Positions 1 to 46,069 of a DNA stretch of 46,069 nt are shown piece after piece; positions within the stretch are counted from its first letter, which is position 1, and the number at the start of each line of letters is the position of its first letter. Source of the stretch: a virus. The position numbers were made by a program, and so were the translations under genes. Under the pieces are notes generated by a model, which saw only the letters and a program-made list of their open reading frames with translations, was not told the origin of the DNA and did no database searches. The stretch lies in IMG/VR virus record IMGVR_UViG_3300046507_000242, positions 1 to 46,069 of that record; one strand, given 5' to 3'.

Positions 1-181
1 CAAGTGAGGTATGGTTTGAAAAAAAACCAGGACAATTGGACAAATCTTCTGAAAGCCAAGCTGGGTATAGGTTTGCGGCTGTCCAATTTCTAAATTTAAA
101 AAGGACGTTTTTGGACAGAGCTTGTAAGTCCTTGATTCTAAAGAGAAATCTCAAAACAAAACTGGACATCATTTTTGGACA
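1..181. repeat. Left terminal inverted repeat
   Basis: Bases 1-181 match the reverse complement of 45889-46069 with no gaps and five mismatches (left positions 1, 28, 49, 138 and 169), all C/T differences. The match ends at base 182. The repeat carries the word TGGACA several times (37-42, 112-117, 163-168, 176-181) and once inverted (TGTCCA at 80-85). A 65-aa open frame here is judged non-coding because it lies inside the repeat and resembles nothing. The element could be a genome end, the boundary of an invertible segment, or a dispersed repeat at which an assembly stopped. Confidence 0.95.
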
Positions 182-194
182 CATCCAGTTTTGT
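156..194. repeat. 11-bp inverted repeat at the edge of the left terminal repeat
   Basis: ACAAAACTGGA at 156-166 is perfectly complemented by TCCAGTTTTGT at 184-194, with a 17-base loop. The second arm falls outside the terminal repeat, so this hairpin exists only at the left end. There is no T-run after it, so it is not an obvious terminator. It could be an operator or a binding site for a protein that reads TGGACA. Confidence 0.6.
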
Positions 195-202
195 AGCATA
201 AC

Positions 203-211
203 TTGGTATAA
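203..211 (+). promoter_or_regulatory. Candidate phage promoter TTGGTATAA
   Basis: TTGGTATAA lies 31 bases before the start of the first gene of the left operon. The same nine bases recur in front of four other plus-strand positions (35276, 35941, 36011, 40536). TATAA with an upstream TGG resembles an extended -10 box, and no matching -35 is evident. The downstream extension is weaker here (GGGTCTTG) than at the other copies. Confidence 0.55.
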
Positions 212-242
212 GGGTCTTGCAAAGACAACATAGGCTCATTTT

Positions 243-1013
243 ATGGCCAACATATTTCGAACACCAGTATTTGTATCAGATGTAGTGCCGGATACGGTAT
301 CTACCCCCTCCTACTCTAATCCAGAACGAGAATTTAAAAACAGACTGCTCGAAGCTGTTAGAACTTACGTAATGGCTACCAGGTGGACGTTACTTGATTT
401 TTACGCTCCCACATCTAGAGACGGACAGATACATATCCGTATTTCTCTAAGACCACCCGGAGGAGCTACAGAAGATTTAGACCTCGCTTTTGCATTTGAT
501 TGGTACACGTTGGCATCTAGTGTCCGTAACCATCAGGAAATAGGCAATTTGGAGATATCGCAATCCCTCAGAACAATAGAGAGAGAAATGGCACAATGGA
601 ACCAAAGACGAACCGAGCAATTGCAGAACCAGGCTCGGCAAAGACAAGAAGCAGCAGAACGTAGACAGACGGCAGCTGCGGCTATAGACCAGGAGCAACT
701 GTACACGGTATTCAACAATACGGCTATATCTCCCCTTGGTATAAACATAACAAACCAGGGCCTTCACGACTATCAGCCATTTACTATGGCAAATACCCAA
801 TTTATACAACAACAAGGCTATCAGATTGTTGAAGACGAGGAAACTCCGCTCAAGCTCAGACTCTCTGAGTTCAAGGAGTTGCTTAAAGCTTCGCTTGAAG
901 AACTGGACATTCGCATCTCCCTTGACATATCGGATGGAGAGGTAACAGCTGAAGTGGAAGTTCTGCTTGATGGAGAAGTGGTAGCATCGGATTCGGATTT
1001 TATTCAACTATGA
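243..1013 (+). CDS. Hypothetical protein, first gene of left operon
   Basis: A 256-residue protein I do not recognise. The first 110 residues look like a folded domain. Residues about 110-150 are rich in Gln, Arg, Glu and Ala (repeated QNQARQRQEAAERR-type sequence) and should form a long helix or coiled coil. The C-terminal 60 residues are acidic, with alternating hydrophobics typical of beta strands. Its stop overlaps the next start (ATGA), so it is translationally coupled to the DHH phosphoesterase. Transcription probably starts at the TTGGTATAA at 203. No catalytic motif, signal peptide or membrane segment is visible. Confidence 0.8.
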   Translation: MANIFRTPVFVSDVVPDTVSTPSYSNPEREFKNRLLEAVRTYVMATRWTLLDFYAPTSRDGQIHIRISLRPPGGATEDLDLAFAFDWYTLASSVRNHQEIGNLEISQSLRTIEREMAQWNQRRTEQLQNQARQRQEAAERRQTAAAAIDQEQLYTVFNNTAISPLGINITNQGLHDYQPFTMANTQFIQQQGYQIVEDEETPLKLRLSEFKELLKASLEELDIRISLDISDGEVTAEVEVLLDGEVVASDSDFIQL

Positions 1014-1885
1014 CAAAAACAGTAATTCTTTATCATGCTCAGTGCATGGATGGCACAGCCAGTAGGTATGCAGCCTGGAAAAAGTTCGGCGATAACGCCG
1101 AGTACTACCCGTGTCAGTATGGACAGCCTCTCCCTAATTTTGCACGGGACAAAGAAACGGAGGTTTACTTTTTAGACTACAGTACCTCTAGGACTGAATT
1201 AGAGGCCCTTGGAGAGGCTTGCGGACGTGTGGTGGTACTCGATCATCACGTCACCGCACGAGAGGCTCTAGAGGGCTGTAATCATTCGAATGTTGAAATT
1301 GTGTTCGACATGGATCGCAGTGGGGCAGTAATCGCATGGAATTACTTTTTCCCCGACACGGAAGCACCGATGCTTTTGCAATACGTTCAAGACCGGGACT
1401 TGTGGAAGTTCAAGTTCGGCGATGATAGCAAGACCATTCATGCAGGACTTGGTACTCTCAAAGGAAATATGCCTTTGTGGAATAAGTACGCATCCAATGA
1501 GAACGCGTTGCAAGACCTTATTAACACCGGTGAGGTTCTCCTGGATCGTGACAAAGCATCCGTCGAAGCTCAAGTCCCGGCCAATGTCAAAGTCGTTGAG
1601 TTCATGGGATATCGTTGTGGGTTTCTGAATACAGGCCAGCTTGTATCAGAAATGGGCCATGCAATGTACTCCGATGAAACTTTGAACGTTGACATCGGTG
1701 TATGCTGGTTTGTAACAAAGGATGATACTGTCATTCTTTCTTTACGTTCGAAGCAAGGTACAGGCCCTGATGTCAGTGAAATTGCTAAGATGTTCGGGGG
1801 CGGAGGCCACAAGAATGCTGCTGGAGGTAGGACAACTTTAACTGTTGTAGAACAGATTCTTAAAGGAATGTGGAAGTCAGTATGA
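1010..1885 (+). CDS. DHH-family phosphoesterase (NrnA/oligoribonuclease-like)
   Basis: A 291-residue protein with the full DHH/DHHA1 signature: H9 and D14 in YHAQCMDGTAS, D56 in FLDYS, the DHH triad at 78-80 (VVLDHH), D128 or D130 in VQDRDLW, and the C-terminal DHHA1 glycine motif GGGGHKNAAG at 263-272. Family members use two Mn2+ ions to hydrolyse phosphodiester bonds in nanoRNA, pAp or cyclic dinucleotides. The length fits a stand-alone NrnA-type enzyme. In a phage it could recycle short oligonucleotides or destroy signalling nucleotides; the sequence alone cannot decide. It starts inside the stop of the preceding gene and overlaps the next by four bases. Confidence 0.9.
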   Translation: MTKTVILYHAQCMDGTASRYAAWKKFGDNAEYYPCQYGQPLPNFARDKETEVYFLDYSTSRTELEALGEACGRVVVLDHHVTAREALEGCNHSNVEIVFDMDRSGAVIAWNYFFPDTEAPMLLQYVQDRDLWKFKFGDDSKTIHAGLGTLKGNMPLWNKYASNENALQDLINTGEVLLDRDKASVEAQVPANVKVVEFMGYRCGFLNTGQLVSEMGHAMYSDETLNVDIGVCWFVTKDDTVILSLRSKQGTGPDVSEIAKMFGGGGHKNAAGGRTTLTVVEQILKGMWKSV

Positions 1886-2367
1886 GCTATAGCAAAATTA
1901 GAGAATCCCTGAAAGGAAGTATTCAGTATCTTTCTACTCAGATTGAGCCGTGGGTAAAGCAGTACAAGTGCAGAAACGCATTTGATCTGTATACGCAGAA
2001 GTTTGATGACGCTGATGAAAAGGCTAGGATCATGGGGTATATACATCGCCGTGATGCATATATTTCGATTCTCAATATGCTGGAAAGCGAACAGACCAGC
2101 ATCGCTGCAGAAGAGTCAGAAGCCCGGATTAAGCCTATTCCGATTAGTCGCAAATGGGAAATCGTAGCAACTGCTGTGACAAGGCAGATCTCAGAAGAGT
2201 TGAAGAACGTTCCGTTGTCTAAGTCTTCGATGCTTACAAATATCGATTCGTATGACAACTTTGAAGTGAAGCAGTTCCTCCCACTATATGCAGCAAAGTG
2301 GTATAACGAATTTGTAGAACCGCTTAACGTAGTAGCGGAAGATGATACTAGCCCCTGTGATGTTTGA
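1882..2367 (+). CDS. Hypothetical protein
   Basis: A 161-residue protein if started at the ATG at 1882, which overlaps the upstream stop as ATGA. An in-frame ATG at 1870 would add four residues inside the DHH gene and is less likely. It appears soluble and mostly helical, with no cysteine or metal motif and no family I recognise. It is followed immediately by the next gene, whose ATG abuts its TGA. Its place in a tightly coupled phage operon supports it being real. Confidence 0.75.
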   Translation: MSYSKIRESLKGSIQYLSTQIEPWVKQYKCRNAFDLYTQKFDDADEKARIMGYIHRRDAYISILNMLESEQTSIAAEESEARIKPIPISRKWEIVATAVTRQISEELKNVPLSKSSMLTNIDSYDNFEVKQFLPLYAAKWYNEFVEPLNVVAEDDTSPCDV

Positions 2368-2922
2368 ATGAATATATTCTTTCTTGACACGAATATTTAC
2401 GATTGCACCCGTGCAGCTTGTGATAAACATATTGTCAAGATGATTACAGAGTATGCCCAGCTTCTGTCAGGCGCATTGATAGAGCTGGGTTTTGAAGCGC
2501 CATACAAGATGACGCATCGTAATCATCCTTGCGCCAAGTGGACTAGGGAATCGTATGGCAACTTCAGGTATCTGTTTGATTTAGTATGTCAATACCACGT
2601 TGAGTACACGCTTCGATATGACCGAAACAAGATTCATGCGGCGTGGGATAAAATATACGACGCTGTTCGTCATATAGGATTCCCTCAAATACGAGAGAGA
2701 TTCAGGCAGCTTGGATTAGGCATAGACCTGACCACACCTCCCTGTGTAGTACCTGAGCAATACAAAGTCTATAGCGACGAAGATGAGCTTGTCCAAACTT
2801 CTGAAGACGTTGTACAATCATACCGGAATTACTACATAGGGGATAAGCTTCACTTTGTCACTTATAGAAACGTTGATCCCCCTGACTGGATCAGGGAAGA
2901 TCTAGAAATACGAGATTTTTAA
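2368..2922 (+). CDS. Conserved phage protein of the CDKHIVKM / THRNHPC family
   Basis: A 184-residue protein with a pattern I recognise from many T4-like and other large phages: an N-terminal MNIFFLD strand, then CDKHIVKMITEYAQLL (about residues 18-33), a YKMTHRNHPCAKWTRES block (about 46-62), and near the C-terminus a Pro-rich segment with EQYKVY, a YRNYY motif, and a final Asp-Pro-Pro-Asp-Trp. Conserved His, Cys and Lys residues suggest a catalytic or nucleic-acid-binding role, but I know of no established function and assign none. The start abuts the upstream stop and the stop overlaps the next ATG (TAATG). Confidence 0.85.
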   Translation: MNIFFLDTNIYDCTRAACDKHIVKMITEYAQLLSGALIELGFEAPYKMTHRNHPCAKWTRESYGNFRYLFDLVCQYHVEYTLRYDRNKIHAAWDKIYDAVRHIGFPQIRERFRQLGLGIDLTTPPCVVPEQYKVYSDEDELVQTSEDVVQSYRNYYIGDKLHFVTYRNVDPPDWIREDLEIRDF

Positions 2923-3533
2923 TGAGCAGATATACATCGGAAGAAATGGCAAAGATTATGTTCCCGCATGGATTGCCGGGGACAGGAGTAGCTTGGGAAG
3001 ACGCAAAAGCTAATTTGACTCCAGAGCAGATGGAACAGATTGGAAAAGAAGTAGAGAGAATGGAAAAGAAATTGAATATTAGAGACGATCAGATTAATGT
3101 GCGAGACGCAGATGACTTTGCAGGGGATACGCTCAATAGCTATCCTGCACCTATCCAGGGTATTAATGTGCCTCCGTTCCCAGCAGTAGAAGTACCAGAT
3201 GAAGCTACTAAGGCATTCATTCGTGAACTGAATAGAGAGCAAGAGCCTAAGCGGGAATCGGCGCATGGTTTTCTCGAAGAAGGCTCCAAGGCTATGAAGC
3301 ACCGTGCATCATTGCGTGATGCTGAAGACGGTGAACGCACCGCAGCACAGATTGCGAAAGTGTTCAATGCAATTACTGGGCATGAGATTAGCGAAGCTGA
3401 TGCGTGGATGTTTCTTATTTGCTTGAAGATTGTTCGAAGCCGTAACGGTAAATATAACAGAGATGATTACGTTGATTTAGCAGCATACTCTGGTTTGCTT
3501 GGAGAATGTGAAAGTGCAGCGAGGAAACAATGA
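2922..3533 (+). CDS. Hypothetical protein with C-terminal DUF6378-like domain
   Basis: A 203-residue protein. The last 80 residues follow a pattern common in phages: RDAEDGERTAAQIAKVFNAITG, then a segment ending MFLICLKIVRSR, then DYVDLAAYSGLL. I associate this with the DUF6378 domain, which has no known function; the assignment is from memory of the pattern. The N-terminal half (residues 1-110) is charged and probably partly disordered. It is coupled to both neighbours by start/stop overlaps. Confidence 0.75.
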   Translation: MSRYTSEEMAKIMFPHGLPGTGVAWEDAKANLTPEQMEQIGKEVERMEKKLNIRDDQINVRDADDFAGDTLNSYPAPIQGINVPPFPAVEVPDEATKAFIRELNREQEPKRESAHGFLEEGSKAMKHRASLRDAEDGERTAAQIAKVFNAITGHEISEADAWMFLICLKIVRSRNGKYNRDDYVDLAAYSGLLGECESAARKQ

Positions 3534-3805
3534 CGAAGAAAATTATAACCGGTATAGTCGAAACGCTTAGCCAATATGACTTGGAAGGCTCTCTTCGAGA
3601 CATTAAACAGTTCATAGATAAGCTCATTTCCCAACATGGCGAAGATGCTTTTATTGACATGTATGCGTCTGAAGGGGTAGATGTAAGTTTGCATAAGCAG
3701 CGTGAAGAAACAGATCAAGAATATGCAGATAGACTCGCTCATGAAAAGGCCCGGGAAGAATTCGAGCGTAAGCAGTATGAGGCGCTAAAGAAAAAATACG
3801 GATAA
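3530..3805 (+). CDS. Small hypothetical protein
   Basis: A 91-residue, strongly charged protein beginning in the ATGA overlap with the upstream stop. The C-terminal half is Glu/Lys/Arg rich (REETDQEYADRLAHEKAREE) and predicted helical, ending in a lysine cluster. No recognised family. The N-terminal half carries a short hydrophobic-patterned stretch but no membrane segment. Confidence 0.7.
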   Translation: MTKKIITGIVETLSQYDLEGSLRDIKQFIDKLISQHGEDAFIDMYASEGVDVSLHKQREETDQEYADRLAHEKAREEFERKQYEALKKKYG

Positions 3806-3809
3806 TACA

Positions 3810-4406
3810 ATGACAGAACGAAGATTAACACAACATCCTGACGGATCAGTAACAGGCGGGTTCGTTGCAAAGAGCGATGAGAAACTGAAAGAAAAACTTT
3901 CCATTCACTCATCTGTTGCTGAAGCCATTTCAGCGGGTTTGCATGTAACAACAGGGCAATTAAGCATATCCAATTCAGTGCCTCCTCTTACTGCTGAACA
4001 ACGACTTTCTGAGCTAAAGAAAAAGATCGCAGAGTACAGATCGTTGCTTAACGTGGCAACCGACGCTACTACAAGGGGTCTCGTCGATTTGTTCCTTGTT
4101 AACATTTCGAAAGATCTTGGTGAAATCGAAGTTGAACTCAAGAAGAAACCGGTACAAGGGCCTATACAAACCTCTCCAGCATTCCCACCGTATCAGCCAG
4201 GTTTAGGTCCTTGGTACGATCCGATGAACCCTGGAGTTTGCCCTCCGCTTGTTGGACCGACGTGGGTCGGGCATCCGAAGACCCCAGATCTTGACTGGAC
4301 TACAACTTGTGTAGGTAAAACCTGTGTGACATATCCAGGCAAAGTCGAGGCACTGTCGCAAACTACTCTTACTCTACCCTACACTGCAGAAGTAGTGAAG
4401 GGATAA
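3810..4406 (+). CDS. Hypothetical protein with Pro/Gly-rich C-terminal half
   Basis: A 198-residue protein. Residues about 65-115 form an amphipathic, probably coiled-coil stretch (EQRLSELKKKIAEY and following). From about residue 118 on it is rich in Pro, Gly, Trp and Thr, with two cysteines close together (CVGKTCVT), as in surface-exposed or virion-associated phage proteins. Function unknown. A 41-base gap without a terminator separates it from the dUTPase gene. Confidence 0.7.
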   Translation: MTERRLTQHPDGSVTGGFVAKSDEKLKEKLSIHSSVAEAISAGLHVTTGQLSISNSVPPLTAEQRLSELKKKIAEYRSLLNVATDATTRGLVDLFLVNISKDLGEIEVELKKKPVQGPIQTSPAFPPYQPGLGPWYDPMNPGVCPPLVGPTWVGHPKTPDLDWTTTCVGKTCVTYPGKVEALSQTTLTLPYTAEVVKG

Positions 4407-4447
4407 TAAGGCTCCGGCCCAATAACACATATAATACAAAGTTAACA

Positions 4448-5185
4448 ATGACACTCGCAGCAAAATTCCTCGAAGTACAAAACGAACTCAATCTTAAGCT
4501 GAGCCCGGAATGGGCTACGAAAGACTGGGCATACCCCGATGCAATGTTCACTGAGGCTACCGAGGCTTACAATCATTTGAACTGGGAATGGTGGCGAGCT
4601 ACTGACCGTAAAATTGATTGGAATCAGGTGAAGCTAGAATGGGTAGACGTTATGCATTTCCTGCTTAGCGAAGTGATTTCGTCGGGATGTCAGAAAGAAT
4701 TCGAAACTCAGTTTGAAACGCAAAACCTCGTTACAGCGTATACCCTTACAGAAGAAAACCGCTTGCCTCTTCTGAAGGACACGATCAAGATGTTTGTTAA
4801 ATCTGTAATCGAGTATCAGTATTCGGATGTCACTGGCAAAGGCGATCTCAAAACGGTGATCTCCTATTTCTTGCTGGGCCTGTATTATCTTGGTTTAAGC
4901 AAGGAAGAGTTCTACACCCTTTTCATTGGTAAGGTTTGTCTAAATCAACTTCGGTGGAAAAACGGGTATAAGAAAGGTATCGCAGAGTCCCAATTCATTT
5001 CCAAAGATAGTCCGAAGCAATTTAAGGATTACTATATTAAGGTCTGGAATGGGGTCGAAGATAACGTATGGCTTGCTGAGTATGCAGCAACGCTTGATCC
5101 TAACGATGCTGAGTTCAAGTCCAAGCTTGAAGCGGCATTAGACGCAAAGTACAAAGAAGTGTACGAATTAGTATGGGGTAGATAG
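4448..5185 (+). CDS. Dimeric-type dUTPase/dCTPase (all-alpha NTP pyrophosphohydrolase)
   Basis: A 245-residue protein matching the all-alpha dimeric dUTPase family: a first metal-binding helix with E36 and E39 (MFTEATEAYNHLNW), a second with E64 and D67 (LEWVDVMHFLLSE), and the C-terminal NGYKKG and WNGVEDN motifs typical of this family. Such enzymes convert dUTP (sometimes dCTP) to the monophosphate and pyrophosphate, keeping uracil out of phage DNA or supplying dUMP. The family is related to MazG. It is the only clear nucleotide-metabolism gene in the window. The stop overlaps the GTG start of the next gene. Confidence 0.9.
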   Translation: MTLAAKFLEVQNELNLKLSPEWATKDWAYPDAMFTEATEAYNHLNWEWWRATDRKIDWNQVKLEWVDVMHFLLSEVISSGCQKEFETQFETQNLVTAYTLTEENRLPLLKDTIKMFVKSVIEYQYSDVTGKGDLKTVISYFLLGLYYLGLSKEEFYTLFIGKVCLNQLRWKNGYKKGIAESQFISKDSPKQFKDYYIKVWNGVEDNVWLAEYAATLDPNDAEFKSKLEAALDAKYKEVYELVWGR

Positions 5186-5730
5186 TGTCGTATAACAATC
5201 GCCACTGGCATGAACATGCAGATGATGTAGACCACTTTCGAAAGAAAGACGAGTTACTTGAAGAAGAAGCAGAGTCTAGGACTCTACATATTGAGTTCGA
5301 TGTGCTCTACCAGTACTATGAGGATAAAGTAAAAGTTACCCTGACAAGTACGGAGTTCGATGGAGAGCTTACGTTTGAAACCATAACTGGCAATAAGGCT
5401 CGTCAAGCCATTGATGATCTTGAACAGTGGGATGGTGACGAGGAAGAAGAAAAGAAGCCTGAGCCGCCTAAGGCGATACCTCCTCCTTCCAGCTATTACA
5501 TTCCGCCAGTAAGAAACCCTCCGCCAAATCCGACTCAGCAACAAAATAGACAGACTACTTCTCAGCCTCAATCGCAGCCTAAGTCAGAGACTGTAAATGT
5601 ACATGAACAGGTACAGAGAAGAGAAGAAGTCAATGCTAATCCGTTGCTGGACATTGCTACGGACATTGCAGAAATCCTGAAGCTAGGTGCTCAGCTTAAG
5701 CCTAAGTACGATAAGCTTAAGAAGAAATAA
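5185..5730 (+). CDS. Hypothetical acidic/proline-rich protein
   Basis: A 181-residue protein starting at GTG 5185, which shares a base with the upstream stop. Residues 1-85 are charged with a strand-rich block (about 30-75). Residues 88-140 are a Pro/Gln/Ser-rich, probably disordered linker, and the last 40 residues form an amphipathic helix ending in lysines. This resembles a scaffold or adaptor layout, but no family is recognised. Last gene of the left plus-strand operon; it runs into the hairpin at 5749-5777. Confidence 0.7.
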   Translation: MSYNNRHWHEHADDVDHFRKKDELLEEEAESRTLHIEFDVLYQYYEDKVKVTLTSTEFDGELTFETITGNKARQAIDDLEQWDGDEEEEKKPEPPKAIPPPSSYYIPPVRNPPPNPTQQQNRQTTSQPQSQPKSETVNVHEQVQRREEVNANPLLDIATDIAEILKLGAQLKPKYDKLKKK

Positions 5731-5748
5731 AGCGGTAGTTGATAAATG

Positions 5749-5777
5749 AAAAAGCCAGGTTTTTAGCCTGGCTTTTT
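5749..5777. terminator. Bidirectional intrinsic terminator
   Basis: An 11-bp stem (AAAAAGCCAGG at 5749-5759 with CCTGGCTTTTT at 5767-5777) is flanked by a T-run in both orientations. It sits between converging operons: the plus-strand genes ending at 5730 and the minus-strand late operon ending at 5835. It should stop both. Confidence 0.9.
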
Positions 5778-5834
5778 TTAGATTGTTGAAGTTGATTTAA
5801 TTTCTTAAGACAGCAGAAGCTCTTCTAAATAAAA

Positions 5835-7130
5835 TCACAATGTGTCAGTTTCGTAAACAAGTGTAAAGCGAATATCCGTCGAAGCCGTTAACGCAGTTGT
5901 AGTAAGGAATGAGGATGCCCCATTGTTGATTTGCACGGCAGGTAACGATGTTGCTCCTGGAGTCGGAGCAAGTGCAAAGGTTCCCGTCACTGTAATTCCA
6001 TTACACCATCCAATAGCAGCTCCGCCACGATAGTCAGTCTGATTAGAAGCAGCGTAAGGAAGACCTGCGATGGATAGGTTTCCACTACCCGCACCGCTTA
6101 ACGCTGATGTTGCAATGCGCGCTGTTGCCATAACTAGGCGTCCCCGCTTTACGAAATAACCATCTTGCGCAGAGTAGGTGACTGTAGGATTGGTGCTACC
6201 GGTAAATGTCGGTGTCCAAGTACCATCGATAGGAGGATAATCGATGCTAGCCCCTACTTTATTAGTGAATGAGAAGGTACCAGAACCCGCATTCGGATTA
6301 TTAAACAAGTTCCCACTACCTGCAGTTGCATTTACTGCTGCGATTGTCCATACATATTGACCGCCGATCCAGGTGTTATTATTCGCATTTGCTGTGTCAA
6401 TAGTCACACATGTCGATACAACTTCAATATCGAGGTTCATGAATGTGTTACCAAATACGTAGTTACTTGTGACGTGAATACCGTTATCGGCATTACCCAT
6501 AGCACCTGTAAATCCGTTAAACGCCGCTTTGTTAATACGTAATGCATCGCCATGACCGGCGCAATTGGTAACAATGTTAACCCGATCACAGGCGAATAGG
6601 CCGTTACATTCATAGCCGGTAGCAGCTGTATTGGTACTCAGGTTATTGACGACAAGGTTTTCAAACGTGAAACTGTTAAGGGCATCAGTTAATGCAGGAT
6701 TACCAAGTTGCAACGTAACTCCTGCAAGATTACTGACGACTCCAAAATCCCGGAACGTGCTATAGAATGCTGCCCCCGTCGAGCAGGTAATCTGCAGCGT
6801 ATCGCCTGCCGATGTCATATCTATAATCGACTGCTGTGGCCCATCCCCCTCGATTTTCACACCTGTCGTCCTAGCAGTTCCGATATCCCACGTTAGCGAG
6901 CTGCATTTATATCGCCCCTTAACTAGTCTCCCAGCAGCACCGGATGTAACCAGATACGTCCACCATGCATTTAACGCCGCAGTGTCATCAGTAACCCCAT
7001 CCCCTTTAGCACCGAAGTCTTTTACACTGACTCTTTCCGACAATTTATCATGTAACGTTCTATCAACGCCTCCAGCACCAAGCAGTGAGCCTAGAAACTT
7101 AACTAGTTTTGAACCAATAAGAGTAGCCAT
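5835..7130 (-). CDS. Tail spike with pectate-lyase-like beta-helix
   Basis: A 431-residue protein. After a short hydrophobic head (residues 1-33) comes VSVKDFGAKGDGVTDDTAALNAW, the classic entry of Pectate_lyase_3-type right-handed beta-helix spikes. The middle shows the Asn- and Val-rich ladder of a beta-helix. The C-terminal 130 residues (from GTWTPTF) resemble a trimeric fibre tail. Such proteins bind and often cleave surface polysaccharide. Catalytic residues cannot be assigned. It is the last gene of the late operon and overlaps the preceding stop. Confidence 0.88.
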   Translation of the reverse strand: MATLIGSKLVKFLGSLLGAGGVDRTLHDKLSERVSVKDFGAKGDGVTDDTAALNAWWTYLVTSGAAGRLVKGRYKCSSLTWDIGTARTTGVKIEGDGPQQSIIDMTSAGDTLQITCSTGAAFYSTFRDFGVVSNLAGVTLQLGNPALTDALNSFTFENLVVNNLSTNTAATGYECNGLFACDRVNIVTNCAGHGDALRINKAAFNGFTGAMGNADNGIHVTSNYVFGNTFMNLDIEVVSTCVTIDTANANNNTWIGGQYVWTIAAVNATAGSGNLFNNPNAGSGTFSFTNKVGASIDYPPIDGTWTPTFTGSTNPTVTYSAQDGYFVKRGRLVMATARIATSALSGAGSGNLSIAGLPYAASNQTDYRGGAAIGWCNGITVTGTFALAPTPGATSLPAVQINNGASSFLTTTALTASTDIRFTLVYETDTL

Positions 7131-7813
7131 TATAGTGAACCCGCCGCAGTTTGAATCCAGGCTGTGCCTGTGTAAATAAAGTCAGCCCATGTACCCGCTG
7201 TGACAAGAGCCTTAAGTTGAACCGCACCTGGCTTGTTAACGTTGACGTTAAAAGCCTGTGTCACAGTCGAATCCCTGAGTACTCTAACCTTGTAGCCTTG
7301 AGAAGCTGTGCCAGGAAGAGTGACGGTATGCGTTGCAGTCAACGTTCCAGTATAGGTTAGAACGTAGTCTTTAGCAGTAGGAATGGAGAAATCAGCGTTG
7401 GTAACAGTTTGCACAATGGTGCTCGCTGCACTGCCTATACCTATATTTGACCACTTGATTTCGATAGTCGAAGTGCCTAGCGGAATCACTGCATTAAATG
7501 TAACCGTAGCGCCGCTTACAGTGTAAGTGTTCTGGTTCTGATACACGCCATCCATGAATACCCACATTGAGTTGGCATTCGGAGGTGCAGTAAGCATTGT
7601 CACAGACGTTGATGTACCTGCGATGAAGTCCGTACCTGCTACAAATATCTGATCTGATACGCCGCCTGCAATCGAGGCGTTAAGCATATCGAGGCCCGCT
7701 TGAAGCAAGAGGTCATTCGAAGCCAGATCCTGGATAGGGCGATTATCTACTGTGTAGTGATATACATCGGCCTGAGTGTAGTATCTGACTGTGTTAAGGG
7801 TTACAAGGCTCAT
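7130..7813 (-). CDS. Tail fibre/appendage protein (VDNRPIQDL family)
   Basis: A 227-residue protein whose first 45 residues hold VYHYTVDNRPIQDLASND, a motif I recognise at the head of many large-phage tail appendage proteins. Next comes a beta module (MWVFMDGVYQNQNTYTVSG) typical of phage fibre domains, then a strand-rich C-terminus. Probably it connects the adjacent spike (its gene overlaps by one base) to the baseplate. That role is inferred from neighbours. Confidence 0.75.
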   Translation of the reverse strand: MSLVTLNTVRYYTQADVYHYTVDNRPIQDLASNDLLLQAGLDMLNASIAGGVSDQIFVAGTDFIAGTSTSVTMLTAPPNANSMWVFMDGVYQNQNTYTVSGATVTFNAVIPLGTSTIEIKWSNIGIGSAASTIVQTVTNADFSIPTAKDYVLTYTGTLTATHTVTLPGTASQGYKVRVLRDSTVTQAFNVNVNKPGAVQLKALVTAGTWADFIYTGTAWIQTAAGSL

Positions 7814-7845
7814 AGTTCTTTAAAGGTTGTGTTTCTATTTTATGT

Positions 7846-8169
7846 TTATTCAGAGCTTACAGTGCCTGAGCCTGTTGAAGAAACTCCCGTACCACCTTCC
7901 GTGACCGTAACCTCATCTCCTACTCGGTGAAATGCAACACCCCTATCTCCGCCTACACTTGAGCCACCCGTTGCTACTATATGGTGAGGAGGGCTGCAAT
8001 CAGTAATGCCAGTGTCTCCGACCCTAACCATACCGATGCCATCTGCAGTGACAATTCCAGAGCCAGTTTGCCAAGTTCCAGTAAACGTTCTGGGATGGTT
8101 AGGTGCGTTAGCAGTACAAGTGCCGGTACAGTGATCGCCTATGCGACATACGGGTTTAAGCGTTGCCAT
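7846..8169 (-). CDS. PAAR-like spike tip protein
   Basis: A 107-residue Gly/Thr/Val-rich protein with PAAR repeats: CRIGDHCTGTC near the start, MVRVGDTGITDCSPPHH in the middle and VAFHRVGDEV near the end. Cys and His are positioned as in PAAR cones that bind a metal and sharpen the central spike of contractile tails and type VI secretion systems. The length fits a simple PAAR protein. It lies between the lysis and fibre genes rather than next to the hub at 23700-26933. Confidence 0.88.
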   Translation of the reverse strand: MATLKPVCRIGDHCTGTCTANAPNHPRTFTGTWQTGSGIVTADGIGMVRVGDTGITDCSPPHHIVATGGSSVGGDRGVAFHRVGDEVTVTEGGTGVSSTGSGTVSSE

Positions 8170-8543
8170 CAGATAGCACTTCCGAGAATAGTCATGAAGC
8201 CTTCCATGAACTTGACTTTCTTACCCTGAGATGAAGTAAGCATAAGCGTATACACTGCCCGGTTCCAGTTTAGACCAACTGTCGTATCCGCTGCAATGCT
8301 AACAGTCACCGTTCCAGCAGTCCCACCGAGTACAATTTCTCCAGTAGCTGTACCGATATCCAGAACAAAGTCCGGAATGTCGTAGCCATCGTAGTTACCG
8401 TTCATGGATATGCGAGCCTTAAGCTCAGCTGTGTATCCAGTCAAATCGATAGGTAGTGTAGTGCAAGGATCCTGATAGACAAAAGACTCCGAATAATCGG
8501 AGCCCTCTGTAAGTTCGATGTTAAAGAAATTTCTATTTGTCAT
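8169..8543 (-). CDS. Probable virion/tail-associated protein
   Basis: A 124-residue beta-rich protein (FNIELTEGSDYSESFVYQD, then LTGYTAELKARI). This layout resembles small phage proteins encoded beside tail fibres, often Ig-like in fold. Function unassigned. Its start overlaps the end of the outer spanin gene and its end overlaps the PAAR gene, so it is part of a continuous late transcript. Confidence 0.6.
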   Translation of the reverse strand: MTNRNFFNIELTEGSDYSESFVYQDPCTTLPIDLTGYTAELKARISMNGNYDGYDIPDFVLDIGTATGEIVLGGTAGTVTVSIAADTTVGLNWNRAVYTLMLTSSQGKKVKFMEGFMTILGSAI

Positions 8544-8806
8544 TTAGTACAACCAGCAAGAGCAGCTTTAAGTTTTGTAGAGTAAGCATTGAGGTGATCG
8601 TTCTCTGCAGCCAGGAGAGCCAAGTTGTTATACAGCAAGTCCCCTTTTTTAGCTTGGTTAAAGTCACGAGTAGGATCATCAATCTTCGGAGCTGTGCACT
8701 TTACAGGAACCGGTACTTTTACTTCTTTAGGAACGTAGACAATTTCAGGCTTCTGCGTTGCACAACCAGCCAAGGCTAGTGCAAGGATAAAAATAAGGGC
8801 TCTCAT
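8540..8806 (-). CDS. Outer-membrane spanin subunit (Rz1-like lipoprotein)
   Basis: An 88-residue protein with a lipoprotein signal: a hydrophobic stretch and lipobox LAGC with the lipidated cysteine at residue 15. A Val/Pro/Lys-rich segment follows (PKEVKVPVPVK), as is common in o-spanins, then a helical C-terminus. It overlaps the inner spanin gene upstream by four bases. In Gram-negative hosts the i- and o-spanins span the periplasm and disrupt the outer membrane in the last step of lysis. Somewhat larger than lambda Rz1, and not nested. Confidence 0.85.
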   Translation of the reverse strand: MRALIFILALALAGCATQKPEIVYVPKEVKVPVPVKCTAPKIDDPTRDFNQAKKGDLLYNNLALLAAENDHLNAYSTKLKAALAGCTK

Positions 8807-9225
8807 TGTTTTGCTCCCAGAGAAGATTGACGGTCGGCAACCAGTGAATCCATCAAAGCCTTGCTGTTTGCGTAATCGTCAGTACCAACAGGCTTTGCTG
8901 ATAGAACTGCTGATGCGTGAGCATCGTAGGTGTTGGCCTTGACAGTAGCAACGGCAACAGCCTCGCTTGCGGCTTGGGTAGCCGAAGCTTCAGACGCAGC
9001 TACAGCTGTGACGCCTGCAGAGCAATCACTTGCTGCGCCCTGAAATTCCTGGGCAGCAGTCTGCACAGCACCAAGCTTGGCGTTAAGAGATTCAATCTCT
9101 TTTTCCTTGGACTTGTTTGACAAGTAGGAAACTCCGATTATCGTGCATAGAGCTACGATTACGGAAATGAATACGATATTGATTCCGCCCTTAAAGAATG
9201 CACGAATTGCGGCTAAGGTAAACAT
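8803..9225 (-). CDS. Inner-membrane spanin subunit (Rz-like)
   Basis: A 140-residue protein with one N-terminal transmembrane helix (about residues 17-35) followed by a charged segment and a long Ala/Ser/Glu-rich helical periplasmic domain. This is the topology of an i-spanin. It sits between the holin candidate and the outer spanin and overlaps both. Family-level sequence similarity is not obvious; the call rests on topology and context. Confidence 0.75.
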   Translation of the reverse strand: MFTLAAIRAFFKGGINIVFISVIVALCTIIGVSYLSNKSKEKEIESLNAKLGAVQTAAQEFQGAASDCSAGVTAVAASEASATQAASEAVAVATVKANTYDAHASAVLSAKPVGTDDYANSKALMDSLVADRQSSLGAKQ

Positions 9226-9476
9226 TACGATGTCTCCTTGATCATCTTCAACGCTACTGATGCGCCAAGGGCAGCGTAACCAGCAGTTAGTGTAGCGAAG
9301 GCTGTAGCCATGCTTTGAATATCAAGATGGCCGTGCATGATTTGTAGTACGCATCCGATAATAAAAAAGATCACAGCCGGAACACTGATAGCTACGGCGA
9401 AAACACGTATAGGACATAGGCTGACACCGTCTTGTTCGGTAATCAGACTTTTTAGTAAACTTAGTAATTTAGTCAT
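9225..9476 (-). CDS. Small membrane protein, probable holin
   Basis: An 83-residue protein with two hydrophobic segments (about residues 26-47 and 58-76), a charged N-terminus and a Lys/Glu C-terminus. Size and position directly after the endolysin and before the spanins fit a class II-like holin. No specific holin family was recognised. A second pair of small membrane proteins at 11862-12706 competes for this role. Confidence 0.65.
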   Translation of the reverse strand: MTKLLSLLKSLITEQDGVSLCPIRVFAVAISVPAVIFFIIGCVLQIMHGHLDIQSMATAFATLTAGYAALGASVALKMIKETS

Positions 9477-9478
9477 TT

Positions 9479-9925
9479 TTAACTCTTTAAAAACAATGAA
9501 GCTTCTGCCACTCTTCGACGAGTAAGCCCATCTATAACTTTGCCGCCAGCTTTGTTCCAGCGGCCAAATTGCCCTGCAACGAGATTTGGAGAACCGCCTT
9601 GATTCAGAAGTTTAAGAAGCGTTGAGCTAGCGAGATTTCCCACACCAAGGTTGTATGCAAAGCTTACCAATGCGCCGAGTTGATTTGGTGTAACCGGGAC
9701 CTTGATCAGAGCTTTGACTTTAACTTCGAATTCATCGTAGCGTGTTTGAACGTCAGCATCCGCTTCAGCCTGTGTGATAGTCTGACCTTTCCATACAGGA
9801 ATACGCTTTCCATCGACCATCCACATCGTTTCGCCATAGCCAATTGTCCAGACACCAACGATGTCCTGATACGCTTGAAGCTTGCACCCTTCAAATTCTT
9901 TTACTAATGGTAAACCTTCTCTCAT
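9479..9925 (-). CDS. Endolysin, T4-lysozyme-like muramidase (GH24)
   Basis: A 148-residue protein with the GH24 catalytic triad in canonical spacing: E12 in FEGCKL, D21 in AYQDIVG, and T27 in VWTIGYGE (E-x8-D-x5-T). The ALVSFAYNLGVG block and a C-terminal RRVAEASLF follow the family. It cleaves the glycan chains of peptidoglycan. There is no signal peptide or SAR helix, so export should depend on a holin. A GGAG ribosome site lies about five bases before the ATG at 9925. Confidence 0.95.
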   Translation of the reverse strand: MREGLPLVKEFEGCKLQAYQDIVGVWTIGYGETMWMVDGKRIPVWKGQTITQAEADADVQTRYDEFEVKVKALIKVPVTPNQLGALVSFAYNLGVGNLASSTLLKLLNQGGSPNLVAGQFGRWNKAGGKVIDGLTRRRVAEASLFLKS

Positions 9926-9940
9926 TACAACTCCAAATAA

Positions 9941-9974
9941 AAAATCCCAGATAACTTGATTATACTGGGATTTT
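9941..9974 (-). terminator. Intrinsic terminator between fibre and endolysin genes
   Basis: A perfect 10-bp stem (AAAATCCCAG at 9941-9950 with CTGGGATTTT at 9965-9974) is followed on the minus strand by a T-rich run. It ends the transcript coming from the fibre genes and partly separates the lysis cassette. Confidence 0.8.
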
Positions 9975-9995
9975 AAGTGAAGCGGAAGTTAAGCG

Positions 9996-10772
9996 TTACT
10001 TGCCGATAGCCATAAAATACACTGTTGCTCCGTTTACTGCTGCATTGGCACTGCTTGCAGTGGCTACGAGAGTACTAGCAGTACTATTGGTAGAAATGGT
10101 AGCTACGACTGACTGCACTCCTGCGCCTGCCTGCAGATAGTTAGCCACCCCAATTATAAATGTAGAGGGAAACGCAATAGGCAAAGTTAAGGTAGCAACT
10201 CCAGATGCGTTACTACCCGCAGCTCCCCACTGAATAATTAAGCCGCTAGGAAGTTTTTGATAGCCATTGGCACCTTGCGATGTGCCGAATTGAGCAGAAT
10301 ACTTTAGCTTTGCAGATCCTCCCGTTACAAACCATACGCTTTGCGTACCGATGGGTCCACGCTTTGTTATCTGAACATCATCCCCAGTAGCTAACGTTAA
10401 AGAAGTAATAGAGGAGTTATAAGGGAACATTACATCAGTGCCCGCACAAACAACGTTAATTGAAACGTTAGATCCTGATACTATGCTGATAGTTTCCCCG
10501 TCATCCATGGTTGCAGAACTCGGAAGAGTAATGGTACCAGTGAATGTGGAAGCCAACATAATACTTTGACCTGCATTTGCAGCTGTAAGCGTTAGTCCTG
10601 AGGTTCCGCCATTAGGAGATCCTAGCGAGTACCGTAAACCTCCAGTCTTTACCCAAGCCGTCGTAGCCAGGTTGGGGTTATTATCAAACTGTGGAGGAGT
10701 CGCTGTTGTTACGTAAGTTGACCCTGCTGTTAGCAGATCGGTCAAATTACCTAGATTTCTTGTTTTAGACAT
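9996..10772 (-). CDS. Tail fibre protein, paralogue 1
   Basis: A 258-residue beta-rich protein sharing two modules with the products of 10785-11831 and 13890-15131: a linker PPQFDNNPNLATTAWV near residues 27-41, and a C-terminal receptor-binding-type module starting at GYQKLPSGLIIQWG (about residue 170) and ending in IGK. The middle is Thr/Ser/Val-rich. The C-terminal module resembles the gp53-like tail fibre C-terminal domain. It is followed by the terminator at 9941-9974. Confidence 0.85.
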   Translation of the reverse strand: MSKTRNLGNLTDLLTAGSTYVTTATPPQFDNNPNLATTAWVKTGGLRYSLGSPNGGTSGLTLTAANAGQSIMLASTFTGTITLPSSATMDDGETISIVSGSNVSINVVCAGTDVMFPYNSSITSLTLATGDDVQITKRGPIGTQSVWFVTGGSAKLKYSAQFGTSQGANGYQKLPSGLIIQWGAAGSNASGVATLTLPIAFPSTFIIGVANYLQAGAGVQSVVATISTNSTASTLVATASSANAAVNGATVYFMAIGK

Positions 10773-10784
10773 TTTGTTTATTCC

Positions 10785-11831
10785 TTATTTTCCGAAAGCC
10801 GTCCAATAGTATCCAACACCCGATGCCGCGGTCCCTGAAGTATTATGGTAACCAACCTGGAATTGGGATGAGTTTACTACTTGGAAGCCAAATGAACCGG
10901 CACCAAGACTTGCCCCAATTGATCCTGCTATAGCAAAACAGGAAGTTGGAAAAGCAATCGGGAAATTAAAGGTTTGAGTACTATCGCTAGCCCCTGTGTA
11001 CGAACTATTGGCCCATTGAATAATCAAGCCACTCGGGAGTTTCTGATAGCCGCTTCCGGAGAGAGACGAACCAAACGCGCCGATACCAAGGCCGGATGAA
11101 GCCATATACCAACCTGCAGCTACACCATTGGAAACAAAAGTAACTTGCTGACCCGAAATCAGAACTGCAGAAGACGAGTTTGTTCCGATTGTACTTTGAA
11201 TAGTATCAGTACCATTCGCTGCAACAGTTCCCCCAAATGCACCGCCTAATGCTGTAAACGTAGTACCTACTGGAACAAGAGATAGAGCGGGAAGTGTAGC
11301 TGTAACACCTGCTGCTCCGAATTGGCCCCAACCGTTCATTGAAGAAATAGATATATTTCCGTTTGCAGTAAATGACTGTCCATTCGCTTGAGGGTAGTGC
11401 AGACCTGCAGATATCACATACGCGGTGCTAGCCGAGCGGATTGTATTATCAAACTGAGATGCAGTCGTAGTTCTGGAAGCGCTCTCCAAAGCAATAACCC
11501 AGCCCGTAAGCATGTTCTGAACAAGGAAACGTTCACCGGGGAGAATGGAAATCGAAGAAAAGCTTGAACCAAGCAGAAGCATCGTATCAGCACCTGCCGC
11601 GTTCACAGTGCACGTTGCTGAACTGTTGTTAAAGATAGAATACGATCTTGACGGGAAATTAGTAGCATCAATCGCAGGGAGCGTGATCGTGTATCCGCCA
11701 GCTCCTGAGATGATGAATTGTTTATCGTATGTAGCCGCGCCTGCGCCAAGAGTAGTCGTTCCAGTAATGGAAACTACTGCTTGTTGGTTAGCAGGGCTTG
11801 TGGGATATAGTGGATTACCGAAGTAGCTCAT
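10785..11831 (-). CDS. Tail fibre protein, paralogue 2
   Basis: A 348-residue fibre with an extra N-terminal beta domain (residues 1-115, YTITLPAIDA and following), then the QFDNTIRSASTAYV linker shared with its paralogues, a variable middle, and the GYQKLPSGLIIQWA module near residue 265 running to a C-terminal AFGK. The shared linker and tip with different stems suggest duplication and module swapping among fibres. Confidence 0.85.
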   Translation of the reverse strand: MSYFGNPLYPTSPANQQAVVSITGTTTLGAGAATYDKQFIISGAGGYTITLPAIDATNFPSRSYSIFNNSSATCTVNAAGADTMLLLGSSFSSISILPGERFLVQNMLTGWVIALESASRTTTASQFDNTIRSASTAYVISAGLHYPQANGQSFTANGNISISSMNGWGQFGAAGVTATLPALSLVPVGTTFTALGGAFGGTVAANGTDTIQSTIGTNSSSAVLISGQQVTFVSNGVAAGWYMASSGLGIGAFGSSLSGSGYQKLPSGLIIQWANSSYTGASDSTQTFNFPIAFPTSCFAIAGSIGASLGAGSFGFQVVNSSQFQVGYHNTSGTAASGVGYYWTAFGK

Positions 11832-11861
11832 AGTTTAGTTATAAAAACCAACTACGAGCCG

Positions 11862-12251
11862 TCATTGTTGAGCGCTCGTAGTCGTATGTTCTTTCTCAAT
11901 GAATTTTAATACTTTCTCTTGAGTTAGACTGGTGCCAGAACCAACTATGTTTTTAACATAATAAGCGACAGCCCAAAGCATAAGAATAAAGACGGAAGTA
12001 TTAAGGAGTAGTTCACTGGGTTGAACTATTTTATAGCCAAGAATACCAAGGCTATATACGTTGCTTAATGCAGAGATGGATAGAAGCGTCAGGATATACC
12101 TGAGCGTAGTAAACCATTTGTTTTTGATGCCGCGCTTCTTGATTGAGAAGGCGAAGAAAAACCCGCAGAAACCAAGTCCTGAAGAAATTAACAGGTTTAG
12201 TAACAGCGGGAAGTTTGTGTTTTGGATCACTGCCGAAATAGCGTAGATCAT
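11862..12251 (-). CDS. Membrane protein, possible holin or antiholin
   Basis: A 129-residue protein with three hydrophobic segments (about residues 13-36, 49-68 and 80-100) and a hydrophilic C-terminal tail. Its start overlaps the stop of another small membrane protein (12251-12706). Together with the hydrolase at 12731 they form a possible second lysis or entry module. No family recognised. Confidence 0.65.
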   Translation of the reverse strand: MIYAISAVIQNTNFPLLLNLLISSGLGFCGFFFAFSIKKRGIKNKWFTTLRYILTLLSISALSNVYSLGILGYKIVQPSELLLNTSVFILMLWAVAYYVKNIVGSGTSLTQEKVLKFIEKEHTTTSAQQ

Positions 12252-12706
12252 TATTTTTCCTCAGAAGAATTCGGTCCTGTATAAATGTGGGATTCTGCAC
12301 GACGATCTTCGATAACGATTGTATCTTGATTTACACGTCTATCCTCACCTCTGTATGCACCGTTGGTGACCTTCTGCATTAATTGATCAACAGCGTTTTC
12401 GCCCTTCTTATCGAGCCATTTCAGGACTGCACGAATAACGTACACCCCAACAGCACCTAAAGCCCAAGATAGGGCAACTACACCCTCCGTAGAATGGACA
12501 TTAGCATTATCAGCTATCCAAGGCCCCATAAAGATTGCAAATGAGGAACCTACAATAGCCATAAAAAGAGCGTTTTTAAAGCTGGTTTTATTTTGATCGC
12601 TTAATGCAAGAATAGGAACAACTGAGCCGCATACACCCGCTAAAATGGACCATGCTTTTGCAATAGTAAAAATTGCTCCAGCAGATGTTGAAACTGGCTC
12701 AGCCAT
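12251..12706 (-). CDS. Membrane protein, possible holin
   Basis: A 151-residue protein. Ala-rich hydrophobic segments at about residues 11-35, 46-64 and 76-94 are followed by a charged cytoplasmic-type tail with a GEDRRVNQDTIVIEDRR repeat-like stretch. The layout (short N-terminus, three membrane helices, charged tail) fits class I holins, but the identification is by topology only. It overlaps the downstream membrane gene by one base. Confidence 0.6.
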   Translation of the reverse strand: MAEPVSTSAGAIFTIAKAWSILAGVCGSVVPILALSDQNKTSFKNALFMAIVGSSFAIFMGPWIADNANVHSTEGVVALSWALGAVGVYVIRAVLKWLDKKGENAVDQLMQKVTNGAYRGEDRRVNQDTIVIEDRRAESHIYTGPNSSEEK

Positions 12707-12730
12707 TATATTCTCCTATGATTTTAAATA

Positions 12731-13243
12731 TTAGTTTGAGCCTATTACTTCAAACTTCATTGCATTTTGTAACTGATCTGTTACTGCACCTGGCCAAGGA
12801 ATGGACGGTAATCCTTCAGGAGTCCAACCACATTTCTTATAGATGGTGGCGGATAGTGCGCTACACACCAGATCAGCACCGTCAGCTTTTGGCAACGGAA
12901 TGCCGAACACTTTGTAACCAAAGATGCGGGCCAAATCTAAAAAACCATAAGGAATACGGGTCCCAAGCTCAGCCCAAATAACACTCTCACACTTGTCGCG
13001 GTCGACAGGACACTCGAAAACATCAAAGTCGTATTCCGCTTCTTGTGAAAGAGGAACGACGTTGCAGCCTCCAGCGTTTGTCTGTGCTAACAGCAAACGA
13101 CCACCCGACCAGATTGCAAGGCCCGTATGTGTGTACGGGCTTTGAGTAACAATCCGAGTCGCAATGGGCAGGAATCCAGAGGTCTTCTTAACAGCAATAA
13201 GATCTCCGGTCCTGATAGAATTGCGAACATCATTGTAATTCAA
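12731..13243 (-). CDS. Permuted papain-like (NlpC/P60, YiiX-type) hydrolase
   Basis: A 170-residue protein with GDLIAVKK at residues 13-20, SPYTHTGLAIW with H39, and DLVCSALSATIY with C127. The order histidine-then-cysteine is that of circularly permuted NlpC/P60 or LRAT-like cysteine hydrolases. Family members cleave peptidoglycan peptides or amide/ester bonds of lipids. In a late phage operon beside two membrane proteins, a role in wall degradation during entry or lysis is plausible. No signal peptide is visible. Confidence 0.75.
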   Translation of the reverse strand: MNYNDVRNSIRTGDLIAVKKTSGFLPIATRIVTQSPYTHTGLAIWSGGRLLLAQTNAGGCNVVPLSQEAEYDFDVFECPVDRDKCESVIWAELGTRIPYGFLDLARIFGYKVFGIPLPKADGADLVCSALSATIYKKCGWTPEGLPSIPWPGAVTDQLQNAMKFEVIGSN

Positions 13244-13256
13244 GGATTACTCCAAG

Positions 13257-13853
13257 TTAACTAACAGAAGCTGACCCTGCAGCTTGCTGAATTTGGGCGA
13301 ACCCGGCGACAGCCAAGCCTACCCCTGCCTGTACGGCGGCAGAATCCGTTGCTGCACCTACTGCAATTTTAGCTTTACGACGAACTGTTTCAATCGAAGC
13401 AGCCAGCGAAGCCCATGCAGTGTATTGAGCGATGATCAAGTCTGCTGAAGCTTGTGCAGTACTACCGGTCGCATCCATTTCTGATTGGACAAGGCCAGGA
13501 ATAGTACCTGTATAACCAGCAGTCTTAAACAGCGTAGCTTCGTTATATTTGAGAATATACGTTGCTACCTGACCTGAATTAGCTGTGATGTACACACCGC
13601 GTAGAACTTCTGCTTCAGCGTCGATTTGCTTAAGCGCAGCTGCTTTTACATCAGCCAGAAGAGGCTCGGGCGGAAGAGTAAGAATCGGCTTACCATTTGC
13701 GTCAGCAGAGATAATCTGACCTGAGGATTGGCCGTCCAATAGAGACTGCCATTCTTCAACAGTGATCTCTACAGCATCGCTTGGGATTTGATTCTCAACG
13801 TGGATAGAATCATCGTAGAAGCCACCCGTTGATTTTGCATAAAAAATTGCCAT
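13257..13853 (-). CDS. Tail fibre assembly-like protein
   Basis: A 198-residue protein. Residues 1-65 follow the tail fibre assembly pattern: FYAKSTGGFYDDSIH, then IPSDAVEITVEEWQSLL, then a DANGKPIL turn and a Pro-rich end. From about residue 68 an Ala-rich helical domain follows. Such proteins are chaperones for fibre folding or are attached to fibres. It lies directly downstream of the 413-residue fibre gene. Confidence 0.75.
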   Translation of the reverse strand: MAIFYAKSTGGFYDDSIHVENQIPSDAVEITVEEWQSLLDGQSSGQIISADANGKPILTLPPEPLLADVKAAALKQIDAEAEVLRGVYITANSGQVATYILKYNEATLFKTAGYTGTIPGLVQSEMDATGSTAQASADLIIAQYTAWASLAASIETVRRKAKIAVGAATDSAAVQAGVGLAVAGFAQIQQAAGSASVS

Positions 13854-13889
13854 TTTTGTTTAGCCTTAAATTTGTTACGTTAATTTATA

Positions 13890-15131
13890 TTATTTGCCAA
13901 TAGCGATATATGAACCGCCAATACCTGTTGCTACAGCTCCGTTACTTTGAGCGTTTCCTGTAAACCCAGCTGCGGTAGTACTTATCGTTTGTGCTATAAA
14001 ATTACCCAAACTACCCCCTCCCACAGTCAATGAAGTAGTATAAGTCGCTGAAGAAAATGCCAGAGGGTATGTTACGTTAATATTTGGAGAAGAAGTTCCA
14101 GAACTAGTCCAGGTTCCCCATTGTATCGTAAGTCCACTAGGTAATCTTTGATATCCATTAGTAGCGAATAGCGCAGCTCCATTACCATGTACCACGATCC
14201 AGCTAGCCCCATCGCTTATTAGAGTACATGCCGTTGCATTCATCAAAGACTGTGATGTTGCCGCTGCCCCCATATAATAGATTAATCCAGATGGAGTTGA
14301 AAGGGTTAAAGGAACAGACGCGTTACAAATAAATGTATACGTTAAATTTTGGGTAGCAGGAGTAGGCAACGTAATCGTGTACGTTGAAGATCCTCCACAT
14401 TCAATCACAGCTCCAGATTGAGACGCAGTAAGAGTCGTAGCCGCAGATACACTTACAATACCTTGATAATTACCAAGAGCACGTTGCACAAACGCAGTTG
14501 TGGGGATTTGATTACTATTATCAAACTGTGGAGGCGTCAAGATAGTCGTAGCGCCATCAACAAGAATAAGCTTATCCAGCGTCTGGTTATAACGAAGCGT
14601 AATCTCTGATCCGGAAACCCAATCTTTGCTGTAAAGTGCAGCACCGGCATTGTTAGATACAATGTTTTTATTACCAATGGCGTTGCAGTTAATAACAGGA
14701 GTTGTGGTTGTGTTCTGCCCCGCAGTACGAACCTTAATAATCATTCCATCAACGTATGACGTAAATGTAGGATTCGTAACAGCTACTTGAGCGTCACCAG
14801 TTCCAGTTGCAACGGCAAAATAAGGTACCAGCAAAGCGTTTACTTGCTGCTGAGTATAAACGTTAGCAACCTGAACCTGAGCACGGGAGATAACTTCAAC
14901 GATATCACCGGTTGCAAAGGCAGCAGAGGTAAGCACAACGTTTGCACCATCGGTTGCAGTGAACTCAGTGAATGGGTCGAGCTTAGCCCCGTTGTAGTAT
15001 ACGTCAACGTAACCAACGGAATATGGTGCTGAAAATGTTGTTTGACCTGCCGTAGCAGTTAGTCGGGTTCTATTTTCCTGTTCCCGATAATCTGCTGGCG
15101 GCACGCCATAATATTCCAAATCGACTGCCAT
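13890..15131 (-). CDS. Tail fibre protein, paralogue 3 (longest)
   Basis: A 413-residue protein. The N-terminus (ADYREQENRTRLTATAGQTTF, then YVDVYYNGAKLDP) is a common phage fibre attachment module. The middle carries the PPQFDNSNQIPTTAFV linker (about residue 200). The C-terminus has GYQRLPSGLTIQWG (about residue 328) and ends in IGK. It is the only one of the three paralogues with an obvious baseplate-attachment module, so it may be the primary fibre. Confidence 0.87.
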   Translation of the reverse strand: MAVDLEYYGVPPADYREQENRTRLTATAGQTTFSAPYSVGYVDVYYNGAKLDPFTEFTATDGANVVLTSAAFATGDIVEVISRAQVQVANVYTQQQVNALLVPYFAVATGTGDAQVAVTNPTFTSYVDGMIIKVRTAGQNTTTTPVINCNAIGNKNIVSNNAGAALYSKDWVSGSEITLRYNQTLDKLILVDGATTILTPPQFDNSNQIPTTAFVQRALGNYQGIVSVSAATTLTASQSGAVIECGGSSTYTITLPTPATQNLTYTFICNASVPLTLSTPSGLIYYMGAAATSQSLMNATACTLISDGASWIVVHGNGAALFATNGYQRLPSGLTIQWGTWTSSGTSSPNINVTYPLAFSSATYTTSLTVGGGSLGNFIAQTISTTAAGFTGNAQSNGAVATGIGGSYIAIGK

Positions 15132-15142
15132 GTTTTACCTTA

Positions 15143-15472
15143 TTATGAAAGTTCAAGAACGCTAAGACTTACACCAATCATCGCTGCACTATCGCCAGTG
15201 GCGTAGAGTGATTCTCCCGCGTTCAATACGATTTTAGGAGCTTTAGAAGCGCTACCCCAAGGAACTGGGATGTTATTAAGTTCAGTGTTGTAAGTCGTGC
15301 CATCATACTTTTCAAGAGTAAGATAGTGCATGTTGTGATTAGTCGTATCCAGATTAGGAAACGTGCCACTGAACACAATAGCTGTAGTACCAGCAGCTAC
15401 AGGGCCATAAATCAAAGTACGTGAAGTACCGACTGTAGTACCATTTGCTGAGTGTTTAAAATTTTGTGCCAT
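15143..15472 (-). CDS. Small virion-associated protein
   Basis: A 109-residue beta-rich protein (GTSRTLIYGPVAAGTTAIVF, later APKIVLNAGESLYA). Such sequences are seen in small phage structural proteins near fibres. Function unassigned. It lies between fibre and baseplate genes in an uninterrupted late operon. Confidence 0.6.
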   Translation of the reverse strand: MAQNFKHSANGTTVGTSRTLIYGPVAAGTTAIVFSGTFPNLDTTNHNMHYLTLEKYDGTTYNTELNNIPVPWGSASKAPKIVLNAGESLYATGDSAAMIGVSLSVLELS

Positions 15473-15476
15473 TTAA

Positions 15477-16256
15477 TTATGAACCAAGTAGAATTGCGTA
15501 GATCAAGCCGTTGTTAGCAGCAATGTTCAAAGCGTTTAGATTCGACACTTCGCTTTGATAAATTTGATATCCGTCTGAAGCTGCAGGAGGAGTAGGCAAG
15601 GCGGTAGACCAGCTAACCGTATTTCCTGAAGCGGATGTAATAGCCCTTACAAGGCCTTTATTTGCACCAGTGACGAATTGAACGATGTACTTACCAGTAG
15701 TCGGCAAGTTAAGAATTGTCGAAGCATTGGTAATCGACATCGTAGTAGATGTGCCAGTAGCCGCTAGGGTACCAGACGTAAGCGTCGTCGGGTAATTGGT
15801 AAAATTCCATACACCGGACGTTACATTAGAATACGCAAGAATAGAATTGCCACCATCATCAGTTGACGTTGTAATATAGCTGTTTGAATCCGAAGCGCCA
15901 GGAGCTGATAGAGCATCTAGACTAGCGATAGGAGCTACACGGTCCTGAAGACGAGCGAAGGAAGCGTAATTACCTGCAGTAACACGAAGCTCAACACGAG
16001 TAGCTGCCTGGTATGTACCGGCAATAGTACTTTCTTGTCCGCGAGAACATCCAGTAAAACTATTTCCGCTTACGCCAGTAACCTTGATAATTTCATACGT
16101 TGAACCGGTATCGATTGTTACGTAGAAATGCTGCCCGGCAGTGGGAGTAGGGAATAGCGATGCATTGGCGACCTGCAGGGTTGTATCAGTCGGTTGAACC
16201 GAAGATGCAAGCGTGGTCTTAGCATTATTAGCGTAAAGTCTTGTGCTAGTTGTCAT
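15477..16256 (-). CDS. Tail/baseplate-associated structural protein
   Basis: A 259-residue protein. The first 90 residues hold LYANNAKTTLASSVQPTDTT and TGCSRGQESTIAGTY, a beta module widely found in phage tail proteins near the fibres. The rest is Thr/Ser/Asn-rich. Probably it bridges baseplate and fibres. Its start overlaps the upstream gene by four bases. Confidence 0.7.
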   Translation of the reverse strand: MTTSTRLYANNAKTTLASSVQPTDTTLQVANASLFPTPTAGQHFYVTIDTGSTYEIIKVTGVSGNSFTGCSRGQESTIAGTYQAATRVELRVTAGNYASFARLQDRVAPIASLDALSAPGASDSNSYITTSTDDGGNSILAYSNVTSGVWNFTNYPTTLTSGTLAATGTSTTMSITNASTILNLPTTGKYIVQFVTGANKGLVRAITSASGNTVSWSTALPTPPAASDGYQIYQSEVSNLNALNIAANNGLIYAILLGS

Positions 16257-16624
16257 GGAATAATAATTACTTGTGTTGAGCTAGCTGCAAGTTTAAGAGC
16301 AGCGCTTAAATTCTGTGCGCCAAGTTTAATATTTGAAATCACCGATGCAGCATCGTCTTGGACGTTCAATACGATTTTAGCTTGACTGTATCTTACGAAG
16401 GCGTTTCCAAATTTAGGTATTGCAGTACCGGTGAAAACCTGAAAACGAGTTAATTCATCAGTATTAGCAACGCCATAGTAATCGCCCAACTGGGTAGTGC
16501 CAGTATTTTGATAGAGAAAAATATTTTGAGGCAGATAGCTACCAGGCAGAACCGTAGCAGTAATCGTGTATTTATCTCCATCAAGGGCCGTTGTAATTTG
16601 TAATTGAGATGTAGTTGGCATCAT
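16253..16624 (-). CDS. Structural protein, unassigned
   Basis: A 123-residue protein if started at the ATG at 16624, which sits in a TAATG overlap with the upstream stop. A longer reading from GTG at 16645 would add seven residues inside the previous gene and is less likely. The sequence is Thr/Val/Ala-rich with strand periodicity. Its place between two baseplate-region genes is the only clue to function. Confidence 0.65.
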   Translation of the reverse strand: MMPTTSQLQITTALDGDKYTITATVLPGSYLPQNIFLYQNTGTTQLGDYYGVANTDELTRFQVFTGTAIPKFGNAFVRYSQAKIVLNVQDDAASVISNIKLGAQNLSAALKLAASSTQVIIIP

Positions 16625-17136
16625 TAACTCATCTGAATCGTCCACTCGAAGTGGATTGAAAACTCACTCGTCTTTGGAATCCCGGGGAATGTGCGAATGT
16701 TAAACATAGTTCCCCCCGATTTATACAGACCAGCTTCTGTAATAAGCTGACCATTGGCTGTTCCCTGATCGATGTCCGCAATAAACGTAACGGACGGCGC
16801 TGCCGAGTTAATCGTATACGATGTAGCTACGTTTAGAAGCGGAGTAAAGAGCGAAGTCATTGCCTGGCTAATTGGCTTCGGGTACAGACCTTGAGGATCA
16901 ATACAACCTCCTGTACCGATCTTCAGATTCACGATAGGATCTGAAAGTTGATTCGGCACATAGAGGCTACTTAGCAAAACCTGCTTAGCTGTAAGAACGA
17001 TAAGATTTTTCTTTTCGAAAATAAGCTCTTTGCTGCCATCAGCATAAACTCTTTCAGCTTTAAGCGTACCTTCCAAAGGAAGAAGGTTAACAATCTTAAG
17101 GCAGCGTTTAATAAATTTATTAATAAAATCTTTCAT
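16624..17136 (-). CDS. Baseplate-region structural protein, unassigned
   Basis: A 170-residue protein. A basic, amphipathic N-terminal segment (FINKFIKRCLKIVNLLPLEG) precedes a beta-rich body with an ITEAGLYKSGGTMF motif. The phrase TEAGLY is common in phage tail proteins that share a jelly-roll-like domain. It starts one base after the stop of the 733-residue gene. Confidence 0.65.
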   Translation of the reverse strand: MKDFINKFIKRCLKIVNLLPLEGTLKAERVYADGSKELIFEKKNLIVLTAKQVLLSSLYVPNQLSDPIVNLKIGTGGCIDPQGLYPKPISQAMTSLFTPLLNVATSYTINSAAPSVTFIADIDQGTANGQLITEAGLYKSGGTMFNIRTFPGIPKTSEFSIHFEWTIQMS

Positions 17137-17137
17137 C

Positions 17138-19339
17138 TTAACTTAGCTCTTGAGCATGTGTAATAACTGTGCCTCCACGAGTCATAACCACACCAGTATT
17201 ATATTTATCCGTGTAGGTATTCGGTACAGTAACATCGCCAGTACCATCGTTAATAGCTGCTGCATTGATGTCACTGACTACATTATTATAGCCCAAGTCA
17301 CCGCCTCCTCGAAGGGTATAGAAAGGAGTTCCGATTCCGCAATGACCTCTTGTTACCGGCATGTCATATACTATAACTGCTGAGTCCATTTCTGCAACTG
17401 GGAAATATTGAGGCGCATTAACAGTTTGATTAGAAGTAACCCAGTAAATACCTACAGTATCTTCCATGATACGAACACCGAGCAAATAATCGTTAACTAC
17501 AACGTCTGAAACATTCGGCGCATAAGTACTGCTCATGCAAAGTTCTGAGAACAATGCTCCTAAGTACCCAACAGCAGGATCTCTAAAAAATAAAGTGCTG
17601 TAGTTATTTGCCAGAATATTAACCGTGTTAGAACTGCCCGAATCATTAACCGCATTTACGTTAATAGCCTGGGAAGTGTTAGTCGGATCGAACAGAGTAA
17701 AAACCCATTGCGCCATAGGAGGAACATCGGCCCCCGTAGCAAGACACTTGGCTGCAACGTCGTACTGCTTCGTAATGTACAAGGGAATAACTCTCATGCC
17801 TGCAGGAACGCTATACCATGTTACGGCTTTTCCGTTAGCAACAGTCAAATCCCCAGTGCCTCTGTTAAAACCAACCTTGTTTCTGCGCAGATGAGTCTGA
17901 TCATTATTACGTTGCATAAACGTAGTAAGCCAGGCTGTTTCCTGGACTGTATTAGCCCGGAACTGAGCTTGGGGATTGATATACCCTTCTACATCTCCGC
18001 CGTTAGCGGATAGAACAGAACCGTTAATAAGCGTGTCCGTACCTAGAACTTTTGTAACCCACATAGGGACACTAGATCTAATAAAGGTAGGGCATCCACG
18101 CATAATAGGATCGGTTGTATTATCCCGATGAAACTTGACTATCGGCCATTGAATCTTTTCGCAACGACTTGGATCAACACGATACGTATTCAAATCATCG
18201 TTTAGTGTTATGTCTTCTTCCATTGAAGTGACAGACCAAACGTAGATAGGCTGTGTATACGTAGGCTTTACTTTGTTAATGATGTCAGAAAGCTGTTGGA
18301 AAGTTTGAATATTCTTAAACGAATCAACTTTTACATTAACAAGGAATGTGTGCTTCTTTAGATAGCTCTGCATCAAATAGTCGAAATGACTACCTGCAGT
18401 TGCGTATCTATCCTTTTGACCATCAGGAAGTTGGGGAATAACAGATGCAGGGATCTGAAGATTAATCCACCATTCTCCATTACTTAGATAGTCCTGGATT
18501 TCCACCCATTGGGCTAGCTCTTCACCAGTGACAACTGTATCGCCTGTATTTACAGTCGGCACAATGCCGTAAGGAATGATGTACTGGTTTTGATCGGTAA
18601 TAACAATGTACTGATCCGTTTCAAGGTATCTACGGATGTCCAGGACCGTTTCATCGGCACGTGCCAAGGGCATACCTAGTACAAGGTTTAATCCTTTGCG
18701 TACAAGGTCAAGCGTAGGTCCATTTACGTAAACATAGTAAAGGCCATAGACGAAGTTATAGAACGTATCTGTAGAATTCTGAGGATCAACGCCAATGAGA
18801 TTCCCAAACATTGTAGAAATAAGACGTTCATCAATGGCTGCATCAACAAACCATATAGCGTATTGCTTAACGCCATTAGTATCAGTATTCACAGAAAATC
18901 CCATATTGGAAATATCTGCGGAGAACCTGACATTAACTGTGCCGTCGTCTGCAAGCTCTAGACGATAGTCTACCCCTTGCTCAAGCAACTTTGTTGGCAA
19001 GAAAGGACGATTTGCAATGTAACGGCTATCTACAATCGTTTTAGGAAGAGTATAGGTATTGACTTGTCCTTGCACTGCATTGGAAGCAGGTAGAATTACA
19101 AGCTCAATAGAAGATCCTATTGTTTCTTGAATAGTTTCAAGACTGATAGTAGAGGTAAGCTGCAGGAACTTGCTATAAGCCTCTGCAGCGCCCTCGGTGC
19201 CAGCTTCCAGAATAAGATTCATACGATCTGTATCCTCGAACAATACCGTGAAGAAATCTGACAAACCATAGATGTATGTCATATTCGTCTGGTTCTGTCC
19301 GATAGTCAGTCCGTTTTCTGTAAAGTTAGCACGAGTCAT
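17138..19339 (-). CDS. Large baseplate-region structural protein
   Basis: A 733-residue protein encoded two bases after the baseplate wedge gene. The N-terminal 230 residues are helical with aromatic patches (YGLSDFFTVLFED, FYNFVYGLYYVYV), followed by beta-rich domains. I do not recognise a Pfam family. Size and neighbours fit a baseplate wedge or periphery protein. No enzyme motif is visible. Confidence 0.72.
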   Translation of the reverse strand: MTRANFTENGLTIGQNQTNMTYIYGLSDFFTVLFEDTDRMNLILEAGTEGAAEAYSKFLQLTSTISLETIQETIGSSIELVILPASNAVQGQVNTYTLPKTIVDSRYIANRPFLPTKLLEQGVDYRLELADDGTVNVRFSADISNMGFSVNTDTNGVKQYAIWFVDAAIDERLISTMFGNLIGVDPQNSTDTFYNFVYGLYYVYVNGPTLDLVRKGLNLVLGMPLARADETVLDIRRYLETDQYIVITDQNQYIIPYGIVPTVNTGDTVVTGEELAQWVEIQDYLSNGEWWINLQIPASVIPQLPDGQKDRYATAGSHFDYLMQSYLKKHTFLVNVKVDSFKNIQTFQQLSDIINKVKPTYTQPIYVWSVTSMEEDITLNDDLNTYRVDPSRCEKIQWPIVKFHRDNTTDPIMRGCPTFIRSSVPMWVTKVLGTDTLINGSVLSANGGDVEGYINPQAQFRANTVQETAWLTTFMQRNNDQTHLRRNKVGFNRGTGDLTVANGKAVTWYSVPAGMRVIPLYITKQYDVAAKCLATGADVPPMAQWVFTLFDPTNTSQAINVNAVNDSGSSNTVNILANNYSTLFFRDPAVGYLGALFSELCMSSTYAPNVSDVVVNDYLLGVRIMEDTVGIYWVTSNQTVNAPQYFPVAEMDSAVIVYDMPVTRGHCGIGTPFYTLRGGGDLGYNNVVSDINAAAINDGTGDVTVPNTYTDKYNTGVVMTRGGTVITHAQELS

Positions 19340-19341
19340 AG

Positions 19342-21747
19342 TTAAACTGTTTGGTTATTCGGTGTTACTGTATTCAGTATAAAGATGTTAGTTCTATCCG
19401 AAGGATCCAGGTAGTCAGTGATAGCGCCAGTAACAGGTGTAATCAGATCCCTAGTGTACTTCGTGTAGTTAATGCCGATAGGAGTTTTAATATTCGTAAT
19501 CCCTGCCGCATTAAGAGCTGCCATCAAATTGGAAACTATTAGAGTGTCACCTGGATTCATTGCAGCCAGGTATGTCTTAATCGTATCCGTAATGGTAGTC
19601 GCATCTGGAGTTGTGCCATTGTAAGCTGTAATCACAAAATCTAGCAAATAGAAATTAAAACCACGAGCCAGCAAGTCACCGCAAAGAACTCGATTGGTAG
19701 AATTTTCCAGATATGCTTGAACGCTGTCAATGTTATCAAAATAGTTAATTGTGAAGCTGGCCGTCTTATTGGCGTAGTTAGTACCAAAGCTGATAATCAG
19801 GTCCTGACGTGAACTGAATCCATAATCATCCCAAGGGATAACAGAAGCACAAATAGCGTTGCTTCCTGCAGGGCCTGAAATAGTAGCTGGAACGGTAAAC
19901 TGGAATTGATCTTTATTCAATGCATTCGTAACTAACCACGTTCCGTTATATCCACTCGTTGTAGCGCCAGAAATAGTCACATACCTATTCGAAGTAATGC
20001 CGTGGTTAGCGATAGTTACTGTAACAGTCGTACCAGTACAAGTCATAGAGGTAATCAATTGACTTTGCATGTACTTATTTTTGACCGTGTATTGAACTTC
20101 GTACTGGATAATAAGGTTATTAGTGGTCGTAGCAGACACAGACGTCCAAAGACCTGGCATTACCACATCAAATGCGTTTGCACTAGTTACAGTGATAGAA
20201 AAGCTACCAGACAGAGATGGGTTACTAATAAGCATCGAACTACCTGAACCTGCAGATGCAATGTTAAAGGATACGAAATAAATAAAAGTATTCGCATCAA
20301 TAACTGTAACAGAATACGTACCGTTGTAAGTAGCGGGAGTAACTCCAGAAATTGATACTGAAGTTCCACTTGTTAAACCATGGGCAGTCGATACTACAGT
20401 TACGGTAATCCCAGAACAAGAAATCGATGATATAGGAAGCGTCTGTGTAAGACCGCTGGCCATTACCGTTTGACCTGTAGACAAACCATGCTGTGCAGCC
20501 GAAACATGCACAAGTCCCAGATTAGCCGCGACCGTCGTACTTGTCGATGAGATAGTAGCGTAGTAAGGAATAGTATCATCCGAGCTACCTCCGCTGACCT
20601 GGCTGCGTGCGAAACTGTAGACTGCTCCAGTAAGATCAGCATTACCGAAAGAATCCGTAGTAAGCTGCACTACCGAAGATGCAATTGTATTACCGCAGTA
20701 TACGTCGACCATGCCTCCGTTATGAATAAGCAGAGGATCATTAACAGCTTGAACTGTAGGTAACACAGTTACACTAGTGGCAGCTGTAGCCATTTGATAC
20801 GTAAACGTAGAAGTATCTACGACGGTAAGCGTATAGGCTCCATTGTACGTAGTCGGTGCTGCACCTGAAATAACTACAGTCTGACCAGAGTTATAGCCGT
20901 GATTAGCCAAAACTGCTGTTGCAGTCGTGCCTGAACTTGTAAGCTGGGTAATCAACTGGGCAAGCTGACCTGTAAACACCGCCTGAATCTGGTCCCGAAT
21001 CATTTCAGGATCACCCATGCCGATAGACACTATCTGATTTAGGTAGTTAAAGTTGCTTTGTAGATTAGCTGCAATCGAAGGGTTGTTGATCAGGTTACGC
21101 GTGGAAATGGCAGACTTCGCGCGTGTAATAAACTGACCGTTAGTTTCAGACGAAACAGAGCTATCCTTCAAGTAGTTAATTTCTGCATGAAGAAAGTAAG
21201 GATCGAAGTTAGAGAAATACAGCAACGATCCGGAACCAATATTATACTGAGTACCTTCTGATTCCGCCTGTAGGTCTACGTCAATGTAGTATTCATTCTG
21301 GTAGGCGTCATACGACAGAGAACCTGAAGAATATGTAACAGCGGCCTGAGGATAGAACTTGGAAGAGTTATCCGGAGAGAAGTAAATGTCAGTAGTCAAA
21401 GAGACGTTCTTTTGACGCGCAAAGTATAGACGTGCGTTAATAACAGCACGAGTACCCAGGTTACGGTCGATGAACCAGTTGCTGAGGATGTTATCTACTA
21501 TACTTGTAGGAGTAGTGTCGTTAACGCCTTGAACTGTATTTTGTGCGAAATAGTAGTCAATCCCTGCACGTACAAGGGCTAGAAGCATGGCAGATGGGCG
21601 AAGCACCATGTCTCTCAAGCCTGTACCCTCTCTTAGATCTAAGTCAGGGTATTCAGCTTCGAGGATTTGCTTAGCAAGTAGCTCAGCTTGTAGGATGTCT
21701 TGGGAAGAGGGCTGTAGCCCAGGTAGAACCGAGTAGAAATTTGCCAT
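19342..21747 (-). CDS. Baseplate J-like wedge protein with inserted beta-repeat domains
   Basis: An 801-residue protein. The N-terminus (AEYPDLDLREGTGLRDMVLRP, residues 32-51) and the LARGFNFYLLDFVI and NPGDTLIVSNLMAALNAAGI segments near the C-terminus follow the baseplate J/gp6-like wedge plan. Between them lie three full copies and one partial copy of a repeat with an HGxxSGxxVxISGA turn and a YNGxY core, at about residues 270-320, 405-435 (partial), 440-492 and 565-620. These are probably surface-exposed beta domains. Typical gpJ proteins are 300-500 residues, so the repeats account for the extra length. Confidence 0.8.
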   Translation of the reverse strand: MANFYSVLPGLQPSSQDILQAELLAKQILEAEYPDLDLREGTGLRDMVLRPSAMLLALVRAGIDYYFAQNTVQGVNDTTPTSIVDNILSNWFIDRNLGTRAVINARLYFARQKNVSLTTDIYFSPDNSSKFYPQAAVTYSSGSLSYDAYQNEYYIDVDLQAESEGTQYNIGSGSLLYFSNFDPYFLHAEINYLKDSSVSSETNGQFITRAKSAISTRNLINNPSIAANLQSNFNYLNQIVSIGMGDPEMIRDQIQAVFTGQLAQLITQLTSSGTTATAVLANHGYNSGQTVVISGAAPTTYNGAYTLTVVDTSTFTYQMATAATSVTVLPTVQAVNDPLLIHNGGMVDVYCGNTIASSVVQLTTDSFGNADLTGAVYSFARSQVSGGSSDDTIPYYATISSTSTTVAANLGLVHVSAAQHGLSTGQTVMASGLTQTLPISSISCSGITVTVVSTAHGLTSGTSVSISGVTPATYNGTYSVTVIDANTFIYFVSFNIASAGSGSSMLISNPSLSGSFSITVTSANAFDVVMPGLWTSVSATTTNNLIIQYEVQYTVKNKYMQSQLITSMTCTGTTVTVTIANHGITSNRYVTISGATTSGYNGTWLVTNALNKDQFQFTVPATISGPAGSNAICASVIPWDDYGFSSRQDLIISFGTNYANKTASFTINYFDNIDSVQAYLENSTNRVLCGDLLARGFNFYLLDFVITAYNGTTPDATTITDTIKTYLAAMNPGDTLIVSNLMAALNAAGITNIKTPIGINYTKYTRDLITPVTGAITDYLDPSDRTNIFILNTVTPNNQTV

Positions 21748-21806
21748 AGGTATAGGTCAGTACGTTACTTGTAGTAGTTTAATCCTTCCGGTAACGTACC
21801 ATCCTA

Positions 21807-22340
21807 TCACGTTTGCATTTGATCGGTAAGAGGAAGATCCAATTGAGGGAACGGCACTGCGATGCTAGCCATAGCTCCAGCGTTGGTTAGAATACGCAAA
21901 TAAATAACGATGCTTTCTTTTGAAACGTCAATACCTAGTAACTGAACTGTTTTAAGTTGACTAGCTACATCAGAGTCTGTTGTATTGAGAATGTACTGAC
22001 ACTGAGATTGAGCGTCGTTAATCTGTTCAGTTAGATCAGAAATAAGAGCGGTATCAGAAGTCTCTGTACGATTGGCATTTACCACATAATCAGAAAAGTA
22101 AGTTCCCTGATTCTGCAGGATTACATTAGATCCCTTATGTGTAAATAGGATCTTTAAAAACGTTTGGGCTACTTTTTGAAGCCCGGTCACCTTACGAGGA
22201 GTATCTGCTATTTCGAATATAAGTTGACTTTGTGGAAAGCCACCTGGAAAAGAAATAAGCAGCAAATCATAAGTTGCGCCAGTAGGAAGGTTGGAGGTAG
22301 TACCAATACGCTGATTGAAATTAAAGTTTAATCCGGCCAT
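21807..22340 (-). CDS. Tail/baseplate structural protein, unassigned
   Basis: A 177-residue protein with an N-terminal FNFNQRIGTTSN strand and an FKILFTHKGSNVI-like block (residues about 60-80: LKILFTHKGSNVILQNQGTYF) that resembles the small gp25/W-like wedge proteins carrying a TxxGxR-type turn. That resemblance is weak. The stop of the upstream gene and this start share one base. Confidence 0.55.
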   Translation of the reverse strand: MAGLNFNFNQRIGTTSNLPTGATYDLLLISFPGGFPQSQLIFEIADTPRKVTGLQKVAQTFLKILFTHKGSNVILQNQGTYFSDYVVNANRTETSDTALISDLTEQINDAQSQCQYILNTTDSDVASQLKTVQLLGIDVSKESIVIYLRILTNAGAMASIAVPFPQLDLPLTDQMQT

Positions 22341-22732
22341 TAAATACCACCTCCAGGGGTAACAATTCCGCTTAGAGTACTTACTGTAGAAGTCTTAAGC
22401 GTTGCATAGTAATTGGACTCATCAGTTGCTTCGCCTGCTCCGTCGGAGTAGTAGTCAGCTTTGCTCTTTCTACGAAGTGCGAATTCTCTCAGCACGGAAG
22501 AGATATGATGAATACTCTCTATAGCTGAGCCATTAGGGTAATTAGCACTACCGGATTGAGCCTGATCAGTTACGCGGTGAAGCTCTGAATAATCAATAGA
22601 TGTAACATACGTAGTGAAATCGGGACAAGCTCCGCCATTATTCAGATAGTTAGTCATATCTGAAAAGTATTGAGCTAGCTGATTATAAATAGTCTGTGCT
22701 TGCCCAATGGCTGAGTTTGCGTCGATTGCCAT
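22340..22732 (-). CDS. Small structural-operon protein
   Basis: A 130-residue, mainly helical protein with a Ser/Asn/Tyr-rich composition. Unrecognised. It lies between the sigma factor gene and the following tail gene with short spacing on each side, so it shares the late transcript. Confidence 0.6.
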   Translation of the reverse strand: MAIDANSAIGQAQTIYNQLAQYFSDMTNYLNNGGACPDFTTYVTSIDYSELHRVTDQAQSGSANYPNGSAIESIHHISSVLREFALRRKSKADYYSDGAGEATDESNYYATLKTSTVSTLSGIVTPGGGI

Positions 22733-22746
22733 TGTATATTACTTCC

Positions 22747-23463
22747 TTAAAGTCCAATATCTTGCTTGATTTTTTCGATTTTCTTTTGAAGTTGTTTCTT
22801 GATGTAATTGTATCGATTTATATTAACACCAAGCTTTGCTGCGATTTGAGGCGCAGGCATCAGCTTTACATTATCGAGAATAAATTTTTCATCGTGAGTT
22901 AGCTGACTCATTAGATACGTCATAAGCTCCGCACCTTCATTGTACTGAGTAAACTCTGCAGGTTTGTCCGAAGCCGATTCTACGAGATCTGAGTAAAGCG
23001 AATTACGATACTTTATAACTTGTGGTTTGCTCCAGCCCAATGACTTTGCCATTTCTTCGTCAGTAGGCTCACGATTTAGCTGATCGTTAAGATTTTGCAG
23101 ATGATTGTTCCATTCCCTATATTGCAATTGCATATTCTCAGGAAGGCGAACAGCATTCTGATACTTGTAGTTCATACGCCGAACACGTTGTAAATAATTC
23201 GTAACATGCGTAGCTAATTGCGTACCTTTGGAAGGGTCATAAGTATTAATTGCCTTGATTGCCCACTTCTTTGCTTCTGCGCTAAGTGCTGAATTAGGCA
23301 GTGTACCGGACTGACGATTAACTTCGCTATAGATAACCCCACTCAGGTGGTTTACCAGATTTCCAAGATCACGTTTACTTCCAGTATTCTTCCATTGATC
23401 GAACAATTCCTGATCTTTAGATCGGTAGTCGATAAACTCGGGTTTTGCGATTTCTTCAGCCAT
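22747..23463 (-). CDS. Phage sigma-70-like RNA polymerase sigma factor
   Basis: A 238-residue protein with recognisable sigma regions. Region 2 (about residues 30-103) carries AINTYDPSKGTQLATHVTNYLQR and RRMNYK. Region 3 (about 104-155) begins VRLPENMQ and includes REPTDEEMAKSLGWS. Region 4 (about 180-235) holds a helix-turn-helix, APQIAAKLGVNINRYNYI. It lacks a long region 1. It should redirect host RNA polymerase to phage promoters. It is encoded inside the baseplate gene run, its start overlapping the upstream stop by one base. The TTGGTATAA motif or AT-rich boxes upstream of 35253 are possible targets. Confidence 0.85.
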   Translation of the reverse strand: MAEEIAKPEFIDYRSKDQELFDQWKNTGSKRDLGNLVNHLSGVIYSEVNRQSGTLPNSALSAEAKKWAIKAINTYDPSKGTQLATHVTNYLQRVRRMNYKYQNAVRLPENMQLQYREWNNHLQNLNDQLNREPTDEEMAKSLGWSKPQVIKYRNSLYSDLVESASDKPAEFTQYNEGAELMTYLMSQLTHDEKFILDNVKLMPAPQIAAKLGVNINRYNYIKKQLQKKIEKIKQDIGL

Positions 23464-23678
23464 TATAGATATAGATTGTGATCTGAATACGCAGCATTAA
23501 CGTATCCGATAAGATATGCTTGCAGTTTCTCTGCAAATTTCTGACCTATAAAACAATCAGAGGCCCACGAAGTTCCAGAAAGCATTCCTGTAATATTCGT
23601 GGGTACGTTTACACTTCTAGGCAGTCCACCCTTAGTTTCTCCAAGGGCGGCAAAGCCATCAGTTCCTGTAGTTGCCAT
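23463..23678 (-). CDS. Small structural-operon protein
   Basis: A 71-residue protein starting at the ATG at 23678, between the hub candidate and the sigma factor gene. The N-terminus is Gly/Thr-rich; the C-terminal 35 residues look helical (FIGQKFAEKLQAYLIGYV). Unrecognised. Kept because both flanks are tightly spaced and the frame is otherwise unexplained. Confidence 0.55.
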   Translation of the reverse strand: MATTGTDGFAALGETKGGLPRSVNVPTNITGMLSGTSWASDCFIGQKFAEKLQAYLIGYVNAAYSDHNLYL

Positions 23679-23699
23679 AGTGATATTTTACTCTCAACT

Positions 23700-26600
23700 T
23701 TAACCAAATGCTATCGGAGCACCAGAACCTGTCGTAGCCGAGGTTGTAGTACTAGATGTAGCTGCGTCAGACTGTGAATTAGAAATGAAATCAGCCACTT
23801 CTTCGTAGTCCAGGAAGATACTAGCACCTGGCTCCAGCATTTCTGAATCATCCAGATTCGGGTTCTGATATTGAATTGCTGTAGGATTATAGTTCGTTGT
23901 ATTCAGATCAATGAATGTTAGTCCAAACTTAGCTTCAATGCTTTTACGACCTTCTATAGGGCGACGTACTAGACGTAGATTACCTACAGCTGTATTGAAG
24001 TCATTGGAGTCCCCACCATTAGCCATAATCCTGGGAGTATTGGTACTCTCTACTAACAGACCATTTGTACGTTTCTGAGGAACGACTTGACCGAAGTCGA
24101 AATCGTACAGATCATCGATGGATACCGAGTTAACACCAAGAGTAGTCAGATAAAAGCTATCTGCTGTTGTCTTGGCTACGTCGTTGCCGATAATAGTACT
24201 ATTGATCGTTAAGTCATCTGGCGGATTACCGTATCCGTCTCCATCAATCGAAGTCTTACCAGAATCTCCAGCCGCAGTATTAACAATGTTCAATGCAGTC
24301 TGTAGCCACGGATGAATAGGCTGCATGTAGTAGTTAACCATTTCTGTATAAGTACATACTGCAATCATACCAATTGACGTCCCGATACTACGGGATGTAA
24401 AGGTGTGGGTAACCGAAGAACACATAGCATGAAACGATGGAGAGTTAGGAGAATCATCCAGTACTTCCATCGGATATCCAGGAACAATATAAGGATTAAA
24501 CAATGCTTCCACATTACCCGACCGTGATGCAACAACGGCTTTCGTATATTCAAAGTCAGCAGCGGCAAAGAGTAGTCTTTGGAACGGCTGAATAGAAGAC
24601 TTCTGAGAATATGGGTCCAGCACATCTTTATCTGTGTTTCTTACATATTCAACTGAGTTATCATCATACACGTTCCTGTCATAGCCATAACGATCAACCC
24701 AAGCTGCATGCAAATCGCACAATGCCTTATAATCTGGATCCGTCTTAGCGGGCCACGATTCATTATTAGGGTTGCTTTGATCCTGCATTTTACCCTTAAC
24801 CAGCTGAGCAAGCCAGTTAGGCAGAGTAATACGTTTGTGCCTAATACCTCTACCTACCTCGTATTTACCAGGCACATTAAAGGACTGGCCAGTCGTTCCA
24901 ATAAGATTGACAGGCAGATTCGAAGTCCCACTGGCTTTATTGGCCATTACTGCACCATATGCAACAGCCTCACGGACAGAGTTAGGTGCATAGTAATGTG
25001 ATCCGATTTGCCCTTGACTGCCAGGAATAATATCGCTAAATGCGGTTAGACGGCTAGGTATCTGAGATTCATCTTGCGAGATGTTAATCGTGTGATACAT
25101 TTTAGGAAACAACACATTGCAGATAGGGCTGTAATAGAATGGAACCTGTGGCTTTACAATGGTTTCTATAGCCATTTTCGTTGTAGCCGACAACGCCGAG
25201 ACATCGTCCGGATTATATGAAGCCGTAGGATCCACTGGGATTTCAGCAGGACTTGCCAGGGTAAGAATTTCATACTCTACTGCTGTGTAGAAATCCGAAA
25301 ACATCTGCAAGAAATTGGTCAACTCTCCAGAGAAGCCGAGCATGTTGGTAACCGTGTTTACACTAAGCGAACTCTTAATAGCAGACAGGCTGTTAAGACG
25401 ATACGCTGGTGGAATCATGACAGGTTTAGCCGTAGATGCAGGCGTTACCCCTCCTGGGCAATAATCTTCTTTTGTCGTATCAATAAGCGTTTCGATAACG
25501 TAATGACCCGCTAGACGGTCGAAGAATGCCAGCCCATCTTCTACGAGAGGGATATACATATCTGCCATTACAGTATTCAAGATAACATTCTGATAACACT
25601 CTTTTTTGAGTTGATTCCAGAAGTTCATAATAGCCGAAGGCATTCCGATAAGTCTATTCTCGAAATTTACAAAACGTTGGGCGAGCTTTGACACATCCGC
25701 ATTAGAGACGTTTTTGTTACTTGGATCTAACAGATCATCCGCACTGGCCTGTACTCCGGTTAATCCTTGTAGAGCACTTATAATTGCAAGTGTTGAATTA
25801 AGGTTATTAACCTTGGCAGTAGCCTGATCCGGGTTTTGATTACTAATGTCCGTAGTTGCGTTAGAAGCATATCCTGCAAATTCAAGAGTAACAGTGCTTA
25901 GCAATGCGTTTTTATGTTCGCAATGAAACGAAATGCTTGCGCTACCCTGGGACCGAGACTTAGAGTAGTTTGCAACTACGATATGACCCCAGAATAACAA
26001 ACGATCTCCTCCATAAGCACTATCCGTATAGAAGATATGCACCTTAGGCTGATAGTAGCGAGCGATGTCCAGAAGGCCTGGATCAGGCGGAATCTGAATA
26101 CTAGCTGTCGGCAACGTCCCGATCCCCTGGGAAATAGAAATAGCTTCAAACGGGACTTGAACACCTTCGATAAAAAGCTTAACGTTCTGGTATATAACAT
26201 CAGTGTTATTCGTCGTACCATCTGAAGTACCTTCGTCGACAGCGGATACGCCTGCAGACACATAGGGGTTAGCAGAAGACGTTGAAGCTGTATCACCATT
26301 TATCGCACTTGCCAATGAACTAGCTGCGCTACTTGCTGCATTAACTACTGAATTTTTAGCTGCGACAATGCTAGCAACAGAGCTATTAATGCTTGCAACC
26401 GAAGAGTTTACTGCGTTAGTCGCAGTGTTAAATACATTAGTACAGATGTTGTCAGATATCTGACCTGCAGTAACAAATGCAGAGTTACCAATGCTAAGTG
26501 CTGGCGCAACGATTGAAGCGTTGATTGAGCCTAGTGCAGTACCGAAGTTGTTAATACCCGTGCCAATAGCTCCAGTAGAAGCAGACTGGATATCATAAAG

Positions 26601-26933
26601 AGTATTAGCAGTAGCGGTGGGGAAGGCAGAGTTAAAACTGGCATCAACTGCAGAATACGCATTTTGCGTTGCAGTATTGATTGCGTCCTGTTGGGTCTGC
26701 GTAGTAGCCGTCGATAAGGCGTAACTACTCATCTGGGTAATAGGACTATACAATTGAGAATTGTAATCCGTATTACCTAGAGAAGAGTTTACAGAGGATA
26801 CTGCGTTTGTCTGAATAGAATTGACAGACGTTCCCGTTATTGAGAACGTCGTGCTGGTAATCTTTGACAGCCCTTTATTTTGAGCCATCACAGTATTAAC
26901 TGTCAGATTTTTGATTGAGTCGAATAGAGCCAT
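23700..26933 (-). CDS. Very large baseplate hub-like protein
   Basis: A 1077-residue protein. Residues 1-225 are a low-complexity Ala/Ser/Asn/Thr helical region (repeated SVASINSSVASI-type units). From about 245, VKLFIEGVQVPFEAISISQG and the following TASIQIPPDP resemble the hub or gpD-like fold of contractile tails. The C-terminal half includes SVTHTFTSRSIGTS. A baseplate hub is the best guess. The size is unusual and no lysozyme domain is seen. Confidence 0.65.
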   Translation of the reverse strand: MALFDSIKNLTVNTVMAQNKGLSKITSTTFSITGTSVNSIQTNAVSSVNSSLGNTDYNSQLYSPITQMSSYALSTATTQTQQDAINTATQNAYSAVDASFNSAFPTATANTLYDIQSASTGAIGTGINNFGTALGSINASIVAPALSIGNSAFVTAGQISDNICTNVFNTATNAVNSSVASINSSVASIVAAKNSVVNAASSAASSLASAINGDTASTSSANPYVSAGVSAVDEGTSDGTTNNTDVIYQNVKLFIEGVQVPFEAISISQGIGTLPTASIQIPPDPGLLDIARYYQPKVHIFYTDSAYGGDRLLFWGHIVVANYSKSRSQGSASISFHCEHKNALLSTVTLEFAGYASNATTDISNQNPDQATAKVNNLNSTLAIISALQGLTGVQASADDLLDPSNKNVSNADVSKLAQRFVNFENRLIGMPSAIMNFWNQLKKECYQNVILNTVMADMYIPLVEDGLAFFDRLAGHYVIETLIDTTKEDYCPGGVTPASTAKPVMIPPAYRLNSLSAIKSSLSVNTVTNMLGFSGELTNFLQMFSDFYTAVEYEILTLASPAEIPVDPTASYNPDDVSALSATTKMAIETIVKPQVPFYYSPICNVLFPKMYHTINISQDESQIPSRLTAFSDIIPGSQGQIGSHYYAPNSVREAVAYGAVMANKASGTSNLPVNLIGTTGQSFNVPGKYEVGRGIRHKRITLPNWLAQLVKGKMQDQSNPNNESWPAKTDPDYKALCDLHAAWVDRYGYDRNVYDDNSVEYVRNTDKDVLDPYSQKSSIQPFQRLLFAAADFEYTKAVVASRSGNVEALFNPYIVPGYPMEVLDDSPNSPSFHAMCSSVTHTFTSRSIGTSIGMIAVCTYTEMVNYYMQPIHPWLQTALNIVNTAAGDSGKTSIDGDGYGNPPDDLTINSTIIGNDVAKTTADSFYLTTLGVNSVSIDDLYDFDFGQVVPQKRTNGLLVESTNTPRIMANGGDSNDFNTAVGNLRLVRRPIEGRKSIEAKFGLTFIDLNTTNYNPTAIQYQNPNLDDSEMLEPGASIFLDYEEVADFISNSQSDAATSSTTTSATTGSGAPIAFG

Positions 26934-27790
26934 TAGGACGTAACGTTAGCAAAGATACAATTGATCGCAATAGTATACAGTGACTTCTCCAGCGTGTCAT
27001 TGACAGAGTCGATGTAGGTTCGATAGTCTTCGGGTATCATGGAAACTTCTTTTGTATACTCTACAACTAATTCTAGCTTATTCTGAGGAATAATCGAGGA
27101 GATCAACAGCGATCTGATAGGTAACTGCTGAGAGGGAAGCGCCTTCATTCCCAGCATAGAGCCAGAATAAGTCTTAGCTAGGTAAACAAGGTATGGAGCC
27201 CGGTTATAGCTTGAATAGTGAACAACAACGTTGTTATCTGCACTCAACGGCGTATTAAACGTAAGGGTAGAATTGGCTATAGAATACGAATTTGTATTCT
27301 GCAAAACTCCGTCGACGTAGATATACGTGAATTGATAGGTGCCATCTACCGCAGTCAAAGTCCATTTATTCTCACCAGCGGAAGCTTTAATAACGTCTGT
27401 GGATGAGTAGTATTCTGGCTGAATAGTTACTCGATCACCAATAGCTGGAATAGACGTTTCCCTTTGGTTACTGGCAGCATAGCATGCTTGGCATACCCCG
27501 TTGGGAGCAATGCAAGTAGACAATGTTCTGGTAGCAATTTCATATGTCCCATGGAACAGAAGTTCATCGATACGATCTCTGCTTATAACTTCGCCAGTAG
27601 CAAGTTCAATAGCCCCTTCCAGCTCGTAGTTAACTGTCTGGAAAAGGCCCAACGTTGTTTGACAGTCGTTTGTAACAATAGGCACATTAGGCGTGAAGAT
27701 CATACTGGCGAGACTTGTCACGTCCTTATTCTGATTGGGGACGTAATCAAAAATGTCTTCAAATACTAATAGACTTGAGTAGCTTCTCAT
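26933..27790 (-). CDS. Tail/baseplate structural protein
   Basis: A 285-residue protein encoded between two large tail genes, its start and stop each overlapping neighbours by one base. Residues about 90-110 have two closely spaced cysteines (CIAPNGVCQACYA), a possible metal site. Residues about 145-200 form the beta module with YVDGVLQNTNSYS, also seen in the appendage protein at 7130-7813. Function unassigned. Confidence 0.65.
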   Translation of the reverse strand: MRSYSSLLVFEDIFDYVPNQNKDVTSLASMIFTPNVPIVTNDCQTTLGLFQTVNYELEGAIELATGEVISRDRIDELLFHGTYEIATRTLSTCIAPNGVCQACYAASNQRETSIPAIGDRVTIQPEYYSSTDVIKASAGENKWTLTAVDGTYQFTYIYVDGVLQNTNSYSIANSTLTFNTPLSADNNVVVHYSSYNRAPYLVYLAKTYSGSMLGMKALPSQQLPIRSLLISSIIPQNKLELVVEYTKEVSMIPEDYRTYIDSVNDTLEKSLYTIAINCIFANVTS

Positions 27791-29259
27791 TATAGTGATG
27801 CACCTGATTGGGCAGAGTATTTAGCGCCGGAATTAAGCAATGCAATTTTTGACGGTGAAGTACCAGAAGACGATAGGCTTGCCATAGGTCTATTTTGCAG
27901 ATAGCCTGTAGTAATGGGTAATCTACCTGCATTTACAAATTCAGCTATGGACTGAGATATAGTCTTCGGGGCACTAGAGATCACTCCAGCCGCATTTTTA
28001 AGATTACCCAGAGCTATACGCGTTTGATTATCAATCGCTGTAACCTGGCCGGTCAATCCTTGAATTGTACCATTAACCAGATTAACAATTCCAACTGCCT
28101 GATTACTAATATCTGACACAGCTCGAATAATATCCCGGACTGGACTCGTAAGTGCATTGAAAATGGATGTTACAGATCCCATTGCATTTTTTACAAGTTT
28201 AGTCAGAGATGATAGAACCCCATAGATAGGTGAAAACAAACTCGCACGAAGTCCTGTAAGGTTAGCACTTACACTTGAGAAAATTCCGGAAATAGTATCT
28301 CCAGCCCCGCTTAATGCAGAGCTAATCGAAGACGTATCAGTGCTTGTCGTGAACCCATACGAGTTTGAACCTACGCCATACGAAGAAGCATCTGAGGAAA
28401 TACCCGCGCTAAGTCCAGAGCCCAATCCTGTAATACCACTAGCAATTTGACTTGAAGTAGAGGTAGGATCCTGTATTAGGCTTTGCAACGCAGAGAAACT
28501 ACTCTTTACCGTGTTAATCTGTGCCTGAGACTGAAACGATGGAATTGCATCAAAATTGATTAGGCCACTATCTGACGATGTAGGAACTCCAGGCATGCGA
28601 ATAGCAATCGGTACAAGCTGTTTAATTAAGAATTGGAAAGAGAACTGAATGTCCTGATCTCTTTGCGAATTCTGAGCCCAGTCGATATGAGTAAGCGAAC
28701 CAATAACATACATATTGGGCAGAACAAGTTTAACAAGCTCATAGTTACGAGCAAGCTCAGTACCACGTAAGGCTTGTCCATACATACTCAGGAATTCTAC
28801 AAACCAGCTATTATCATCGCTATCAAAAATGTAACCGGCAACGTTAAGAAACATCGGTTGACGACCGAAGAAATATGCAACTTCCCCATCTCCAAATGTT
28901 TCAGTGATTTGAAGTTTCTCATCCAGTGCACAGCGCACATCCGTAATAAAGAAATTAGCATAGCCCTTATAAGCGTTATTGCCGTTAATTGCTGCGTCAA
29001 GAGGTCCACCACTTGCAGATAGTGATGTTCCGCCCAAGCCTTCATTTACACCAGTCTTACGATTTAGTGAACCTGCAGCATCAGTAGTCATCAACCGGAT
29101 GTACGCACGAGTTCCTCTGTTCCCGCCGCCTACATTCTCAGTAGTAGATCCGCGAGGACGAAGTGTAAACAGGCGTTCTGTCTGGGTAATAGTCCCATTG
29201 CTGTTCTGAACACTACTTGTAGAAGAAACAGTTGATGTACCGTATGTGATATTTGACAT
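27790..29259 (-). CDS. Tail/baseplate structural protein
   Basis: A 489-residue protein. The N-terminal 220 residues are well-ordered looking (FFITDVRCALDEKLQITETFGDGEVAYFF region). The rest (from about 230) is Ser/Gly/Ala-rich with long amphipathic helices. That N-terminal plan is shared by structural proteins placed between tape measure and hub in myophages. Specific role unknown. Confidence 0.65.
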   Translation of the reverse strand: MSNITYGTSTVSSTSSVQNSNGTITQTERLFTLRPRGSTTENVGGGNRGTRAYIRLMTTDAAGSLNRKTGVNEGLGGTSLSASGGPLDAAINGNNAYKGYANFFITDVRCALDEKLQITETFGDGEVAYFFGRQPMFLNVAGYIFDSDDNSWFVEFLSMYGQALRGTELARNYELVKLVLPNMYVIGSLTHIDWAQNSQRDQDIQFSFQFLIKQLVPIAIRMPGVPTSSDSGLINFDAIPSFQSQAQINTVKSSFSALQSLIQDPTSTSSQIASGITGLGSGLSAGISSDASSYGVGSNSYGFTTSTDTSSISSALSGAGDTISGIFSSVSANLTGLRASLFSPIYGVLSSLTKLVKNAMGSVTSIFNALTSPVRDIIRAVSDISNQAVGIVNLVNGTIQGLTGQVTAIDNQTRIALGNLKNAAGVISSAPKTISQSIAEFVNAGRLPITTGYLQNRPMASLSSSGTSPSKIALLNSGAKYSAQSGASL

Positions 29260-29487
29260 TTATGATCCGACCGAGAAATCTGTAATTTGTAATACAACCG
29301 CTTGTGTAATCACATTTAGCTGTCCATCCAGACCACCTAGTTGAGGCGGAGAATAAGACATGCCTTGGGCTGTGAATCGAATATTATCAATTGCACCTTT
29401 AACTTGATTCAAGTACACCTCGTAAGGTGACATTGCTACAAAACGAGGTGAAATGTACGAGCTTTTTGATTTAGTAATGATAGGCAT
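29260..29487 (-). CDS. Small tail-operon protein
   Basis: A 75-residue protein starting at the ATG at 29487, just after the tape measure gene. It has a Ser/Tyr-rich start, a Gln/Gly/Pro middle and a strand-like C-terminus. Unrecognised. One base separates its stop from the next gene, supporting translation as part of the operon. Confidence 0.6.
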   Translation of the reverse strand: MPIITKSKSSYISPRFVAMSPYEVYLNQVKGAIDNIRFTAQGMSYSPPQLGGLDGQLNVITQAVVLQITDFSVGS

Positions 29488-29502
29488 GTCTGTATTTTAC
29501 CG

Positions 29503-32500
29503 TTATCTATTTTGAGGAGATCCAGCATCTCTAGTGTTTTGTGGAGCAGAAGTATCTGGACCTCTAAAGCCTTTCCAGAAACTCCAACCAGTCCCAGTAT
29601 CTCCTGGCTTACCATCTCCTCCACTGAGGATCTTATCGGCTGCTTTGTCAAACTTGGAAACAGCATCGGAAAACTCTTTGTTAGTCTTTTTCTGATCAAA
29701 GCCATTGATAATGTTTTGAGTAGTCGCATAATCAAATCGACCAGACTTAACAAGGTCATACATTTTAGAATTCTGCATACCAAGTTCATCCATCTGCTGT
29801 TCAAATCCGGAAACCTCATCAAGCGACAGATTACCAGCACCCTTAAGACCCGTAGATGTAAGACTTCCACCATTGTGAGCTTTAAGATCTTTAGCTACGA
29901 TATTCTCCATCGTCTTTTGATCTCCTGACTTCATGGCTTTAACGAATGCAGCTCTTTGCTCAGAATCCTTGATTCTTTCTGGATTCTTCTTGTAGCTTTC
30001 TACGCTAAAGTCTCCATTGAAGGCTACGTGGCCAACTTGAGCAAGACCAGACTCTACTGAGCTACGGTACGAATGGACGATATAATCCATAGCAGCTTTA
30101 CCTGTTCTTCCGCCAAGCAGAGATTGAACCTGACCGTATTTACCGCTAGATAGCATTGAATCGATATCCGTCTCAGAAGCTCCACCATTAATCTGTCCGG
30201 CAAGATCAGACACCTGGCCAATAGCGTTGATAGAATCCATCAGGCCGAGCTTCATGGTTTTATCGCTCATTCCAAGTACACCCTGGACTTTACCTAGCAA
30301 ACCATTCTGTCCTCCTTCTACGGTAGTCGTAGTACTTCCAAAGCTCATTGCATCTTCGATAAACCCATCGAAATTCCCACGAGCATTATCGGATCCACCT
30401 GTACCGTTGATCATACCCTTCAGATCAGCCATCTCAGGAGTCTTTAGAAGCGCTCCAAGGGCTTTCTGCTTGTCGCCCTTACCCGTGGCCTTAATAAACG
30501 CAAGAGCCTCAGGATGACCGTTTTTAGCAAGTTGGTTGATGCGTTGGATAGCCTTGCGAGTATCACCAACATCCATTACGCCTGAACTTGTAAATTGCTG
30601 ACCTGCACGACGTAGATCCTTGCCAATACGTCCCCAGCTGAAATAACCAGAAGTATCTGCGCCATTAAGTTGAGCAACCGTAGTAGGCCCCGAACCTTGA
30701 CCCCCGGTAGTAGCAGCATCAATTGCAGCATCACCCATCGAGCCAGATCCAAGCGTTGAGCCAAACATGAACGAGTCAAATCCAGATTGTACTGAGTCCC
30801 CGACCATTGCCTGAGCATCGGTAAAAGCATAGACTGACTTCGCTATCGCAGCAGTAGAGTTATTCAGGAACTTACGGGTATTACGTACGGCTGAGCCTAG
30901 TGATCCACCGTATAGATAGTTCTGTGAAACATACTCTCTGGCTTGCTTTTGAGCCTGTGCATTCCGCGCCTTAATACCTTGTGAATACGTAGCCGGATCA
31001 GACTCAGATGCGCGTTGGGCGATGAAAGCCATAGCTTCATCTTCGCTCATACCCATCATATCCGTAAGTACTGGCATCATTGAAGAAGCATCGTACTTGC
31101 CATCCTTGCCTTTGATTGCTGCAGTACTACCCAGAATAGAATATACCTGGTTCTCAAGAGCCATTGAACCTTGATCCTGAAGCTGTTTACCTCCAAGCAT
31201 ACGGCTATACATTTTCATCTTTCCATAAGAACCAATAGGATCTTTGGAAAAATCTGCACCAAACTGGCCAGTGACACTACTGATATTCATATTTGAGCTA
31301 TTTGCACTAGCTCCGCCTCTGCCGTTTATGTATTGGTTATACAGAGCCATTTTATTCAATAGAGTCTGTGAACCATTAATTTGAGCAGTTAACGAAGCTT
31401 GTGTAGCACCTTCGGTCCCACCCATACGAGCTACCTGCGCAGTGGAAAGCAATCCATTGCGACGTGCTGTCTCGAATGAACCAAGAATATTCGATGCGGC
31501 CATCTGACCAAGATACGGAGTCATACCGTTTGCTTGATACAGGTATTGACCTTGCGCTCCAACAGTAGACATAATGTTTTGTACACTGCGGCCTGCTACT
31601 GATGCGTTATATCCAAGCTGAGTCAGTGCCTGAGTAGCCTGACTACCTGTTCCACCAGTCACAGAAGCACCGGCATTACGAAGCTTAGCTAATTCCTCAA
31701 TGGCATTCTTGATTGAAGGATCCCCCGCAATAGACATTACTAGCTTGATCTGCGCAGCTACGTCTTTTACTCGTTTAGAGATTTGCTTAGAACTTGTATC
31801 GTCAAGGAGACCTGCCCGAGCACTGTAATCCGCTATGTTTGTATATTCGCCAGTCGAGAACGTCATGTCTCGAATGCCTTGACTCGTTATGTTATGAGCA
31901 ATAGCAGTAGAATCCCTGTAACCTAGACCTTGGCCTGTTACAGAGTTACCTTGAGCATCTCCAAACGTAACACCAGCAAAGTTGTCACGAAGATCACGTG
32001 CAGTACGGCGGGTATTGATGTACGGATCGAATAAAGTCTTCTGAGCACCGTACATTGCGGCTTGACCTACAGCAAGAGGGAGAAGAGCAGAGCCTGCAAT
32101 CCCCATAAGGCCTCTATTAAACATAGATGCGCCAACGCCTGCTGTTGGTACGCCTCCTAGAGCACCACTAAGTCCTCTCGCAACAAATCCCGGCATGTAC
32201 CCACCCATGCCTGCAGCCATACCTCTAGCAAAACCTCTTCCGATTGAACCTCCGATTGCAGCACCTGGTTTAGCCAATGCTCCAAACGCAAGTCCGAATC
32301 CAAGCATAGGCGCAGCTACACGCTGTCCAGCCCATACTACTGAATCGAAGGGACGAGAAGATACTCCCTCAACTGAAGCTCGCTGATTATCAACAGGATT
32401 CCCAAATCGATAGTCCCCTGACATAGGGTTAACCAGGGAATTAATCCCAGAGAAAAATCCTACTCTACCGTACTGATTATACGGCTGAGGTCCAGCATAC

Positions 32501-32670
32501 TGAGGGCGATACCCTGCAGTATAGCTAGGAGTCAGTAAATTCGGATCCATTCCAAAGCCTGGATTCATATTCGCAGGATTCATTGGATTAGAAAACGAAT
32601 TGGTGTACATATCAGCTTGAGATGCGTACACGTCGCCAAAGGGGCTTTGTTGGGTGCCGAAGAAGTTCAT
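29503..32670 (-). CDS. Probable tail tape measure / internal tail protein
   Basis: A 1055-residue protein located directly after the frameshifting chaperone genes, the conserved place of the tape measure. The N-terminal 90 residues are Pro/Asn/Met/Gly-rich. Residues about 110-215 contain Gly/Ala-rich hydrophobic stretches (GLAFGALAKPGAAIGGSIGRG and following), as in tape measure membrane segments. The remainder is helical. At roughly 1.5 angstrom per residue it would set a tail near 150 nm. No lytic domain is recognised. An intrinsic terminator lies upstream. Confidence 0.75.
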   Translation of the reverse strand: MNFFGTQQSPFGDVYASQADMYTNSFSNPMNPANMNPGFGMDPNLLTPSYTAGYRPQYAGPQPYNQYGRVGFFSGINSLVNPMSGDYRFGNPVDNQRASVEGVSSRPFDSVVWAGQRVAAPMLGFGLAFGALAKPGAAIGGSIGRGFARGMAAGMGGYMPGFVARGLSGALGGVPTAGVGASMFNRGLMGIAGSALLPLAVGQAAMYGAQKTLFDPYINTRRTARDLRDNFAGVTFGDAQGNSVTGQGLGYRDSTAIAHNITSQGIRDMTFSTGEYTNIADYSARAGLLDDTSSKQISKRVKDVAAQIKLVMSIAGDPSIKNAIEELAKLRNAGASVTGGTGSQATQALTQLGYNASVAGRSVQNIMSTVGAQGQYLYQANGMTPYLGQMAASNILGSFETARRNGLLSTAQVARMGGTEGATQASLTAQINGSQTLLNKMALYNQYINGRGGASANSSNMNISSVTGQFGADFSKDPIGSYGKMKMYSRMLGGKQLQDQGSMALENQVYSILGSTAAIKGKDGKYDASSMMPVLTDMMGMSEDEAMAFIAQRASESDPATYSQGIKARNAQAQKQAREYVSQNYLYGGSLGSAVRNTRKFLNNSTAAIAKSVYAFTDAQAMVGDSVQSGFDSFMFGSTLGSGSMGDAAIDAATTGGQGSGPTTVAQLNGADTSGYFSWGRIGKDLRRAGQQFTSSGVMDVGDTRKAIQRINQLAKNGHPEALAFIKATGKGDKQKALGALLKTPEMADLKGMINGTGGSDNARGNFDGFIEDAMSFGSTTTTVEGGQNGLLGKVQGVLGMSDKTMKLGLMDSINAIGQVSDLAGQINGGASETDIDSMLSSGKYGQVQSLLGGRTGKAAMDYIVHSYRSSVESGLAQVGHVAFNGDFSVESYKKNPERIKDSEQRAAFVKAMKSGDQKTMENIVAKDLKAHNGGSLTSTGLKGAGNLSLDEVSGFEQQMDELGMQNSKMYDLVKSGRFDYATTQNIINGFDQKKTNKEFSDAVSKFDKAADKILSGGDGKPGDTGTGWSFWKGFRGPDTSAPQNTRDAGSPQNR

Positions 32671-32691
32671 GGTCTTATTTTAAAAAGAAAA

Positions 32692-32711
32692 AAGCCGCTC
32701 TACGGCGGCTT
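32692..32711 (-). terminator. Intrinsic terminator before the tape measure gene
   Basis: The 7-bp stem AAGCCGC (32692-32698) with GCGGCTT (32705-32711) is followed on the minus strand by TTTTTTC. It lies only 21 bases upstream of the ATG of the tape measure gene, within the late operon. No promoter is evident between it and that gene, so it probably attenuates rather than ends transcription. Confidence 0.75.
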
Positions 32712-32716
32712 CGAAA

Positions 32717-33088
32717 CTATCTGAACAAGTTATTAAGGCCAGTAACACCAAGACCTTTTTTATCCTTAACCAGTTTGGGTTTAAGATGTTTAACAACATT
32801 CTCGTAATATTCCAACATCTGCATTTCTTTTTCTGTATGTTCAGGTATTTCTACATTGAACTGCATTGCAAGATAATCCGCCCAGTTCTTTTTTATTTTC
32901 CCATGCCAATCTCTGGCTTTATTAGGATCATCAAAGGAAGGGTTGGTCAGGGTATTAAGCATAACCAGTTTCATCTTCTCAACTTCGAGTTGACTTTCTT
33001 TGGTCATATACTGCCGATACATCTTATCTTGCAAAGAACCAAGTTTTGGAACTTTGACCCCTGAGAGATGCAGCTTCATTCTCTGCAT
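32717..33088 (-). CDS. Tail assembly chaperone, frameshift extension (gpT-like)
   Basis: The 123-codon frame from ATG 33088 has weak independent initiation signals, but its frame is open upstream to the slippery sequence at 33106-33112. A -1 shift there joins the chaperone to this frame through LKNPWA and yields a fusion of about 304 residues. This is the gpG-GT arrangement of lambda-type tail assembly chaperones placed before the tape measure. The product is basic and helical (MYRQYMTKESQLEVEKMKL). Independent translation from 33088 cannot be excluded. Confidence 0.75.
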   Translation of the reverse strand: MQRMKLHLSGVKVPKLGSLQDKMYRQYMTKESQLEVEKMKLVMLNTLTNPSFDDPNKARDWHGKIKKNWADYLAMQFNVEIPEHTEKEMQMLEYYENVVKHLKPKLVKDKKGLGVTGLNNLFR

Positions 33089-33102
33089 CGCCCAAGGGTT
33101 TT

Positions 33103-33630
33103 TTAAAAATTTTCCTCAAGCTCCTTACAAGCTTCGAAAACTTTATCATCAAACTTATATAGGGCATCAAGAAGAACGCCTACAACAGGGCCAGGAATAC
33201 GTTTGATAAACTTGGCCTTATCTTCCTTGTTCATACCAACTAAGGACTTGCCCTGATACATCGTAAGACCGTACTGAAGATTCAGGATCATACGTGCTTC
33301 GTTCAAGGTGGAAACCAGGTTATACGTGGTGGTATCGATGATTCGAGAAATTTCCTCTACTTCTTCTGACGTTCTAGTCCGGAATTGAACTCGTAATTTA
33401 CCCTTAATTACCACATCTTCAACGTATTCTCCAGAGAAGATAATCTCATCAAAGATACGCAGTAGCTCGTCTTTATCATACTTAGGCGTTTCTTTAGCGT
33501 CGCCCTTAACTTTTTCTTCAGCTTCAGCTACTTCAACTGGCACTTCAGCTTCCACTTTTACTTCAGGTTCTTGCTTAGACTTACGGCCACGAACGGCCGG
33601 TTTCTCAAATTGGAATTCAAAATCGCTCAT
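33103..33630 (-). CDS. Tail assembly chaperone (gpG-like)
   Basis: A 175-residue protein. Residues 1-50 are a charged, Glu/Val/Lys-rich disordered start. Residues about 52-175 form the folded domain with DELLRIFDEIIFSGEYVEDV, KLRVQFRTRTSEEVEEI and a final YKFDDKVFEACKELEENF, the plan of phage tail assembly chaperones. It lies between terminase and tape measure. Its last codons hold a -1 slippery heptamer giving a longer minor product. Chaperones of this type coat the tape measure during tail assembly. Confidence 0.78.
   Translation of the reverse strand: MSDFEFQFEKPAVRGRKSKQEPEVKVEAEVPVEVAEAEEKVKGDAKETPKYDKDELLRIFDEIIFSGEYVEDVVIKGKLRVQFRTRTSEEVEEISRIIDTTTYNLVSTLNEARMILNLQYGLTMYQGKSLVGMNKEDKAKFIKRIPGPVVGVLLDALYKFDDKVFEACKELEENF
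33106..33112 (-). promoter_or_regulatory. Programmed -1 frameshift slippery heptamer A-AAT-TTT
   Basis: Read on the minus strand, the last codons of the chaperone are GAG GAA AAT TTT TAA. The heptamer A AAT TTT (33112 down to 33106) fits X-XXY-YYZ in the zero frame, directly before the stop. After slipping to AAA TTT TTA the -1 frame is open through the ATG at 33088. Confidence 0.8.
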
Positions 33631-33639
33631 TTCTTTCTC

Positions 33640-35253
33640 TTAAAAATCAAACACATCGTTATCGTTCTTAACTTCATCTACCGTAACAAATTCACCTTTC
33701 AGAACCATGTAAGCGATATTTGCAAATACCGCACTATGGAACCAATCGTCACACAGGTCTTCGTCCTTTTTATACAAACGACGCCCAGTAACAGATTCCT
33801 CTTCGAAGATGTTAAGTGCATCCTGCCAGTATTCAGACATAAGATTCCACGAAGGTGTTTCTATCTTTTCACGTCCAAGCTTGGCTTTAAGCACCATTGT
33901 ATCCATGTTAGTCGTTCTATCCGCTGAATAGAATTGACCTTCTCTGTCCCAACGAAGTGTAGACTTTGCTGCTACATATTGTACAGAGCAAACTCTATCA
34001 TGTCCAACGCTTTTACGTAGTAATTCAACTTGCAATTGTCCGACGCCTCTATCTGAGGCTAGCATTGTACATTTGTACTGTGCATATAGTTCCTCAACGC
34101 GTTTTACCTGATCAAGAATATCGATACCATTCAGACGCTGGGCGTATAGCAAATAGGCTCTACCATTCCAGTCGTAACCAAGAATAGTAATAACCGTATA
34201 GGAATTAGAGCCGCCGCTAACGGACCAATCTACTCCAAGAACTGTATGAAGAATGCTACGTTTATCAACCGGAAAAGTTCTATCCCACTCAAGCTTGTTA
34301 GGATTACAACAAGCCATAACTTCTTTAAGGGAAAGGGGTCGACCAGCAAGTCCGCTCGGGCATCCGAACACTTCGTTAGCAAGTTTAGGAATCGAATAGG
34401 TCTTTGCTTTATGCAGCAACTCTTTCCACTTCTTAGGCTTTGTACGGGCTGGGAATATCAACTGAGGCAAATGGAAGCTTAGGTGGTCTTTCTCCATAGG
34501 GCGTGCAGCAACCCATTTGCCAGTTTTCATATCTAGCAAACCGCCACAGAACACACAGCCAGGGCCATCGGGATTAGCCGTAAGCATTCTATAACAAACA
34601 TCGAAATCAATGGGTAGGGAATACTTTCCACAGTGTGTACAACGCACTGCCCATTCCATCATGTTGCCTTGCTTAAACTTTTGCGTAAGAGAATTAGTCT
34701 CTGTCTTTGCAGTTCCAGTATACCTACGAAAAGCATAGTCCGAAGCACCTAAGGTCTCTGCAAGAATAGGCGCGCACTCAATGCTGGTATCCTGAAATTC
34801 ATCCAGATACAATGCATCCGCAAACACTCCACGAATACGGTCGGCATCCTGTTCCGTTTCAGCGTAACCAAGTGTCACAGCACTGCCGTTTGTAAATGAT
34901 TTGGAGAATACGTTTTTACGGGTTGAAGGATCAGTAAAGTGCCTCTTGATCAAAGGAGAGCTAAGAAAGGGATCCAGATAAGCAGTGGAAAACCGTGATG
35001 TCTGCTGAGCCAACGGAGAACTGAAAAGAGTCGAAAAGTGAGGACGAACAAGGCTATTGGCTACAATAGCTGCGCCAAGAGATACTGATTTACCAATCTG
35101 ACGACCCGCCATGAGGGTCATTTCATTAGGGGCAATATCGTAGATGATTTCAAAAGGTTTGTAATCGTCCAGGTTCAACGGTTTACCTTTTAGCTGCAAA
35201 AGTGCCCGTGAAATTTCAGAAGGTCTAAGTTTAAGAAGGCTATTTAGTTCCAT
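33640..35253 (-). CDS. Terminase large subunit
   Basis: A 537-residue DNA-packaging ATPase/nuclease. Walker A is GRQIGKS (residues 50-56), Walker B is ALYLDEFQD with D151 and E152, and the nuclease domain begins near VLGVDWSVSGG with D342 followed by a second acidic block (LASDRGVGQ) and a C-terminal DLCDDWFH. Two CxxC pairs (C205/C208 and C233/C236) form a probable zinc knuckle between ATPase and nuclease, reminiscent of GpA-like terminases. No small subunit gene is adjacent. First gene of the minus-strand late operon; AT-rich boxes upstream (35290-35345) may hold its promoter. Confidence 0.93.
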   Translation of the reverse strand: MELNSLLKLRPSEISRALLQLKGKPLNLDDYKPFEIIYDIAPNEMTLMAGRQIGKSVSLGAAIVANSLVRPHFSTLFSSPLAQQTSRFSTAYLDPFLSSPLIKRHFTDPSTRKNVFSKSFTNGSAVTLGYAETEQDADRIRGVFADALYLDEFQDTSIECAPILAETLGASDYAFRRYTGTAKTETNSLTQKFKQGNMMEWAVRCTHCGKYSLPIDFDVCYRMLTANPDGPGCVFCGGLLDMKTGKWVAARPMEKDHLSFHLPQLIFPARTKPKKWKELLHKAKTYSIPKLANEVFGCPSGLAGRPLSLKEVMACCNPNKLEWDRTFPVDKRSILHTVLGVDWSVSGGSNSYTVITILGYDWNGRAYLLYAQRLNGIDILDQVKRVEELYAQYKCTMLASDRGVGQLQVELLRKSVGHDRVCSVQYVAAKSTLRWDREGQFYSADRTTNMDTMVLKAKLGREKIETPSWNLMSEYWQDALNIFEEESVTGRRLYKKDEDLCDDWFHSAVFANIAYMVLKGEFVTVDEVKNDNDVFDF

Positions 35254-35275
35254 GAACCTATGTTAGTACGCTATT

Positions 35276-35284
35276 TTGGTATAA
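35276..35284 (+). promoter_or_regulatory. Candidate phage promoter TTGGTATAA
   Basis: TTGGTATAA lies in the divergent gap between the terminase gene (minus) and the gene at 35363 (plus), 78 bases before the latter. The rest of this 109-base gap is AT-rich, with TATAA-like words on both strands (CTATACCTATATAATT near 35333-35348). The extension after the motif (GGATTATG) is a partial match to the other copies. Confidence 0.55.
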
Positions 35285-35362
35285 GGATTATGTAGGGCAA
35301 AACCACGTTTTATAATTTGCCGTACCCGTAGTCTATACCTATATAATTTCCCGGAGTTAATT

Positions 35363-35854
35363 ATGAATCTAACATGCGGTGCTGTTATCCGAGAAATACC
35401 TGATATCCCTCTTTCTGAGGTTCAGAAAGGAAGGTGGAGGAAATGGATAGCGGCTTTGAAAAATGGGACTTATCCGCAGGCACGACACCATCTGCGCATA
35501 GGTAATTCGTATTGTTGTATGGGTGTTGCATGCGACCTTATTTACTCCAAAGGCTGGGTGCCCTGTGAGGACGGTTTCGGTTTCAGCCTTCCGAATGAAA
35601 AAGGCCAAATTATGAGTACCAATGAATTCGTACTACCTGCGATAAGGAGGGTGTATGGAGGCATGGGTCCTCTGGGGTTCTACGTGAATGGCACCTTCCC
35701 GGATGGGGATGGGGGAAGCATGGATATTAAGCATTTATCTTTGACTGCGCTTAATGACTTGGGGGCGACATTCGAAGAACTTGCTGAAGTCCTGACTAAA
35801 GCCATGACGGGTGGCTATTCATATAAAATGAAACTGATTGAGTTAGTTTATTAA
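35363..35854 (+). CDS. Conserved hypothetical protein (SYCCMGVACDL family)
   Basis: A 163-residue protein. The pattern KWIAALKNGTYPQARHHLR followed by NSYCCMGVACDLIY (residues about 49-62), and later LTALNDLGATFEEL, belongs to a family I recognise from many phages and prophages, whose function is unknown. The invariant CCxGV core suggests a structural or metal role. A GGAG ribosome site precedes the ATG. It has its own terminator at 35871-35907, so it forms a single-gene unit. Confidence 0.8.
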   Translation: MNLTCGAVIREIPDIPLSEVQKGRWRKWIAALKNGTYPQARHHLRIGNSYCCMGVACDLIYSKGWVPCEDGFGFSLPNEKGQIMSTNEFVLPAIRRVYGGMGPLGFYVNGTFPDGDGGSMDIKHLSLTALNDLGATFEELAEVLTKAMTGGYSYKMKLIELVY

Positions 35855-35870
35855 TTTTCCTTTTCATGGG

Positions 35871-35907
35871 CCTTGTCAAATGCATGGAGCGTTGACAGGG
35901 CTTCTTT
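35871..35907 (+). terminator. Intrinsic terminator after 35854
   Basis: CCTTGTCAA (35871-35879) pairs with TTGACAGGG (35892-35900), with one G-T pair, followed by CTTCTTTTT. It separates the single gene at 35363-35854 from the tandem promoters of the ubiquitin-like gene. Confidence 0.75.
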
Positions 35908-35940
35908 TTATATTCTCGAAATTCAATAATCCAATAATAG

Positions 35941-35956
35941 TTGGTATAAATATATT
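35941..35956 (+). promoter_or_regulatory. Tandem promoter copy 1 before ubiquitin-like gene
   Basis: TTGGTATAAATATATTG: the nine-base core plus N2-ATATTG. A second copy with the same extension lies 70 bases downstream, and the surrounding sequence (TAATAG words, ATTCA) is also partly duplicated, which suggests a tandem duplication of the promoter region. Confidence 0.6.
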
Positions 35957-36010
35957 GTAGAGCTAGTAATAGCTTTATTCACTAATCAATTTTCAATAAT
36001 TTGAAATTGT

Positions 36011-36027
36011 TTGGTATAACTATATTG
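36011..36027 (+). promoter_or_regulatory. Tandem promoter copy 2 before ubiquitin-like gene
   Basis: TTGGTATAACTATATTG: the same core and ATATTG extension as copy 1. It lies about 70 bases before the ATG at 36088, a spacing similar to the E1 gene promoter (40536 to 40614). Confidence 0.65.
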
Positions 36028-36087
36028 AGCAGGGTAATAGTATTCTGTTCAAGTTCTTTTTATTTAGCTAAATCAAGGATTCACAAA

Positions 36088-36297
36088 ATGGCAGTTATCA
36101 AGACCATCATCAGCGTTGCTTCGACCGACACCGAATACACCATTCCGGGCGACTGGTCCGCAGAACAAATCAAGACCAACTACGCAAATGATATCCCCGG
36201 TATCGCTTCGATGCAGTATGAAGAAAAGCTGATCAACGTCGATGGCGGCCAAGCCCGCGAGATCACCTTCAAGCCGCGTACTGGTACGAAGGGCTAA
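36088..36297 (+). CDS. Ubiquitin-like protein, PRTRC protein C type
   Basis: A 69-residue protein. The start is set at ATG 36088, which has AAGGA eight bases upstream; a longer TTG reading from 36001 runs through the promoter and is rejected. The strand-helix-strand pattern (KTIISVASTDTEYTI, then DWSAEQIKTNYAND, then QYEEKLINVDGGQAREITF) fits a beta-grasp fold. Size and the GTKG C-terminus match the PRTRC protein C / prokaryotic ubiquitin family as I remember it. It ends in a single glycine with no following residues, so no trimming would be needed before adenylation. Codons are strongly biased (ATC, ACC, GGC, AAG), unlike the AT-rich gene downstream. It is framed by two promoter copies and two terminators. 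Confidence 0.82.
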   Translation: MAVIKTIISVASTDTEYTIPGDWSAEQIKTNYANDIPGIASMQYEEKLINVDGGQAREITFKPRTGTKG

Positions 36298-36314
36298 GCA
36301 CTAGCTTAGTTTTT
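36294..36314 (+). terminator. Terminator 1 overlapping the ubiquitin-like stop codon
   Basis: CTAAGC (36294-36299), loop ACTA, GCTTAG (36304-36309), then TTTTT. The stem includes the TAA stop of the ubiquitin-like gene. Confidence 0.75.
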
Positions 36315-36320
36315 ACGTTG

Positions 36321-36357
36321 ACGAACAGCAAGGTCCTAGCCCTGCTGTTCGTTTTCC
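36321..36357 (+). terminator. Terminator 2 behind the ubiquitin-like gene
   Basis: A perfect 10-bp stem, ACGAACAGCA (36321-36330) with TGCTGTTCGT (36343-36352), then TTTT and, after CCTG, a further run of eight or more T. Together with terminator 1 it makes the ubiquitin-like gene largely monocistronic. No TTGGTATAA is seen before the next gene, so downstream genes probably depend on read-through. Confidence 0.85.
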
Positions 36358-36415
36358 TGTTTTTTTTAGTCAAGCTAGGAGCTTAAGAAAAGCAGGGAAA
36401 TAATAAGGAATAACC

Positions 36416-37315
36416 ATGCGTAAATTTAAATTACCCGTTACGTCAGGAAACCTCGTTGGCCTGATTCACGAAATGAGAACTGGCGCAGCTGCAAAACTTT
36501 CGGCATTCTGCTCTCAGCAGATACTCGATAAAAAGCTGTCCACGAAAACATTCAAGTATGATTTTGATATTGCGGGTAGGCGTTCTGGCGGTCAGAGAAA
36601 ATCTGTACAGAAACTTCGGGAAATTCTCTACAAGCATATTAAGAAACAAATTCCTTATCTGGAATATGTAAGTTCTGGTGATTCGTTTTTGACAATGCAT
36701 TCGAGTCGTAGTAATCAGGTTATATTCAACCTTGAATCGTACTACGCAAAAATCACCATTACGTCTGGAAATGGGGATATTGCAAGGGAACTGCATAATC
36801 TTCCTTGGCGTAAGAGCATTGTCAGATATTCCCGATTTCTTAATTACAAAGCTTTGAGAAAGGGTATTCCCCTGAATACTGTATTAGCGTCATTTAATCA
36901 TCATATTCACGAAGATGATCAAGAGGCTTATAATCGGTGGACGGAGGGACGTAATGCAGAGAGTATTTCTGTAAGAATAAAAATGAAGGTTAAGCTTGTG
37001 GTAACCATTTCTAGCTATGAGTATGTTGGATATACACAGCACAGGCCTCCTTATATAAATAGCTATGATGATTATGAAAAGACCCTTTCTGGACGAGATC
37101 TGATAGATTTCAGAAATCCAAATAACTGGGTGACTTCTGATCTTACAAGTACAACAGCATCCCGAAGCAATACCCACCCAGGATACGAAAAGTACCATAC
37201 AGCGGAAAAGATATTTCTGGTCCTTGACGATTTACTCAAGGTAATTACAACACTTACGCGGAGAGTACAGTATGATACTGCAGCGTTTAATATCGGAAGC
37301 GCAGAAGCTTCCTGA
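36416..37315 (+). CDS. Unknown protein in the ubiquitin-like module
   Basis: A 299-residue, basic protein that I do not recognise. Residues about 45-75 are rich in Lys/Arg (RRSGGQRKSVQKLREIL), then an alternating beta segment (LTMHSSRSNQVIFNLESYYAKITI), then HNLPWRKSIVRYSRF, NHHIHEDDQEAYNRW and two Tyr-rich stretches. No CxxC, RING, kinase or protease motif is visible. Codons are AT-rich and less biased than in the ubiquitin-like, E2-like, JAB and E1 genes, so it may be expressed at lower level or acquired separately. It overlaps the 84-residue gene by 44 bases. Confidence 0.7.
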   Translation: MRKFKLPVTSGNLVGLIHEMRTGAAAKLSAFCSQQILDKKLSTKTFKYDFDIAGRRSGGQRKSVQKLREILYKHIKKQIPYLEYVSSGDSFLTMHSSRSNQVIFNLESYYAKITITSGNGDIARELHNLPWRKSIVRYSRFLNYKALRKGIPLNTVLASFNHHIHEDDQEAYNRWTEGRNAESISVRIKMKVKLVVTISSYEYVGYTQHRPPYINSYDDYEKTLSGRDLIDFRNPNNWVTSDLTSTTASRSNTHPGYEKYHTAEKIFLVLDDLLKVITTLTRRVQYDTAAFNIGSAEAS

Positions 37316-37526
37316 TCTCGGAACTGAAGTCCATAAAGCAATTTTGGACTACAACGGTATTAACGAAGTTAAGTCAGCTACTGATCTTGAGATTTTGCAT
37401 ATCGCAAGTACGCGTAAGTTCCAAGCCGAAACAGTGCGACGGACTCAGGCTAATCTCAAAACGATTGAACTGAATGTTGTAAAAGCTAAACACGCAATTA
37501 CCGAGGATATTGAGGATTTCGTATGA
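37272..37526 (+). CDS. Small helical protein in the ubiquitin-like module
   Basis: An 84-residue, mainly helical protein (VHKAILDYNG, then DLEILHIASTRKFQAETVRRTQANLK). It starts inside the end of the 299-residue gene and ends in the ATGA overlap with the E2-like gene, so it is coupled to both. Unrecognised. It could be a partner or adaptor of either neighbour. Confidence 0.65.
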   Translation: MILQRLISEAQKLPDLGTEVHKAILDYNGINEVKSATDLEILHIASTRKFQAETVRRTQANLKTIELNVVKAKHAITEDIEDFV

Positions 37527-38299
37527 CAGACATCGCTATCGAAGCTAGTCAGCCACTTGAAGTTGATAAGATTGAGCTTCCTAAATTGGAAGAGCAATTG
37601 GTGGATGTAAATGGCCAACACGTTATTCTTTTAGAAGATTGTGTTGCCTTCATGGTTGGCGATGAAAAAAGCCAGATTGAAAAACGTATCACATACGAGG
37701 ATTTCAACGCAATCGTAGGCGCTGTAGTTAATCATCGTAACGAACAATCGATGGAGGGATTTCAGCTTCCGTCAAACTGTTTTTACTTTGCTCGTTCTGG
37801 TAGTGACATCCACTTGAGTTGCTATTACAGTGAGCGTATCGCTGAGGTTAAACACCTTACAAAGAAATACGTCATTAAAACTCCGAATCTTATTATTAGT
37901 CACAAGCTGTTCAAAGGTGGCGATAAGACTTGGAAAATAGAGGCTAACCGTAGTCGCTACTTCTGTACCAATGCAAAGGTAGGTAACCTACCTAAGGCAT
38001 TTATTGATCAAGTAGAGCACAGTAAACATATCTACCTGATGCCTTTCCCGAATACTTATTCGGAAGGAGCATTGTGCTTTGGTGGAAATTCGATGCCTAG
38101 CCAATTCACGGATAATAACCTTCGTGGTTTGGACTGGTATTATCAAGTTCTATTTGAGTCCCCATTCAACAATGACTTGGGTATTCGTGCTCTTAGAGAC
38201 GAACCCTCCATTGAAGGCTGGTTTAAGAAATTGTCTGATGTTGCAAAAGCGAACACAGATTTCCCGTACGAATCAATTCGTGGTTATAAAGCTATTTAA
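37523..38299 (+). CDS. E2-like protein, PRTRC protein B / prokaryotic E2 family D type
   Basis: A 258-residue protein whose C-terminal half has the E2 active-site layout: LMPFPNTYSEGALCFGG with P176-N177 and candidate catalytic cysteine C185, followed by SPFNNDLG. The PN-x-x-Y-x-x-G-x-x-C pattern is what I associate with PRTRC protein B, which Pfam groups as prokaryotic E2 family D; this is from memory. An upstream PSNCFYFARSGSDIHLSCYY block is the expected beta-sheet. In a conjugation pathway it would accept the ubiquitin-like protein from the E1 as a thioester. It lies ten bases before the JAB gene. Confidence 0.75.
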   Translation: MTDIAIEASQPLEVDKIELPKLEEQLVDVNGQHVILLEDCVAFMVGDEKSQIEKRITYEDFNAIVGAVVNHRNEQSMEGFQLPSNCFYFARSGSDIHLSCYYSERIAEVKHLTKKYVIKTPNLIISHKLFKGGDKTWKIEANRSRYFCTNAKVGNLPKAFIDQVEHSKHIYLMPFPNTYSEGALCFGGNSMPSQFTDNNLRGLDWYYQVLFESPFNNDLGIRALRDEPSIEGWFKKLSDVAKANTDFPYESIRGYKAI

Positions 38300-38309
38300 G
38301 GAATAGAAC

Positions 38310-39671
38310 ATGGATATCATCAGCCAATTCATTAGCTGCGTAGTTACTCCCAACGAGCTTCAAACTGCAGTTGACGCAGGCTACACCGAGATCTATGTCT
38401 TGACCGGTGAGAAGGAAAATCCGATCATCAAGCATCACAAGCTTCGTGGTCAAAATCGGTATATCCGTCTTGCAGTTACTTCGCTTCCGACTAACTATAA
38501 ATCGGAAAAGATCGTACAGGAAGTTAACTTTCTCCCTGCCGGTAAAATCCCGGTTGAACTCTTTGACCAAGTTGTTGCATTCTTTAAACAGGTCATGGAA
38601 GTCAAGAAGTCCGAGCTTGAAGCAATGATCTGGATTTGTTGGGATCAAGAGAACGGCTATCATCTTATCGTTCCTGATCAACGCGTATCCAAAGCTTCGG
38701 CATCGTATGACTGGGCCTCGTTGCCTGCAGGAAAGACGATTGTGGCGGATATTCATAGTCACAATACTATGGGCGCTTTCTTTAGTGGAACCGATAACCG
38801 TGATGACCAAAGCAATATCGGGTTCTCAGGTGTGGTAGGTCGTCTCAAGGATGCGAATCCCCAGACTGTATGGCGTTTCAACTATCGTGCTCAAAAGCTC
38901 GAATGTGATCTGGACGACATTTTCACAATGCCCGCACGTCCTGAAGTAGCTGTTCCGGAAGACTGGATTAGCAAAATCCAAACACCTACGTATAATACCA
39001 CGGTGTATGGAGGGAACAGCCAAAAGGGAAAAGCGGATCATTTGAAAGCGTGGCAATACAAAAGGGGCGACGCAGCAAACGTCGAAAGGGAAGGAAGTAG
39101 AATGGGTCCGCAGTTGCAGGATCAGCGGAGGTTACTTCCCGGCGAACCCGGAGACACACGTGACATCGACTGGCAAGGCGACTTCTGGGGCCTCGCACAA
39201 GACCTTTCACTGAGACATCCTGACGATAGCTTTCTGGATCTAGCAGAGGGTGGCGATGAGCGTGCTACTGCGGCAGAGCGTGCTCTGTCGTATCTCCGTG
39301 AAGATCCGGAATATCCTAGTGGAGTTGCAGGTCTCGCTGAGTATAATCCGGTGTTTGACCCGGATGTTGTAGATCAACGTACCGGCGAGATTCGCGGCAA
39401 TCGCTATGATGAGAGTCACATTGGTCTGTACGCAGGCGATGATCGTTATGATGAAGCACGTGACCTTCACGGTCATGAAGTTGCTGAAGCATTTTGTGTC
39501 ATTGATGATATGATGTCTCAACTGGATGGTAAAGATGAACTGGTTGAGAACATCATGGCTGATATGATTCACATGGCAACTCCTGGATTCAAGGAAACTC
39601 TGTTCAAGCGTCTTTATCAGGAACTCCCTGATGAAGTGCAAGAACGGATCCAAACTAACGGAATCCATTAA
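38310..39671 (+). CDS. JAMM/JAB-domain isopeptidase, PRTRC protein A type, with long C-terminal extension
   Basis: A 453-residue protein. The JAMM zinc motif is complete: H149 and H151 in DIHSHNTMG and D162 in SGTDNRDD (HxH-x10-D), with a probable catalytic glutamate upstream (E104). JAMM proteases remove ubiquitin-like proteins from substrates. The core ends near residue 205. The remaining roughly 245 residues are unusual: a Pro/Gly/Arg-charged linker (210-300), then an acidic, ordered domain (AEAFCVIDDMMSQLDG, then VENIMADMIHM). An AAGGAA ribosome site precedes the ATG. Transcription ends at the hairpin 39681-39707. Confidence 0.85.
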   Translation: MDIISQFISCVVTPNELQTAVDAGYTEIYVLTGEKENPIIKHHKLRGQNRYIRLAVTSLPTNYKSEKIVQEVNFLPAGKIPVELFDQVVAFFKQVMEVKKSELEAMIWICWDQENGYHLIVPDQRVSKASASYDWASLPAGKTIVADIHSHNTMGAFFSGTDNRDDQSNIGFSGVVGRLKDANPQTVWRFNYRAQKLECDLDDIFTMPARPEVAVPEDWISKIQTPTYNTTVYGGNSQKGKADHLKAWQYKRGDAANVEREGSRMGPQLQDQRRLLPGEPGDTRDIDWQGDFWGLAQDLSLRHPDDSFLDLAEGGDERATAAERALSYLREDPEYPSGVAGLAEYNPVFDPDVVDQRTGEIRGNRYDESHIGLYAGDDRYDEARDLHGHEVAEAFCVIDDMMSQLDGKDELVENIMADMIHMATPGFKETLFKRLYQELPDEVQERIQTNGIH

Positions 39672-39680
39672 ACCTGAGAG

Positions 39681-39708
39681 GCGCTCTTAATCGAGCGCTT
39701 CTTTTTTT
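39681..39708 (+). terminator. Intrinsic terminator after the JAB gene
   Basis: GCGCTC (39681-39686) pairs with GAGCGC (39693-39698), followed by TTC and seven T. The next small genes (from 39720) have no obvious TTGGTATAA, so they probably rely on read-through. Confidence 0.85.
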
Positions 39709-39719
39709 AGGGAATTGAA

Positions 39720-39890
39720 ATGAGAGTTGTAATAGTAGTGGGCCTGGATCTTGGCTGGGATAATATCGTCGCTGTTTTTGAAGAAGGTAAGCACTCCAAG
39801 GAAGACTTGGAAAAGACCTTCCCACAAGAAGATAGATATATTATTTTCTATAAAGACCTTGAGGAATACGATCTGGACGAGTACAGATAA
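39720..39890 (+). CDS. Small acidic protein, 56 aa
   Basis: ATG at 39720 follows AGGGA by six bases. Product begins MRVVIVVGLDLGWDNI and ends LDEYR. It is acidic with an N-terminal strand. Its last A is shared with the ATG of the next gene. The short pattern of a strand followed by a charged helix and a final strand resembles many small phage inhibitors, but nothing specific is recognised. Confidence 0.6.
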   Translation: MRVVIVVGLDLGWDNIVAVFEEGKHSKEDLEKTFPQEDRYIIFYKDLEEYDLDEYR

Positions 39891-40015
39891 TGCATTACGA
39901 TATGACTAAATGGTTTCTTTACTTTCTTGAATGCCAGGCAAGCCCTAACAAGAAACATAGATTTAGAGACTACGATCATTTCCTGGAATGGATATTGGAA
40001 TCATTTAATGATTGA
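39890..40015 (+). CDS. Small aromatic-rich protein, 41 aa
   Basis: Starts in a TAATG overlap with the previous gene. Product begins MHYDMTKWFLYFLE and ends WILESFND. It is rich in Trp, Phe, Tyr and His and could be a helical peptide that binds a partner or a membrane surface. No ribosome site other than coupling. Kept because of that coupling; otherwise uncertain. Confidence 0.45.
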   Translation: MHYDMTKWFLYFLECQASPNKKHRFRDYDHFLEWILESFND

Positions 40016-40023
40016 GGATACGA

Positions 40024-40305
40024 ATGAGCGGACTTGAATGCTACGAATGTAGTAAATGGGTTGGTCATTGTCAATGTCCCCCTGTAGACAAAGAACTAAA
40101 CATAATGACTGAACTTGATCCCAATGAATCCAATCCCGTACGCCTCTGGGCTGAAATCTGGAAATTTAGAAGTGAAGCCAAAGGTCCTGAGGGATTCGAC
40201 ACCTGGCGTGACGCGGCGATAAATGAAAAGATAAGACGTCTTAAAGCAGAACGTGATCTTCAAACTCTTAAAGATCGTCTTGTAACAGCAGTAAAGGATT
40301 TATAA
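40024..40305 (+). CDS. Small Cys-rich protein between JAB and E1 genes
   Basis: A 93-residue protein started at ATG 40024 (GAGGA just upstream; a TTG twelve bases earlier is less likely). The N-terminus has C6, C9, C16 and C18 (CYEC-x6-CQC), a possible zinc knuckle. Residues 28-93 are charged and helical (WRDAAINEKIRRLKAERDLQTL). It overlaps the next gene (TAATG). Unrecognised; it may be an adaptor in the pathway or an unrelated early protein. Confidence 0.65.
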   Translation: MSGLECYECSKWVGHCQCPPVDKELNIMTELDPNESNPVRLWAEIWKFRSEAKGPEGFDTWRDAAINEKIRRLKAERDLQTLKDRLVTAVKDL

Positions 40306-40544
40306 TGAAAACCCATGACATTTGCGGAACCTGTAAGGTAGAACACGAAGTCGAAGACCTTCGTCCTTATGGTCCAAATTATTCGCTGCTATGTTTTACC
40401 TGTTTGAAATCTTCGCCTGAAATGGAAGCAGTTGCTAAAGCTAATTTTCTGGCGCAGCTCAATGCTGCTGAGAAACAGAGCAATGTAGTCATTATGGGGG
40501 AAGGCACTGGTCCTCGTCCAATGAATACAGATTCTTTGGTATAA
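40305..40544 (+). CDS. Small zinc-ribbon-like protein
   Basis: A 79-residue protein with two CxxC pairs, C7/C10 (CGTC) and C30/C33 (CFTC), separated by 19 residues as in a small zinc ribbon. The C-terminal half is helical and then disordered. Its stop overlaps the TTGGTATAA promoter of the E1 gene at 40536. Unrecognised. With its neighbour at 40024 it is the only Cys-rich protein in the module. Confidence 0.65.
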   Translation: MKTHDICGTCKVEHEVEDLRPYGPNYSLLCFTCLKSSPEMEAVAKANFLAQLNAAEKQSNVVIMGEGTGPRPMNTDSLV

Positions 40545-40552
40545 GAATATTG
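40536..40552 (+). promoter_or_regulatory. Candidate phage promoter before the E1-like gene
   Basis: TTGGTATAAGAATATTG: core plus N2-ATATTG, the same layout as the two copies before the ubiquitin-like gene. The core overlaps the stop codon of the zinc-ribbon gene and lies 70 bases before the ATG at 40614. This gives the E1 gene its own transcription start. Confidence 0.65.
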
Positions 40553-40613
40553 AACGGACTTCAATGTCCTTAAACAAGGCCACATCGCCTAGCTTTTTTA
40601 ACCTGGAGCACAT

Positions 40614-41831
40614 ATGTTTAAATTTCGTCCGAGCACTATTCCTACCAACATTTTCGTAGTTGGCTGTGGCGGCACCGGATCTCGGCTTGTTCCGGCATTG
40701 GTGCAGTTTATTCGTTCGATCACCAAAGAGCACACCCCCACGGGATGGCTCGGTTCGACAAACATCGTCCTGGTAGATGGAGATGTGGTCGAGCAGAAGA
40801 ATCTGCTTCGTCAAAACTTCATCGGTAGCGACGTAGGCAAGAACAAAGCAGCTGTGCTTGCGAATCGTTACAGCAAGGCGTATGGCATGAACGTGGTGGC
40901 ATATCCGAAATTCATCGAAAAGGGAATGGGGCCAACGGCATTCCGTAGTGATCTGATCAATGTCTCTGGTCTTAGTATCGAAAGCCACACGAACGACATG
41001 GTAATTATGTGTGTCGACAGTGCTGAAGCTCGTCGAATCGTCCTGGCTGCGGTAGGTCCGGTTTCGTCGTCGAGACGAACTGTGTTTATCGATGCAGGTA
41101 ACGAGGATGCATTCGGTCAGGTTCGTATGTTTACGAACGATATTCTGTATCAGAGTTCATACGATAATCAGGAAGAGTTCAAGACCAAGTACAAGAAGCC
41201 TGAGCGTATCGCATACACGCCTGAGCCCGTTAGCTTTATTCCTTACGATCACGAGTTCTACGATAATCTTCAAGATAATCCTGGACTCGGCAGTTGCGCT
41301 GATCTCGATCAGACGTTGGCAATCAATTCGTTGATGGCTATGCACATCCTGGCATTCGTGCAGAACTATTACTACAACAAGGTGATAGACTACCATCAGA
41401 TCTCGATTGATATCGGAAGTGGTGCAGCGTATTACACCAAGAACGATATAACGACGTATCGCAATAGCACATTGACATACGGTCATAAAGATTACAGCAA
41501 TCTCGGCATGGGTGGGAACAAGGGATCCTTCATCGGGGTATGTAACTGTGCTCTTGCCGGCGATGTCTTCGATCCGTTCTTGGCTCGTAATGCGGCAGAG
41601 TTGAAGAAAATCGAAAATGCTATGGCTGCAGCGTTGAAAGGAGCAGGTGAAGGAGAAAAGCCTGTAGCGGAAGAAGTGGTGAAGGCGAAGAAGCCCCGGA
41701 AGAAGGCAGAAGCTGTGGAAGAAGCAATTGTGTATTCCACAGAAGCAGTCATGGCCGAAACCGAAGCTCCTGTTCGGTTCCATACTGGTGAGAATGATGT
41801 TTCCACTCTTTCAGCGACGGACATGCTCTAA
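40614..41831 (+). CDS. E1/ThiF-like adenylating enzyme, PRTRC ThiF type
   Basis: A 405-residue protein. The Rossmann loop GCGGTGS is at residues 17-23. Adenylation residues follow in order: D55 and D57 (LVDGDVVE), N63, R66 and Q67 (NLLRQNF), K76/K78 (GKNKA), and D135 (MCVDSAEAR). A candidate catalytic cysteine is C228 in GLGSCADLDQTLAINSLMA; C310 and C312 are alternatives. ThiF/E1 enzymes adenylate the C-terminal glycine of ubiquitin-like proteins. From about residue 330 the tail is Glu/Lys/Ala-rich (VKAKKPRKKAEAVEE) and disordered. Codon use is biased, as in the ubiquitin-like gene. A GGAG ribosome site precedes the ATG. Confidence 0.85.
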   Translation: MFKFRPSTIPTNIFVVGCGGTGSRLVPALVQFIRSITKEHTPTGWLGSTNIVLVDGDVVEQKNLLRQNFIGSDVGKNKAAVLANRYSKAYGMNVVAYPKFIEKGMGPTAFRSDLINVSGLSIESHTNDMVIMCVDSAEARRIVLAAVGPVSSSRRTVFIDAGNEDAFGQVRMFTNDILYQSSYDNQEEFKTKYKKPERIAYTPEPVSFIPYDHEFYDNLQDNPGLGSCADLDQTLAINSLMAMHILAFVQNYYYNKVIDYHQISIDIGSGAAYYTKNDITTYRNSTLTYGHKDYSNLGMGGNKGSFIGVCNCALAGDVFDPFLARNAAELKKIENAMAAALKGAGEGEKPVAEEVVKAKKPRKKAEAVEEAIVYSTEAVMAETEAPVRFHTGENDVSTLSATDML

Positions 41832-41848
41832 GAGTTATGTAAAAGAAA

Positions 41849-41877
41849 AGGCCCTGTTTTACGAGGGCCTTTTTTTA
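41849..41877. terminator. Terminator after the E1-like gene
   Basis: AGGCCCT (41849-41855) pairs with AGGGCCT (41864-41870), followed by seven T. The reverse strand also has a T-run, so it can serve the converging HNH transcript as well. Confidence 0.85.
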
Positions 41878-41968
41878 GCTTAGTTAAACAAAATCTGACA
41901 TTATCTCAAATCTAAAAGGTAAATGTATTTATAGCAATTGAGTTTATTGTGCGGTTTTGCCTAAGCAT

Positions 41969-42556
41969 TTAGTCTGGCATATCAGGCCAAAATCTGTTTC
42001 CTTTAGAGCAATTTTCTGTTTTAGTAAGAACTTGTAGATTGAAGTGGTTATGGAGTCCACACACAATATCGCTTTGTAAAGGTACTATGTGATCCACTTC
42101 ATGCGGTAATCCAGTCTCTACAGAGATATTGGCAGCTTCTCTATAAAAGGACTCCATTACCTGTACATCTGCCCAAGAAGGAGTTGCTTTGGAACTAATG
42201 ACTCGTCTCTTGGAACCCTTGCAGTTTACTTTTTCTGGATTTTGTTTAGACCATTGTCTTGTAGATTCTCTAGCTGCTTCTGGATTATTCCAATACCTAG
42301 CTTTTCTTCTTTCAGATTCTTTCTCTATGTTTTCTAAATAGTACTTTCTGTTATATGCTTTAATATCTCTAACTTGCTGTTTGGCTTTTACCTTATTACT
42401 ATTATTTATATAGTAGCTCTGCGAACGTAGTTTGTCACACATGCAGCAATCACCTCTTAAAAAACGTTCAGAAATATGCCCATTTTTACAAGGTTTTCCA
42501 GTGAAATATCTTTTAAGTCCAGCTGCTTGAGCATCTGATTTAGAAATTATGTTCAC
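41969..42556 (-). CDS. HNH endonuclease (free-standing homing type)
   Basis: A 195-residue protein. The N-terminal half has CKNGH and CCMC cysteines typical of the zinc-binding part of phage HNH proteins, then a Lys/Arg/Asn/Tyr-rich DNA-binding stretch (RKYYLENIEKESERRKARYW). The C-terminal HNH core is HEVDHIVPL, then CGLHNHFNLQVL, then ENCSKGNRF. Free-standing HNH genes invade phage genomes between structural genes. Its AT-rich codons differ from the genes on both sides. Confidence 0.88.
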   Translation of the reverse strand: MNIISKSDAQAAGLKRYFTGKPCKNGHISERFLRGDCCMCDKLRSQSYYINNSNKVKAKQQVRDIKAYNRKYYLENIEKESERRKARYWNNPEAARESTRQWSKQNPEKVNCKGSKRRVISSKATPSWADVQVMESFYREAANISVETGLPHEVDHIVPLQSDIVCGLHNHFNLQVLTKTENCSKGNRFWPDMPD

Positions 42557-42563
42557 AGTTAAT

Positions 42564-42977
42564 TTATGAAATACGTTCTCTACTTGAATTAGTAAGGTTA
42601 TCTACCACAGTAAACTGAGCTAATGTGGTGCCATCCTGCCTAAGCATAACCAGTGTACCAGCAACTTTATCCCATTGCCAACTTCCAAGGGATTCATCCT
42701 GGATGTTTCTTGTAATAGTGTATAGGGATTGCGTTACGACGTTTACAACACCTTGAATAGCACCGAATGCGTACAACAGATAAGTGCCAGTAGTAGCAGG
42801 AGTAAAGGTAAAGTTATAAAGCGGACCTGCACCTGCCGATGCGAAACTTACGACTGGAGTTACAGCCGGAACCCCGTTAAATAGCAATGCTAGATCGGGA
42901 GGTACGCTAAGTCCTGTGCTAGGTCCTTGCGCAGTAACGGTAACAAGATTGTTTACTTCAATAGTTTGTGTATACAT
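42564..42977 (-). CDS. Probable virion protein with Ig-like fold
   Basis: A 137-residue beta-rich protein (VNNLVTVTAQGPSTGLSV, then LYNFTFTPATTGTYLLYAFG) with a layout seen in small phage capsid- or tail-decorating proteins. It is separated from the HNH gene by seven bases and overlaps the upstream gene by one. Function unassigned. Confidence 0.6.
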   Translation of the reverse strand: MYTQTIEVNNLVTVTAQGPSTGLSVPPDLALLFNGVPAVTPVVSFASAGAGPLYNFTFTPATTGTYLLYAFGAIQGVVNVVTQSLYTITRNIQDESLGSWQWDKVAGTLVMLRQDGTTLAQFTVVDNLTNSSRERIS

Positions 42978-43537
42978 TACTCGCCCATCTCTTTAATATA
43001 GCGTTTAATAGCTTTAGCCTTGTTTGCAGTGTCTTCGGCAGTTTGGCCCGCTTCGAGAGAAGTTGGAGGAATAAACTCGAACGGATAAACTGGAGCAGAG
43101 TACCCTTCCTGGCGTAAAAGATACGTAACTGTTACTGGGAATCCAGTTTCGGCTATATCGATATACACGCTATCTTCTGTGAGAATCTTGCGCACTTGCA
43201 CGATTGCATATGCCAATTCCAACGAAGTGGGTGCAGGTACATACTCGAAATCTGCTTCGATGTTATTGATAACATCCGTAGCATAAAGCATAAAAGATGC
43301 ATCTTCGAAAAAGAGTTCAGGCTGCGTAACAAGTATTTGCAGAACACTGATCTTGTCTCTTGTTAGACCATCAAGCTCTACACCTAGAGTAATCGAGATA
43401 GTTTCGATTTCCAGATCTTCCCAACCACCTTTCCCGAAGATACGGTCAAGCGTGGCTTTAATATGAGAAATTGAAGCTAGACCCATACGTGGATCCGGAG
43501 CATTCAATTCAATACCGAAATCTTCTTCTTCAAACAT
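42977..43537 (-). CDS. Structural-region protein, unassigned
   Basis: A 186-residue acidic protein. It has a helical region with WEDLEIETISITLGVELDG (about residues 38-56) and an ordered middle (ATDVINNIEADFEYVPAP). No family recognised. Its position in the minus-strand cluster with virion-like genes suggests a structural or head-tail completion role, which is only an inference. Confidence 0.6.
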   Translation of the reverse strand: MFEEEDFGIELNAPDPRMGLASISHIKATLDRIFGKGGWEDLEIETISITLGVELDGLTRDKISVLQILVTQPELFFEDASFMLYATDVINNIEADFEYVPAPTSLELAYAIVQVRKILTEDSVYIDIAETGFPVTVTYLLRQEGYSAPVYPFEFIPPTSLEAGQTAEDTANKAKAIKRYIKEMGE

Positions 43538-43539
43538 TA

Positions 43540-44427
43540 TTAGACGTTCTTCGTTAGATGGAGAGCAACTTTTTGAAGGTCCATCGGCAGTGTTTCAAGA
43601 ACCTGCTTGAAATGAACCGGACCTCTGTCGTATTCAGCACCCATATCGTCACCGATATATGCACAGAAACGACCCCTACCCAGTTTTGCAATCTTTTCGA
43701 AAGGTACGTTCTGACCACAGAGCTTTACATTAAGTGCTGAAATCACTTGTGCTTCCTTGGTCAGAACAGTTTCTTTGTAGAAGTTGTAGCCCTTCGTTGA
43801 GAGCCCAGCCTGTTTGTCCATTCCGCTAATTGTATCACAAATGTCGCGGACTGTCTCTGGCTTGATTTGACCTTCGATCTTGTGAATTGCAGTAGCAAGC
43901 TTCACAAAGGAAGTGTTATGGGTTTCATAGTAGCGATTGGCAAGAGCCTTTACCGCAGCTTCTTTATCCATATATCCATGACCGGAATAGCGTATAACTT
44001 CATCACTAGGTTCAATGCCTTTAGCTACAGCTTCTTCGTAGAGAGCAGCAGCTTCTTTAGACAGAGTACCTTCCGTGCGTAGCCCAGAAAGCTCACCTTC
44101 AAAGTAAGCTTGTTTAGTGAAGTAGTCGTCGTTAGCAAGAGCAGCTGCTTCAGCTTTTCGCTCATTAGCAGCTTTGACCATACGATCACTGAGTGCAGTG
44201 ACCTGGTCTTCAACGCCATAGGCTTTTACGGCTTTGGCAACCTTTTCGATTGCAAATACATCGACGGCCTTGAATGCAACCTTTTCATGATACTTCAGCT
44301 TGAGAGCCGAAGCAATGCATGAATCTTTGTTGTCAAGGGGCATTTCCTGCTCAACGGAGGCTTGCTTGACAAATGAAGCAGCTTCAGGAACAAGATCTAG
44401 AATTTCTTTAAGTGTATACGCTAGCAT
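43540..44427 (-). CDS. Helical structural-region protein
   Basis: A 295-residue, Lys/Ala/Glu-rich helical protein with several Lys-Gln-Ala or Lys-Glu-Ala turns after short helices (FVKQASVEQ, YFTKQAYFEG, LSKEAAALY, MDKEAAVKA, LTKEAQVIS). These KxA sites resemble the repeated cleavage or repeat signatures of abundant internal virion proteins in large phages. No specific family recognised. Confidence 0.6.
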   Translation of the reverse strand: MLAYTLKEILDLVPEAASFVKQASVEQEMPLDNKDSCIASALKLKYHEKVAFKAVDVFAIEKVAKAVKAYGVEDQVTALSDRMVKAANERKAEAAALANDDYFTKQAYFEGELSGLRTEGTLSKEAAALYEEAVAKGIEPSDEVIRYSGHGYMDKEAAVKALANRYYETHNTSFVKLATAIHKIEGQIKPETVRDICDTISGMDKQAGLSTKGYNFYKETVLTKEAQVISALNVKLCGQNVPFEKIAKLGRGRFCAYIGDDMGAEYDRGPVHFKQVLETLPMDLQKVALHLTKNV

Positions 44428-44448
44428 AGTGTTTATATCTTAATCTGG

Positions 44449-45057
44449 TTACTTAGGCTCATTGCCTAAATCGCGGTTAAACGCAACGGTTTCCGCTTTG
44501 AATTTAGCATCTAGATCAGCATTGACGCCTGCGTCAACCTTCTCCTGAATCTTGTTAAGAATCTTGTTACCGCTCTCCGTAAGAGTAGAACGGACATTGT
44601 TTGCTGTTAGATAGCGGAGGGCATTTTCATTAGTAGGATTATCAATAACATCTTTGATGTGCTGATTCATAATCATACGATCCCTGCGTCTGGAAGCAGT
44701 AGAGAATGCGCTAGTAATAGCGCCAGACATTCCGCCTACCATCGCACCGAGGATAGGTGCACCTGGACTGATCTTCCCTTTATTGAAGGTGACTGCAGTG
44801 CCTGCACTAGCTAGTGCTCCGGTAACTGCGCCAAGTCCAGCTTGAACGAACAGTGAACGTAGACCTTCTCTAAAGTCTCGCTTTGCGATTCCATGAGGGG
44901 TATCGTCGTGAATCATCTGAGCGTAATGCTTGATTGCATCCAGTCGTGTCTGCAACGACAAGGCCTTGAAAGTTGGGTCATCAAGAACCCTATACAGATC
45001 AATACCTTTTTGCTTATAAAAGTCCAAAAGGCTCAGGACGATTTCATTTTCATTCAT
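44449..45057 (-). CDS. Structural-region protein with Gly-rich hydrophobic segments
   Basis: A 202-residue protein. Two Gly/Ala-rich hydrophobic segments (about residues 70-90, LFVQAGLGAVTGALASAGTAV; and 100-118, APILGAMVGGMSGAITSAF) lie between charged helical ends. This is the layout of a membrane-interacting hairpin. It could be an internal virion or ejection protein. No family recognised. Confidence 0.55.
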   Translation of the reverse strand: MNENEIVLSLLDFYKQKGIDLYRVLDDPTFKALSLQTRLDAIKHYAQMIHDDTPHGIAKRDFREGLRSLFVQAGLGAVTGALASAGTAVTFNKGKISPGAPILGAMVGGMSGAITSAFSTASRRRDRMIMNQHIKDVIDNPTNENALRYLTANNVRSTLTESGNKILNKIQEKVDAGVNADLDAKFKAETVAFNRDLGNEPK

Positions 45058-45085
45058 AGTTAAGAATCCAATTTACTCAGATATT

Positions 45086-45730
45086 TTAAGCGGCAACAGC
45101 CTTGATTTCTAATGTCTTTTCCAGAAGTTTAGCGAGATTATTAGTAACGCCAGGAGTCGTTCCCGGATTAACAATGAATTTTGTCTTGAGAAGACTATAA
45201 CCCTCATCTGCTGCAGGGATGAATCGATTTTCAATAAAGAGGAAATCCCATTCACCACTAACTGCAAAACAGCATATAGCAAGGATATCAAACTGACCGC
45301 GCTCAAGCTTTGTTGTAGTGATAGTTCCGATCCCATCGACCTGAACTTCGCGTTTGTCTGTATTTTTTACCATGACAGATCCCTGCCAGGTTTGGCTGAG
45401 GACATCTGATCTAATCGAATCAGTCATCACGGACTTTGCTTCTATAGTGATAGGTACACCTTTGTAAACTACCTTGAAGTCACCTTTCTCCTGATCTCTA
45501 TCTGGAATCTTGATTACAGATTCAACGCCAGGGATCTGGATAATTTGAGCTTTCAATGCACGTTCAGCGAGATAACCTTGAAGGTAGCCGCGAAGAGAAG
45601 AGTTCTCATCTATCAGCTCCTGTATGTCATCCATCGTGAACCCCGAGAGGATGGATACGTTCTGCATAGCGTTTTCGTTATATTCGATTTTCATGGAATT
45701 CTGTACCAGCAGTATTCTTCTGTCAATCAT
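45086..45730 (-). CDS. PD-(D/E)XK nuclease-like protein
   Basis: A 214-residue protein. The nuclease core has E57 in LAERALKAQI, D84 in EKGDFKVVY and E97-x-K99 in ITIEAKS (D-x12-E-x-K), the restriction-endonuclease fold signature. Later, an FDILAICCF strand fits the same fold. The start is uncertain: neither ATG 45730 nor ATG 45694 (residue 13) has a clear ribosome site. Possible roles are a phage restriction enzyme, a host-DNA degrading nuclease or a recombination nuclease. It is the first gene of the right minus-strand cluster. Confidence 0.78.
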   Translation of the reverse strand: MIDRRILLVQNSMKIEYNENAMQNVSILSGFTMDDIQELIDENSSLRGYLQGYLAERALKAQIIQIPGVESVIKIPDRDQEKGDFKVVYKGVPITIEAKSVMTDSIRSDVLSQTWQGSVMVKNTDKREVQVDGIGTITTTKLERGQFDILAICCFAVSGEWDFLFIENRFIPAADEGYSLLKTKFIVNPGTTPGVTNNLAKLLEKTLEIKAVAA

Positions 45731-45888
45731 TTTAATGCTATTCGATTATAGCCTCTAGGAGCCCTTGCTAAGGTCGTATGCTACTCGGGTATCAAACTAT
45801 CTTACTAGAGGCTCTCAGAGGCTCTCAGGAGGTCAGGTAGGTATCTATGGGAGCTGAATGAACTTGGATTTACATACCGTGCTAAAGC
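45731..45888. other. Non-coding region before the right terminal repeat
   Basis: No plausible gene. On the minus strand it holds a TATAAT word (45750 down to 45745) 15 bases before the nuclease ATG, possibly a host-type -10 box; no convincing -35 is seen, and the short leader favours the internal start of that gene. It also contains the tandem 10-bp repeat at 45807-45826. Confidence 0.5.
45807..45826. repeat. Tandem 10-bp near-palindromic repeat
   Basis: AGAGGCTCTC occurs twice head to tail. Each unit contains AGAG-G-CTCT, a palindrome around a single base. A related GCCTCTAGG occurs at 45751-45759. It lies upstream of the right minus-strand cluster and could be an operator. Confidence 0.6.
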
Positions 45889-46069
45889 TGTCCAAAAATG
45901 GTGTCCAGTTTTGTTTTGAGATTTCTCTTTAAAATCAAGGACTTACAAGCTCTGTCCAAAAACGTCCTTTTTAAATTTAGAAATTGGACAGCCGCAAACC
46001 TATACCCAGCTTGGCTTTCAAAAGATTTGTCCAATTGTCCTAGTTTTTTTTCAAACCATACCTCACTTA
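45889..46069. repeat. Right terminal inverted repeat
   Basis: Reverse complement of bases 1-181 with five mismatches and no gaps. It lacks the second arm of the left-end hairpin and lacks a TTGGTATAA next to it, so the two ends differ directly inside the repeat. All five differences are C/T changes. Confidence 0.95.

Follow-up and report, generated by a model that had tools for sequence, protein, structure and literature searches.

We consider it probable that one clade of large tailed phages owns, as core genes, a working pathway for conjugation and deconjugation of a ubiquitin-like protein (Ubl). The window analysed here—the whole 46,069-nucleotide stretch of IMG/VR record IMGVR_UViG_3300046507_000242—is a genome fragment from this clade, whose phages are ~165–193 kb and which also includes Salmonella phage Arash, Vibrio phages D69, D148 and D181, and many IMG/VR contigs. 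All four components of a Ubl conjugation system (Ubl, E2, JAB and E1) are present in it with their catalytic residues, inside positions 36088–41831. Ubl conjugation in bacteria is known as an antiphage defence, a use with which the possession of a complete pathway by an entire phage clade, apparently as core genes, stands in contrast.

The open reading frames and motifs of the locus are set out in Table 1. An earlier note, made from the letters of the window, had placed the four genes and their motifs (GTKG ending the Ubl, PN-x7-C in E2, HxH-x10-D in JAB, GCGGTGS and NLLRQ in E1), and in all of these it was correct. It passed over two further genes, which separate Ubl from E2, and the nearest large neighbour of the module, the terminase gene. 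Its placing of the module beside the tail operon did not hold: the module lies between the terminase gene and an operon of putative virion genes, and the recognised tail genes sit on the far side of the terminase. Relatives share the arrangement TerL(-), Ubl-F-S-E2-JAB-E1(+), DS42(-). Promoter-like sites were in no excess over chance.

Table 1. Genes of the conjugation module and its flanks, in window coordinates.
Feature	Position	Strand	Evidence
Large terminase subunit (TerL), divergent neighbour, clade marker	33640..35253	-	phrog_675 3.4e-52; identity 48% to Arash TerL, 44% to Vibrio phage D69
Ubl, 69 aa, beta-grasp, GTKG end	36088..36297	+	AlphaFold2 pLDDT 90.8; hhalign PRTRC_C P 1.2e-6
F-position protein, 299 aa	36416..37315	+	kept at same place in many relatives
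Small protein S, 84 aa	37272..37526	+	profile match at same position in closer relatives
E2-like conjugating enzyme, predicted active-site Cys185, PFPN-x7-C	37523..38299	+	Pfam Prok-E2_D 8.7e-7
JAB/JAMM metalloprotease, long C-terminal extension	38310..39671	+	PRTRC_A 1e-20; Prok-JAB 3e-9
Small ORF between JAB and E1, phage family	40012..40305	+	phrog_17468 1.6e-5
Small ORF with C-x2-C...C-x2-C, phage family	40305..40544	+	phrog_18256 7e-16
E1-like activating enzyme, candidate catalytic Cys228	40614..41831	+	ThiF 1.1e-16; PRTRC_ThiF 2.4e-27
DS42, convergent downstream clade marker	42564..42977	-	homologue at same place in relatives, including Arash gp245

Profile searches, which the earlier note had proposed as a check, matched all three enzymes to the expected families (the E2 score for Prok-E2_D is over the Pfam gathering threshold, with PRTRC_B at 3e-4) and, together with the beta-grasp model of the Ubl, bear out its claim of a full set in a phage. 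The E2 motif is P176-N177-x7-C185, and P174, N177, C185 and G187 are invariant in 30/30 relatives. JAB carries H149-x-H151-x7-S159-x2-D162 with an upstream E104, and these five residues are retained in all 28 intact ORFs; its cellular relatives, mostly Clostridia, are only 30–40% identical. In E1, where GCGGTGS occupies residues 17–23 and NLLRQ residues 63–67, eight positions (G17, G19, G20, D55, R66, K78, D135 and C228) are invariant in 30/30 relatives. Values of dN/dS, where estimable, were ~0.09–0.19 for JAB, E1, E2 and the F-position gene, indicating purifying selection. Searched by sequence against the PDB, neither E2 nor JAB nor Ubl found a useful relative. A four-gene set whose motifs are invariant and whose order is the same across ~30 diverged relatives is beyond chance.

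Inheritance of the module appears to follow that of the phages. It divergently adjoins the terminase in 35 of the 37 testable terminase-bearing IMG/VR contigs, a count that is partly non-independent, several contigs being near-identical; in the remaining two, Ubl and E1 occupy another part of the contig. Distances for TerL correlated with those for E1 (Mantel r 0.87), JAB (0.86) and E2 (0.72), each with 0/999 permutations, and the E1 and E2 trees showed no strongly supported conflict with the terminase tree. The module is thus apparently a core gene set of this one clade, rather than a stray cassette. Searching phage records for it at the DNA level, as a distant search, matched nothing, and neither did a scan of viral contigs with a single E1 sequence; detection of E1 in viral contigs needed alignments instead.

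Bil was reportedly found by Hor et al. in 2024 to interfere with phage assembly. Given that Bil and CBASS turn such enzymes against phages (PMC11354881, PMC12355090), the phage enzymes might instead disrupt host immunity that is based on Ubl or primed by E1/E2 (Bil, CBASS Cap2): JAB would strip tags put on by the host, or Ubl and E1 would be decoys. Tag stripping is possible with JAB alone, but it needs no conservation of the full E1-E2-Ubl set, and universally conserved conjugating enzymes speak against a role limited to anti-defence deconjugation; presence in 37/37 testable contigs and a phylogeny that tracks the terminase likewise look core, not like variable counter-defence. We therefore regard this explanation as unlikely. 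Related bacterial Ubl operons are antiphage and type 6d cassettes reside on mobile elements, so that the module might also shield the infected cell from rival phages, as a resident defence system would, by superinfection exclusion. Defence cargo of phages is usually patchy, whereas this module is universal and vertically inherited, and PADLOC, whose library is not confirmed to include a Bil model, calls no system in it past generic E1-E2 similarity; such a role seems quite unlikely.

The Ubl of the window ends in RTGTKG, and its predicted structure, the other check that had been suggested, is a beta-beta-alpha-beta-beta beta-grasp fold. Compared with PDB structures, the model placed beta-grasp domains at the top, yet weakly (best E 0.046). 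By direct profile search the window Ubl itself matched no Pfam or NCBIfam family; among 21 phage Ubl relatives, two gave weak matches to Pfam Prok_Ub (best E 0.004), and it was profile–profile comparison of the phage Ubls that recovered PRTRC_C. A G-x-K-G C-terminus is invariant in all 21. Several clade members have tandem Ubl genes of 2, 3 or 5 repeats (the D69 Ubl has three domains), some with extra residues past GTKG. Some repeats are 95–100% identical in protein but only 84–87% in DNA; those of L010, for example, are identical at 66/66 amino acids and 166/198 nucleotides (dN/dS 0.01). Repeats alike in protein and diverged in DNA are a polyubiquitin-like signature, and suggest that protein-identical precursor repeats arose in phages too, as in the ubiquitin chains of human cells. 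The window Ubl is a single domain with no C-terminal tail and would therefore need no processing. No Ubl copy fused to another phage protein, which would hint at a target, was found in 15 records.

In the conjugation pathway proposed here, E1 would adenylate the C-terminal Gly69 of the Ubl and take it onto Cys228, from which it would pass to Cys185 of E2 and be attached to target proteins; JAB would trim the Ubl precursors of relatives (poly-Ubl and C-terminally tailed forms) and take Ubl off targets. F and S probably serve as partners or target selectors specific to the clade; the model of the F protein (pLDDT 71) matched no structure in PDB or BFVD. The earlier note had put forward virion proteins, host proteins or a host Ubl-based defence as possible targets. 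The site of action is most likely the infected cell, and the substrates phage virion or assembly proteins or host proteins; the position of the module beside the terminase and putative virion genes only weakly favours virion or assembly targets. In its boldest form, which we hold only tentatively and at slightly less than even confidence, the proposal is that these phages run a polyubiquitin-like system of their own, wholly virus-encoded, in which Ubl is processed by JAB and must then be attached to virion or host proteins for the lytic cycle to proceed. E1 falls in the ThiF superfamily, and the Ubl could accordingly be imagined as a sulfur carrier of the ThiS/MoaD type, with a ThiF-like enzyme to activate it, but a dedicated E2 with an invariant active-site Cys, poly-Ubl genes, a GxKG end instead of GG, and conserved members that include no rhodanese or sulfur gene make this highly improbable.

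The nearest known relative of the phage pathway is the PRTRC cassette (TIGR03734-03742), which is type 6d and occurs on plasmids and mobile elements (PMC1779556). The phage module has the type 6d operon layout, with a Ubl ending in a C-terminal Gly (here GTKG), an unknown gene of ~300 aa, E2 of family D, JAB and a ThiF-like E1 side by side in the same order, and Ubl, E2, JAB and E1 all resemble PRTRC by profile. Curated NCBIfam cut-offs are not reached, however: A scored 74.2 against 101.8 bits, ThiF 95.8 against 144.75, B 20.3 against 131.45, and C gave no match. The F-position protein did not match PRTRC_F by profile or hhalign, and PRTRC E and F were absent by profile from the window and 13 clade records in which positive controls matched. 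PRTRC ParB was found neither in the window, which is a fragment, nor in 15 clade records of 165–193 kb; the earlier note, too, had seen no ParB or other PRTRC plasmid genes. Type 6d is described as having an E2 with a conserved downstream histidine and a JAB-N domain in which an Arg and a Trp are conserved (PMC1779556). JAB W111 of the phages is invariant in a small alignment set, and in E2 the plasmid-family histidine is lost, SxFN[NDY]DL standing in place of SxF[TS]HPN (FN[NDY]DL in 13/13 phage sequences, SxF[TS]HPN in 4/5 from plasmids; that this histidine is the published 6d one is our inference). Tandem Ubl genes and core status further set the phage clade apart from PRTRC. Sub-cut-off scores, no PRTRC_F match and an E2 without the plasmid-family histidine together indicate a diverged phage branch, whose shared ancestry with PRTRC appears real but distant; of the earlier identification with PRTRC C, B, A and ThiF, the type 6d ancestry survives and family membership proper does not. 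Plasmids commonly carry related cassettes (E1 relatives in 308 records), but that the module is a chance or decaying plasmid cassette, functionless in the phage, has a negligible probability given intact catalytic residues in ~30 diverged genomes, low dN/dS and conserved order.

Other known systems resemble the module in part. Burkholderia phage BgVeeders33 (OK665841) also has Ubl, E2, JAB and E1, but it is a 33-kb phage with no related terminase and carries a true PRTRC set, with E, C, F, B and A over the curated cut-offs. Bil likewise encodes Ubl, E1, E2 and JAB together, and its two-domain Ubl, BilA, is processed by BilC (PMC11354881); it is host-encoded and antiphage whereas the present module is phage-encoded, a comparison that does not establish the same families. 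In lambda and T1, tail assembly involves TAPI (Ubl) and TAPK (JAB-NlpC) (PMC1779556), again a phage Ubl and JAB close to structural genes, but without E1 or E2 and within the tail operon itself. A literature search returned no study of phage-encoded Ubl conjugation or PRTRC function, the relevant items being Iyer 2006 and reviews, although key Bil and Bub work was not covered and such silence is not proof. PRTRC/6d systems were predicted in 2006 (PMC1779556) and their function is a long-standing question, which may be answered most easily in a lytic phage whose growth phenotype is clear.

Arash, which is cultured and has a particle proteome, makes the question of whether a virus tags proteins with Ubl for its own replication, and which proteins, directly testable. 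Peptides of E1, JAB and E2 have been reported from purified Arash particles (PMC10585845, Table 2); numbering in that paper and in GenBank may differ by one, and the detection stands under either offset. The preparation also contained proteins that are not part of the virion, DNA ligase and primase among them (PMC10585845), so the detection is evidence of expression or co-purification, not of virion location, and a virion-protein role for the module, considered from these data, was downgraded on account of those enzymes and the possible one-number offset. In Arash, D69, D148 and D181, where the module has the identical position, annotation of its products has gone no further than hypothetical or structural proteins. 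For the Arash Ubl the annotated reading frame is wrong, and gp245, the DS42 homologue, carries the label ‘structural protein’.

The six-gene module is likely to be a complete, active ubiquitin-like protein (Ubl) conjugation–deconjugation pathway used by the phage. All four genes proposed in the earlier note, for Ubl, E2, JAB and E1, were present at window 36088–41831 with the motifs it described, in a 46,069-base virus record whose further genes encode a terminase, a tape measure, baseplate-like proteins and tail fibres. The profile check it suggested, against Pfam and NCBIfam, assigned three of them: E2 to Prok-E2_D (8.7e-7), JAB to Prok-JAB (also near PRTRC_A, 1e-20) and E1 to ThiF (also near PRTRC_ThiF, 2.4e-27). 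The E2 matches classical E2 spacing (PN-x7-C) and the JAB that of classical JAMM proteases (HxH-x7-S-x2-D). Two extra genes, F (299 aa) and S (84 aa), separate Ubl from E2, and two small ORFs of phage families separate JAB from E1.

Because the Ubl had no direct match among these profiles, it was examined by alignment, modelling and profile–profile comparison. The G-x-K-G C-terminus was invariant across 21 aligned phage Ubls. An AlphaFold2 model (pLDDT 90.8) showed the order beta-beta-alpha-beta-beta, and beta-grasp domains (those of protein L, protein G and PB1, and Ub-like ones) headed its PDB structural matches, none of which was significant (best E 0.046). Against plasmid PRTRC_C, phage Ubls aligned over 44 columns, reaching the common GTKG end (P 1.2e-6).

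An E1 search recovered Salmonella phage Arash, Vibrio phages D69, D148 and D181 and Burkholderia phage BgVeeders33, and the order Ubl ... E2-JAB-E1 was identical in three fetched neighbourhoods. Terminase identity to the window (Arash 48%, D69 44%) places these two and the window phage in one clade; BgVeeders33 lies outside it, and its PRTRC set is genuine, scoring above curated cut-offs. When IMG/VR was scanned with JAB, E1 and terminase alignments, and the contigs then with profiles, a recurrent layout emerged: terminase (−), Ubl-F-S-E2-JAB-E1 (+) and a convergent small gene past E1, with profile recognition of F and S limited to closer relatives. At least 5.5 kb lay upstream of the terminase in 37/56 relatives, and Ubl, E2, JAB and E1 were all there in 35 of these, the other two having Ubl and E1 elsewhere on the contig; near-identical contigs lower the number of independent cases, leaving 28 distinct clade members (close copies, L071 and L073 omitted). 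The long frames of one member, L091, are possible domain fusions. The annotated start of D69 E1 loses the nucleotide-binding motif, and the stretch ahead of GCGGTGS holds no clear ATG; translation may begin at a non-canonical codon, for instance ATT.

Coordinates of features in the window and compared loci
Locus	Position	Strand	Feature
Window	22747-23463	-	gene for a phage sigma factor (phrog_351, 1.6e-13); Arash has genes for RNA polymerase subunits as well
Window	41969-42556	-	Endonuclease VII/HNH-like gene directly past E1; probably a free-standing homing endonuclease
Window	42564-42977	-	convergent small gene
L002 (D69)	7932-8942		E1 frame, open 5' of annotated start
L003 (Arash)	107-307		true 66-aa Ubl ORF, overlapped by gp251c annotated in a different frame
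L004 (BgVeeders33)	4213-8699		full PRTRC set (E, C, F, B, A) plus ThiF-like E1
L034 (clade; L035 the same)	7508-9947		JAB gene interrupted at HxH motif
L036 (clade)	8267-9949		JAB gene interrupted at HxH motif
L091	5200-6651		E2, unusually long frame (~480 aa)
L091	8141-11299		E1, unusually long frame (~1,050 aa)

Neither the E1 nor the E2 tree conflicted with strong support with the terminase tree, and distances correlated with those of terminase (Mantel r 0.87 for E1, 0.86 for JAB, 0.72 for E2; 0/999 permutations); the JAB tree showed four conflicts, two involving the interrupted L034/L036 genes. Residues G17, G19, G20, D55, R66, K78, D135 and C228 of E1 and P174, N177, C185 and G187 of E2 were invariant (30/30 each), and E104, H149, H151, S159 and D162 of JAB were kept in 28/28 intact ORFs. 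Cys228, in an S-C-A context preceding a long helix, occupies what we take, from known E1 families, to be the catalytic cysteine site of non-canonical E1s. Pairwise dN/dS was ~0.09–0.19 for JAB, E1, E2 and F, calculated only where synonymous sites were unsaturated. The L036 insertion carries a group I intron (29.1 bits to RF00028, E 1.4e-5, under the gathering threshold); that of L034/L035, two codons away, has core sequence in common with it and a homing-endonuclease-like ORF in addition.

In the Arash particle proteome, Gp246, 247, 248, 249 and 251 gave 5, 3, 2, 5 and 2 unique peptides (PMC10585845), and GenBank labels gp246 (E1) and gp248 (E2) ‘structural’. GenBank and the paper disagree, as a numbering shift of one would explain; E1, JAB and E2 are detected under either numbering. 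Replication enzymes, DNA ligase and primase among them, occur in this preparation too (PMC10585845), so the peptides indicate expression rather than virion location. GenBank's gp251 frame is not that of the true Ubl, which may therefore be missing from the search database; the gp251c annotation needs correction.

As to use, the evidence that the neighbouring genes (terminase and putative virion genes) give on the kind of target, virion or assembly protein versus host protein, is weak. Counter-defence, though improbable, and superinfection exclusion, somewhat more so, are serious rivals that overlap with the biochemical claim of a conjugation pathway; sulfur transfer is very doubtful, and a relic scarcely credible. 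A literature search, with the main Bil and Bub studies outside its coverage, found no published account of this phage Ubl pathway.

The correspondence with PRTRC proposed in the earlier note was partial. Like the PRTRC cassette of plasmids and mobile elements (type 6d), the module encodes a GTKG-ended Ubl, a family D E2, a JAB and an E1 in this order; it differs in curated-cut-off scores, E, F and ParB, the last absent as that note had reported. It is on these grounds predicted to work as a 6d system of the same ancestral stock, and falls outside PRTRC by the tested definition. The phage E2 motif is S-x-F-N-[NDY]-D-L, whereas plasmid-type PRTRC_B has S-x-F-[TS]-H-P-N in 4/5; Iyer et al. (PMC1779556) assign a conserved downstream histidine, probably this plasmid residue, to the 6d E2 site, so the phage active site may be rewired. 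In BgVeeders33, a 33-kb phage, the PRTRC set is mostly annotated as hypothetical. Numerous viral contigs of smaller size (L051–L074, IMG/VR, mostly 20–60 kb), possibly phage-plasmids, have PRTRC-like E2-JAB-E1, a good part with ParB-like proteins too.

Clade Ubl genes encode one domain, two (L010, L012, L019, L024, L049, L050), three (D69) or five (L046). Residues follow the last G-x-K-G in several (INYSK in D69, ND in L049, a long tail in L021), and such extensions would need removal ahead of activation. The two L010 repeats are identical in protein (66/66) at 84% DNA identity, with L019 and L024 similar, while orthologues of close phages are far less alike (window versus L009, 75%), resembling polyubiquitin genes, whose within-genome repeats are protein-identical while orthologues drift. 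This is not universal in the clade, because most repeats in L049, D69 and L046 have diverged (45–72% identity). Selection against recombination between repeats could underlie their DNA difference; even so, their protein identity must matter.
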